NCBI GenBank assembly: GCA_964019415.1 | Contig: OZ025886.1 | Coordinates: 6,664,752-6,728,751, forward strand | Direction: 5' to 3' | Length of the DNA: 64,000 nt | Source of the DNA: Ianthella basta | Lineage: Eukaryota; Porifera; Demospongiae; Verongiida; Ianthellidae | Shown: piece by piece, positions 1 to 64,000 of the stretch | Layout of the letters: each line of letters begins with the position of its first letter | Numbering within the stretch: the first letter of the stretch is position 1 | The notes under the pieces: model-generated | Databases searched by the model: none | Told to the model about the DNA's origin: nothing | Seen by the model: only the letters and a program-made list of their open reading frames with translations | Made by a program: the position numbers and the translations under genes

Positions 1-1433
1 TCTTGCCTCATTTTGTATTGTCTTGTCTTATCTTGCCTCATCTTGTCTCGTCTCGCTACATCTTGTCTCATCTTTCCAAATCTTGTCTCATCTTGCCAAA
101 TCTCTCATCATCTTGCCTCATCTTTCCAAATCTTTCCTCATCTTGCCTCATCTTGTCATATCTTGTCTCATCTTGCCTCATCTTGTCTTGTCTTCATCTT
201 GTCTCATCTTGCCTCATCTTGTCTCATCTTGCCACATCTTGCCTCATCTTGCCTCGTCTTGCCTCATCTTGCCTCAGCTTCCCTCATCCGGCTTCATCTT
301 ACCTCATCTTGCCTCATATTGCCTCATCTTGTCTTGTCTTGTTTCATCTTGTCTCATCTTGCCGCATCTTGTCTCGTCTTGCCTCATCTTGCTTCATCAT
401 GCATCATCTTGTCTCATCTTGTCAAATATTGTCTCATCTTGCAAAATCTTTCCTAATCTTGTCTCATCTTGCCTAATCTTGTCTCATCTTGCCTCATCTT
501 GCCTCATCTTGCCTCATCTTGTCCCGTCTTGCTTCATATTGTCTCATCTACCCTAATCTTGCCTCATCTTGTCTCATCTTCCCTCATCTTGCCTCATCTC
601 CCCTCATCTTGCCTCATCTTTCCAGATCTGTCCTGATCTTGCCTCATCTTGTCTCATCTTGCCAAATCTTTCCTCGTCATTTCTCATCTATCCTCATCTT
701 GCCAAATCTTTTCTCATCTTGCCAAATCTTACCTCATCTTGCCTCATCTTGCCACATCTTGTCTCGTCTCACTTCATCTTGTCTCATCTTGCCGCATCTT
801 GTCTCCTCTTGCCTCATCTTGCTTCATCTTGCCTCATCTCTCCTCATATTGTCCTGTCTTGCTTCATCTTGTCTCATCTTGCCTTATCTTACCACATCTT
901 GTCTCGTCTCACTTTATCTTGTCCCATCTTGCCACATCTTGTCTCGTCTCACTTCATCTTGTCTCATCTTGCCGCATCTTGTCTCATCTTGCCTCATCTT
1001 GCTTCATTTTGCCTCATCTCTCCTCATATTGTCTCGTCTTGCTTCATCTTGTCTCATCTTGCCTCATCTTGCCACATCTTGTCTCGTCTCACTTTATCTT
1101 ATCCCATCTTGCCACATCTTGTCTCGTCTCACTTTATTTTGTCTCATCTTGCCGCATCTTGTCTCATCTTGCCTCATCTTGCTTCATTTTGCCTCATCTC
1201 TCCTCATATTGTCCTGTCTTGCTTCATCTTGTCTCATCTTGCCTCATCTTGCCACATCTTGTCTCGTCTCACTTTATCTTGTCCCATCTTGCCACATCTT
1301 GTCTCGTCTCACTTTATCTTGTCTCATCTTGCCGCATCTTGTCTCATCTTGCCTCATCTTGCTTCATTTTGCCTCATCTCTCCTCATATTGTCTCGTCTT
1401 GCTTCATCTTGTCTCATCTTGCCTCATCTTGCC
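1..1433 (+). repeat. Satellite A, block 1 (10-bp tandem repeat)
   Basis: This block is a head-to-tail array of a 10-bp unit, most often TCTTGCCTCA, with frequent variants TCTTGTCTCA, TCTTGCCAAA, TCTTGCTTCA and TCTTGCCACA. It starts before the window. The plus strand is strongly pyrimidine-rich (the basic unit has four C, four T, one G and one A). Because the unit has no stop codon in any plus frame, all three plus frames stay open for hundreds of codons and spell a 10-residue Ser/Cys/Leu/Ile/His pattern. I read these as by-products of the repeat. No non-repeat sequence is visible in the block. It ends at the abrupt change to satellite B. Confidence 0.95.
761..1433 (+). repeat. 180-bp higher-order repeat within satellite A
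   Basis: A set of 18 variant decamers recurs as a block. The marker GTCTCGTCTCACTTTATCTT begins at 901, 1081 and 1261. The marker starting GTCTCATCTTGCCGCATCTT begins at 781, 961, 1141 and 1321. Spacing is exactly 180 bp, so the phase is perfect across nearly four copies, with only scattered base changes between them. This shows a recent amplification of an 18-decamer block, distinct from the older and more diverged decamers before about 760. Confidence 0.9.
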
Positions 1434-4272
1434 ATCAGTGCATCCCATAAGGGGTCCAGTGCAACCTATAGGTGGTCCAGTGCGTTCTATAGGGAGTCCA
1501 GTGTATGTTGTAGGGGGTCCAGTGCATCTTGCCAGGGGTCCAGTGAATCCTGTAGGGGGTCCAGTGCATCCCATAAGGGGTCCAGTGCAATGTATAGGTG
1601 GTCCATTGCGTCCTATAGGAGGTGCAGTTCATTTTGCAGGGTTTGCAAGGTGTCCAGTGCATCTCGTAGGGGGTTCAGTACATCCTGTAGAGGGTCCAGT
1701 GCATCCTGTAGGGGTCCAGTGCATCCCATAATTGGACCAGTGCAATCTTTAGGTGGTACTGTGCGACCTATAGGGGGTCCAGTGCATCTTGTAGGGGGTC
1801 CATTGCATGTTGCCGGGGGTCCAGTGCATCCTGTGTGGGTCCGGTGCATCTTGTAGGGGGTCCAGTGCATCCTGTAGGGGGTCCAGTCCATCCCATAAGG
1901 GGTATAGTGGAACCTATAGGGGGTCCACTGTGTCATATAGGGGGTCAAGTGCATGTTGTAGGGGGTCCAGTGCATCCTGTAGTGGGTCCAGTGCATCCTG
2001 TAGGGGTCCAGTGCATCCTGTAGTGGATCCAGTCCATCCTGTAGTGGGTCCAGTGCATCCTGTAGGGGGTCCAGTACATCCGATAAGGGGTCCAGTGTAA
2101 CCCATAGGTGGTCCAGTGCGTCTTATAGGGGGTCCAGTGCATGTTGCCGGGGATCCAGTGCATCCTGTAGTGAGTACAGTAAATCTTGTAGGGGGTCCAG
2201 TGAATGCCATAAGGTGTCCAGTGCATCCAATAAGGGGTCCAGTGCAACCTATAGGGGGTCTAGTGCGTCTTATAGGGGGTCAAATGCATCTCGTAGGGGG
2301 TCCAGTGCAACCTGTAGGGGATCCAGTGCATCCTGTAGGGGGTCCAGTGCAATCCATCGGAAGTCAAGTGCATCTTATAGGGGATCCAGTGCATCCTGTA
2401 AGGGGTCCAGTGCATACTGTAGGGGGTCCAGTGCATATTGTAGGGGGACCAGTGCATCCTGTAGGGGATCCAGTGCATCCTGTAGGGGATCCAGTGCATC
2501 CCAAAAAAGGGTCCAGTGCAACCTATAGGGGGTCCAGTGCATCCCATAAGGTATCCAGTGCAACTCATAGGGGATCGAGTGCATCCTATAAGGGGTCCAG
2601 TGCATCCTGTAGGGGTCCAGTGCATCTTGTAGGTGGTGCAGTGCATCTTCTAGGGGGTCCAGTGCATCCTGTGGGGATCCAGTGCATCATGTAGAGGGTG
2701 CAGTGCAAGCTATTGGGGGTCCAGTGCATCCCATAAGGGGTCCAGTGCAAGCCATAGGGGATCCAGTGCAATCTATAAGGGGTCCAGTGCATCCTGTAGG
2801 GGTCCAGTGCATCTTGTAGGGGTTGAGTGCATCTTGTAGGGGGTTCAGTGCATCCTGTAGGGGATCCTGTGCATCCAGTACAGGATCCAGTACATCTTTA
2901 GGGGGTCCAGTGCATCCTGTAGAGGGTCCAGTGCATCCTGTAGGGGGTCTAGCGCATCTTGTAGGGGGTCCAGTGCATCCCATAAGGAGTCCAGTGCAAA
3001 CTATAGGGGGTCCAGCGCATTCTGTAGGGGGTCAAGTGCATCCTGTAGGAAGTACAGTGTGTCCTATAAGGGTCCCATGCATCATGTAGGAGGTCCAGTA
3101 CATCCTGTAGGGGGTCCAGTGCATCTTGTAGGGGGTGCAGTACATCCTGTAGGGGGTCCAGTGCATCATGTAGGGGGTCCAGTGCATTTTGTAGGGGGTC
3201 ATTGCATCCTATAAGGTGTCCAGAGCTACCTATAGGGGGTCCAGTGCATCTTGTAGGGGGTCCTGTGCATCTTGTAGGGGTTCCAGTGCATCCCATAAGG
3301 TGTCCAGTGCAACCTATAGGAAGTACAGTGTGTCCTATAAGGGTCCCGTGCATCATGTAGGAGGTCCAGTACATCCTGTAGGGGGTCCAGTGCATCTTGT
3401 AAGGGGTCCAGTGCATCCTGTAGGGGATCCAGTGCATCCTGTAGGGGATTTTATACATCATGTAGGGGGTCCAGTGCAGCCTATAGGGGGTCCAGTGCAT
3501 CCTATAAGGGGTCCAGTGCAACCTGTGGGGGATCCAGTGCATCCCATAAGGGGTCCAGTGCAACCCATAGGGGGTCCAGTGCGCCCTATAGGTGGTCAAG
3601 TAAATCCTGTAGGTGGTCCAGTGTATCATGTAGGAGGTCCAGTGCATTGTGTAGGGGGTCCAGTGCATACTGTAGGGGGTCCAGTGCATCTTTTAGGGGG
3701 TCCAGTGCATCCTGCAGGGGATCCAATGCATCCTGTGGGGATCCAGTGCATCATGTAGGGGGTGCATTGCAACCTATTGGGGGTTCAGTGCAACCTATAG
3801 AGGGACCAGTGATTCCCATAGGGGATCAGTGCATCCTATAGGGGGTCCAGTGCATCCTGTAGGGGGTCCAGTGCATCCTGTAGGTGGTCCAGTGCATCTA
3901 GTAGGGGGTCTAGTGCATCCAGTAGGGGATCCAGTGCATCATGTAGGGGGTACAGTGCAACCGATTGGGGGTCGAGTGCATCCCATAAGGGGTCCAGTGC
4001 AACACACAGGGGATCCAGTGCATCTTATAAGGGGTCCAGTGCAACCTGTGGGGGATCCAGTGAGCCTTATTGGGGGTCCAGTACATCCTGTAGGGGGTCT
4101 AGTGCATCATGTAGGAGGTCCAGTGCATTGTGTAGAAGGGCCTGTGCAACCTATAGGGGGTCCAGTTTGTCAAATAGGGGGTCCAGTGCATCCTGCAGGG
4201 GATCCAGTACATTCTGCATTGGATCCAGTGCATCCTGTAGGGTATCCAGTGCATCATGTACGGGGCACAGTA
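1434..4272 (+). repeat. Satellite B (20-21-bp tandem repeat)
   Basis: This is a tandem array of a 20-21-bp unit with core GGTCCAGTGCATCCTGTA followed by a run of three to five G. Variants of the second half (CATCCCATAA, CAACCTATAG, CATCTTGTAG, CATGTTGTAG) recur in similar order, so a loose higher-order structure exists. A 21-bp unit equals seven codons, which explains long frames with Gly-Ser-Ser-Ala-Ser-Cys-Arg or Gly-Pro-Val-His-Pro-Val-Gly periodicity on the plus strand and Met-His-Trp-Thr-Pro-Tyr-Arg on the minus strand. These frames shift whenever a 20-bp unit intervenes, as expected of non-coding satellite. The block is bounded on both sides by satellite A. Confidence 0.93.
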
Positions 4273-7200
4273 TCTTGCCTCATCTTGTCTCATCTTGCTT
4301 CATCTTGCCTCATCTTGCCTCATCTTGTCTCGTCTTGCCTCATCTTGCAATATCTTTCCTCATCTTGCTTCATCTTGCTAAATCTTGCCTCATCTTGCTT
4401 CATCTTGCTATATCTTACCTCATGTTGCCTCATCTTGCAATATCTTGCCTCATCTTGCCTCATCTTGCTTAATCTTGCTATATCTTGCCTCATCTTGACT
4501 CATCTTGCTATTTCTTGCCTCATCTTACAATATCTTGACTCATCTTGCTATTTCTTTGCTCATCTTGCCTCATCTTGCTTCATCTTGCTATGTCTTGCCT
4601 CATCTTGCTTAACCTTGTTATATCTTGCCTCATCTTGTCTCATCTTGTTATTTCTTGCCTCATCTTGCAGTATCTTGCCTCATCTTCCTCATCTTGCTAT
4701 TCCTTGCCTCATCTTGCAATATCTTGCCTCATCTTGCCTCATCTTGCTTAATCTTGCTATATCTTGCCTCATCTTGACTCATCTTGCTATTTCTTGCCTC
4801 ATCTTACAATATCTTGACTCATCTTGCTATTTCTTTGCTCATCTTGCCTCATCTTGCTTCATCTTGCTATGTCTTGCCTCATCTTGCTTAACCTTGTTAT
4901 ATCTTGCCTCATCTTGTCTCATCTTGTTATTTCTTGCCTCATCTTGCAGTATCTTGCCTCATCTTCCTCATCTTGCTATTCCTTGCCTCATCTTGCAATA
5001 TCTTGCCTCATCTTGCTATATCTTGCCTCATCTTGCTATTTCTTGCCTCATCTTGCCTCATCTTGCTTCATCTTGCTATATCTTGCCTCATCTTGCTTAA
5101 TCTTGCTATATCTTGCCTCATCTTGCTTCATCTTGGTATTTCTTGCCTCATCTTGCAATATCTTGCATCATCTTCCACATCTTGCTATTTCTTGCCTCAT
5201 CTTGCTTCATCTTGCTATATCTTGCCTCATCTTGCCTCATCTTGCTTAATCTTGCTATATCTTGCCTCATCTTTCCTCATCTTGCTATTATTGCCTCATC
5301 TTGCAATATCTTGACTCATTTTGCCTCATCTTGCTATATCTTGTCTTATCTTGTAATATCTTGCCTCATCTTGCCTCATCTTGCAATTTCTTGACTCATC
5401 TTGCAATATCTTGCCTCATCTTGCTTCATCTTGCTATATCTTGCCTGATCTTGCTTGATCTTGCTATATCTTACCTCATGTTGCCTCATCTTGCAATATC
5501 TTGCCTCATCTTGCCTCATCTTGCTTAATCTTGCTATATCTTGCCTCATCTTGACTCATCTTGCTATTTCTTGCCTCATCTTGCAATATCTTGACTCATC
5601 TTGCTATTTCTTTGCTCATCTTGCCTCATCTTGCTTAATCTTGCTATATCTTGCCTCATCTTGCTATTTCTTGCCTCAACCTGCCTCAACTTGCTTCATC
5701 TTGCTATATATTGCCTCATCTTGCCTCATCTTGCTTAATCTTGCAATATCTTGCCTCATCTTGCCTCATCTTGCTATTATTGCCTCATCTTGCAATATCT
5801 TGACTCATTTTGCCTCATCTTGCTATTATTGCCTCATCTTGCAATATCTTGACTCATTTTGCCTCATCTTGCTATATCTTGTCTTATCTAATAATATCTT
5901 GCCTCATCTTGCAATTTCTTGCCTCATCTTGCCTCATCTTCCTTAATCTTGCTATATCTTGCCTCATCTTGCCTTATCTTGCTATTTCTTGCCTCATCTT
6001 GCAATATCTTGACTCATTTTGCCTCATCTTACTATATCTTGTCTCATCTTGCAATATCTTGCCTCATCTTGCTATTTCTTGCCTCATCTTGCCTCATCTT
6101 GCTTCATCTTGCCTCATCTTGCTTAATCTTGCTATATCTTGCCTCATCTTGACTCATCTTGCTATTTCTTTCCTCATCTTGCCTCATCTTGCTTCATCTT
6201 GCTATGTCTTGTCTCATCTTGTCTCATCTTGTTATTTCTTGCCTCATCTTGCAATATCTTGCCTCATCTTCCTCATCTTGCTATTTCTTGCCTCATCTTG
6301 CAATGTCTTGCCACATCTTGCTATATCTTGCCTCATCTTGCTATTTCTTGCCTCATCTTGCCTCATCTTACTTCATCTTGCTATATCTTGCCTCATCTTG
6401 CCTCATCTTCCTTAATCTTGCTACATCTTGCCTCATCGTGCCTTATCTTGCTATTTCTTGCCTCATCTTGCAATATCTTGACTCATTTTGCCTCATCTTA
6501 TTATATCTTGTCTCATCTTGCAATATCTTGCCTCATCTTGCCTCATCTTGCTATTTCTTGCCTCATCTTGCCTCATCTTGCCTCATCTTGCCTCATCTTG
6601 CTTCATCTTGCTATATCTTGCCTCATCTTGCTTCATCTTGCTATATCTTGCATCGTCTTGCAATATCTTGCCTCATCTTTCTTCGTCTTGCAATATCTTG
6701 ACTCATCTTGCCTCATCTTAACTAATCTTGCCTCATCTTGCCTCATCTTGCTATATCTTGCCTCATCTTGCAATATCTTGCCTCATCTTGCCTTATCTTG
6801 CTATTTCTTGCCTCATCTTGCAATATCTTGACTCATTTTGCCTCATCTTACTATATCTTGTCTCATCTTGCAATATCTTGCCTCATCTTGCTATTTCTTG
6901 CCTCATCTTGCCTCATCTTGCTTCATCTTGCCTCATCTTGCTATATCTTGCCTCGTCTTGCCTCATCTTGCTTCATCTTGCTATATCTTGCCTCATCTTT
7001 CTTCATCTTGCTATTGCTTGCCTCGTCTTGCCTCATCTTACCTAATCTTGCCTCATCTTTCTGCATCTTGCTTTATCTTGCCTCATCTTGCAATATCTAA
7101 CCTCATCTTGCCTCATCTTGCTTCATCTTGCTATATCTTGCCTTATCTTGCCTCATCTTGCCTCATCTTGCCTCATCTTGCCTCATCTTGCTATATCTTG

Positions 7201-8111
7201 CCTCATCTTGCCTCATCTTGCTTCATCATGCTATATCTTGCCTCATATTCCCTCATCTTGCTTAATCTTTCTATATCTAGCCTCATCTTGCCTCATCTTT
7301 CTATTTCCTGCCTCATCTTGCAATATCTTGACTCATTTTGCCTCATCTTGCTATTTCTTGCCTCATATTGCAATATCTTGCCTCATCTTGCCTCATCTTG
7401 CTATTTCTTGCTTTATCTTGCCTCCTCTTGCTATTTCTTGCCTCATCTTGCCTCATCTTGCCTCATCTTGCAATATCTTGCCTCATCTTGCTTAATCTTG
7501 CTATATCTTGCCTCATCTTGACTCATCTTGCTATTTCTTGCCTCATCTTACAATATCTTGACTCATCTTGCTATTTCTTTGCTCATCTTGCCTCATCTTG
7601 CTTCATCTTGCTATGTCTTGCCTCATCTTGCTTAACCTTGTTATATCTTGCCTCATCTTGTCTCATCTTGTTATTTCTTGCCTCATCTTCCAGTATTTTG
7701 CCTCATCTTCCTCATCTTGCTATTCCTTGCCTCATCTTGCAATATCTTGCCTCATCTTGCTATATCTTGCCTCATCTTGCTATTTCTTGCCTCATCTTGC
7801 CTCATCTTGCTTCATCTTGCTATATCTTGCCTCATCTTGCTTAATCTTGCTATATCTTGCCTCATCTTGCTTCATCTTGGTATTTCTTGCCTCATCTTGC
7901 AATATCTTGCATCATCTTCCACATCTTGCTATTTCTTGCCTCATCTTGCAATATGTTGCCTCACCTTGCTATATCTTGCCTCATCTTGCTATTTCTTGCC
8001 TCATCTTGCTTCATCTTGCTATATCTTGCCTCATCTTGCCTCATCTTGCTTAATCTTACCTTGTCATATCTTGCCTCATCTTGCTTAATCTTGCTATATC
8101 TTGCCTCATCT
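4273..8111 (+). repeat. Satellite A, block 2 (10-bp tandem repeat)
   Basis: The decamer array resumes in the same orientation as block 1 but with a different variant mix. TCTTGCCTCA alternates with TCTTGCTATA, TCTTGCAATA, TCTTGCTTCA, TCTTGCTATT and TCTTGCTTAA. The composition therefore distinguishes it from block 1. An occasional 9-bp unit (TCTTCCTCA) shifts the phase by one base. No gene-like sequence is visible. The block ends in a palindromic turnover at about 8110. Confidence 0.94.
4465..5022 (+). repeat. 279-bp tandem duplication inside satellite A block 2, with a distant copy
   Basis: The run that includes ATCTTGACTCATCTTGCTATTT and the following GTCTTGCCTCATC is found at about 4490-4740 and again 279 bp later. 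The odd length (28 decamers minus one base) comes from a shared 9-bp unit. The same segment recurs 2744 bp further on, at about 7488-8000, with few differences. This shows local and longer-range copying within one satellite block. Confidence 0.8.
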
Positions 8112-8183
8112 TGAGGCAAGAAATAGCAAGATGAGGCAAGATATAGCAAGATTTGGCAAGATATGACAAGGTAAGATTAAGCA
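8041..8183. repeat. Palindromic turnover joining satellite A to inverted satellite C
   Basis: CTTGCCTCA (8100-8108), TCT (8109-8111) and TGAGGCAAG (8112-8120) form a perfect 9-bp stem with a 3-base loop. Beyond it the two sides stay complementary with scattered mismatches and one 10-bp slip. Left-side TCTTACCTTGTCATA (8054-8068) is mirrored on the right by its reverse complement near 8163-8177. The result is an imperfect inverted repeat of roughly 70 bp per arm. To the left all units read TCTTGC-; to the right all units read GCAAGA-. This is the only orientation change seen in the window. Confidence 0.85.
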
Positions 8184-11124
8184 AGATTTGGAAAAATATG
8201 AAAAAGTAAGATTAGGCAAGATTTGGCAAGATATTGCATGGTAAGATTTGGCAAGATTCGGCAAGATTTGGCAAGATATGCCAAGGTAAGATTTGGCAAG
8301 ATTTGGCAAGATATGACAAGGTAATATTTGGCAAGATTTGACAAGATATGACAAGATAAGATTTGGCAAGATTTGGCAAGATATGAAGGTAAGATTAAGC
8401 AAGATTTGGTAAGATATGACAAGGTAAGAATTGGAAAGATTTGGCAAGATATGACAAGGTAAGATTTGGCAAAATTTGGCCAGATATGACAAGGTAAGAT
8501 TAAGAAAGATTTAGCAAGATATGAAAAAGTAAGATTAGGCAAGATTTGGCAAGATATGACAGGGTAAGATTTGGCAAGATTTGGCAAGATATGACAAGGT
8601 AAGATTTGGCAAGATTTGGCAAGATATGACAAGGTAAGATTAGGCAAGATTTGGCAAGATATGACAAGGTAAGATTTGGTAAGAAATGACAAGGTAAGAT
8701 TACGCAAGATTTGGCAAGATATGACAAGGTAAGATTTGGCAAGATTTGGCAAGATATGACAAGGTAAGATTAGTCAAGATTTGGCAAGATATGAAAAAGT
8801 AAGAATAGGCAAGATTTGGCAAGATATGACAACTTAAAGGTAAGGCTTGGCAAAATTTGGCAAGATATGACAAGGTAAGATCAGGCAAGATTTGGCAAGA
8901 TATGACAAGGTAAGATTAGGCAAGATTAGGCAATATTTGACAAGGTAAGATTTGGCAAGATTTGGCAAGATATGACAAGGTAAGATTCAGCAAGATTTGG
9001 CAAGATATGCCAAGGTAAGATTTGGCAAGATTAGGCAAGATATGACAAGGTAAGATTAGGCAAGATTTGGTAAGATATGCCAAGGTAAGATTTGGCAAGA
9101 TTTGGCAAGATATGACAAGGTAAGATTTGGCAAGATTTGGCAAGATATGACAAGATTAGATTTGGCAAGATTTGGCAAGATATGACAAGGTAAGATTAAG
9201 CAAGATTTGGTAAGATATGACAAGGTAAGATTAGGCAAGATTTGGCAAGATATGACAAGGTAAGATTTGGCAAGATTTGGCAAGATATGACAAGGTAAGA
9301 TTAAGCAAGATTTGGCAAGATATGAAAAAGTAAGATTAGGCAAGATTTGGCAAGATATTACATGATAAGATTTGGCAAGATTTGGCAAGATTAGGCAAGA
9401 TATGACAAGGTAAGATTTGGCAAGATTTGGCAAGATATGACAAGGTAAGATTTGGCAAGATTTGGCAAGATATGACAAGGTAATATTTGGCAAGATTTGG
9501 CAAGATATGTCAAGGTAAGATTAAGCAAGATTAGGTAAGATATGACAAGGTAGGTTTAGGCAAGATTTGGTAAGGTATGAAGGTAAGATTTGGCAAGAGT
9601 AGGCAAGATATGACAAGGTAAGATTTGGCAAGATTAAGCAAGATTTGGCGAGATATGACAAAGTAAGATTTGGTAAGATTTGGCAAGATATGACAAGGTA
9701 AGATTAAGCAAGATTTGGCAAGATATGAAAAAGTAAGATTAGGCAAGATTTGGCAAGATTGATAAGTTAAAGGTAAGACTTGGCAAGATTTGGCAAGATA
9801 TGACAAGGTAAGATTTGGCAAGATTTGGCAAGATATGACAAGGTAATATTTGGTAAGATTTGGCAATATTTGACAAGGTAAGATTTGGCAAGATTTGGCA
9901 AGATATGACAAGGTAAGATTCAGCAAGATTTGGTAAGATATGCCAAGGTAAGATTTGGCAAGATTTGGCAAGATATGACAAGGTAAGATTTGGCAAGATT
10001 TGGCAAGATATGACAAGATTAGATTTGGCAAGATTTGGCAAGATATGACAAGGTAATATTTGGTAAGATTTGGCAATATTTGACAAGGTAAGATTTGGCA
10101 AGATTAGGCAAGATATGACAAGGTAAGATTAGGCAAGATTTGGTAAGATATGCCAAGGTAAGATTTGGCAAGATTTGGCAAGATATGACAAGGTAAGATT
10201 TGGCAAGATTTGGCAAGATATGACAAGATTAGATTTGGCAAGATTTGGCAAGATATGACAAGGTAAGATTAAGCAAGATTTGGTAAGATATGACAAGGTA
10301 AGATTAGGCAAGATTTGGCAAGATATGACAAGGTAAGATTTGGCAAGATTTGGCAAGATATGACAAGGTAAGATTAAGCAAGATTTGGCAAGATATGAAA
10401 AAGTAAGATTAGGCAAGATTTGGCAAGATATTACATGATAAGATTTGGCAAGATTTGGCAAGATTAGGCAAGATATGACAAGGTAAGATTAGGCAAGATT
10501 TGGCAAGATATGACAAGGTAAGATTTGGCAAGATTTGGCAAGATATGACAAGGTAATATTTGGCAAGATTTGGCAAGATATGTCAAGGTAAGATTAAGCA
10601 AGATTAGGTAAGATATGACAAGGTAGGTTTAGGCAAGATTTGGTAAGATATGAAGGTAAGATTTGGCAAGAGTAGGCAAGATATGACAAGGTAAGATTTG
10701 GCAAGATTAAGCAAGATTTGGCGAGATATGACAAAGTAAGATTTGGTAAGATTTGGCAAGATATGACAAGGTAAGATTAAGCAAGATTTGGCAAGATATG
10801 AAAAAGTAAGATTAGGCAAGATTTGGCAAGATTGATAAGTTAAAGGTAAGACTTGGCAAGATTTGGCAAGATATGACAAGGTAAGATTTGGCAAGATTAG
10901 GCAAGATATGACAAGGTAATATTTGGTAAGATTTGGCAAGATATGAAGGAAAGATTAAAAGCAAGATTTGGTAAGATATGACAAGGTAAGATTTGGCAAG
11001 ATTTGGCAAGATATGACAAGGTAAGATTAAGCAAGATTTGGCAAGAAATGAAAAAGTAAGATTAGGCAAGATTTGGCAAAGTATGACATGGTAAGATTTG
11101 GCAAGATTTGGTAAGATATGACAA
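8112..11124 (-). repeat. Satellite C, block 1 (35-bp tandem repeat)
   Basis: The 35-bp unit, read on the minus strand, is two copies of TCTTGCCAAA followed by TCTTACCTTGTCATA. Common variants replace AA by TA (TCTTGCCTAA) or give TCTTGCTTAA and TCTTTTTCATA-like ends. The first 60 bp or so are inverted satellite-A decamers before the true 35-bp rhythm starts. The plus strand is purine-rich (about ten G to three C per unit). No stop codon occurs in any minus frame of the consensus, so long minus-strand frames with a 35-residue periodicity arise automatically. No host gene is visible. Confidence 0.94.
9019..10908. repeat. Segmental tandem duplication, period about 1073 bp
   Basis: The stretch 9019-9835 reappears at 10092-10908 with the same order of variant 35-bp units. 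Shared markers are the ATGCCAAGG unit, a TTACATGATAAG unit, an ATGTCAAGG unit and a GATAAGTTAAAGG unit. Few base differences were seen. The left copies of these markers are at about 9076, 9358, 9507 and 9765. Confidence 0.75.
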
Positions 11125-11311
11125 TGAAGTGAGGGCTTCTCAGCTGGCTCAGGCATCAGAAAGGGTTGGTTCTCTAATACCAGCTTCACAACAGGGTTGA
11201 AAACCTTGCCGACGTTTCGACCAGATGCTCTGGTCTTCTTCAGGGCGAAGAAGACCAGAGCATCTGGTCGAAACGTCGGCAAGGTTTTCAACCCTGTTGT
11301 GAAGCTGGTAT
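11125..11311. mobile_element. Foldback insertion 1 with hammerhead-like core
   Basis: A 187-bp non-satellite sequence interrupts satellite C. It has about 50 bp of unique sequence (11125-11175) followed by a perfect hairpin: arms 11176-11241 and 11247-11312 (66 bp each) around the 5-base loop AGGGC. The satellite sequence TAAGATATGACAA occurs on both sides (11112-11124 and 11312-11324), which fits a 12-13-bp target-site duplication. On the minus strand, through the loop, it reads CTGAAGA, an A, GACCAG, a 5-base loop, CTGGTC, then GAAAC, resembling a hammerhead-ribozyme core. Layout matches the insertion at 43361-43567. Family is inferred as Penelope-like or retrozyme-like terminal sequence. 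It has no coding capacity. Confidence 0.7.
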
Positions 11312-11459
11312 TAAGATATGACAAGGTAAGATTTGGCAAGATTTGGCAAGATATGACAAGGTAAGATTAGGCAAAATTTGGCAAGATATGACAATGTAAG
11401 ATTTGGCAAGATTTGGCGAGATATGACAAGGTAAGATTTGGCAAGATTTGGCAAGATAT
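11312..11459 (-). repeat. Satellite C, short block between foldback and Gypsy element
   Basis: About four 35-bp units of satellite C lie between the first foldback insertion and the first LTR retrotransposon. Orientation and variants match the flanking blocks. Nothing else is seen here. Confidence 0.9.
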
Positions 11460-11553
11460 TGTTGTGAAGGCATGTCTCCCAGAGGCTCCGATCACCTGCT
11501 GTCATGTAACAATGTGTAGTGCCACTTTGTCTAGAACTTTTGACACATGCATC

Positions 11554-11560
11554 TATAAAA
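11554..11560 (+). promoter_or_regulatory. TATA-like box in 5' LTR
   Basis: TATAAAA lies 46 bp before the AATAAA signal, in the position of a U3 core promoter for the element transcript. The identical box is at 16967-16973 in the 3' LTR. Function is inferred from motif and position. Confidence 0.7.
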
Positions 11561-11599
11561 GATCACCTCCTCCCTCTGTAAGTGCTGCTGTTGTTGTTC

Positions 11600-11605
11600 A
11601 ATAAA
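11600..11605 (+). promoter_or_regulatory. Polyadenylation signal in 5' LTR
   Basis: AATAAA in the LTR; the equivalent hexamer at 17013-17018 in the 3' LTR would be the one used to end the element RNA. Function is inferred from the motif and from its place downstream of the TATA box. Confidence 0.65.
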
Positions 11606-11714
11606 GCTCCCTGATTCACGTTACCAGTGTCCGTTCGCGTAGTGCCTGTCCCTTACCCTGTCCTCGCTGTCTGGACTTGTCCCATGTACCCCGTGCCCAC
11701 GACAACGGTACAAT

Positions 11715-11731
11715 TGGTGTCAGAAGTGGGA
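11715..11731 (+). other. Primer-binding site of Gypsy element 1
   Basis: TGGTGTCAGAAGTGGGA starts two bases after the 5' LTR. TGG is complementary to the CCA end of a tRNA, as expected for minus-strand priming. I do not assign the tRNA species by eye. Confidence 0.8.
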
Positions 11732-11736
11732 TCTAG

Positions 11737-13008
11737 ATGAGTACCAGAGCGACAACCAAGATGGAGGCTCTTCTTGAGGAGGTGATCCAGCAGAACGAAA
11801 AGATAGTCCGGCGAATGGACGAGCAGTCGGAGCAAATTAGCGAGCATCTGAGGATGCTGAGTCAGCAGCAGTCGGAACGAGTAGACGGTATCGCCCAGAA
11901 GCAAAAGGAGACTGAACAGGAAGTCAGTGCCATCGCAGGAGATTTGAGCTCCGTAAAGCTGACCGTTGAGGGTCGGCTGAGTGTAATGGAGAGCTCAGTA
12001 TCAGGACTGACGAATCAGCTCCGCACCGAGGTCGGAGAAAGCCGCGAGTCACTGAAGCAGGAACTTCGCGTGGAGCTACTACGGGAGCTTGGAGCTACAC
12101 CCGGTCTTCGCCCTGCTGCGCGCCCCTTCACGCCTTCGGACCCGAATACAGAAGCAATTGGAGGGCAGACTAATCGGGTTGGGGACACCAGTGCAGCGGG
12201 CAGGACACCCCTCACCCCGAGTGTGGTACAACAGCGCCCTGCACCATTCGATGGGACGCTTGCTTGGGACGCCTACCATGCCCAATTTGAGTTGTTGGCA
12301 GAAATGAATAGGTGGGACCGCTCAGAGAAGGCCACTTATCTGGCCATCAGTCTAAAAGGGGCTGCAGCCACCGTATTGACAAACCTCCCTCCGGAGAAGC
12401 GCCATGACTATGCAGCCCTGACTACAGCACTGGACTCCCGATTTGGTGCGACACACCAGACTGAACTGAACAGGATGCGCCTCAAGTCCAGAACCCGTCA
12501 CAGAGATGAGACCTTGGCTGAGCTGGCAGAAGATGTTGAACGCCTTACACGCCTTGCATACCCAGGAGCAACCGAAGACATGATCCAGGTTCTTGCACAA
12601 GACCAATTCGTAGATGCTTTGGTGGAAGAGGACGTGAGGCTCCGTATTCGCCAGAACAAGCCAGTGACATTGCGTGACGCCTTGAGGATTGCTCTGGAAC
12701 TGGAGTCTTATCAACTAGCCAGTAGGCAGCGAGTGAAATATGTGAGAGAAGCCCAGTCGCTGGAGGATGGATACGCAGTGCAACAGCAGGTGTCCACAGC
12801 TACAGCCAGGGAAGACATCCTACAGCAACTGGTAGATGCTATTCGTGGTGATGCAAGCTCACTCCCATTCAGAAGGAAACCAGGCAGAGGAAATGCCTTG
12901 ACTTGCTGGGAGTGTGGGGAGAAAGGCCACCTTAGACGAGAGTGCCCTCGGCTGCAGAAGAAGCAGCAGGGGGGGGATACGGTGTCCCGTCCGGGAAACG
13001 GGCAGTAG
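11737..13008 (+). CDS. Gag polyprotein of Gypsy element 1
   Basis: The 423-residue product would assemble the virus-like particle and package element RNA. Residues about 10-125 are rich in Gln, Glu, Ser and Leu with heptad-like spacing and probably form a coiled coil. Residues about 165-330 resemble a retrotransposon gag capsid-type region (PFDG motif, then Leu- and Arg-rich helices around LKGAAATVL and RFGATHQTEL). A single zinc knuckle CX2CX4HX4C occupies residues 390-403 (CWECGEKGHLRREC), the nucleic-acid-binding nucleocapsid. The start is the first ATG after the primer-binding site, 25 bp from the LTR. The 3' end overlaps the pol frame, which lies in the -1 relation; translation of pol probably uses the frameshift typical of the family. 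Identification as gag is firm; particle function is inferred. Confidence 0.93.
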   Translation: MSTRATTKMEALLEEVIQQNEKIVRRMDEQSEQISEHLRMLSQQQSERVDGIAQKQKETEQEVSAIAGDLSSVKLTVEGRLSVMESSVSGLTNQLRTEVGESRESLKQELRVELLRELGATPGLRPAARPFTPSDPNTEAIGGQTNRVGDTSAAGRTPLTPSVVQQRPAPFDGTLAWDAYHAQFELLAEMNRWDRSEKATYLAISLKGAAATVLTNLPPEKRHDYAALTTALDSRFGATHQTELNRMRLKSRTRHRDETLAELAEDVERLTRLAYPGATEDMIQVLAQDQFVDALVEEDVRLRIRQNKPVTLRDALRIALELESYQLASRQRVKYVREAQSLEDGYAVQQQVSTATAREDILQQLVDAIRGDASSLPFRRKPGRGNALTCWECGEKGHLRRECPRLQKKQQGGDTVSRPGNGQ

Positions 13009-16000
13009 CCGGGCTTGCGGGGCAAAGCTCGGCTGGGACATCTACAGCCCCCATAGTAAATGAATTTGACATCTTCAAGACGGGATCTATTAACAGCGGA
13101 GGAGACAGCCTGACAGTTCCGGGAACCATCAATGGGAGACCCTGTGAGTTGACTGTTGATACTGGTAGTAACATCTCTATTGTCAGACCTGACATACTCA
13201 GAGGAATTAACCATAACCTGATACATCCTGTTAGCAGCTGTCTCAGAACCGTAACTGGAGAAAGAGCCCCTATCCATGGAAAGGGACTGTTACACCTTGG
13301 CATCGGATCCCTTGTAGTCCAGCAGGAGCTCTGGGTTGCAGACATACATGACGAGTGTATCCTTGGACTTGACTTCCTGCAGTCAAATGGATGTCAGGTA
13401 AACCTTCGAGACCAAGCCCTGGTCATTGGTGATGAGGAGTTTCCCTTGAGGAAGCCATCAACCAGTCCACGACCAAACTGCTGCAGGGTTGTGTTGACAA
13501 AGAAAGTTTGTTTGGCCCCACTGGCAGAGGCAATTGTCCCTGTGGAAGTAGACCCAGTCCACACCGACTACAGAGTGGGGCTCCTGGAGCAGACCCAGCC
13601 ATCACCCTTTGGGAGCCTACTGGTGGGGAGGACACTTGTTGACCTGGAAAAAGACAGGGTCCCTTTGAGAGTAATGAACCTCTCCCATCAGCCACTAACT
13701 CTCAAGAAGGGGACCGAGGTGGCACATTGCAATCTGGTCAGTGCCATTATTGTTCCAGATGAGGCCATTAGCTGTGAAGAACCTATGGAGAATGTTCGGA
13801 GAACCAGATCAGTGGAAATCTTACCCACCCACCTGAGGGACCTGTATAACCGCAGTATCATAGGGCTGGAAGAAGCAAAGCACCCAGAAGTGCACCAGCT
13901 CTTATGTTGTTATTCCGATGTCTTTTCCACAGGTCCAGAAGATATTGGGTGTACTGACCTGGTTAAGCACCACATCAATACTGGCCAAGCCGCACCGGTG
14001 CGCCAACCACCCAGACGACTTCCCCTAGCGAAGAGAGAAGAAGCAGAGAAAGCTGTCCGAGAGATGAAAGAGCGAGATGTAATTGAGCCATCCGCAAGTC
14101 CCTGGTCATCACCTATTGTGCTCGTACAAAAGAAAGATGGAGGTATGAGGTTTTGTGTTGATTACCGCAAGTTGAATGATGTTACACACAAGGACTCCTA
14201 TCCATTGCCACGAATAGATGACACTCTCGAGGCCTTATCAGGAGCAAAGTGGTTTTCTGCACTTGATCTCAAGAGCGGTTATTGGCAAGTTCAACTGGAT
14301 GACAACTCCAAAGAAAAAACTGCCTTTTCAACTGGGAGTGGGCTATGGCAGTTCAAGGTTATGCCGTTTGGACTTTGCAATGCCCCGGCCACCTTTGAAC
14401 GGTTGATGGAACAGGTTCTAGTTGGGCTACCCACATCCATAGCCCTCGTTTACCTGGATGACATCCTTGTACCTGGACGTACCTTTTCCCAGGAGCTTGC
14501 CAACCTGAGACAAGTGTTTGAACGGCTGAGGGAGGCTAAACTGAAGTTGTCACCAAAGAAGTGCACTCTTTTCCAGAAGGAAGTGAACTACTTGGGTCAT
14601 GTAGTCAATGAAAAGGGCATCTCCCCAGACCCCTGCAAGGTTGAGGCAGTCAAGTCCTGGCCTAAGCCTACTACGGCTACCGAAGTGAAGAGCTTCCTGG
14701 GCCTTTGCTCCTACTACCGGCGATTCATCAGTTTCTTTGCCGACATTGCACACCCCCTACATCAGAGTGCCACAGTCTCTCCTTTTGAGTGGACACAGGA
14801 AGCTGATGATGCCTTCAGCAAACTAAAGCAGATGCTGACAGAGTCCCCTATTCTTGCCTATCCGCAACTGGATGTTGAGTTTGTGCTTGACACCGATGCA
14901 AGTAGCACTGGCATCGGTGCTGTTCTTTCACAGCAGGTTAATGGACAAGAGAGGGTGGTTGCTTATTTCAGTCGCGCCTTGAAAGCACCAGAACGCCACT
15001 ATTGTGTGACCCGTAAAGAGCTACTGGCCATGGTGAAGGCAATCAGGCACTTTCATGCTTACCTGTATGGTAGGAAGTTTCGGCTTCGCACTGATCATTC
15101 AGCTCTTCGTTGGTTGTTGAACTTCCGGCACCCAGAGGGCCAGACTGCCAGATGGATTGAGAGTCTCCAGCAGTATGATTTCTCAGTGGAGCACAGGCCC
15201 GGTGTTCAACACACCAATGCAGATGCACTCTCAAGACGGCCGTGCCTGAGAGATACTTGTAAGCACTGTGAACGATTGGAGTCACGAGAGTGGGGGAACA
15301 AGCCTCATGACCATATAACTGGTCAAGATGTACCACAGGTAGCCACGCTTGCCTTGAGTGGACCAGAACCCACTGGAGGCAGGTCTTGGGAGAATCTGAG
15401 AGAAGCCCAGCTGTGTGATCCAGAGATCAAGCCAGTGTTAGAATGGATGGAGAGAAGTAAGGACAAGCCTTCATGGGAGGAGACTGCATCCCACCCTCCA
15501 GCCACAAAAGTTTATTGTGCCCAGTGGGAGAGTTTGAAAATCTTCCATGGAGTGTTGTATCGACTCTGGGAGACACCATCTGGAGATGCCACTGTCAGGC
15601 AGCTGGTGCTCCCCAAGTCCCTGAGAAGGGAGGTTCTGCAGGAGTTGCACAATGCCCCAACTTCAGGACACTTGGGCATGGCTAAGACCCTCAGTCGTGT
15701 CAGGGAGAGATTCTATTGGCTCCAGTGTAGACGTGATGTCCAGGAGTGGTGTCGAAGCTGTGATCTGTGTGCACAGAAGAGAGGACCTCAGAGAAAACCT
15801 AAAGCCCCGCTGAGGACATACAATGTGGGATCCCCTTTGGAGCGCATAGCCATCGATGTACTGGGCCCACTACCCCCTACAGAAGCAGGCAACAAGTATA
15901 TCCTTGTCATTGCGGATTACTTCACCAAATGGGTGGAAGCCTATCCAATGGTCAATCAAGAAGCGGGGACCATAGCAGAACTACTGGTCCAGGAATTTAT

Positions 16001-16832
16001 CAGCCGGTTTGGGATGCCGTTAATAATTCACACTGACCAGGGGCGAAATTTTGAGTCAGCTTTATTTGCTGAGATGTGCAAGTTACTAGACATCCAGAAG
16101 ACCAGAACAACTCCCTACCATCCACAGTCAGATGGCATGGTTGAACGATTCAATAGGACCTTGGAAGCCTTACTTTCTAAGTTCGTTGATCACAACCAGA
16201 AGGACTGGGACGAGCACCTCCAGATTCTCCTAATGTCCTACCGTTCAGCCGTCCATGAGAGTACTGGTTGCTCTCCAGCCAAGCTGATGATGGGGAGAGA
16301 ACTGACTCTGCCAGTTGACTTGACATTTGGTAGACCTGAAGAAGAGGAGCCTCAGACAACTGTGGAGTACACCAATGCCCTGCACGAGCGATATGAGAGG
16401 GTCCATGACTTTGCCAGAAACCATCTCAAGCTGGTGACGGACAGAATGCGGCAGAGGTACGACTCGTCACCGGAGTGTCACAGGCTGCAACCAGGTGACG
16501 CAGTCTGGCTCCACAACCCACAGCGGACTAAAGGCCTTTCCCCTAAGCTTCAACGCCCATGGCAGGGCCCTTTCACCATCATTAAACGGATCAATGATGT
16601 AGTCTACAGGATCAAGCTCAGTCCAACTGCAAAGCCAAAAGTGGTTCACAGAAATAGACTGTGGAGCTATACTGGGGCTAGCCCTCCAACCTGGTTCCGG
16701 GCCCTGGAGCAAACAATTTCAGCGCCCTGCACCACTACTGATCCTCAGGCTGATTCGGTACCTAGGGACTCATCAAGCCAACCGAGAAGGAGCAGTCGGA
16801 CCAGACGCCCTCCTGATCGTTATCACAGTTGA
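12942..16832 (+). CDS. Pol polyprotein of Gypsy element 1 (PR-RT-RH-IN)
   Basis: The frame holds 1296 codons from its first ATG; as this is the -1 frame to gag, that ATG is probably not the real start. In order: aspartic protease with DTG at residues 73-75; reverse transcriptase with YLDD at 504-507 preceded by the MPFGLCNAP block; RNase H with the DTD pair at 650-652 and a TDHSALRWL block; integrase with an N-terminal HHCC zinc domain (GHLGMAKT...CRSCDLC) and catalytic D972, D1032, E1068 (D-D-35-E). A GPF-type module (WQGPFTIIKRIND) follows, then a Ser/Arg/Pro-rich tail. It would copy element RNA into DNA and insert it. No chromodomain was recognised. All catalytic residues I looked for are present, so the element appears competent on paper. 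Assignment to Ty3/Gypsy is secure. Confidence 0.95.
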   Translation: MPSAAEEAAGGGYGVPSGKRAVAGLAGQSSAGTSTAPIVNEFDIFKTGSINSGGDSLTVPGTINGRPCELTVDTGSNISIVRPDILRGINHNLIHPVSSCLRTVTGERAPIHGKGLLHLGIGSLVVQQELWVADIHDECILGLDFLQSNGCQVNLRDQALVIGDEEFPLRKPSTSPRPNCCRVVLTKKVCLAPLAEAIVPVEVDPVHTDYRVGLLEQTQPSPFGSLLVGRTLVDLEKDRVPLRVMNLSHQPLTLKKGTEVAHCNLVSAIIVPDEAISCEEPMENVRRTRSVEILPTHLRDLYNRSIIGLEEAKHPEVHQLLCCYSDVFSTGPEDIGCTDLVKHHINTGQAAPVRQPPRRLPLAKREEAEKAVREMKERDVIEPSASPWSSPIVLVQKKDGGMRFCVDYRKLNDVTHKDSYPLPRIDDTLEALSGAKWFSALDLKSGYWQVQLDDNSKEKTAFSTGSGLWQFKVMPFGLCNAPATFERLMEQVLVGLPTSIALVYLDDILVPGRTFSQELANLRQVFERLREAKLKLSPKKCTLFQKEVNYLGHVVNEKGISPDPCKVEAVKSWPKPTTATEVKSFLGLCSYYRRFISFFADIAHPLHQSATVSPFEWTQEADDAFSKLKQMLTESPILAYPQLDVEFVLDTDASSTGIGAVLSQQVNGQERVVAYFSRALKAPERHYCVTRKELLAMVKAIRHFHAYLYGRKFRLRTDHSALRWLLNFRHPEGQTARWIESLQQYDFSVEHRPGVQHTNADALSRRPCLRDTCKHCERLESREWGNKPHDHITGQDVPQVATLALSGPEPTGGRSWENLREAQLCDPEIKPVLEWMERSKDKPSWEETASHPPATKVYCAQWESLKIFHGVLYRLWETPSGDATVRQLVLPKSLRREVLQELHNAPTSGHLGMAKTLSRVRERFYWLQCRRDVQEWCRSCDLCAQKRGPQRKPKAPLRTYNVGSPLERIAIDVLGPLPPTEAGNKYILVIADYFTKWVEAYPMVNQEAGTIAELLVQEFISRFGMPLIIHTDQGRNFESALFAEMCKLLDIQKTRTTPYHPQSDGMVERFNRTLEALLSKFVDHNQKDWDEHLQILLMSYRSAVHESTGCSPAKLMMGRELTLPVDLTFGRPEEEEPQTTVEYTNALHERYERVHDFARNHLKLVTDRMRQRYDSSPECHRLQPGDAVWLHNPQRTKGLSPKLQRPWQGPFTIIKRINDVVYRIKLSPTAKPKVVHRNRLWSYTGASPPTWFRALEQTISAPCTTTDPQADSVPRDSSSQPRRSSRTRRPPDRYHS

Positions 16833-16860
16833 TTGAGGAACCAAACCCAGTGTGAAGTTA

Positions 16861-16872
16861 AGGAGGGGAGAG
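16861..16872 (+). other. Polypurine tract of Gypsy element 1
   Basis: AGGAGGGGAGAG lies directly before the 3' LTR and is all purine. It is the expected primer site for plus-strand DNA synthesis. Confidence 0.85.
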
Positions 16873-17125
16873 TGTTGTGAAGGCATGTCTCCCAGAGGCT
16901 CCGATCACCTGCTGTCATGTAACAATGTGTAGTGCCACTTTGTCTAGAACTTTTGACACATGCATCTATAAAAGATCACCTCCTCCCTCTGTAAGTGCTG
17001 CTGTTGTTGTTCAATAAAGCTCCCTGATTCACGTTACCAGTGTCCGTTCGCGTAGTGCCTGTCCCTTACCCTGTCCTCGCTGTCTGGACTTGTCCCATGT
17101 ACCCTGTGCCCACGACAACGGTACA
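16873..17125 (+). repeat. 3' LTR of Gypsy element 1
   Basis: Same length as the 5' LTR (253 bp) with one base difference seen. It is followed directly by ATAT, the duplicated target, and then by satellite C. It contains TATAAAA at 16967-16973 and AATAAA at 17013-17018. Confidence 0.96.
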
Positions 17126-17128
17126 ATA

Positions 17129-18500
17129 TGACAAGGTAAGATTAGTCAAGATTTGGCAAGATATGAAAAGTAAGAATAGGCAAGATTTGGCAAAATATGA
17201 CAACTTAAAGGTAAGGCTTGGCAAGATTTGGCAAGATATGACATGGTAAGATCAGGCAAGATTTGGCAAGATATGACAAGGTAAGATTTGGGAAGATTTG
17301 GCAAGATATGACAATTAAGGTAAGATTCGGCAAGATTTGGCAAAATATGACAAGGTAAGATTTGGCAAGATTAGGCAAGATACGACAAGGTAAGATTAGG
17401 CAAGATTTGGTAAGATATGACAAGGTAAGATTTGGCAAGATTAGGCAAGATACGACAAGGTAAGATTAGGCAAGATTTGGTAAGATATGCCAAGGTAAGA
17501 TTTGGCAAGATTTGGCAAGATATGACAAGGTAATATTTGGCAAGATTTGGCAAGATATGACAAAATAAGATTTGGCAACATATGACAAGGTAAGATTAAG
17601 CAAGATTTGGTAAGATATGACAAGGTAAGATTTGGCAAGATTTGGCAAGATATGACATGGTAAGATTTGGCAAGATTTGGCGAGATATGACAAGGTAAGA
17701 TTTGGCAAGATTTGGCAAGATATGACAAGGTAAGATTAGTCAAGATTTGGCAAGATATGAAAAAGTAAGAATAGGCAAGATTTGGCAAAATATGACAACT
17801 TAAAGGTAAGGCTTGGCAAGATTTGGCAAGATATGACATGGTAAGATCAGGCAAGATTTGGCAAGATATGACAAGGTAAGATTTGGGAAGATTTGGCAAG
17901 ATATGACAATTAAGGTAAGATTTGGCAAGATTTGGCAAAATATGACAAGGTAAGATTTGGCAAGATTAGGCAAGATACGACAAGGTAAGATTAGGCAAGA
18001 TTTGGCAACATATGACAAGGTAAGATTAAGCAAGATTTAAATTTGGTAAGATATGACAAGGTAAGATTTGGCAAGATTTGGCAAGATATGACATGGTAAG
18101 ATTTGGCAAGATTTGGCGAGATATGACAAGGTAAGATTTGGCAAGATTTGGCAAGATATGACAAGGTAAGATTAGTCAAGATTTGGCAAGATATGAAAAA
18201 GTAAGAATAGGCAAGATTTGGCAAAATAAGACAACTTAAAGGTAAGGCTTGGCAAGATTTGGCAAGATATGACATGGTAAGATCAGGCAAGATTTGGCAA
18301 GATATGACAAGGTAAGATTTGGGAAGATTTGGCAAGATATGACAATTAAGGTAAGATTCGGCAAGATTTGGCAAAATATGACAAGGTAAGATTTGGCAAG
18401 ATTAGGCAAGATACGACAAGGTAAGATTAGGCAAGATTTGGTAAGATATGACAAGGTAAGATTTGGCAAGATTAGGCAAGATACGACAAGGTAAGATTAG
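17129..18500. repeat. Overlapping duplications, main period about 1031 bp
   Basis: The marker series GATTAGTCAAG, GAATAGGCAAG, ACAACTTAAAGGTAAGGC, ACATGGTAAGATCAGG and ACAATTAAGGTAAG runs from 17138. It recurs from about 17734 and again from about 18170. The first and third runs are 1031 bp apart and the second and third about 435 bp apart, so the array was copied in nested steps. Confidence 0.65.
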
Positions 18501-18689
18501 GCAAGATTTGGTAAGATATGCCAAGGTAAGATTTGGCAAGATTTGGTAAGATATGACAAGGTAATATTTGGCAAGATTTGGCAAGATATGACAAAATAAG
18601 ATTTGGCAAGATTTGGCAACATATGACAAGGTAAGATTAAGCAAGATTTGGTAAGATATGACAAGGTAAGATTTGGCAAGATTTGGCAA

Positions 18690-21600
18690 GATATGACATG
18701 GTAAGATTTGGCAAGATTTGGCAAGATATGACGGTAAGATTAAGCAAGATTTGGCAAGATATGAAAAAGTAAGATTAGGCAAGATTTGGCAAGATATTAC
18801 ATGGTAAGATTTGGCAAGATTTGGCAAGATATGACAAGGTAAGATTTGGCAAGATTAGGCAAGATATGACAAGGTAAGATTAGGCAAGATTTGGTAAGAT
18901 ATGCCAAGGTAAGATTTGGCAAGATTTGGCAAGATATGACAAGGTAAGATTAAGCAAGATTTGGCAAGATATGAAAAAGTAAGATTAGGCAGGATTTGGC
19001 AAGATATGAAAAAGTAAGATTAGGCAGGATTTGGCAAAATATGACATGGTAAGATTTGGTAAGATATGACAAGGTAAGATTTGGCAAGATTTGGCGAGAT
19101 ATGACAAGGTAAGATTAGGCAAGATTTGGCAAGATATGACAATGTAAGATTTGGCAAGATTTGGCGAGATATGACAAGGTAAGATTTGGCAAGATTTGGC
19201 AAGATACGACAAGGTAAGATTAGTCAAGATTTGGCAAGATATGAAAAAGTAAGAATAGGCAAGATTTGGCAAAATATGACAACTTAAAGGTAAGGCTTGG
19301 CAAGATTTGGCAAGATATGACATGGTAAGATCAGGCAAGATTTGGCAAGATAAGACAAGGTAAGATTTGGCAAGTTTAGGCAAGATATGACAAGGTAAGA
19401 TTTGGGAAGATTTGGCAAGATATGACAAGGTAAGATTCGGCAAGATTTGGCAAGATATGACAAGGTAAGATTTGGCAAGATTAGGCAAGATATGACATGG
19501 TAAAATTTGGCAAGATATGACAAGGTAAGATTAAGCGAGATTTGGCACGATATGACAAGGTAAGATTAGGCAAGATTTGGCAAGATATGACAAGGTAATA
19601 TTTGGTAAGATTTGGCAAGATATGACAAGGTAATATTTGGTAAGATTTGGCAAGATATGACAAGGTAAGATTAAGCAAGATTAGGCAAGCTATGACAAGG
19701 TAAGTTTAGGCAAAATTTGGTAAGATATGAAGGTAAGATTTGGCAAGAGTAGGCAAGATATGACAAGGTAAGGTTTGGCAAGATTAAGTAAGATTTGGCG
19801 AGATATGACAAGGTAAGATTTGGCAAGATTTTTCAAGATATGACAAGGTAAGATTAAGCAAGATTTGGCAAGATATGAAAAAGTAAGATTTGGCAAGATT
19901 TGGCAAGATATGATAAGTTAAAGGTAAGACTTGGCAAGATTTGGCAAGATATGACAAGGTAAAATCAGGCAAGATTTGGCAAGAGATGACAAGGTAAGAT
20001 TTGGCAAGATTAGGTAAGATATGACAAGGTAATATTTGGCAAGATTTGGCAAGATATGACAAGATAAGATTTGGCAAGATTTGGCAAGATATGAAGGTAA
20101 GATTATAAGCAAGATTTGGTAAGATATGACAAGGTAAGAATTGGAAAGATTTGGGAAGATATGACAAGGTAAGATTGAGCAAGATTTGGCAAGATATGAA
20201 AAAGTAAGATTAGGCAAGATTTGGCAAAATATGACATGGTAAGATTTGGCAAGATTTGGCATGATATGACAAGGTAAGATTTGGCAAGATTTGGCAAGAA
20301 ACGACAAGGTAAGATTAGGCAAGATTTGGCAAGATACGACAATGTAAGATTTGGCAAGAATTGGCGAGATATGACAAGGTAAGATTTGGCAAGATTTGGC
20401 AAGATATGACAAGCTAAGATTAGGCAAGATTTGGCAAGATATGACAAGGTAAGATTAGTCAAGATTTGGCAAGATATGAAAAAGTAAGAATAGGCAAGAT
20501 TTGGCCAGATATGACAACTTTAAGGTAAGGCTTGGCAAGATTTGGCAAGATATGACAAGGTAAGATCAGGCAAGATTTGGCTAGATATGACATGGTAAGA
20601 TTTGGCAAGATTTGGCAAGATATGACGGTAAGATTAAGCAAGATTTGGCAAGATATGAAAAAGTAAGATTAGGCAAGATTTGGCAAGATATTACATGGTA
20701 AGATTTGGCAAGATTTGGCAAGATATGACAAGGTAAGATTTGGCAAGATTAGGCAAGATATGACAAGGTAAGATTAGGCAAGATTTGGTAAGATATGCCA
20801 AGGTAAGATTTGGCAAGATTTGGCAAGATATGACAAGGTAAGATTAAGCAAGATTTGGCAAGATATGAAAAAGTAAGATTAGGCAGGATTTGGCAAGATA
20901 TGAAAAAGTAAGATTAGGCAGGATTTGGCAAAATATGACATGGTAAGATTTGGTAAGATATGACAAGGTAAGATTTGGCAAGATTTGGCGAGATATGACA
21001 AGGTAAGATTAGGCAAGATTTGGCAAGATATGACAATGTAAGATTTGGCAAGATTTGGCGAGATATGACAAGGTAAGATTTGGCAAGATTTGGCAAGATA
21101 CGACAAGGTAAGATTAGTCAAGATTTGGCAAGATATGAAAAAGTAAGAATAGGCAAGATTTGGCAAAATATGACAACTTAAAGGTAAGGCTTGGCAAGAT
21201 TTGGCAAGATATGACATGGTAAGATCAGGCAAGATTTGGCAAGATAAGACAAGGTAAGATTTGGCAAGTTTAGGCAAGATATGACAAGGTAAGATTTGGG
21301 AAGATTTGGCAAGATATGACAAGGTAAGATTCGGCAAGATTTGGCAAGATATGACAAGGTAAGATTTGGCAAGATTAGGCAAGATATGACATGGTAAAAT
21401 TTGGCAAGATATGACAAGGTAAGATTAAGCAAGATTTGGCACGATATGACAAGGTAAGATTAGGCAAGATTTGGCAAGATATGACAAGGTAATATTTGGT
21501 AAGATTTGGCAAGATATGACAAGGTAATATTTGGTAAGATTTGGCAAGATATGACAAGGTAAGATTAAGCAAGATTAGGCAAGCTATGACAAGGTAAGTT

Positions 21601-22477
21601 TAGGCAAAATTTGGTAAGATATGAAGGTAAGATTTGGCAAGAGTAGGCAAGATATGACAAGGTAAGGTTTGGCAAGATTAAGTAAGATTTGGCGAGATAT
21701 GACAAGGTAAGATTTGGCAAGATTTTTCAAGATATGACAAGGTAAGATTAAGCAAGATTTGGCAAGATATGAAAAAGTAAGATTTGGCAAGATTTGGCAA
21801 GATATGATAAGTTAAAGGTAAGACTTGGCAAGATTTGGCAAGATATGACAAGGTAAAATCAGGCAAGATTTGGCAAGAGATGACAAGGTAAGATTTGGCA
21901 AGATTAGGTAAGATATGACAAGGTAATATTTGGCAAGATTTTGCAAGATATGACAAGATAAGATTTGGCAAGATTTGGCAAGATATGAAGGTAAGATTAT
22001 AAGCAAGATTTGGTAAGATATGACAAGGTAAGAATTGGAAAGATTTGGGAAGATATGACAAGGTAAGATTGAGCAAGATTTGGCAAGATATGAAAAAGTA
22101 AGATTAGGCAAGATTTGGCAAAATATGACATGGTAAGATTTGGCAAGATTTGGCATGATATGACAAGGTAAGATTTGGCAAGATTTGGCAAGAAACGACA
22201 AGGTAAGATTAGGCAAGATTTGGCAAGATACGACAATGTAAGATTTGGCAAGAATTGGCGAGATATGACAAGGTAAGATTTGGCAAGATTTGGCAAGATA
22301 TGACAAGCTAAGATTAGGCAAGATTTGGCAAGATATGACAAGGTAAGATTAGTCAAGATTTGGCAAGATATGAAAAAGTAAGAATAGGCAAGATTTGGCC
22401 AGATATGACAACTTTAAGGTAAGGCTTGGCAAGATTTGGCAAGATATGACAAGGTAAGATCAGGCAAGATTTGGCTA
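18690..22477. repeat. Segmental tandem duplication, period 1894 bp
   Basis: Copy 1 (about 18690-20583) and copy 2 (about 20584-22477) carry the same series of variant units at a constant offset of 1894 bp. For example, the rare ATGACGGTAAG is at 18728 and 20622. Only a few base differences were noticed, for instance AAGCGAG versus AAGCAAG near 19527 and 21421. The period is close to 54 units of 35 bp. Ends are approximate because flanking units are similar. Confidence 0.88.
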
Positions 22478-25400
22478 GATATGACAAGGTAAGATTTGGC
22501 AAGATTAGGAAAGACATGACAAGGTAAGATTTGGCAAGATTTGGCAAGGTATGACAAGGTAAGATTCGGCAAGATTTGGCAAGATATGACAAATTAAAGT
22601 AAGATTTGGCAAGATTAGGCAAGATATGACAAAATAAGATTAGGCAAGATTTGGTAAGATATGCTAAGGTAAGAGTTGGCGAGATTTGGCAAGATATGAC
22701 AAGGTAAGATTTGGCAAGATTTGGCAAGATATGACAAGGTAAGATTAAGCAAGATTTGGCAAGATATGAAAAAGTAAGATTAGGCAAGATTTGGCAAGAA
22801 ATTACATGGTGAGATTTGGCAAGATTTGGCAAGATATGACAAGGTAAGATTTGGCAAGATTTGGCAAGATATGACAAGGTAAGATTAGGCAAGATTTGGC
22901 AAGATATGACAAGGTAATATTTGGTAAGATTTGGTAAGAAATGACAAGGTAAGATTAAGCAAGTCTAGGCAAGATATGACAAGGTAAGTTTAGGTAAAAT
23001 TTGGTAAGATATGAAGGTAACATTTGGCAAGAGTAGGCAAGATATGACAAGGTAAGATTTGGCAAGATTTGGTAAGATTTGGCAAGATATGAAAAAGTAA
23101 GATTAGGCAAGATTTGGCAAGATATTACATGGTAAGATTTGGCAAGATTTGGCAAGATATGACAAGATTTGGCAAGATTAGGCAAGATATGACAAGGTAA
23201 GATTAGGCAAGATTTGGCAAGATATGACAAGTTAAGATTAGGCAAGATTTGGCAAGATATGACAAGGTAATATTTGGCAAGATTTGGCAAGATATGACAA
23301 GGTAAGATTAAACAAGATTAGGTAAGATATGACAAGGTAAGTTTAGGCAAGATTTGGTAAGATATGAAGGTAAGATTTGGCAAGAGTAGGCAAGATATGA
23401 CAAGATAAGATTTAGCAAGATTTTGCAAGTTTGGCGAGATATGACAAAGTAAGATTTGGTAAGATTTGGCAAGATATGACAAAGGTAAGATTAAGCAAGA
23501 TTTGGCAAGATATGAAAAAGTAAGATTAGGCAAGATTTGGCAAGATATAAGTTAAAGGTAAGACTTGGCAAGATTTCGCAAGATATGACAATGTAAGATC
23601 AGGCAAGATTTGGCAAGATATGACAAGGTAAGATTTAGCAAGATTAGGCAAGATATGATAAGGTAATATTTGGTAAGATTTGGCAAGATTTGGCAAGATA
23701 TGAAGGAAAGATTAAAAGCAAGATTTGGTAAGATATGACAAGGTAAGAATTGGAAAGATTTGGCAAGATATGACAAGGTAAGATTAGGCAAGATTTGGCA
23801 AGATATGACATGGTAAGATTAAGCAAGATTTGGGAAGATATGAAAAAGTAAGATTAGGCAAGATTTGGCAAAATATGACATGGTAAGATTTGGCAAGATT
23901 TGGTAAGATATGATAAGGTAAGATTTGGCAAGATTTGGCGAGATATGACAAGGTAAGATTAGGCAAGATTTGGCAAGATATGACAATGTAAAATTTGGCA
24001 AGATTTGGCGAGATATGACAAGGTAAGATTTGGCATGATTTGGCAAGATATGACAAGGTAAGATTAGTCAAGATTTGGCAAGATATGAAAAAGTAAGAAT
24101 AGGCAAGATTTGGCAAAATATGACAACTTAAAGGTAAGGCTTGGCAAGATTTGGCAAGATATGACATGATAAGATCTGGTAAGATTTGGCAAGATAAGAC
24201 AAGGTAAGATTTGGCAAGTTTAGGCAAGATATGACAAGGTAAGATTTGGGAAGATTTGGCAAGATATGACAAGGTAAGATTTGGCAAGATTTGGTAAGAT
24301 ATGCCAAGGTAAGATTAGGCAAGATTTGGCAAGATATGACAAGGTAATATTTGGCAAGATTTGGCAAGATATGACAAGGTAAGATTAAGCAAGATTTGGC
24401 AAGATATGAAAAAGTAAGATTAGGCAAGATTTGGTAAGATATTACATGGTAAGATTTGGCAAGATTTGGCAAGATATGACAAGGTAAGATTTGGCAAGAT
24501 TAGGCAAGATATGACAAGGTAAGATTAGGCAAGATTTGGTAAGATATGCTAAGGTAAGATTTGGCAAGATATGACAAGGTAATATTTGGCAAGATTTGGC
24601 AAGATATGACAAAATAAGATTTGGAAAGATTTGGCAAATATGACAAGGTAAGATTAAGCAAGATTTAGTAAGATATTACAAAATAAGATTTGGCAAGATT
24701 TGGCAAGATATGACAAGGTAAGATTTGGCAAGATTTGGCTTGTTATGAGAAGGTAAGATTAAGCAAGATTAGGCAAGATATGAAAAAGTAAGATTAGGCA
24801 AGATTTGGCAAGAAATTACATGGTAAGATTTGGCAAGATATGACAAGGTAAGATTAAGCAAGTTTAGGCAAGATATGACAAGGTAAGTTTAGGAAAAACT
24901 TGGTAAGATATGAAGGTAAGATTTGGCAAGAGTAGGCAAGATTTGACAAGGTAAGATTTGGCAAGATTTGGCAAGATTTGGCGAGATATGACAAAGTAAG
25001 ATTTGGCAAGATTTGGCAAGATATGACAAGGTAAGATTAGGCAAGATTTGGCAAGATATGACAATGTAAGATTTGGCAAGATATGGCGAGATATGACAAA
25101 GTAAGATTCGGCAAGATTTGGCAAGATATGACAAGGTAAGATTAGGCAAAATTTGGCAAGATATGACAAGGTAAGATTAAGCAAGATTTGGCAAGATATG
25201 AAAAAGTAAGATTAGGCAAGATTTGGATAAGTATGACATGGTAAGATTTGGCAAGATTTGGCAAGGTATGACAAGGTAACATTTGGCAAGATTTGGCAAG
25301 ATATGACAAGGTAAGATTTGGCAAGATTTGGCAAGATATGACAAGGTAATATTTGGTAAGATTTGGCAAGATATGACAAGGTAAGATTAAGCAAGATTAG

Positions 25401-28400
25401 GCAAGCTATGACAAGGTAAGTTTAGGCAAAATTTGGTAAGATATGACAAGGTAAGATTAAGCAAGATTTGGCAAGATATGACAAGGTAAGATTAGGCAAG
25501 ATTTGGCAAGATATGACAAGGTAATATTTGGTAAGATTTGGCAAGATATGACAAGGTAATATTTGGTAAGATTTGGCAAGATATGACAAGGTAAGATTAA
25601 GCAAGATTAGGCAAGCTATGACAAGGTAAGTTTAGGCAAAATTTGGTAAGATATGAAGGTAAGATTTGGCAAGAGTAGGCAAGATATGACAAGGTAAGGT
25701 TTGGCAAGATTAAGTAAGATTTAGCGAGATATGACAAGGTAAGATTTGGCAAGATTTTTCAAGATATGACAAGATAAGATTAAGCAAGATTTGGCAAGAT
25801 ATGAAAAAGTAAGATTTGGCAAGATTTGGCAAGATATGATAAGTTAAAGGTAAGACTTGGCAAGATTTGGCAAGATATGACAAGGTAAGATCAGGCAAGA
25901 TTTGGTAAGAGATGACAAGGTAAGATTTGGCAAGATTAGGTAAGATATGACAAGGTAATATTTGGCAAGATTTGGCAAGATATGACAAGATAAGATTTGG
26001 CAAGATTTGGCAAGATATGAAGGTAAGATTATAATCAAGATTTGGTAAGATATGACAAGGTAAGAATTGGAAAGATTTGGGAAGATATGACAAGGAAAGA
26101 TTGAGCAAGATTTGGCAAGATATGAAAAAGTAAGATTAGGCAAGATTTGGCAAAATATGACATGGTAAGATTTGGCAAGATATGACAAGGTAAGATTTGG
26201 CAAGAAACGACAAGGTAAGATTAGGCAAGATTTGGCAAGATACGACAATGTAAGATTTGGAAAGAATTGGTGAGATATGACAAGGTAAGATTTGGCAAGA
26301 TATGACAAGCTAAGATTAGGCAAGATTTGGCAAGATATGACAAGGTAAGATTAGTCAAGATTTGGCAAGATATGAAGGTAAGATTATAAGTAAGATTTGG
26401 CAAGATATGACAAGATAAGATTTGGCAAGATTTGGCAAGATATGAAGGTAAGATTATAAGTAAGATTTGGTAAGATATGATAAGGTAAGAATTGGAAAGA
26501 TTTGGTAAGATATGACAAGGTAAGATTTGGCAAGATTTGGCTAGATATGACAAGGTAAGATTAAGCAAGATTTGGCAAGATATGAAAAAGTAAGATTAGG
26601 CAAGATTCGGTAAAATATGACATGGAAAGATTTGGCAAGATTTAGCAAGATATGACAAGGTAAGATTTGGCAAGATTTGGCAAGATACGACAAGGTAAGA
26701 TTAGGCAAGATTTGGCAAGATATGACAATGTAAGATTTGGCAAGATTTGGCGAGATATGACAAGGTAAGATTTGGCAAGATTTGGCAAGATATGACATGG
26801 TAGATTAGGCAAGATTTGGCAAGATATGACAAGGTAAGATTAGTCAAGATTTGGCAAGATATGAAAAAGTAAGAATAGGCAAGATTTGGCCAGATATGAC
26901 AACTTAAAGGTAAGGCTTGGCAAGATTTGGCAAGATATGACAAGGTAAGATCAGGCAAGATTTGGCAAGATATGACAAGGTAAGATTTGGCAAGATTAGG
27001 CAAGATATGACAAGGTAAGATTTGGCAAGATTTGGCAAGATATGACAAGGTCAGATTAAGCAAGATTTGGCAAGATATGAACAAGTAAGATTAGGCAAGA
27101 TTTGGCAAGATATGACAAGGTAAGATTTGGCAAGATATGACAAGGTAAGATTAGGCAAGATTTGGCAAGATATGACAAGGTAATATTTGGTAAGATTTGG
27201 CAAGATATGACAAGGTAAGATTAAGCAAGTTTAGGCAAGATATGACAAGGTAAGGTTAGGCAAAATTTGGTAAGATATGAAGGTAAGATTTGGCAAGAGT
27301 AGGCAAGATATGACAAGGTAAGATTTGGCAAGATTTGGCAAGATTTGGCGAGATATGACAAAGTAAGATTTGGCAAGATTTGGCAAGATATGACAAGGTA
27401 AGATTAAGCAAGATTTGGAAGATATGAAAAAGTAAGATTAGGCAAGATTTGGCAAAATATGACATGGTAAGATTTGGCAAGATTTGGCAAGATATGACAA
27501 GGTAAGATTTGGCAAGATTTGGCAAGATATGACAAGGTAAGATTCGGCAAGATTTGGCAACATATGACGATGTAAGATTTGGCAAGATTTGGCGAGATAT
27601 GACAAGGTAAGATTTGGCAAAATTTGGCAAGATATGATAAGGTAAGATTAGTCAAGATTTGGCAAGATATGAAAAAGTAAGAATAGGCAAGATTTGGCAA
27701 AATATGACAACTTAAAGGTAAGGTTTGGCAAGATTTGGCAAGATATGACAAGGTAAGATCAGGCAAGATTTGGCAAGATATGACAAGGTAAGATTTGACA
27801 AGATTAGGCAAGATATGACAAGGTAAGATTTGGGAAGATTTGGCAAGATATGACAAGGTAAGATTCGGCAAGATTTGGCAAGATATGACAAGGTAAGATT
27901 AGGCAAGATTTGGTAAGATATGCCAAGGTAAGATTCGGCAAGATTTGGCAAGATATGACAAGGTAATATTTGGCAAGATTTTGGCAAGATATGACAAGAT
28001 AAGATTTGGCAAGATTTGACAAGATATGACAAGGTAAGATTAAGCAAGATTTGGTAAGATATGACAAGGTAAGATTAGGCAAGTTTTGGCAAGATATGAC
28101 ATGGTAAGATTTTGCAAGATTTGGCAAGATATGAAAAAGTAAGATTAGGCAAGATTTGGCAAGATATTATAAGGTAAGATTTGGCAAGATTTGGCAAGAC
28201 ATGACAAGATAAGATTTGGCAAGATTTGGCAAGATATGACAAGGTAAGATTTGGCAAGATTTGGCAAGATATGACAAGGTAATATTTGGTAAGATTTGGC
28301 AAGATATGACAAGGTAAGATTAAGCAAGATTAGGCAAGCTATGACAAGGTAAGTTTAGGCAAAATTTGGTAAGATATGAAGGTAAAATTTGGCAAGAGTA

Positions 28401-28560
28401 GGCAAGATATGACAAGGTAAGATTTGGCAAGATTAAGCAAGACTTGGCGAGATATGACAAAGTAAGATTTGGCAAGATTTGACAAGATATGACAAGGTAA
28501 GATTAAGCAAGATTTGGTAAGATATGAAAAAGTAAGATTTGGCAAGATTTGGCAAGATAT

Positions 28561-31500
28561 GATAAGTTAAAAGTAAGACTTGGCAAGATTTGGTAAGATA
28601 TGACAAGGTAAGATTAGGCAAGATTTGGCAAGATATGACAAGGTAAGATTTGACAAGATTAGGCAAGATATGACAAGGTAAGATTTGGCAAGATTTGGCA
28701 AGATATGACAAGGTAAGATACGGCAAGATTTGGCAAGATATGACAAGGTAAGATTAGGCAAGATTTGGTAAGATATTCCAAGGTAAGATTTGGCAAGATT
28801 TGGCAAGATATGACAAGGTAATATTTGGCAAGATTTGGCAAGATATGACAAGATAAGATTTGGCAAGAATTGGCAAGATATGAGAAGGTAAGATTAAGCA
28901 AGATTTGGTAAGATATGACAAGGTAAGATTACGCAAGATTTGGCAAGATATGACATGGTAAGATTATGCAAGATTTGGCAAGATATGATAAAGTAAGATT
29001 AGGCAAGAGTTGGCAAGATATTACATGGTAAGATTTGGCAAGATTTGGCAAGATATGACAAGATAAGATTTGGCAAGATTTGGCAAGATATGACAAGGTA
29101 AGATTAGGCAAGATTTGGCAAGATATGACAAGGTAATATTTGGTAAGATTTGGCAAGATATGACAAGGTAAGATTAAGCAAGATTAGGCAAGCTATGACA
29201 AGGTAAGTTTAGGCAAAATTTGGTAAGATATTAAGGTAAGATTTGGCAAGAGTAGGCAAGATATGACAAGGTAAGATTTAGCAAGATTTGGCAAGATTTG
29301 GCGAGATATGACAAAGTAAGATTTGGCAAGATTTGGCAAGATATGACAAGGTAAGATTAAGCAACATTTGGCAAGATGTGAAAAAGTAAGATTTGGCAAG
29401 ATTTGGCAAGATATGATAAGTTAAAGGTAAGACTTGGCAAGATTTGGCAAGATATGACAAGGTAAGATCAGGCAAGATTTGGCAAGATATGACAAGGTAA
29501 GATTTGGCAAGATTAAATAAGATATGACAAGGTAATATTTGGCAAGATTTGGCAAGATATGACAAGATAAGATTTGGCACGATTTGGCAAGATATGAAGG
29601 TAAGATTATAAGTAAAATTTGGTAAGATATGACAAGGTAAGAATTGGAAAGATTTGGTAAGATATGACAAGGTAAGATTTGGCAAGATTTGGCTAGATAT
29701 GACAAGGTAAGATTAAGCAAGATTTGGCAAGATATGAAAAAGTAAGATTAGGCAAGATTTGGTAAAATATGACATGGAAAGATTTGGCAAGATTTGGCAA
29801 GATATGATAAGGTAAGATTTGGCAAGATTTGGCAAGATACGACAAGGTAAGATTAGGCAAGATTTGGCAAGATATGACAATGTAAGATTTGGCAAGATTT
29901 GGCGAGATATGACAAGGTAAGATTTGGCAAGATTTGGCAAGATATGACAAGGTAAGATTAGGCAAGATTTGGCAAGATATGACAAGGTAAGATTAGTCAA
30001 GATTTGGCAAGATAGGAAAAAGTAAGAATAGGCTAGATTTGGCCAGATATGACAACTTAAAGGTAAGGCTTGACAAGATTTGGCAAGATATGACAAGGTA
30101 AGATCAGGCAAGATTTGGCAAAGTATGACAAGGTAAGATCAGGCAAGAATTGGCAAGATATGACAAGGTAAGATTTGGCAAGATTAGGCAAGATATGATA
30201 AGGTAAGATTTGGCAAGATTTGGCAAGACATGACAAGGTAAGATTAAGCAAGATTTGGCAAGATATGAAAAAGTAAGATTAGGCAAGATTTGGCAAGATA
30301 TGACAAGGTAAGATTAGGCAAGATTTGGCAAGATATGACAAGGTAAGATTAGGCAAGATTTGGCAAGATATGACAAGGTAATATTTGGTAAGATTTGGCA
30401 AGATATGACAAGGTAAGATTAAGCAAGTTTAGGCAAGATATGACAAGGTAAGTTTAGGCAAAATTTGGTAAGATATAAAGGTAAGATTTGGCAAGAGTAG
30501 GGAAGATATGACAAGGTAAGATTTGGCAAGATTTGGCAAGATTTGGCGAGATATGACAAAGTAAGATTTGGCAAGATTTGGCAAGATATGACAAGGTAAG
30601 ATTAAGCAAGATTTGGCAAGATGTGAAAAAGTAAGATTAGGCAAGATTTGGCAAAATATGATAAGTTAAAGGTAAGACTTGGCAAGATTTGGCAAGATAT
30701 GACAAGGTAAGATCAGGCAAGATTTGGCAAGATATGACAAGGTAAGATTTGGCAAGATTAAATAAGATATGACAAGGTAATATTTGGCAAGATAGGAAAA
30801 AGTAAGAATAGGCTAGATTTGGCCAGATATGATAAGTTAAAAGTAAGACTTGGCAAGATTTGGTAAGATATGACAAGGTAAGATTAGGCAAGATTTGGCA
30901 AGATATGACAAGGTAAGATTTGACAAGATTAGGCAAGATATGACAAGGTAAGATTTGGCAAGATTTGGCAAGATATGACAAGGTAAGATACGGCAAGATT
31001 TGGCAAGATATGACAAGGTAAGATTAGGCAAGATTTGGTAAGATATTCCAAGGTAAGATTTGGCAAGATTTGGCAAGATATGACAAGGTAATATTTGGCA
31101 AGATTTGGCAAGATATGACAAGATAAGATTTGGCAAGAATTGGCAAGATATGAGAAGGTAAGATTAAGCAAGATTTGGTAAGATATGACAAGGTAAGATT
31201 ACGCAAGATTTGGCAAGATATGACATGGTAAGATTATGCAAGATTTGGCAAGATATGATAAAGTAAGATTAGGCAAGAGTTGGCAAGATATTACATGGTA
31301 AGATTTGGCAAGATTTGGCAAGATATGACAAGATAAGATTTGGCAAGATTTGGCAAGATATGACAAGGTAAGATTAGGCAAGATTTGGCAAGATATGACA
31401 AGGTAATATTTGGTAAGATTTGGCAAGATATGACAAGGTAAGATTAAGCAAGATTAGGCAAGCTATGACAAGGTAAGTTTAGGCAAAATTTGGTAAGATA

Positions 31501-32930
31501 TTAAGGTAAGATTTGGCAAGAGTAGGCAAGATATGACAAGGTAAGATTTAGCAAGATTTGGCAAGATTTGGCGAGATATGACAAAGTAAGATTAGGCAAG
31601 ATTTGGCAAGATATGACAAGGTAAGATTAAGCAACATTTGGCAAGATGTGAAAAAGTAAGATTTGGCAAGATTTGGCAAGATATGATAAGTTAAAGGTAA
31701 GACTTGGCAAGATTTGGCAAGATATGACAAGGTAAGATCAGGCAAGATTTGGCAAGATATGACAAGGTAAGATTTGGCAAGATTAAATAAGATATGACAA
31801 GGTAATATTTGGCAAGATTTGGCAAGATATGACAAGATAAGATTTGGCACGATTTGGCAAGATATGAAGGTAAGATTATAAGTAAAATTTGGTAAGATAT
31901 GACAAGGTAAGAATTGGAAAGATTTGGTAAGATATGACAAGGTAAGATTTGGCAAGATTTGGCTAGATATGACAAGGTAAGATTAAGCAAGATTTGGCAA
32001 GATATGAAAAAGTAAGATTAGGCAAGATTTGGTAAAATATGACATGGAAAGATTTGGCAAGATTTGGCAAGATATGATAAGGTAAGATTTGGCAAGATTT
32101 GGCAAGATACGACAAGGTAAGATTAGGCAAGATTTGGCAAGATATGACAATGTAAGATTTGGCAAGATTTGGCGAGATATGACAAGGTAAGATTTGGCAA
32201 GATTTGGCAAGATATGACAAGGTAAGATTAGGCAAGATTTGGCAAGATATGACAAGGTAAGATTAGTCAAGATTTGGCAAGATAGGAAAAAGTAAGAATA
32301 GGCTAGATTTGGCCAGATATGACAACTTAAAGGTAAGGCTTGGCAAGATTTGGCAAGATATGACAAGGTAAGATCAGGCAAGATTTGGCAAGGTATGACA
32401 AGGTAAGATCAGGCAAGAATTGGCAAGATATGACAAGGTAAGATTTGGCAAGATTAGGCAAGATATGATAAGGTAAGATTTGGCAAGATTTGGCAAGACA
32501 TGACAAGGTAAGATTAAGCAAGATTTGGCAAGATATGAAAAAGTAAGATTAGGCAAGATTTGGCAAGATATGACAAGGTAAGATTAGGCAAGATTTGGCA
32601 AGATATGACAAGGTAAGATTAGGCAAGATTTGGCAAGATATGACAAGGTAATATTTGGTAAGATTTGGCAAGATATGACAAGGTAAGATTAAGCAAGTTT
32701 AGGCAAGATATGACAAGGTAAGTTTAGGCAAAATTTGGTAAGATATAAAGGTAAGATTTGGCAAGAGTAGGGAAGATATGACAAGGTAAGATTTGGCAAG
32801 ATTTGGCAAGATTTGGCGAGATATGACAAAGTAAGATTTGGCAAGATTTGGCAAGATATGACAAGGTAAGATTAAGCAAGATTTGGCAAGATATGAAAAA
32901 GTAAGATTAGGCAAGATTTGGCAAAATATG
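28561..32930. repeat. Segmental duplication, offset 2270 bp
   Basis: The segment 28561-30660 is repeated at 30831-32930 with constant offset 2270. Shared rare markers include GATAAGTTAAAAGTAAG at 28561 and 30831, the ATATTCCAAGG unit at about 28773 and 31043, and a GATAGGAAAAAGTAAG unit at about 30011 and 32281. About 170 bp between the copies (30661-30830) is a patchwork of units found elsewhere in the block. Confidence 0.87.
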
Positions 32931-33522
32931 ACATGGTAAGATTTGGCAAGATTTGGCAAGATATGACAATGTAAGATTTGGCAAGATTTGGCGAGATATG
33001 ACAAGGTAAGATTTGGCAAAATTTGGCAAGATATGACAAGGTAAGATTAGTCATGATTTGGCAAGATATGAAAAAGTAAGAATAGGCAAGATTTGGCAAA
33101 ATATGACAACTTAAAGGTAAGGCTTGGCAAGATTTGGCAAGATATGACAAGGTAAGATCAGGTAAGATTTGGCAAGATATGACAAGGTAAGATTTGACAA
33201 GATTAGGCAAGATATGACAATGTAAGATTTGGGAAGATTTGGCAAGATATGACAAGGTAAGATTCGGCAAGATTTGGCAAGATATGACAAGGTAAGATTA
33301 GGCAAGATTTGGTAAGATATGCCAAGGTAAGATTAGGCAAGATTTGGCAAGATATGACAAGGTAATATTTGGCAAGATTTTGGCAAGATATGACAAGATA
33401 AGATTTGGCAAGATTTAAAAAGATATGACAAGGTAAGATTAAGCAAGATTTGGTAAGATATGACAAGGTAAGATTAGGCAAGATTTGGCAAGATATGACA
33501 TGGTAAGATTATGCAAGATTTG

Positions 33523-33720
33523 TGTAGTGTTGTTAGCATGAATATGCATGTAGTGTGCATGAGTTACATAAATATGTATGACTTAAGTGACAATGTATAT
33601 CTTTACGCATGCGTAGTTTTGTAAGAGAACACGTGTATGCATGGTGCATTTGCTGTTGTGTCATTGAAGTTGAATCTGACTGATCGTTCAGTGTCGCTTC
33701 CCCGATCGGAGGATACCACA
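33523..33720 (+). repeat. 5' LTR of Gypsy element 2
   Basis: Starts TGTAGTGTTGTTAGC and ends GGATACCACA. No difference from the 3' LTR was found on reading both. It includes several ATGCATG/GCATGC-type short palindromes. No convincing TATA box or AATAAA was recognised, so the promoter position is not stated. Confidence 0.96.
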
Positions 33721-33727
33721 TCTTTTC

Positions 33728-33744
33728 TGGCGACGAAGGTGGGA
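33728..33744 (+). other. Primer-binding site of Gypsy element 2
   Basis: TGGCGACGAAGGTGGGA starts seven bases after the 5' LTR and begins with the TGG that pairs with a tRNA CCA end. The tRNA is not assigned by eye. Confidence 0.75.
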
Positions 33745-33770
33745 TCGCGTGTCTGTAGCATCATTGGACG

Positions 33771-36700
33771 ATGGCAGCAACCCTGGGGAAGGTGGAGGAG
33801 TTCGACGCGGGCCGTGAGGAGTGGTCACAGTACGTGGAGAGGCTTGGGCACTTCTTCGTGGCGAACGGCATTGACGCGGCAGAGAAAAAAAGGTCAGTTT
33901 TGTTAGCGGTTATAGGCCCGCCCGCGTATAAGCGGCTACGCGACTTGGTGTCACCCGAGAAGCCAGGAGACAAGACCTACGAGCAGCTGGTAAAGGTGAT
34001 GACCGAGCACTTCAGCCCAGTACCCTCCGAAATTGTACAGCGATACAAGTTTCACAGCCGTTTCCGTCAGCCAGGTGAGTCCGTAGCCACGTTCGTGGCC
34101 GAATTGCGTTCTCTAGCGGAGTTCTGCAACTTCCAGCAGACTCTAGACGACATGTTGAGAGACAGGGTCGTTTGTGGAATCAATGAGGCAGCCATTCAGC
34201 GGCGTCTGTTGGCCGAGCCACGACTCACCTTGCAGAAGGCCATGGAGTTGGCCCTTGGAATGGAATCAGCCGCACAGAATTCGAAGGAGTTGCAACAGTC
34301 AGCACCCAAGAGGGAATTGGAGGGTTCCCTACCAAAGGTACACCAAGTGGCAACGGATAAGAAGCCAGAACGTGCTTGCTTCCGTTGCGGAAAGCCAGGA
34401 CACCAGGCAGCTAAGTGTAAGTTTAAGGGGGCTAAGTGTCATCATTGTGGCAAGACAGGGCATCTCCAGGCAGTCTGCCGGAGTAAGTCAAAGGGGACAT
34501 CAGGAAAAGAGTCCCGACCCCGTTCAGTTCGTCTGGTGCAGGAGGAAGAGGAAGTAGATAGTTTCCCCTTGTATGTTCTACGGGCAGCTGGGGTTGCCCC
34601 ACCCATCAGAGTGTCCCTGACAGCCGACAGTTGTCCTCTCACGATGGAGGTGGACACTGGAGCGGCAGTTTCAATTGTCTCCCAGGCAACTTTTGAGGAG
34701 TTGTGGCCGAACCGGAGTGTGGCACCTTCAACGGTTAGACTACAGTCATACTCCGGGGAGTCCATTGCAGTGGTGGGCAGCATCGACGTGACAGTCCAGT
34801 ACCAGCAACAGTCAGCAGAGCTGCCGCTATTGATCGTGCAAGGAGATGGCCCCACCTTGTTAGGCAGGAACTGGCTGACTCACATCAAATTGGACTGGCA
34901 GAGAATCCACCATCTGGCACAGGAACCATTGCAGTCTGTGCTGCAGAGTCACGAAGCTGTGTTTGAGAATGGTCTGGGCACACTCAAAGATCACGAGGTG
35001 TCCATTACAGTGGACTCACAGGCAACACCACGATTCTGCAAGTCACGACCAGTGCCATATGCCTTACGACCAAAGGTAGAAGCGGAGCTTGATCGGTTGG
35101 TCAGTGAGGGGACGTTAGAACCAGTGCAATATTCAGATTGGGCATCACCCATTGTCACCGTGGTCAAGAGCGACAAGACAAGTGTCCGTATTTGTGGGGA
35201 TTTTAAACAGACAGTCAACCCAGTCGCCAGACTGGATCGCTATCCCATCCCCAAGGTAGATGACCTGTTTGCTACATTGGCCAACGGGGTTGTATTCTCC
35301 AAACTTGATCTCAGTCATGCTTATCAACAGTTGCCCCTCACAGAGGACTCGAAGAAATTTGTTGTCATCAATACCCACAAGGGCTTGTTTCGCTTCACCA
35401 GGCTCCCCTTTGGCATTTCTTCTGCTCCAGCTATATTTCAGAGAGTGATGGAGAGCATCTTGCAGGGCATCCCGAAGGTGGTTGTCTATTTGGATGACAT
35501 CTTGGTGGCTGGAGACTCAGTGGAAGAGCATCTCCGACTGCTGGACAAAGTTCTGGATCGGTTGCAGAAAGCAGGGCTCCGGGCTCGGAAGAACAAGTGC
35601 CAGTTCATGGTCTCTGAAGTGTCATATCTAGGACACAGAATTGACAAAGACGGGCTCCACCCTTTGGACGACAAAGTGAAGGCGATAGTGGAGGCCCCAG
35701 CACCACGCAACGTCAGGGAGCTCAAGTCCTATCTTGGGATCCTAACTTACTACGGTAAGTTTTTGCCAGACCTGTCAGCTGTGCTAGCACCCTTGTACCG
35801 CTTGCTGAGGAAGCAGGTGAGTTGGCGTTGGTCCTCGGCAGAGAGAGAGGCGTTTGAGGTTTCCAAGGACCTCTTGTCGTCATCTCCACTACTTGTGCAC
35901 TTTGACCCACAACTTCCCCTCACCCTAGCTTGTGATGCTTCAGCATATGGGGTGGGGGCAGTGCTATCACATCGTTGGCCTGATGGCTCAGAGCGGCCAA
36001 TTGCCTATGCCTCACGTTCACTGTCCGACGCAGAGAGGAACTACTCGCAGTTGGAGAAGGAAGGTCTCGCCATAGTGTATGGAGTCAAGCACTTTCATAC
36101 TTACTTGTTTGGGCATTCTTTTGAGTTGGTGACAGACCACCAACCCCTGCTGGCCCTCTTGAATGAGAAGAGGCCCACATCACCTCAAGCTTCAGCCCGT
36201 GTCCGTCGCTGGTCCTTACTGCTGTCAGCCTACGAGTACACCTTGGTGTTCCGCAAGACAGAGGCTCACGGCAATGCAGATGCTCTCAGTAGGCTACCTT
36301 TGCCTGTGGCACCAGCAGAGACGCAGTCACCCCCAGAGCTGGTTTTGTTAATGGAACAATTGGAGGAGTCGCCAGTAACCGCAGAGCAGATCAGCTCATG
36401 GACCAGGCGTGATCCATCCTTGTCAGTGGTTCTCCACGCCCTCAAGCAGGGCTGGCCATCCCAGTGCGGCCCAGAGCTGGCACCATACACGAAGCGTAAG
36501 TTGGAGCTGTCTGTTCATGGTGGTTGTGTTCTCTGGGGCTCTCGGGTGGTTGTTCCACCTCAAGGTAGGAAGGCCATTTTGCAGCAGCTGCACGAAGGCC
36601 ACCCTGGCATGTCCAGGATGAAGGGCCTGGCTAGGATGTATGTATGGTGGCCAGGGCTGGACAAAGAGATTGAGGACATGGTCAGATCCTGTCAGGAATG

Positions 36701-37655
36701 TCAAGCCTGTCAACCATCACCCCCTGCTGCGCCCCTACATCCTTGGAGATGGCCAACTCGCCCCTGGGCTAGACTACATCTGGACTATGCAGGTCCAATT
36801 GACGGGAAGATGTTTCTGGTGATCATTGACGCCCACTCCAAGTGGATAGAGGTGTTCGGTGTGCAGTCAGCTTCTTCAAGCAACACAGTCGAGAAGCTGC
36901 GCACAGTCTTCTCCCAATTTGGGATCCCAGAAACCATTGTGACAGACAATGGTTCGTGTTTTGTCAGTGAAGAGTTCCAGTCCTTCTTGCGTGCTAATGG
37001 GATCAGCCTAATTACATCAGCACCCTACCATCCAGCTTCCAATGGTCTTGCCGAACGTGCTGTACAGATCCTGAAGAACGGACTGAAGAAGGTACGTAAT
37101 GGGTCCTTGAACTCAAGACTGGCAAAGATCCTGTTCAGTTACCGGTTGACACCACAAGGCACAACTGGTGAAGCTCCAGCAGAGCTGTTGCTGGGCAGAA
37201 GACCTCGTTCTAGGCTAGATCTTGCTAGACCCAATCTATTGGAGAGGGTAGAGAGCAAACAACAACAGCAGAAAGCCAGTCATGACTCGCACGCCAGGAT
37301 CCGCACGTTCCAGGTCGGTGACACCGTGTACGCCAGGAATTTCCGTCCTGGGGAGAAATGGCTGCATGGGTCAATTGTTACAGTTACTGGGCCTGTGTCA
37401 TTTGTCATTGAACTAACAAATGGAGCCAGAGTTAGACGCCATCAAGACCAACTACGCCACCGATCAGTGCATCAAGAGCTCTCAGCGGATCTGAGCACCA
37501 CAGTTGATACCTCTTATTCAACAGAGACGTTTGTCCATCATCCTGTGGCTGCCCAGACTACACCAGCGGTAGCAAGCGCACCAAGTGAGACATCTCCTCG
37601 GCGCTACCCTCGACGGTCTCACCGTGCTCCAGACCGTTACGAACCAACTGTTTGA
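33771..37655 (+). CDS. Gag-Pol polyprotein of Gypsy element 2
   Basis: One frame of 1294 codons encodes the full set. Residues 1-200 are gag with a capsid-like region (FVANGIDAAEKKRSVLLAVIG, then a Leu/Arg-rich helical part). Two zinc knuckles lie at 203-216 (CFRCGKPGHQAAKC) and 223-236 (CHHCGKTGHLQAVC). The protease has DTG at 295-297. Reverse transcriptase has YLDD at 573-576 after the LPFGISSAP block. RNase H has its first Asp at 722 in CDASAYGVGAVLS. Integrase has an HHCC domain (HPGMSRMK...CQECQAC) and catalytic D1005, D1059, E1095 (D-D-35-E). A basic Ser/Arg/Pro tail ends the protein. The ATG is the first in frame, 50 bp past the LTR. Gag and pol share one frame, so no frameshift is needed. 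Domain assignment is firm; activity is inferred from intact motifs. Confidence 0.96.
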   Translation: MAATLGKVEEFDAGREEWSQYVERLGHFFVANGIDAAEKKRSVLLAVIGPPAYKRLRDLVSPEKPGDKTYEQLVKVMTEHFSPVPSEIVQRYKFHSRFRQPGESVATFVAELRSLAEFCNFQQTLDDMLRDRVVCGINEAAIQRRLLAEPRLTLQKAMELALGMESAAQNSKELQQSAPKRELEGSLPKVHQVATDKKPERACFRCGKPGHQAAKCKFKGAKCHHCGKTGHLQAVCRSKSKGTSGKESRPRSVRLVQEEEEVDSFPLYVLRAAGVAPPIRVSLTADSCPLTMEVDTGAAVSIVSQATFEELWPNRSVAPSTVRLQSYSGESIAVVGSIDVTVQYQQQSAELPLLIVQGDGPTLLGRNWLTHIKLDWQRIHHLAQEPLQSVLQSHEAVFENGLGTLKDHEVSITVDSQATPRFCKSRPVPYALRPKVEAELDRLVSEGTLEPVQYSDWASPIVTVVKSDKTSVRICGDFKQTVNPVARLDRYPIPKVDDLFATLANGVVFSKLDLSHAYQQLPLTEDSKKFVVINTHKGLFRFTRLPFGISSAPAIFQRVMESILQGIPKVVVYLDDILVAGDSVEEHLRLLDKVLDRLQKAGLRARKNKCQFMVSEVSYLGHRIDKDGLHPLDDKVKAIVEAPAPRNVRELKSYLGILTYYGKFLPDLSAVLAPLYRLLRKQVSWRWSSAEREAFEVSKDLLSSSPLLVHFDPQLPLTLACDASAYGVGAVLSHRWPDGSERPIAYASRSLSDAERNYSQLEKEGLAIVYGVKHFHTYLFGHSFELVTDHQPLLALLNEKRPTSPQASARVRRWSLLLSAYEYTLVFRKTEAHGNADALSRLPLPVAPAETQSPPELVLLMEQLEESPVTAEQISSWTRRDPSLSVVLHALKQGWPSQCGPELAPYTKRKLELSVHGGCVLWGSRVVVPPQGRKAILQQLHEGHPGMSRMKGLARMYVWWPGLDKEIEDMVRSCQECQACQPSPPAAPLHPWRWPTRPWARLHLDYAGPIDGKMFLVIIDAHSKWIEVFGVQSASSSNTVEKLRTVFSQFGIPETIVTDNGSCFVSEEFQSFLRANGISLITSAPYHPASNGLAERAVQILKNGLKKVRNGSLNSRLAKILFSYRLTPQGTTGEAPAELLLGRRPRSRLDLARPNLLERVESKQQQQKASHDSHARIRTFQVGDTVYARNFRPGEKWLHGSIVTVTGPVSFVIELTNGARVRRHQDQLRHRSVHQELSADLSTTVDTSYSTETFVHHPVAAQTTPAVASAPSETSPRRYPRRSHRAPDRYEPTV

Positions 37656-37710
37656 CACTTGGGTCTCTGTTATAGTTAGTTATGATTGCACTTGTATTTT
37701 CCTTTTCTTT

Positions 37711-37722
37711 AGGGGGAGGAAG
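37711..37722 (+). other. Polypurine tract of Gypsy element 2
   Basis: AGGGGGAGGAAG lies directly before the 3' LTR and is all purine, the expected plus-strand primer site. A T-rich stretch (TTTTCCTTTTCTTT) precedes it, as often seen next to such tracts. Confidence 0.85.
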
Positions 37723-37920
37723 TGTAGTGTTGTTAGCATGAATATGCATGTAGTGTGCATGAGTTACATAAATATGTATGACTTAAGTGACAATGTATAT
37801 CTTTACGCATGCGTAGTTTTGTAAGAGAACACGTGTATGCATGGTGCATTTGCTGTTGTGTCATTGAAGTTGAATCTGACTGATCGTTCAGTGTCGCTTC
37901 CCCGATCGGAGGATACCACA
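37723..37920 (+). repeat. 3' LTR of Gypsy element 2
   Basis: 198 bp, apparently the same as the 5' LTR at every base. It is followed at once by the duplicated target ATTTG and satellite C. Confidence 0.96.
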
Positions 37921-40900
37921 ATTTGGCAAGATATGAAAAAGTAAGATTAGGCAAGATTTGGCAAGATATTATAAGGTAAGATTTGGCAAGATTTGGCAAT
38001 ATATGACAAGATAAGATTTGGCAAGATTTGGCAAGATATGACAAGGTAAGATTAGGCAAGATTTGGCAAGATATGACAAGGTAATATTTGGTAAGATTTG
38101 GCAAGATATGACAAGGTAAAATTAAGCAAGATTAGGCAAGCTATGACAAGGTAAGTTTAGGCAAAATTTGGTAAGATATTAAGGTAAGATTTGGCAAGAT
38201 TTGGCAAGATATGACAAGGTAAGATTTGGCAAGATTAAGCAAGATTTGGCGAGATATGACAAAGTAAGATTTGGCAAGATTTGGCAAGATATGACAAGGT
38301 AAGATTAAGCAAGATTTGGCAAGATATAACAAGGTAAGATTTGACAAGATTAGGCAAGATATGACAAGGTAAGATTAGGCAAGATTTGGTAAGATATGCA
38401 AAGGTAAGATTTGGTAAGATTTGGTAGATATGACAAGGTAATATTTGGCAAGATTTGGCAAGATATGACAAAATAAGATTTGGAAAGATTTGGCAAATAT
38501 GACAAGGTAAGATTAAGTAAGATTTGGTAAGATATGACAAGGTAAGATTTGGCAAGATCTGGCTTGATATGAGAAGGTAAGATTAAGCAAGATTTGGCAA
38601 GATATGAAAAAGTAAGATTAGGCAAGATTTGGCAAGAAATTACATGGTAAGATTTGGCAAGATATGACAAGGTGAGATTAGGCAAGATTTGGCAAGATAT
38701 GACAAGGTAAGATTAGGCAAGATTTGGCAAGATATGACAAGGTAATATTTGGTAAGATTTGGCAAGATATGACAAGGTAAGATTAAGAAAGTTTAGGCAA
38801 GATATGACAAGGTAAGTTTAGGAAAAACTTGGTAAGATATGAAGGTAAGATTTGGCAAGAGTAGAGAAGATATGACAAGGTAAGATTTAGCAAGATTTGG
38901 CAAGATTTGGCGAGATATGACAAAGTAAGATTTGGCAAGATTTGGCAAGATATGACAAGGTAAGATTAAGCAAGATTTGGCAAGATATGAAAAAGTAAGA
39001 TTAGGCAAGATTTGGCAAAGTATGACATGGTAAGATTTGGCAAGATTTGGCAAGATATGACAAGGAAGATTAGGCAAGATTTGGCAAGATATGACAAGGT
39101 AAGATTAGGCAAGATTTGGCAAGATATGACAATGAAAGATTTGGCAAGATTTGGCGAGATATGACAAGGTAAGATTTGGCAAAATTTGGCAAGATATGAC
39201 AAGGTAAGATTAGTCAAGATTTGGCAAGATATGACAACTTAAAGGTAAGGCTTGGCAAGATTTGGCAAGATATGACAAGGTAAGATCAGGCAAGATTTGG
39301 CAAGGTATGACAAGGTAAGATTTGACAAGATTAGGCAAGATATGACAAGGTAAGATACGGCAAGATTTGGCAAGATATGACAAGGCAAGATTAGGCAAGA
39401 GTTGGCAAGATATTACATGGTAAGATTTGGCAAGATTTGGCAAGATATGACAAGATAAGATTTGGCAAGATTTGGCAAGATATGACAAGGTAAGATTAGG
39501 CAAGATTTGGCAAGATATGACATGGTAAGATTATGCAAGATTTGGCAAGATATGAAAAAGTAAGATTAGGCAAGATTTGGCAAGATATTATAAGGTAAGA
39601 TTTGGCAAGATTTTGCAAGATATGACAAGATAAGATTTGGCAAGAGTAGGCAAGATATGACAAGGTAAGATTAGGCAAGATTTGGCAAGATATGACAAGG
39701 TAATATTTGGTAAGATTTGGCAAGATATGACAAGGTAAGATTAAGCAAGATTAGGCAAGCTATGACAAGGTAAGTTTAGGCAAAATTTGGTAAGATATTA
39801 AGGTAAGATTTGGCAAGATTTGGCAAGATATGACAAGGTAAGATTTGGCAAGATTAAGCAAGATTTGGTAAGATATGACAAGGTAAGATTAGGCAAGATT
39901 TGGCAAGATATGACAAGGTAAGATTTGACAAGATTAGGCAAGATATGACAAGGTAAGATTTGGCAAGATTTGGCAAGATATGACAAGGTAAGATACGGCA
40001 AGATTTGGCAAGATATGACAAGGTAAGATTAGGCAAGATTTGGTAAGATATTCCAAGGTAAGATTTGGCAAGATTTGGCAAGATATGACAAGGTAATATT
40101 TGGCAAGATTTGGCAAGATATGACAAGATAAGATTTGGCAAGAATTGGCAAGATATGAGAAGGTAAGATTAAGCAAGATTTGGTAAGATATGACAAGGTA
40201 AGATTACGCAAGATTTGGCAAGATATGACATGGTAAGATTATGCAAGATTTGGCAAGATATGATAAAGTAAGATTAGGCAAGAGTTGGCAAGATATTACA
40301 TGGTAAGATTTGGCAAGATTTGGCAAGATATGACAAGATAAGATTTGGCAAGATTTGGCAAGATATGACAAGGTAAGATTAGGCAAGATTTGGCAAGATA
40401 TGACATGGTAAGATTATGCAAGATTTGGCAAGATATGAAAAAGTAAGATTAGGCAAGATTTGGCAAGATATTATAAGGTAAGATTTGGCAAGATTTTGCA
40501 AGATATGACAAGATAAGATTTGGCAAGAGTAGGCAAGATATGACAAGGTAAGATTAGGCAAGATTTGGCAAGATATGACAAGGTAATATTTGGTAAGATT
40601 TGGCAAGATATGACAAGGTAAGATTAAGCAAGATTAGGCAAGCTATGACAAGGTAAGTTTAGGCAAAATTTGGTAAGATATTAAGGTAAGATTTGGCAAG
40701 ATTTGGCAAGATATGACAAGGTAAGATTTGGCAAGATTAAGCAAGATTTGGCGAGATATGACAAAATAAGATTTGGCAAGATTTGGCAAGATATGACAAG
40801 GTAAGATTAAGCAAGATTTGGCAAGATATGACAAGGTAAGATTTGACAAGATTTGGCAAGATATGACAAGGTAAGATTAGGCAAGATTTGGTAAGATATG

Positions 40901-43360
40901 CAAAGGTAAGATTTGGCAAGATTTGGCAAGATATGACAAGGTAATATTTGGCAAGATTTGGCAAGATATGACAAAATAAGATTTGGAAAGATTTGGCAAA
41001 TATGACAAGGTAAGATTAAGTAAGATTTGGTAAGATATGACAAGGTAAGATTTGGCAAGATTTGGCAAGATATGCTAAGGTAAGATTTGGCAAGATTTGG
41101 CTTGATATGAGAAGGTAAGATTAAGCAAGATTAGGCAAGATATGAAAAAGTAAGATTAGGCACGATTTGGCAAGAAATTACATGGTAAGATTTGGCAAGA
41201 TATGACAAAGTGAGATTAGGCAAGATTTGGCAAGATATGACAAGGTAAGATTAGGCAAGATTTGGCAAGATATGACAAGGTAATATTTGGTAAGATTTGA
41301 CAAGATATGACAAGGTAAGATTAAGAAAGTTTAGGCAAGATATGACAAGGTAAGTTTAGGAAAAACTTGGTAAGATATGAAGGTAAGATTTGGCAAGAGT
41401 AGAGAAGATATGACAAGGTAAGATTTGGCAAGATTTGGCAAGATTTGGCGAGATATGACAAAGTAAGATTTGGCAAGATTTGGCAAGATATGACAAGGTA
41501 AGTTTAGGCAAGATGTGGCAAGATATGACAAGGTAAAAATAAGCAAGATTTAATAAGATATGACAAGGTAATATTTGGTAAGATTTGGCAAGATATGACA
41601 AGGTAAGATTAAGCAAGATTAGGCAAGATATGACAAGGTAAGTTTAGGCAAGATTTGGTAAGATGTGAAGGTAAGATTTGGCAAGAGTAGGCAAGATATG
41701 ACAAGGTAAGATTAAGCAAGATTTGGCAAGATTTGCCGAGATATGACAAAGTAAGATTTGGCAAGATTTGGCAAGATATGACAAGGTAAGGTTAAGCAAG
41801 ATTTGGCAAGATATGAAAAAGTAAGATTAGGCAAGATTTGGCAAGATATGATAAGTTAAAGGTAAGACTTGGCAAGATTTGGCAAGTTATGACAAGGTAA
41901 GATCAGGCATGACTTGGCAATATATGAAGGTAAGATTTGGCAAGATTAGGCAAGATATGACAAGGTAAGATTTGGCAAGATTTGGCAAGATTTGGTAAGA
42001 TATGACAAGGTAAGATTAGGCAAGATTTGGCAAGATATGACAAGGTAAGATTTGACAAGATTAGGCAAGATATGACAAGGTAAGATTTGGCAAGATTTGG
42101 CAAGATATGACAAGGTAAGATACGGCAAGATTTGGCAAGATATGACAAGGTAAGATTAGGCAAGATTTGGTAAGATATTCCAAGGTAAGATTTGGCAAGA
42201 TTTGGCAAGATATGACAAGGTAATATTTGGCAAGATTTGGCAAGATATGACAAGATAAGATTTGGCAAGAATTGGCAAGATATGAGAAGGTAAGATTAAG
42301 CAAGATTTGGTAAGATATGACAAGGTAAGATTACGCAAGATTTGGCAAGATATGACATGGTAAGATTATGCAAGATTTGGCAAGATATGATAAAGTAAGA
42401 TTAGGCAAGAGTTGGCAAGATATTACATGGTAAGATTTGGCAAGATTTGGCAAGATATGACAAGATAAGATTTGGCAAGATTTGGCAAGATATGACAAGG
42501 TAAGATTAGGCAAGATTTGGCAAGATATGACATGGTAAGATTATGCAAGATTTGGCAAGATATGAAAAAGTAAGATTAGGCAAGATTTGGCAAGATATTA
42601 TAAGGTAAGATTTGGCAAGATTTTGCAAGATATGACAAGATAAGATTTGGCAAGAGTAGGCAAGATATGACAAGGTAAGATTAGGCAAGATTTGGCAAGA
42701 TATGACAAGGTAATATTTGGTAAGATTTGGCAAGATATGACAAGGTAAGATTAAGCAAGATTAGGCAAGCTATGACAAGGTAAGTTTAGGCAAAATTTGG
42801 TAAGATATTAAGGTAAGATTTGGCAAGATTTGGCAAGATATGACAAGGTAAGATTTGGCAAGATTAAGCAAGATTTGGTAAGATATGACAAGGTAAGATT
42901 AGGCAAGATTTGGCAAGATATGACAAGGTAAGATTTGACAAGATTAGGCAAGATATGACAAGGTAAGATTTGGCAAGATTTGGCAAGATATGACAAGGTA
43001 AGATACGGCAAGATTTGGCAAGATATGACAAGGTAAGATTAGGCAAGAGTTGGCAAGATATTACATGGTAAGATTTGGCAAGATTTGGCAAGATATGACA
43101 AGATAAGATTTGGCAAGATTTGGCAAGATATGACAAGGTAAGATTAGGCAAGATTTGGCAAGATATGACATGGTAAGATTATGCAAGATTTGGCAAGATA
43201 TGAAAAAGTAAGATTAGGCAAGATTTGGCAAGATATTATAAGGTAAGATTTGGCAAGATTTTGCAAGATATGACAAGATAAGATTTGGCAAGAGTAGGCA
43301 AGATATGACAAGGTAAGATTAGGCAAGATTTGGCAAGATATGACAAGGTAATATTTGGTA
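37921..43360 (-). repeat. Satellite C, block 3 (35-bp tandem repeat)
   Basis: The 35-bp array continues in the same orientation as before the element. It contains blocks also found in block 2, including the ATATTCCAAGG module seen at about 28773 and 31043 and here at about 40050 and 42177. That shows sequence exchange or copying across at least 11 kb of array. No unique sequence or gene is seen. Confidence 0.94.
39389..42877. repeat. Interleaved duplications, offsets 883 and 2127 bp
   Basis: The stretch 39389-39865 is repeated at 40272-40748 (offset 883). The longer stretch 39860-40750 is repeated at about 41987-42877 (offset 2127). Markers are the ATTACATGG unit, a GATTATGCAAG unit, an ATTATAAGG unit and a GGCAAGCTATG unit. 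The sequence between copies contains a second module, with AAAAATAAGCAAG at about 41536, that recurs near 48610. Confidence 0.78.
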
Positions 43361-45574
43361 ATGTGGTAGAGGCTCATGCTACGTTGTCTAGCAGGTTTAT
43401 GAGGCGTTGATGAGCATTCACGTAGCTAAAAAGGAAAGTTCAAGTAAAACGTTTCGACCACGAGGGTCTTCATCAGTTACAAAACTGATGAAGACCCTCG
43501 TGGTCGAAACGTTTTACTTGAACTTTCCTTTTTAGCTACGTGAATGCTCATCAACGCCTCATAAACCAATATTTGGTAAGATTTGGCAAGATATGACAAG
43601 GTAAGATTAAGCAAGATTAGGCAAGCTATGACAAGGTAAGTTTAGGCAAAATTTGGTAAGATATTAAGGTAAGATTTGGCAAGATTTGGCAAGATATGAC
43701 AAGGTAAGATTTGGCAAGATTAAGCAAGATTTATCAAGGCAAGATTTGGCAAGATATGACATGGTAAGATTATGCAAGATTTGGCAAGATATGAAAAAGT
43801 AAGATTAGGCAAGATTTGGCAAGATATTATAAGGTAAGATTTGGCAAGATTTTGCAAGATATGACAAGATAAGATTTGGCAAGAGTAGGCAAGATATGAC
43901 AAGGTAAGATTAGGCAAGATTTGGCAAGATATGACAAGGTAATATTTGGTAAGATTTGGCAAGATATGACAAGGTAAGATTAAGCAAGATTAGGCAAGCT
44001 ATGACAAGGTAAGTTTAGGCAAAATTTGGTAAGATATTAAGGTAAGATTTGGCAAGATTTGGCAAGATATGACAAGGTAAGATTTGGCAAGATTAAGCAA
44101 GATTTGGTAAGATATGACAAGGTAAGATTAGGCAAGATTTGGCAAGATATGACAAGGTAAGATTTGACAAGATTAGGCAAGATATGACAAGGTAAGATTT
44201 GGCAAGATTTGGCAAGATATGACAAGGTAAGATACGGCAAGATTTGGCAAGATATGACAAAGTAAGATTAGGCAAGAGTTGGCAAGATATTACATGGTAA
44301 GATTTGGCAAGATTTGGCAAGATATGACAAGATAAGATTTGGCAAGATTTGGCAAGATATGACAAGGTAAGATTAGGCAAGATTTGGCAAGATATGACAT
44401 GGTAAGATTATGCAAGATTTGGCAAGATATGAAAAAGTAAGATTAGGCAAGATTTGGCAAGATATTATAAGGTAAGATTTGGCAAGATTTTGCAAGATAT
44501 GACAAGATAAGATTTGGCAAGAGTAGGCAAGATATGACAAGGTAAGATTAGGCAAGATTTGGCAAGATATGACAAGGTAATATTTGGTAAGATTTGGCAA
44601 GATATGACAAGGTAAGATTAAGCAAGATTAGGCAAGCTATGACAAGGTAAGTTTAGGCAAAATTTGGTAAGATATTAAGGTAAGATTTGGCAAGATTTGG
44701 CAAGATATGACAAGGTAAGATTTGGCAAGATTAAGCAAGATTTATCAAGGCAAGATTTGGCAAGATATGACATGGTAAGATTATGCAAGATTTGGCAAGA
44801 TATGAAAAAGTAAGATTAGGCAAGATTTGGCAAGATATTATAAGGTAAGATTTGGCAAGATTTTGCAAGATATGACAAGATAAGATTTGGCAAGAGTAGG
44901 CAAGATATGACAAGGTAAGATTAGGCAAGATTTGGCAAGATATGACAAGGTAATATTTGGTAAGATTTGGCAAGATATGACAAGGTAAGATTAAGCAAGA
45001 TTAGGCAAGCTATGACAAGGTAAGTTTAGGCAAAATTTGGTAAGATATTAAGGTAAGATTTGGCAAGATTTGGCAAGATATGACAAGGTAAGATTTGGCA
45101 AGATTAAGCAAGATTTGGTAAGATATGACAAGGTAAGATTAGGCAAGATTTGGCAAGATATGACAAGGTAAGATTTGACAAGATTAGGCAAGATATGACA
45201 AGGTAAGATTTGGCAAGATTTGGCAAGATATGACAAGGTAAGATACGGCAAGATTTGGCAAGATATGACAAGGTAAGATTAGGCAAGAGTTGGCAAGATA
45301 TTACATGGTAAGATTTGGCAAGATTTGGCAAGATATGACAAGATAAGATTTGGCAAGATTTGGCAAGATATGACAAGGTAAGATTAGGCAAGATTTGGCA
45401 AGATATGACATGGTAAGATTATGCAAGATTTGGCAAGATATGAAAAAGTAAGATTAGGCAAGATTTGGCAAGATATTATAAGGTAAGATTTGGCAAGATT
45501 TTGCAAGATATGACAAGATAAGATTTGGCAAGAGTAGGCAAGATATGACAAGGTAAGATTAGGCAAGATTTGGT
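42509..45574. repeat. 1011-bp higher-order repeat, three copies, one carrying an insertion
   Basis: Copy 1 is 42509-43737 (1229 bp), copy 2 is 43738-44748 (1011 bp) and copy 3 is 44749 to about 45574 (partial). The unusual junction TTTATCAAGGCAAG ends copies 1 and 2, at about 43731 and 44742. Copy 1 is longer by 218 bp, which equals the 207-bp foldback insertion plus its 11-bp target duplication. A rare difference (ACAAAGTAAG versus ACAAGGTAAG at about 44258) separates copies. Confidence 0.88.
43361..43567. mobile_element. Foldback insertion 2 with hammerhead-like core
   Basis: A 207-bp non-satellite insertion has 33 bp of unique sequence (43361-43393) followed by a perfect hairpin: arms 43394-43478 and 43483-43567 (85 bp each) around the 4-base loop ACAA. 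The 11-bp satellite sequence AATATTTGGTA flanks it (43350-43360 and 43568-43578) and is present once at 44579-44589 in the neighbouring repeat copy. Both strands of the hairpin read CTGATGA, A, GACC, CTCGT, GGTC, GAAAC, close to a hammerhead core; on the plus strand this is 43485-43510. An inverted pair of terminal repeats beside a 33-34-bp unique extension is a layout known from Penelope-like elements; assignment is inference. There is no coding capacity. Confidence 0.75.
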
Positions 45575-47954
45575 AAGAGATGCCAAGGTAAGATTTGGCA
45601 AGATTTGGCAAGATATGACAAGGTAATATTTGGCAAGATTTGGCAAGATATGACAAGATAAGATTTGGCAAGATTTGGCAAGATATGACAAGGTAAGATT
45701 AAGAAAGATTTTGTAAGTTATGACAAGGTAAGATTTAGCAAGATTTGGCAAGATATGACATAGTAAGATTATGCAAGATTTGGCAAGATATGAAAAAGTA
45801 AGATTAGGCAAGATTTGGCAAGATATTACATGGTAAGATTTGGCAAGATTTGGCAAGATATGACAAGATAAGATCAGGCAAGATTTGGCAAGATATGACA
45901 AGGTAAGATTAGGCAAGATTTGGCAAGATATGACAAGGTAATATTTGGTAAGATTTGGCAAGATATGACAATGTAAGATTAAGCAAGATTAGGCAAGCTA
46001 TGACAAGGTAAGTTTAGGCAAAATTTGGTAAGATATGAAGGTAAGATTTGGCAAGAGTAGGCAAGATATGACAAGGTAAGATTTGGCAAGATTTGGCAAG
46101 ATTTGGCGAGATATGACAAAGTAAGATTTGGCAAGATTTGGCAAGATATGACAAGGTAAGATTAAGCAACATTTGGCAACATATGAAAAAGTAAGATTTG
46201 GCAAGATTTGGCAAGATATGATAAGTTAAAGGTAAGACTTGGCAAGATTTGGTAAGATATGAGAAGGTAAGAGCAGGCAAGATTTGGCAAGATATGACAA
46301 GGTAAGATTTGGCAAGATATTACATGGTAAGATTAGGCAAGATTTGGCAAGATATGACAAGGTAATATTTGGTAAGATTTGGCAAGATATGACAAGGTAA
46401 GATTAAGCAAGATTAGGCAAGCTATGACAAGGTAAGTTTAGGCAAAATTTAGTAAGATATGAAGGTAAGATTTGGCAAGAGTAGGCAAGATATGACAAGG
46501 TAAGATTTGGCAAGATTTGGCAAGATTTGGCGAGATATGACAAAGTAAGATTTGGCAAGATTTGGTAAGATATGACAAGGTAAGATTAAGCAACATTTGG
46601 CAAGATATGAAAAAGTAAGATTTGGCAAGATTTGGCAAGATATGATAAGTTAAAGGTAAGACTTGGCAAGATTTGGCAAGATATGACAAGGTAAGATCAG
46701 GCAAGATTTGGCAAGATATGACAAGGTAAGATTTGGCAAGATTAGGTAAGATATGACAAGGTAATATTTGGCAAGATTTGGCAAGATATGACAAGATAAG
46801 ATTTGGCAAGATTTGGCAAGATATGAAGGTAAGATTATAAGCAAGATTTGGTAAGATATGACAAGGTAAGAATTGGAAAGATTTGGTAAGATATGACAAG
46901 GTAAGATTTACCAAGATTTGGCTAAATATGACAAGGTAAGATTAAGCAAGATTTGGTAAGATATGAAAAAGTAAGATTAGGCAAGATTTGGCAAAATATG
47001 ACATGGTAAGATTTGGCAAGATTTGGCAAGATATGACAAGGTAAGATTTGGCAAGATTTGGCAAGAAACGACAAGGTAAGATTAGGCAAGATTTGGCAAG
47101 ATTTCACAATGTAAGATTTGGCAAGATTTGGCGAGATATGACAAGGTAAGATTTGGCAAGATTTGGCAAGATATGACAAGGTAAGATTAGGCAAGATTTG
47201 GCAAGATATGACAAGGTAAGATTAGTCAAGATTTGGCAAGATATGAAAAAGTAAGAATAGGCAAGATTTGGCCAGATATGACAACTTTAAGGTAAGGCTT
47301 GGCAAGATTTGGCAAGATATGACAAGGTAAGATCAGGCAAGATCTGGCAAGATATAAAAAGGTAAGATTTGGCAAGAATTTGCAAGACATGACAAGTTAA
47401 GATTTGGCAAGATTTGGCAAGATATGACAAGGTAAGATTCGGCAAGATTTGGCAAGATATGACAAATTGATAGCAAGATTTGGCAAGATTAGGCAAGATA
47501 TGACAAGGTAACATTAGGCAAGATTTGGTAAGATATGCCAAGGTAAGAGTTGGCAAGATTTGGCATGATATGACAAGGTAATAGTTGGCAAGATTCGGCA
47601 AGATATGACAAGATTAGATTTGGCAAGATTGAGCAAGATATGACAAGGTAAGATTAAGCAAGATTTGGTAAGATATGACAAGGTAAGATTAGGCAAGATT
47701 TGGCAAGATATGACATGGTAAGATTTGGCAAGATTTGGCAAGATATGACAAGGTAAGATTAAGCAAGATTTGGCAAGATATGAAAAAGTATGATTAGGCA
47801 AGATTTGGTAAGATATTACATGGTAAGATTTGGCAAGATTAGGCAAGATATGACAAGGTAAGATTTGGCAAGATTTGGCAAGATATGACAAGGTAAGATT
47901 AGGGAAGATTTGGCAAGATATGACAAGGTAAGATTAGGCAAGATTTGGCAAGAT

Positions 47955-49303
47955 ATGACAAGGTAATATTTGGTAAGATTTGGCAAGATATGACAAGGTA
48001 AGATTAAGCAAGATTAGGCAAGATATGACAAGGTAAGTTTAGGCAAGATTTGGTAAGATGTGAAGGTAAGATTTGGCAAGAGTAGGCAAGATATGACAAG
48101 GTAAGATTAAGCAAGATTTGGCAAGATTTGCCGAGATATGACAAAGTAAGATTTGGCAAGATTTGGCAAGATATGACAAGGTAAGGTTAAGCAAGATTTG
48201 GCAAGATATGAAAAAGTAAGATTAGGCAAGATTTGGCAAGATATGATAAGTTAAAGGTAAGACTTGGCAAGATTTGGCAAGTTATGACAAGGTAAGATCA
48301 GGCATGACTTGGCAATATATGAAGGTAAGATTTGGCAAGATTAAGCAAGATATGACAAGGTAAGATTTGGCAAGATTTGGCAAGATTTGGAAAGATATGG
48401 TAAGGTAAAATTCGGCAAGATTTGGCAAGATATGACAAGGTAAGATTTGGCAAGATTAGGCAAGATATGACAAGGTAAGATAAGGCAAGATTTGGCAAGA
48501 TACGACAAGGTATGATTTGGCAAGATTTGGCAAGATATGTAAGATTTGGCAAGATTAGGCAAGCTATGACAAGGTAAGTTTAGGCAAGATGTGGCAAGAT
48601 ATGACAAGGTAAAAATAAGCAAGATTTAATAAGATATGACAAGGTAATATTTGGTAAGATTTGGCAAGATATGACAAGGTAAGATTAAGCGAGATTAGGC
48701 AAGATATGACAAGGTAAGTTTAGGCAAGATTTGGTAAGATGTGAAGGTAAGATTTGGCAAGAGTAGGCAAGATATGACAAGGTAAGATTAAGCAAGATTT
48801 GGCAAGATTTGCCGAGATATGACAAAGTAAGATTTGGCAAGATTTGGCAAGATATGACAAGGTAAGGTTAAGCAAGATTTGGCAAGATATGAAAAAGTAA
48901 GATTAGGCAAGATTTGGCAAGATATGATAAGTTAAAGGTAAGACTTGGCAAGATTTGGCAAGTTATGACAAGGTAAGATCAGGCATGACTTGGCAATATA
49001 TGAAGGTAAGATTTGGCAAGATTAGGCAAGATATGACAAGGTAAGATTTGGCAAGATTTGGCAAGATTTGGTAAGATATGACAAGGTAAGATTAGGCAAG
49101 ATTTGGCAAGATATGACAAGGTAAGATTTGGCAAGATTAGGCAAGATATGACAAGGTAAGATAAGGCAAGATTTGGCAAGATACGACAAAATATGATTTG
49201 GCAAGATTTGGCAAGATATGTAAGATTTGGCAAGATTAGGCAAGCTATGACAAGGTAAGTTTAGGCAAGATGTGGCAAGATATGACAAGGTAAGATTAGG
49301 CAA
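47955..49303. repeat. Segmental tandem duplication, period 681 bp
   Basis: The stretch 47955-48635 is repeated from about 48636 to 49303 at offset 681. Shared markers are ATGTGAAGGTAAG, TTTGCCGAGATATG, GGTTAAGCAAG and CATGACTTGGCAATATATG. The same module, including AAAAATAAGCAAGATTTAAT, occurs at about 41530-41940, roughly 7 kb upstream. Confidence 0.78.
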
Positions 49304-52300
49304 AATTTGGCAAGATATGACAAGGTAAGATTAAGCAAGATTTGGCAAGATATGACAAGGTAAGATTTGGAAAGATTAGGCAAGATTTGGCGAGATATGA
49401 CAAGGTAAGATTTGGCAAGATTTGGCAAGATATGACAAGGTAGAATTAGGCAACATATGAAAAAGTAAGATTAGGTAACATTTGGCAAGATATGACAAGG
49501 TAAGATTTGGCAAGATTTGGCAAGATATGATAAGGTAAGATTAAGCAAGATTTGGCAAGATATGAAAAAGTAAGATTAGGCAAGATTTGGCAAGATATGA
49601 CAAGGTAAGGCTTGGCAAGATTTGTCAAGATATGACAAGGTAAGATTAAGCAAGATTTGGCAAGATATGACAAGATAATGTTTGGCAAGATTTGGCAAGA
49701 TATGACAAGGTGAGATTAAGCAAGATTTGGCAAGATATGAAAAAGTAAGATTAGGCAAGATTTGGCAAGATATGACAAGGTAAAATTTGGCAAGATTTTG
49801 CGAGATATGACAAGGTTTGATTTGGCAAGACTCGGCAAGATATGACAAGGTAAGATTAAGCAAGATTCGGCAAGATATGATAAAGTAAGAATAGGCAAGA
49901 TTTGCCAAGATAGGACAACTTAAAGGTAAGACTTGGCAAGATTTGGCAAGATATGACAAGGTAAGATTAGGCAAGATTTTGCAAGATATGACAAGGTAAG
50001 ATTTGGCAAGATTAGGCAAGATATGACAAGGTAAGATTTGGTAAGATTTGGCAAGATTTGGCAAGATATGACAAGGTAAGATTCGGCAAGATTTGGCAAG
50101 ATATGACAAGGTAAGTTTTGGCAAGATTAGGCAAGTTATGACAAGGTAAAATTAGGCAAGATTTGGCAAGATATGACAAGGTAAGTGTTGGCAAAATTTG
50201 GCAAGATATGATAAGGTAATATTTGGCAAGATTTGGCATAATATGACAAGAAAAGATTTGGCAAGATTTGGCAAGATATGACAAGGTAAGATTAAGCAAG
50301 ATTTGTTAAGATATGACAAGGTAAGAATTGGAAAGATTTGGCAACATATGACAGGGTAGGATTCGGCAATATTTGGTAAGATATGACAAGGTAAGATTAG
50401 TCAAGATTTTTCAAGATATGACAAGGTAAGATTTGGCAAGATTAGGCAAGATTTGGCGAAATATGACAAGGTAAGACTTTGTTGGATTTGGCAAGATATG
50501 ACTAGGTAAGATTTGGCAAGATATGGCAAGATATGACAAGTTAAGTTTAAGTAAGATTTGGTAAGATATGAGAAGGTTAGATTTGGCAAGATTTGGCAAG
50601 ATATGACAAGGTAAGATTTGGCAAGATTTGGCAAGATATGGCAAGGTAAGATTAGTCAAGATTTGGCAAGATATGACAAGGTAAGATTTGGCAAGATTAG
50701 TCAAGATTCGGCGAGATATGACAAGTTAAATTTGGTAAGATTTGGCAAGATATGACAAGGTAAGATTAAGCAAGATTTGGCAAGATATGAAAAGTAAGAT
50801 AAGGCAAGATTTGGTAAGATATGACAACTGAAGGTAAGATTTGGCAAGATTTGGCAAGATATGACATGGTAAGATTAAGCAAGATTTGGCTAGATATGAA
50901 AAAGCAAGATTAGGCAAGTTTTGCAACATATGACAAAGTAAGTTTTGGCAAGATTTGGCGAGATATGACAAGTTAAGATTTGGCAAGATTAAGCAAGATA
51001 TGACAAGGTAAGATTAGGCAAGATTTGGCAAGATATACGAAGATAAGATTTGGCAAGATTTGGCAAGATATGACAAGGTAATATTTGGCAAGATTTTGGC
51101 AAGATATGACAAGATAAGATTTGGCAAGATTTGAAAAGATATGACAAGGTAAGATTAAGCAAGATTTGGCAAGATATGACAAGGTAAGATTTGGCAAGAT
51201 TTGGCAAAATATGACAAGGTAAGATTCGGCAAGATTTGGCAAGATATGAAAAGGTAAGATTTGGCAAGATTAGGCAAGATATGACAATGTAAGATTTGGC
51301 AAGATTAGGAAGATATGACAAGTTAAGTTTAAGCAAGATTTGGCAAGATATGACAAGGTAAGATTAAGCAAGATTTGGTAATATATGACAAGTTAAGATT
51401 AAGTAAGATTTTGTAAGATATGACAAGGTAAGATTTGGCAAAATTTGGCAAGATATGACAAGGAAGATTTGGCAAGATTTGGTAAGATATGGCAAGGTAA
51501 GATTAGTCAAGATTTGGCAAGATATGACAAGGTAAGATTTGGCATGATTAGTCAAGATTTGGCGAGATATGACAAGTTAAATTTGGTAAGATTTGGCAAG
51601 ATATGACAAGGTAAGATTAAGCAAGATTTGGCAAGATATTAAAAGTAAGATAAGGCAAGATTTGGCAAGATATGACAACTGAAGGTAAGATTTGGCAAGA
51701 TTTGGCAAGATATGACATGGCAAGATTAAGAAAGATTTGGCTAGATATGAAAAAGCAAGATTAGGCAAGATTTTGCAGCATATGACAAGGTAAGTTTTGG
51801 CAAGATTTGGCGAAATATGACAAGTTAAGATTTGGAAAGATTAAGCAAGATATGACAAGGTAAGATTAGGCAAGATTTGGCAAGATATGACAAGATAAGA
51901 TTTGGCAAGATTTGGCAAGATATGACAAGGTAAGATTCGGCAAGATTTGGCAAGATATGACAAGGTAAGATTCGGCAAGATTTCGCAAGATATGACAAGG
52001 TAAGATTTGGCAAGATTAGGCAAGATATGACAAGGTAAGATTTGGCAAGATTAGGAAGATATGACAAGTTAAGTTTAAGCAAGATTTGGCAAGATATGAC
52101 AAGGTAAGATTAAGCAAGATTTGGTAATATATGACAAGTTAAGATTTTGCAAGATATGACAAGGTAGGATTCGACAAGATTTGGCAAGATATGACAAGGT
52201 AAGATTAGTCAAGATTTGGCAAGATATGACAAGGTAAGATTTGGCAAGATTAGGCAAGATTTGGCGAGATCTGACAAGGTAATATTTGGCAAGATTTGGC

Positions 52301-52379
52301 AAGATATGACAAGGTAAGATTAAGCAAGATTTGGCAAGATATGAAAAAGTAAGAGTAGGCAAGATTTGGCAAGATATGA

Positions 52380-53640
52380 CAAGGTAAGATTTGGGAAGAT
52401 TTGGCAAGAGGTAAGATTTGGCAAGATTTGGCAAGATATGAAAAAGTAAGATTTGGCAAGATTTGGCAAGATATGACAAGGTAAGATTAGGCAAGATTTG
52501 GCAAAATTTGGAGAGATATGACAAGATAAGATTTGGCAAGATTTGGCAAGAATTGGCGAGATATGACAAGGTAAGATTTGGCAAGATTTGGCAAGATTTG
52601 GCAAGATTTGGAAACATATGACAAAGTAAGATTCGGCAAGATTTGGCAAGATATGACAAGGTAGAATTTGGCAAGATTAGGCAAGATATGACAAGGTAAG
52701 ATTAGGCAAGATTTGGCAAGATATGAGAAGGTTAGATTAAGTAAGATTTGGTAAGATATGACAAGGTAAGATTTAGCAAGATGTGACAAGATATGACAAG
52801 GTAATATTAGTCAAGATTTGTCAAGATATGACAAGGTAAGATTTGGCAAGATTAGGCAAGATTTGGCAACATATGACAAGGTGAGATTCGGCAATACTTG
52901 ACAAGATATGACAAGGTAAGTTTAGTCAAGATTTGTCAAGATATGACAAGGTAAGATTTGGCAAGATTAGGTAAGATTTTGCGAGAAATGACAAGGTAAG
53001 ACTTTGTTGGATTTGGCAAGATATGACAAGGTAAGATTTGGCAAGATTTGGCAAGAGGTAAGATTTGGCAAGATTTGGCAAGATATGAAAAAGTAAGATT
53101 TGGCAAGATTTGGCAAGATATGACAAGGTAAGATTAGGCAAGATTTGGCAAAATTTGGCGAGATATGACAAGATAAGATTTGGCAAGATTTGGCAAGATT
53201 TGGCGAGATATGACAAGGTAAGATTTGGCAAGATTTGGCAAGATTTGGCAAGATTTGGAAACATATGACAAAGTAAGATTCGGCAAGATTTGGCAAGATA
53301 TGACAAGGTAGAATTTGGCAAGATTAGGCAAGATATGACAAGGTAAGATTAGGCAAGATATGGCAAGATATGAGAAGGTTAGATTAAGTAAGATTTGGTA
53401 AGATATGACAAGGTAAGATTTAGCAAGATGTGACAAGATATGACAAGGTAATATTAGTCAAGATTTGTCAAGATATGACAGGTAAGATTTGGCAAGATTA
53501 GGCAAGATTTGGCAACATATTACAAGGTGAGATTCGGCAATACTTGACAAGATATGACAAGGTAAGTTTAGTCAAGATTTGTCAAGATATGACAAGGTAA
53601 GATTTGGCAAGATTAGGCAAGATTTTGCTAGATATGACAA
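52380..53640. repeat. Segmental tandem duplication, period 647 bp
   Basis: The series with GGCAAGAGGTAAG, ATGAAAAAGTAAG, TTTGGAAACATATG, GATTAAGTAAG and GAGATTCGGCAATACTTG is present twice, offset 647 bp (for example 52876 and 53523). The rare phrase GACTTTGTTGGATTTGG near 50474, 53000 and 53646 shows a third related copy. Confidence 0.75.
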
Positions 53641-56600
53641 GGTAAGACTTTGTTGGATTTGGCAAGATATGACAAGGTAAGATTTGGCAAGATTTGGCAA
53701 GATATGACAAGTTAAGTTTAAGCAAGATTTGGTAAGATATGACAAGGTAAGATTTGGCAAGATTTGGCAAGATATGACAAGGTAAGATAAGTCAAGATTT
53801 GGCAAGATATGACAAGGTAAGATTTGGCATGATTAGGCAAGATTTGGCGAGATATGACAAGATTTGATAAGATTTGGCAGGATATGACAAGGTAAGATTA
53901 AGCAAGATTTGGCAAGATATGAAAAGTAAGATAAGGCAAGATTTGGCAAGATATGACAACTGAAGGTAAGATTTGGCAAGATTTGGCAAGATAAGACAAG
54001 TTAAGTTTAAGCAAGATTTGGTAAGATATGACAAGGTAAGATTTGGCAAGATTTGGCAAGATATGGCAAGGTAAGATTAGTCAAGATTTGGCAAGATATG
54101 ACAAGGTAAGATTTGGCATGATTAGGCAAGATTTGGCGAGATATGACAAGTTAAGATTTGGTAAGATTTGGCAAGATATGACAAGGTAAGATTAAGCAAG
54201 ATTTGGCAACATATGAAAAGTAAGATAAGGCAAGATTTGGCAAGATATGACAAGTTAAGATTTGGTAAGATTTGGCAAGATATGACAAGGTAAGATTAAG
54301 CAAGATTTGGCAACATATGAAAAGTAAGATAAGGCAAGATTTGGCAAGATATGACAACTGAAGGTAAGATTTGGCAAGATTTGGCAAGATATGACATGGT
54401 AAGATTAAGTAAGATTTGGCTAGATATGAAAAAGTAAGATTAGGTAAGATTTGGCAAGATATGACAAGGTAAGATTTGGCAAGATTTGGCAAGATGTGAC
54501 AAGTTAAGATTTGGCAAGATTAAGCAAGATATGACAAGGTAACATTAGGCAAGATTTGGCAAGATATGACAAGATAAGATTTGGCAAGATATGACAAGGT
54601 AATATTTGGCAAGATAATGCAAGATATGACAAGGTAAGATTCGGCAAGATTTGGCAAGATATGACAAGGTAAGATTTGGTAAGATTAGGCAAGATATGAA
54701 AAGGTAAGATTAGGCAAGATTTGGCAAGATTTGGCAATATATGCTAAGGTAATATTTGGCAAGATTTGGCAAGATATCACAAGATAAGATTTGGCAAGAT
54801 TTGGCAAGATATGACAAGGAAAGATTAAGCAAGATTTGGTAATATATGACAAGTTAAGATTTTGCAAGATGTGACAAGGTAAGATTCGGCAAGATTTGGC
54901 AAGATATGACAAGGTAAGATTAGTCAAGATTTGGCAAGATAAGACAAGGTAAGATTTGGAAAGATTAGGCAAGATTTCGCGAGATCTGACAAGGTAAGAT
55001 TTGGCAAGATTTGGCAAGATATGACAAGGTAAGATTAAGCAAGATTTGGCAAGATAAGATAAAGTAAGATTAGGTAAGATTTGGCAAGATATGACAAGGT
55101 AAGATTAGGCAAGCTTTGGCAAGATATGACAAGGTAAGATTTGGCAAGATTTGGCAAGATATGAAATAGTAAGATTTGGCAAGATTTGGCAAGATATGAC
55201 AAGGTAAGATTTGGCAAGATTTTGCAAGATTTGGCGAGATATGACAAGGTAAGATTTGGTAAGATTTGGCAAGATATGACAAGGTAAGATTTGGCAAGAT
55301 TAGGCAAGATTTGGAAACATATGGCAAAGTAAGATTAGGAAAGATTTGGCAAAATATGACAAGGTAGAATTTGGCAACATTAGGCAAGATATGACAAGGT
55401 AAGATTAGGCAAGATTAGGCAAGATATGAGAAGGTAAGATTAAGCAAGATTTGGTAGGATATGACAAGGTATGATTTGGCAAGATTTGGCAAGATATGAC
55501 AAGGTAAGATTAGTCAAGATTTGTCAAGATATGACAAGGTAAGATTTGGCAAGATTAGGCAAGATTTGGCGAGATACGACAAGGTAAGATTTGGCAAGAT
55601 TTGGCAAGATATGACAAGGTAGGACTAAGCAAGATTTGGCAAGATATGAAAAAAGTAATATTAGGCAAGATTAGGCAAGATATGACATGGTAAGATTTGG
55701 CAAGATTTGGCAAGATATGACAAGGTAAGATTAAGCTAAATTTGGTAAGAAATGACAAGGTAAGATTTGGCAAGATTTGGCAAGATATGACAAGTTGAGC
55801 TTTGACAAGATTTGGCAACATATGACAAGGTAAGATTAAGCAAGATTTGGCAAGATTTGAAAAGGTAAGATTAGGCAAGATTTGGCAAGATATGACAAGG
55901 TAAGATTTGGCAAGATTTGGCATGATATGACAAGGTAAGGATAAGCAAGATTTGGAAAGATATGAAAAAGTTAGATTAGGCAAAATTTGGCAAGATATGA
56001 CAAGGTAAAATTAGGTAAGATTTGGCAAGATATGACAAGATAAGATTTGGCAAGATTTGGCAAGATATGACAAGGTAAAATTTGGCAAGATTTGGCAAGA
56101 TATGACAAGGTAAGATTCGGCAAGATTTGGCAAGATATGACAAGGTAAGATTTGGTAAGATTAGGCAAGATATGACAAGGTAAGATTAGGCAAGATTTGG
56201 CAAGATATGACAAGGTAAGATTTAGCAAGATTTGGCAAGATATGATAAGGTAATATTTGGCAAGATTTGGCTAGATATGACAAGATAAGAATTGGCAAGA
56301 TTTGGCAAGATATGACAAGGTAAGATTAAGAAAGATTTGGTAATATATGACAAGTTAAGATTTTGCAAGATGTGACAAGGTAAGATTCGGCAAGATTTGG
56401 CAAGATATGACAAGGTAAGATTAGTTAAGATTTGGCAAGATCTGACAAGGTAAGATTTGGCAAGATTAGGCAAGATTTAGCGAGATCTGACAAGGTAAGA
56501 TTTGGCAAGATTTGGCAAGATGTGACAAGGTAAGATTTGGCAAGATTTGGCAAGATATGACAAGGTAAGATTTGGCAAGATTTGGCAAGATATGAAAGAG

Positions 56601-57239
56601 TAAGATTTGGCAAGATTTGGTAAGATATGACAAGGTAAGATTTGGCAAGATTTGGCAAGATTTGGCGAGATATGACAAGATAAGATTTGACAAGATTTGG
56701 CAAGATTTGGCGATATATGACAAGGTAAGATTTGAAAAGATTGGGCAAGATATGACAAGGTAAGATTTGGCAAGACTAGGCAAGATTTGGAAACATATGA
56801 CAAAGTAAGATTCGGAAAGATTTTGCAAGATATGACAAGGTAGAATTTGGCAAGATTAGGCAAGATATGACAAGGTTAGATTAGGCAAGATTTGGCAAGA
56901 TATGACAAGGTAAGATTAAGCAAGATTTGGTAAGATATGACAAGGTAAGATTTGGCAAGATTTGGTAAGATATGACAAGGTAAGATTAGTCAAGATTTGG
57001 CAAGATTTGAAAAAGTAAGATTAGGCAAGATTTGGCAAGATATGACAAGGTAAGATTTGGCAAGATTTGGCATGATATGACAAGGTAAGGTTAAGCAAGA
57101 TTTGGAAAGATATGAAAAAGTTAGATTAGGCAAAATTTGGCAAGATATGACAAGGTAAAATTAGGCAAGATTTGGCAAGATATGACAAGATAAGATTTGG
57201 CAAGTATTGGCAAGATATGACAAGGTAAAATTTGGCAAG

Positions 57240-60200
57240 ATTTGGCAAGATATGACAAGGTAAGATTCGGCAAGATTTGGCAAGATATGACAAGGTAAGA
57301 TTTGGTAAGGTTAGGCAAGATATGACAAGGTAAGATTAGGCAAGATTTGGCAAGATATGACAAGGTAAGATTTAGCAAGATTTGGCAAGATATGATAAGG
57401 TAATATTTGGCAAGATTCGGCAAGATATGACAAGATAAGATTTGGCAAGATTTGGCAAGATATGTCAAGGTAAGATTAAGCAAGATTTGGTAATATATGA
57501 CAAGTTAAGATTTTGCAAGGTGTGACAAGGTAAGATTCGGCAAGATTTGGCAAGATATGACAAGGTAAGATTAGTTAAGATTTAGCAAGATCTGACAAGG
57601 TAAGATTTGGCAGGATTAGGCAAGATTTGGCGAGATCTAACAAGGTAAGATTTGGCAAGATTTGGCAAGATACGACAAGGTAAGATTAAGCAGGATTTGG
57701 CAAGATATGAAAAAGTAAGATTTGGCAAGATGTGACAAGGTAAGATTTGGCAAGATTTGGCAAGATATGACAAGGTAAGAGTTGGCAAGATTTGGCAAGA
57801 TATGAATGAGTAAGATTTGGAAAGATTTGGCAAGATATGACAACGTAAGATTTGGCAAGATTTGGCAAGATTTGGCGAGATATGACAAGATAAGATTTGA
57901 CAAGATTTGGCAAGATTTGGCGAGATATGACAAGGTAAGATTTGGAAAGATTTGGCAAGATATGACAAGGTAAGATTTGGCAAGATTAGGCAAGATTTAA
58001 AAACATATGACAAAGTAAGATTCGGAAAGATTTGGAAAGATATGACAAGGTAGAATTTGGCAAGGTTAGGCAAGATATGACAAGGTTAGATTAGGCAAAT
58101 TTGGCAAGATATGAGAAGGTAAGATTAAGCAAGATTTTGTAAGATATGACAAGGTAAGATTTGGCAAGATTTGGTAAGATATGACAAGGTTAGATTAGTC
58201 AAGATTTGTCAAGATATGACAAGGTAAGATTTGGCAAGATTAGGCAAGATTTGGCGAGATACGACAAGGTACGATTTGGCAAGATTTGGCAAGATATGAC
58301 AAGGTAAGACTAAGCAAGATTTGGCAATATATGAAAAAGTAATATTAGGCAAGATTAGGCAAGATTTGGCGAGATACGACAAGGTACGATTTGGCAAGAT
58401 TTGGTAAGATATGACAAGATAAAATTTGGCAAGATTTGGCAAGATATGACAAGGTAAGATTTGGCAAGATTTGGCAAGATATGACAAGGTAAGATTAAGC
58501 AATATTTGGCAAGATTTGAAAAAGTGAGATTAGGCAAGATTTGGCAAGATATGACAAGGTAAGATTTGGCAAGATTTGGCAAGATATGACAAGGTAAGGT
58601 TAAGCAAGATTTGGAAAGATATGAAAAAGTTAGATTAGGCAAGAATTGGTAAGATATGACAAGGTAAGATTTGGCAAGATTTGGCAAGATATGGTAAGGT
58701 AAGATTAGGCAAGATTTGACAAGATATGACAAGGTAAGATTTGGCAAGATTAGGCAAGATATGAAAAAGTGAGATTAGGCAAGATTTGGCAAGATATGAC
58801 AAGGTAAGATTTAGCAAGATTTGGCAAGATATGACAAGGTAAGGTTAAGCAAGATTTGGAAAGATATGAAAAAGTTAGATTAGGCAAGAATTGGCAAGAT
58901 ATGACAAGGTAAGATTTGGCAAGATTTGGCAAGATATGGCAAAGTAAGATTAGGCAAGATTTGACAAGATATGACAAGGTAAGATTTGGCAAGATTTGGC
59001 AAGATATGAAAAAGTAATATTAGGCTAGATTTGGCCAGATATGAAAAGCTAAGATTTGGCAAGACATGGCAAGATATGACAAGGTAAGATTAAGCAAGAT
59101 TTGGCAAGATATGAAAAAGTAATATTAGGCTAGATTTGACCAGATATGAAAAGCTAAGATTTGGCAAGGTTAGGCAAGATTTAGCGAGATATGACAAGGT
59201 AAGATTTGGCAAGATTTGGCAAGATATGATGAGGTAAGAATAAGCAAGATTAAGCAAGATTTGGCAAGGTATGACACAGTAAGATTTGGCAAGATTCGTT
59301 AAGATATGACAAGGTAATATTTGGCAAGATTTCGCAAGATATGACAAGGTAATATTTGGCAAGATTTGGCAAGAAATGACAAGGTAAGATTAAGCTAGAT
59401 TTGGTAAGATATGACAAGGTAAGATTTGGCAAGATTTGGCAAGATATGACAAGGTAAGATTTGGCATGATTTGGCAAGATATGACAAGGTAAGATTAAGC
59501 AAGATTCGGCAAGATTTGAAAAAGTAAGATTAGGCAAGATTTGGCAAGATATGACAAGGTAAGATTTGGCAAGATTTGGCAAGATATGACAAGGTAAGGT
59601 TAAACAAGATTTGGAAAGATATGAAAAAGTTAGATTAGGCAAGAATTGGCAAGATATGACAAGGTAAGATTCGGCAAGATTTGGCAAGATATGACAAGGT
59701 AAGATTTGGTAAGGTTAGGCAAGATATGACAAGGTAAGATTAGGCAAGATTTGGCAAGATATGACAAGGTAAGATTTAGCAAGATTTGGCAAGATATGAT
59801 AAGGTAATATTTGGCAAGATTCGGCAAGATATGACAAGATAAGATTTGGCAAGATTTGGCAAGATATGTCAAGGTAAGATTAAGCAAGATTTGGTAATAT
59901 ATGACAAGTTAAGATTTTGCAAGGTGTGACAAGGTAAGATTCGGCAAGATTTGGCAAGATATGACAAGGTAAGATTAGTTAAGATTTAGCAAGATCTGAC
60001 AAGGTAAGATTTGGCAGGATTAGGCAAGATTTGGCGAGATCTAACAAGGTAAGATTTGGCAAGATTTGGCAAGATACGACAAGGTAAGATTAAGCAGGAT
60101 TTGGCAAGATATGAAAAAGTAAGATTTGGCAAGATGTGACAAGGTAAGATTTGGCAAGATTTGGCAAGATATGACAAGGTAAGAGTTGGCAAGATTTGGC

Positions 60201-62069
60201 AAGATATGAATGAGTAAGATTTGGAAAGATTTGGCAAGATATGACAACGTAAGATTTGGCAAGATTTGGCAAGATTTGGCGAGATATGACAAGATAAGAT
60301 TTGACAAGATTTGGCAAGATTTGGCGAGATATGACAAGGTAAGATTTGGAAAGATTTGGCAAGATATGACAAGGTAAGATTTGGCAAGATTAGGCAAGAT
60401 TTAAAAACATATGACAAAGTAAGATTCGGAAAGATTTGGAAAGATATGACAAGGTAGAATTTGGCAAGGTTAGGCAAGATATGACAAGGTTAGATTAGGC
60501 AAATTTGGCAAGATATGAGAAGGTAAGATTAAGCAAGATTTTGTAAGATATGACAAGGTAAGATTTGGCAAGATTTGGTAAGATATGACAAGGTTAGATT
60601 AGTCAAGATTTGTCAAGATATGACAAGGTAAGATTTGGCAAGATTAGGCAAGATTTGGCGAGATACGACAAGGTACGATTTGGCAAGATTTGGCAAGATA
60701 TGACAAGGTAAGACTAAGCAAGATTTGGCAATATATGAAAAAGTAATATTAGGCAAGATTAGGCAAGATTTGGCGAGATACGACAAGGTACGATTTGGCA
60801 AGATTTGGTAAGATATGACAAGATAAAATTTGGCAAGATTTGGCAAGATATGACAAGGTAAGATTTGGCAAGATTTGGCAAGATATGACAAGGTAAGATT
60901 AAGCAATATTTGGCAAGATTTGAAAAAGTGAGATTAGGCAAGATTTGGCAAGATATGACAAGGTAAGATTTGGCAAGATTTGGCAAGATATGACAAGGTA
61001 AGGTTAAGCAAGATTTGGAAAGATATGAAAAAGTTAGATTAGGCAAGAATTGGTAAGATATGACAAGGTAAGATTTGGCAAGATTTGGCAAGATATGGTA
61101 AGGTAAGATTAGGCAAGATTTGACAAGATATGACAAGGTAAGATTTGGCAAGATTAGGCAAGATATGAAAAAGTGAGATTAGGCAAGATTTGGCAAGATA
61201 TGACAAGGTAAGATTTAGCAAGATTTGGCAAGATATGACAAGGTAAGGTTAAGCAAGATTTGGAAAGATATGAAAAAGTTAGATTAGGCAAGAATTGGCA
61301 AGATATGACAAGGTAAGATTTGGCAAGATTTGGCAAGATATGGCAAAGTAAGATTAGGCAAGATTTGACAAGATATGACAAGGTAAGATTTGGCAAGATT
61401 TGGCAAGATATGAAAAAGTAATATTAGGCTAGATTTGGCCAGATATGAAAAGCTAAGATTTGGCAAGACATGGCAAGATATGACAAGGTAAGATTAAGCA
61501 AGATTTGGCAAGATATGAAAAAGTAATATTAGGCTAGATTTGACCAGATATGAAAAGCTAAGATTTGGCAAGGTTAGGCAAGATTTAGCGAGATATGACA
61601 AGGTAAGATTTGGCAAGATTTGGCAAGATATGATGAGGTAAGAATAAGCAAGATTAAGCAAGATTTGGCAAGGTATGACACAGTAAGATTTGGCAAGATT
61701 CGTTAAGATATGACAAGGTAATATTTGGCAAGATTTCGCAAGATATGACAAGGTAATATTTGGCAAGATTTGGCAAGAAATGACAAGGTAAGATTAAGCT
61801 AGATTTGGTAAGATATGACAAGGTAAGATTTGGCAAGATTTGGCAAGATATGACAAGGTAAGATTTGGCATGATTTGGCAAGATATGACAAGGTAAGATT
61901 AAGCAAGATTCGGCAAGATTTGAAAAAGTAAGATTAGGCAAGATTTGGCAAGATATGACAAGGTAAGATTTGGCAAGATTTGGCAAGATATGACAAGGTA
62001 AGGTTAAACAAGATTTGGAAAGATATGAAAAAGTTAGATTAGGCAAGAATTGGCAAGATATGACAAGGT
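57240..62069. repeat. Segmental tandem duplication, period 2404 bp
   Basis: Copy 1 (about 57240-59665) and copy 2 (about 59644-62069) share the same unit series at constant offset 2404; ends overlap because the boundary units are alike. Markers include GGTAAGGTTAGGC at 57305 and 59709, ATGAATGAGTAAG at 57802 and 60206, TTTAAAAACATATG at 57996 and 60400, and ATGATGAGGTAAG at 59227 and 61631. Reading them side by side I noticed no difference in the middle of the copies, so this is among the youngest duplications in the window. Confidence 0.88.
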
Positions 62070-64000
62070 AAGATTTGGCAAGATTTGGCAAGATATGGCA
62101 AGGTAAGATTTGGCAAGATTTGGCTAGATATGACAAGGTAAGATTTGGCAAGATTTGGCAAGATATGAAAAAGTAAGATTAGGCTAGATTTGGCAAGATA
62201 TGACAAGGTAAGATTTGGCAAGATTAGGCAAGATTTAGCGAGATATGACAAGGTAAGATTTGGCAAGATATGACGAGGTAAGATTAAGCAAGATTAAGCA
62301 AGATTTTAGCTAGATATGACAAGGTAAGATTTGGCAAGATTTGTTAAGATATGGCAAGATTTTGCAAGATATGACAAGGTAATATTTGGCAAGATATGGC
62401 AAGATATGACAAGGTAGTATTTGGCAAGATTTGGCAAGATATGACAAGGTATGATTTGGCAAGATTAGGCAAGATATGAGAAGATAAGATTTGGCAAGAT
62501 TTGGCAAGATTTGGAAAGATTTGGCAAGGTAAGATTCGGCAAGATTTGGCAAGATTAGGCAAGATATGACAAGGTAAGATTAAGCAAGATTTGGCAATAT
62601 ATGAAAAGGTAAGATTTGGCAAGATTTGGCAAGGAATGACAAAGTAATATTTGGCAAAATTAGGCAAGATATGAAAAAGTAAGATTAAGCAAGATTTGGC
62701 AAGATATGACAAGGTAAGATTAGTCAAGATTTGGCAAGATATGACAAGGAAAGATTAAGCAAGATTTGGTAAGAAATGACAAGTTAAGATTTGGCAAGAT
62801 TTGGCAAGATTTGACAAGGTAAGATTCGGCAAGATTTGGCAAGATATGACAAGGTAAGATTAGTCAAGATTTGGCAAGATATGAAAAAGTAACATTAGGT
62901 AAGATTTGGCAAGATATGATAAGGTAAGATTTGGCAAGACTTGGCAAGATATGACAAGGTAAGATTAAGCAAGATTTGGTAAGATATGACAAAGTAAGAT
63001 TTGGCAAGATTTGGCAAGATATGCAAAAAGTAAGATATGGCAAGATTAGGCAAGATATGACAAGGTAAGATTAGTCAAAATTTGGCAAGATATGACAAGG
63101 TAAGATTTAACAAGATTAGGCATCATATGACAAGGTAAGATTTGGCAAGATTTGGCAAGATATGACAAGGTAAGATAAAGTAAGATTTGGCAAAATATGA
63201 AAAAGTAAGATTAGGCAAGATTTGGCAAGATATGACAATGTAAGATTTGGCAAGATTTGGTTAGATATGACAAGGTAAGATTAAGCAAGATTTAGCAAGA
63301 TATGAAAAGTAAGATCTGGCAAGATTTGGCAAGGTATGACAAGGTAAGATTTAGCAAGATTTGGCAAGATATGACAAGGTAAGATTTGGCAAGATTAGGC
63401 AAGATATGACAACTAATTATAAAGGTAAGATTAGGCAAGATTTGGCAAGATGTGACAAGATAAGATTTGGCAAGATTTGGCAAGATATGAAGGTAAGATT
63501 AAGCAAGATTTGGTAAGATATGACAAGGTAAGAATTGGAAAGATTTGGCAAGATATGACAAGGTAAGATTAAGCAAGTTTAGGCAAGATATGGCAAGGTA
63601 AGATTAGTCACGATATGTGAAGATATGTCAAGGTAAGATTTAGCAAGATTAGGCAAGATTTGGCGAGTTATGACAAGGTAAGATTTGGTAAGATTTGGCA
63701 AGATATGACAAGGTAAGATTCGGCAAGATTTGGCAAGATATGACAAGGTAATGTTTGGCAAGATTTGGCAAGATATGATAAGGTGAGATTAAGCAAGATT
63801 TGGCAAGATATGAATAAGTAAGATTAAGGAAGATTTCGTAAGATATGACAAGGTAAGCTTTTGCAAGATATGACAAGGAAAGATTAGTCAAGATTTGGCA
63901 AGTTATGACAAGATAAGATTTGGCAAGATTTGGCAAGATATGAAGGTAAGATTTGGCAAGATTTGGCAATATATGACAAGGTGAGATTAAGCAAGATTTG

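What the first reader, a model, noticed from the sequence alone, without database searches (positions are those of the whole stretch)
43350..43578. Foldback insertion dated against its own satellite: 218 bp = 207 bp insert + 11 bp target duplication
The 1011-bp higher-order repeat has three copies. The only copy with the hairpin is 1229 bp long. The difference, 218 bp, equals the 207-bp insert plus the AATATTTGGTA duplication, and the neighbouring copy has that 11-mer once at 44579-44589. So the hairpin is a true insertion event with staggered target cleavage, not a local rearrangement. It came after, or escaped, the 1011-bp amplification.
Basis: seen in the sequence. Interest (0 to 1): 0.75.

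Follow-up and report, generated by a model that had tools for sequence, protein, structure and literature searches.

The report
Palindromic Penelope-like insertion in satellite DNA
A hairpin of about 206 bases in a satellite repeat array is a real insertion, most likely two back-to-back copies of the tip of a Penelope-like retroelement with a tiny hammerhead-ribozyme motif, and a second hairpin of the same build in the same array bears on how such elements insert.

Summary
Cutting 218 bp from the 1229-bp copy leaves 1011 bp that differ from the neighbour at 1 of 1011 positions, no indel. The duplication is 11 or 12 bp (insert 207 or 206 bp). The empty site occurs exactly, as a 72-mer, at 14 other places in the window.

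The insert has no terminal inverted repeats. It is two head-to-head copies of one segment (85-nt arms, 100% complementary), one copy 32-33 nt longer. At the apex lies the minimal hammerhead motif of Penelope-like elements (PLEs): a model built from two outside PLEs ranks the four foldback arms first (the fourth only at E 0.05). A second foldback of the same anatomy lies at 11125-11312.

In a lizard PLE, the enzyme cuts and extends both DNA strands and starts copying inside its RNA at two sites, with a 30-40-bp tail between (PMC11167929). The long ends of both foldbacks fall 86-87 nt past the hammerhead cut site; the lizard site is at 82-89. The short ends fit in foldback 1 only.

PLE origin is well supported. 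Two-ended priming is inferred; self-priming remains a live rival. Inverted pLTRs are known in PLEs; this ORF-less minimal form is a new variant.

The parts
43350..43361 (.). Left copy of the target duplication, AATATTTGGTAA (12 bp; 11 if the last A is given to the insert)
   Evidence: empty 72-mer found exactly at 14 other places
43362..43567 (.). Foldback 1: the 206-bp insert (207 bp if it starts at 43361)
   Evidence: 1 of 1011 mismatches to the neighbouring repeat once 218 bp are removed
43362..43393 (-). Unpaired extension of the left unit, 32-33 nt; sits where the PLE 'tail' sits
   Evidence: palindrome limits; published tail 30-40 bp (PMC11167929) and 31 bp (PMC3846280)
43394..43478 (-). 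Left arm; element sense is the minus strand, from the apex outwards
   Evidence: 100% complementary to 43483-43567
43443..43480 (-). Minimal hammerhead motif of the left unit: stem I GUAA/UUAC, CUGAUGA, stem II GACC/GGUC, GAAACGU-U
   Evidence: model R1, 30.9 bits, E 7.9e-8 (rough); stems
43479..43482 (.). Apex spacer, 4 nt (ACAA)
43483..43567 (+). Right arm; element sense is the plus strand; lacks the extension and half of stem I
   Evidence: model R1 26.0 bits at 43481-43518, E 4.1e-6; 2 stem I pairs instead of 4
43568..43579 (.). Right copy of the target duplication
42509..43737 (.). The 1011-bp repeat copy that holds the insert (1229 bp)
43738..44748 (.). Neighbouring empty copy, 1011 bp
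44749..45574 (.). Second, partial empty copy; its last base already differs
11112..11124 (.). Left copy of the target duplication of foldback 2, TAAGATATGACAA (11-13 bp, ends ambiguous)
11125..11312 (.). Foldback 2: second insert of the same anatomy (187-189 bp depending on the duplication)
11125..11174 (-). Unpaired extension of the left unit of foldback 2, about 50 nt
11175..11241 (-). Left arm of foldback 2 (67 nt)
   Evidence: 100% complementary to 11247-11313, 5-nt spacer
11206..11247 (-). Minimal hammerhead motif of foldback 2: stem I GCC/GGC, CUGAAGA, GAAACGU-C
   Evidence: model R1, 29.1 bits, E 3.3e-7 (rough)
11247..11313 (+). Right arm of foldback 2; its last base or two overlap the duplication; begins inside the motif
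   Evidence: model R1 only 14.3 bits at 11244-11282, E 0.051
11312..11324 (.). Right copy of the target duplication of foldback 2

Best explanation
[quoted passage not shown] A PLE protein cut the satellite with a staggered double cut. The 3' end on each side then primed copying of the element's RNA, starting inside the RNA at one of two neighbouring sites about 33 nt apart. Both cDNAs ran towards the RNA 5' side and stopped close to the 5' border of the hammerhead motif, where they were joined head to head. The outcome is a palindrome whose outer ends are two copying-start sites, one longer by the 'tail', flanked by an 11-12-bp duplication. Shown here: the insertion, the duplication, the palindrome, the one-sided extension and the hammerhead motif at the apex, twice in one window. 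Inferred: that PLE RNA was the template (about 0.9), that both DNA ends primed copying (about 0.55), and why copying stopped where it did (not explained).
For: Insertion. PLE identity: a covariance model built only from the published lizard PLE (PAc) and a tandem PLE in contig LJHE01000041 ranks the four foldback arms 1-4 of 9 hits in 64 kb (30.9, 29.1, 26.0, 14.3 bits; E-values 7.9e-8, 3.3e-7, 4.1e-6, 0.051, all rough); the fifth scores 8.9. Four aligned motifs pair in 30 of 30 cells and 4 of 8 pairs change on both sides, against at most 43.3% paired when the partner columns are slid. The motif with both stems appeared in 0 of 30000 shuffles of each unit; the core without the stems appeared 9 times and once. 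The contig that shares the motif encodes a reverse transcriptase (29.2 bits, just under Pfam's 29.6) joined to a GIY-YIG endonuclease (28.2 bits, above 22.6). Minimal hammerheads lacking helix III are described in PLE pseudo-LTRs (passages of PMC7761336 and PMC6155905). Mechanism: PAc cleaves and extends both strands and starts copying internally, most often 111-118 nt into its ORF, with a 30-40-nt tail between two start sites (PMC11167929). Counted from the base aligned to the PAc start codon, foldback 1 ends at 77 and 109-110, foldback 2 at 61-63 and 113. Counted from the hammerhead cut site, the long ends lie at 86-87 and 86, PAc's main site at 82-89. PLE inserts with an inverted pLTR, one 31-bp tail and 8-10-bp duplications are published, some without duplication (PMC3846280). 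Both inserts span the hammerhead cut site, which fits the report that unprocessed RNA is the main template.
Against: No full PLE of this family was found, and no genome is held for the window, so the start sites could not be checked on other copies. The long ends fit self-priming just as well; only the short ends discriminate, and foldback 2 has an extension of about 50 nt, outside the published 30-40 (its short end is 34-36 nt past the cut site, foldback 1's 54). The A+C-rich signature before the ends is seen in foldback 1 (both ends among the top 12 of 111 positions) but not in foldback 2 (ranks 92 and 29 of 111), and the two ends of a unit resemble each other only weakly (101 of 2254 pairs as good in foldback 1, 1156 of 2254 in foldback 2). 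Rfam gives no hammerhead hit even at E 10; the tandem-PLE motif does get a weak one (HH9, 16.7 bits, E 0.14, cut-off 52), which the foldbacks do not. The single unit does not fold alone into the hammerhead (z -0.52). The contig was found with a pattern drawn from the foldbacks, so the model is not fully independent of them; PAc is. Four bacterial stretches picked by the same pattern score 12.8-19.9 bits with the model, so the fourth arm (14.3) is no evidence by itself.
Confidence: 0.6

Rival explanations
1. Self-priming: one target end primed copying of PLE RNA (or an antisense template was used); the cDNA 3' end folded back on itself and copied itself to give the second arm, which then joined the other target end.
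For: Arkhipova et al. 2013 infer self-priming from head-to-head PLE inverted repeats with palindromes at the junction (PMC3846280). Arms are 100% complementary with 4-5-nt spacers, as a snap-back would give. Long ends at a copying-start site fit this model too.
Against: The shorter arm should then end at an arbitrary place; in foldback 1 it ends 32-33 nt short, within the published tail length. Extension of both target strands has been seen in vitro for PAc. Foldback 2, about 50 nt short, does not speak against this rival.
Confidence: 0.3
2. A non-autonomous retrozyme (small hammerhead-bearing element spreading through circular RNA), not a PLE RNA, was the template and was inserted by PLE or LINE machinery.
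For: Metazoan retrozymes carry type I hammerheads, have target duplications longer than 4 bp when present, and PLEs are candidates to move them (passages of PMC7229834).
Against: The motif here lacks helix III and matches PLE motifs, whereas the retrozymes described carry canonical type I motifs in short tandem repeats. No tandem copy is seen here.
Confidence: 0.08
3. A foldback or MITE-type DNA transposon with long terminal inverted repeats.
For: Long perfect inverted arms and a target duplication.
Against: The outer ends are not inverted repeats: 4 or 8 of 20 positions match in foldback 1 and 5 of 20 in foldback 2. The two foldbacks share an RNA motif at the apex, not at the ends.
Confidence: 0.02

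Closest known systems
Penelope-like elements with an inverted pseudo-LTR (Adineta vaga Pen2a_Av, Pen2_Av; PMC3846280)
   Same: Head-to-head inverted pLTR segments, an optional 31-bp tail on one of them, short target duplications (9 and 10 bp for these two, 8 bp in a third case; some copies have none)
   Different: Here no ORF and no full pLTR remain: only about 122 + 85 nt head to head, with an 11-12-bp duplication
PAc (Poseidon of Anolis carolinensis; PMC11167929)
   Same: Minimal hammerhead with CUGANGA and GAAACGU core; main copying-start site 82-89 nt past the cut site against 86-87 and 86 here; cutting and extension of both strands
   Different: A full element studied in vitro; foldback products joining both extended strands are not described in the text I saw (parts 1-3 of 4, and a term search)
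Metazoan non-LTR retrozymes (PMC7229834, passages only)
   Same: Type I hammerhead, small size, spread through RNA
   Different: Canonical hammerheads in tandem repeats; no head-to-head palindrome in the passages seen

Membership tests
Penelope-like element | Reverse transcriptase plus GIY-YIG endonuclease in the element | not testable with these tools
   The inserts are too short to encode them; no genome is held for the window, so no parent copy could be looked for
Penelope-like element | Minimal hammerhead motif lacking helix III | tested here: met
   Model R1 from PAc and a tandem PLE: the 4 arms rank 1-4 of 9 hits, the fourth weakly; 30 of 30 cells paired in four sequences. Cleavage itself not tested
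Penelope-like element | Inverted pLTR pair, one copy with a 30-40-bp tail | tested here: inconclusive
   Foldback 1: 32-33 nt, met. Foldback 2: about 50 nt, outside the range
Penelope-like element | Outer end at the internal copying-start site | tested here: inconclusive
   Long ends 86-87 and 86 nt past the cut site, PAc 82-89; no other copy of these families to confirm it
Penelope-like element | Short target duplication of variable length | tested here: met
   11-12 bp and 11-13 bp
Foldback / MITE DNA transposon | Terminal inverted repeats at the outer ends | tested here: not met
   4 or 8 of 20 and 5 of 20 positions
Rfam hammerhead families | Score above the gathering threshold | tested here: not met
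   No hit in the window, no hammerhead at E 10 in either foldback; the tandem-PLE motif also stays below threshold (16.7 against 52 bits)
Retrozyme | Tandem repeats with canonical type I hammerhead | tested here: not met
   Single head-to-head units with a motif lacking helix III

The most novel reading that the evidence does not exclude
PLEs insert by copying their RNA from both cut ends at once. The long-known inverted pLTRs with a one-sided tail are the footprint of that two-ended copying, and these hairpins are its smallest products: both cDNAs stop at the hammerhead and are joined there, leaving an ORF-less palindrome that marks both copying-start sites and both cut positions.
Probability: 0.45. 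Interest if true: 0.72.

Novelty: new variant of a known kind. Interest (0 to 1): 0.5.

Why it matters
How Penelope-like elements insert is unsettled: the 2013 authors favour self-priming and leave other models open (PMC3846280), and the 2024 in vitro work says the later steps are yet to be validated (PMC11167929). Minimal hairpins in a tandem satellite with exact empty copies give the cut positions and the outer ends at base resolution, to within the 1-2 bases that the duplications leave open. A genome-wide set of such hairpins would decide between two-ended priming and self-priming by one measurement: whether the short arm always ends at the same place.

Tried and rejected
Rfam hits to microRNA families are below threshold and reflect only a long perfect hairpin; rejected as identification. 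DNA transposon: rejected on the outer ends. LINE twin priming: recalled as giving adjacent, not identical, inverted segments and a poly-A tail; neither is seen. Assembly chimera: considered unlikely, because the arms stop inside the insert and the satellite continues in register on both sides.

Searches that led nowhere: the motif in viral contigs, two patterns, 0 hits each. Relatives of the tandem-PLE reverse transcriptase in viral contigs: 1 stretch matched a pattern, none confirmed. An inverted-pair pattern in viral contigs gave 6 loci; around the match only the two 10-mers are inverted, and the best motif hit in these loci, away from the match, has E 0.073. Folding the unit alone gave z -0.52 and no hammerhead. 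Signature tests at the ends were weak in foldback 1 and negative in foldback 2. Passages of PMC12910113 held nothing on the question.

Errors of mine, corrected: the empty site of foldback 2 was joined one base off; one search repeats it correctly (best match 1 mismatch at 27461; no match with up to 5 mismatches when both duplication copies are kept). One printed value ('site1 at 73') came from a wrong formula; the value used is 77. A target-word count used a word one base too long; one search replaces it.
Full report
1. Observation. The copy 42509-43737 is 1229 bp. Taking out 218 bp leaves 1011 bp that differ from 43738-44748 at one position (43032), without any indel. A MAFFT run (gap opening 3) did split the difference into several gaps, which I put down to the 35-bp tandem repeat. 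The word AATATTTGGTAA stands at both borders, so the duplication is 11 or 12 bp and the insert 207 or 206 bp. The word is common in the array (35 occurrences on the plus strand), so the proof is the register, not the word. The undivided site occurs exactly at 14 other places as a 72-mer and at 12 as an 80-mer; no place on the plus strand matches the join that keeps both copies (up to 4 mismatches).

2. Anatomy. The palindrome is 85 + 4 + 85 nt with no mismatch, and 32-33 nt of the insert lie outside it on the left. The outer ends of the insert are not inverted repeats. Read from the apex outwards, both arms are the same sequence in the same sense, and the left one runs on for 32-33 nt. In a listing of exact inverted repeats with partners within 3 kb, the two longest are this one and 11175-11313 (67-nt arms, 5-nt spacer); the third is 43 nt and lies across a change of orientation of the satellite. 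The second foldback too has an unpaired extension on one side (about 50 nt) and a satellite duplication of 11-13 bp. With the spacers counted in, the two left units are 121-122 and 122 nt long, though they differ in sequence outside the motif.

3. Motif. The left units of both apexes carry CTGANGA-AGACC-loop-GGTC-GAAACGT(T/C). With the spacer counted to the left unit, a stem I forms next to it: GUAA/UUAC in foldback 1 and GCC/GGC in foldback 2. The right arms begin closer in: foldback 1 keeps 2 stem I pairs, foldback 2 begins inside the core. This is the minimal type I hammerhead without helix III described for PLEs (passages of PMC7761336, PMC6155905 and PMC7229834). In the published lizard element the corresponding stem is CCU/AGG (sequence in PMC11167929; alignment).

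4. Outside sequence. A pattern drawn from the two motifs was run over the prokaryote genome collection: 6 stretches. Two lie in one contig labelled Epulopiscium (LJHE01000041), which carries a tandem PLE: reverse transcriptase (29.2 bits, just under Pfam's 29.6) and GIY-YIG (28.2 bits, above its 22.6 cut-off) in one ORF, seen twice 5441 bp apart (Pfam run on one of the two). I take it as DNA of the host fish in a single-cell assembly; that is inference. The other four stretches come from bacterial records; I looked only at the sequence around the match, not at genes. The contig's motif has a stem I of GCGC/GCGC next to the core and a further complementary stretch beyond, which were not part of the pattern. 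The two loci cut from this contig hold no exact inverted repeat of 14 nt or more, so a tandem PLE with this motif need not be a foldback.

5. Tests of the motif. Four sequences were aligned. I then wrote the hammerhead pairs on that alignment by hand: 30 of 30 cells paired and 4 of 8 pairs changed on both sides; slid controls paired at most 43.3%. A model built from PAc and the contig only, run without filters on 64 kb, gave 9 hits at E up to 10. Ranks 1-4 are the four arms (30.9, 29.1, 26.0 and 14.3 bits) and rank 5 scores 8.9. The four bacterial stretches picked by pattern score 12.8-19.9, so pattern matching alone does not reach the three best arms, but it does cover the fourth. The contig was itself found by the pattern, so only PAc is fully independent. 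Shuffles of each unit never gave the motif with both stems (0 of 30000 each; the bare core appeared 9 times and once). Against this, Rfam sees no hammerhead in the foldbacks. It scores the tandem-PLE motif weakly (HH9, 16.7 bits, E 0.14, cut-off 52), so these models are poor at such motifs but not blind to them. The single unit does not fold into the hammerhead on its own.

6. Mechanism. Frangieh et al. 2024 (PMC11167929; parts 1-3 of 4 read) show that the PAc protein cuts and extends both target strands, starts copying inside the RNA, most often 111-118 nt into the ORF, and that the 30-40-nt tail is the stretch between two start sites. If both cut ends prime on the same kind of RNA, the products must face each other head to head, the outer ends must be start sites, and one side may carry the tail. 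Counted from the base aligned with the PAc start codon, foldback 1 ends at 77 and 109-110 and foldback 2 at 61-63 and 113. Because the loops differ in length, the distance from the hammerhead cut site is a better scale: the long ends lie at 86-87 and 86, PAc's main site at 82-89. The short ends lie at 54 and 34-36; with a 30-40-nt tail the first fits and the second does not. The long ends support a PLE start site under either model. Only the short ends speak for two-ended priming, and only in foldback 1. Arkhipova et al. 2013 (PMC3846280, parts 1-4 of 5 read) describe inverted pLTRs with a 31-bp tail and duplications of 8-10 bp in the cases that have one, and favour self-priming on an antisense template while leaving other models open. 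The left units stop 6 and 3 nt before the hammerhead core; neither model explains this. Both inserts span the hammerhead cut site, which agrees with the report that unprocessed RNA is the main template.

7. Dating. Two neighbouring copies that differ from the holder at 1 of 1011 and 1 of 826 positions lack the insert, so it came after the amplification or missed it. The perfect arms (0 of 85 and 0 of 67 mismatches) agree with young insertions but are too short to date them.

8. Novelty. Inverted pLTRs are known. I did not find a description of ORF-less head-to-head hairpins, or of two-ended priming as their cause, in the listings of the ten paper searches or in the six papers of which I read parts or passages. 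That library lacks most subscription papers, and one relevant paper was not held. Hence: new variant of a known kind.

Noticed in passing
11460-17127: Ty3/gypsy-type LTR retrotransposon in the satellite: LTRs 254 of 255 identical, a 1298-aa open frame with protease, RT, RNase H and integrase, apparent 4-bp duplication ATAT read by eye from the flanks.
   Followed up: partly
33522-37920: Second LTR retrotransposon, LTRs 199 of 199 identical, single 1298-aa open frame from zinc knuckle to integrase, apparent 5-bp duplication ATTTG read by eye from the flanks.
   Followed up: partly
8114 and around: The satellite changes orientation: reverse-complement type units before, forward type after, with exact inverted matches of up to 43 nt across the switch.
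   Followed up: no
1436-4271: A different 21-bp tandem repeat (GTCCAGTGCATCCTGTAGGGG type) inside the satellite.
   Followed up: no
L004, contig LJHE01000041: A bacterial single-cell record holds a tandem Penelope-like element, presumably from the host animal.
   Followed up: partly
43347-43362 and 11110-11125: Both foldbacks sit in the setting GGT, 12-bp word starting and ending with AA, then (in the empty site) G; this setting occurs 1007 times on the plus strand of the window, so it says little.
   Followed up: partly
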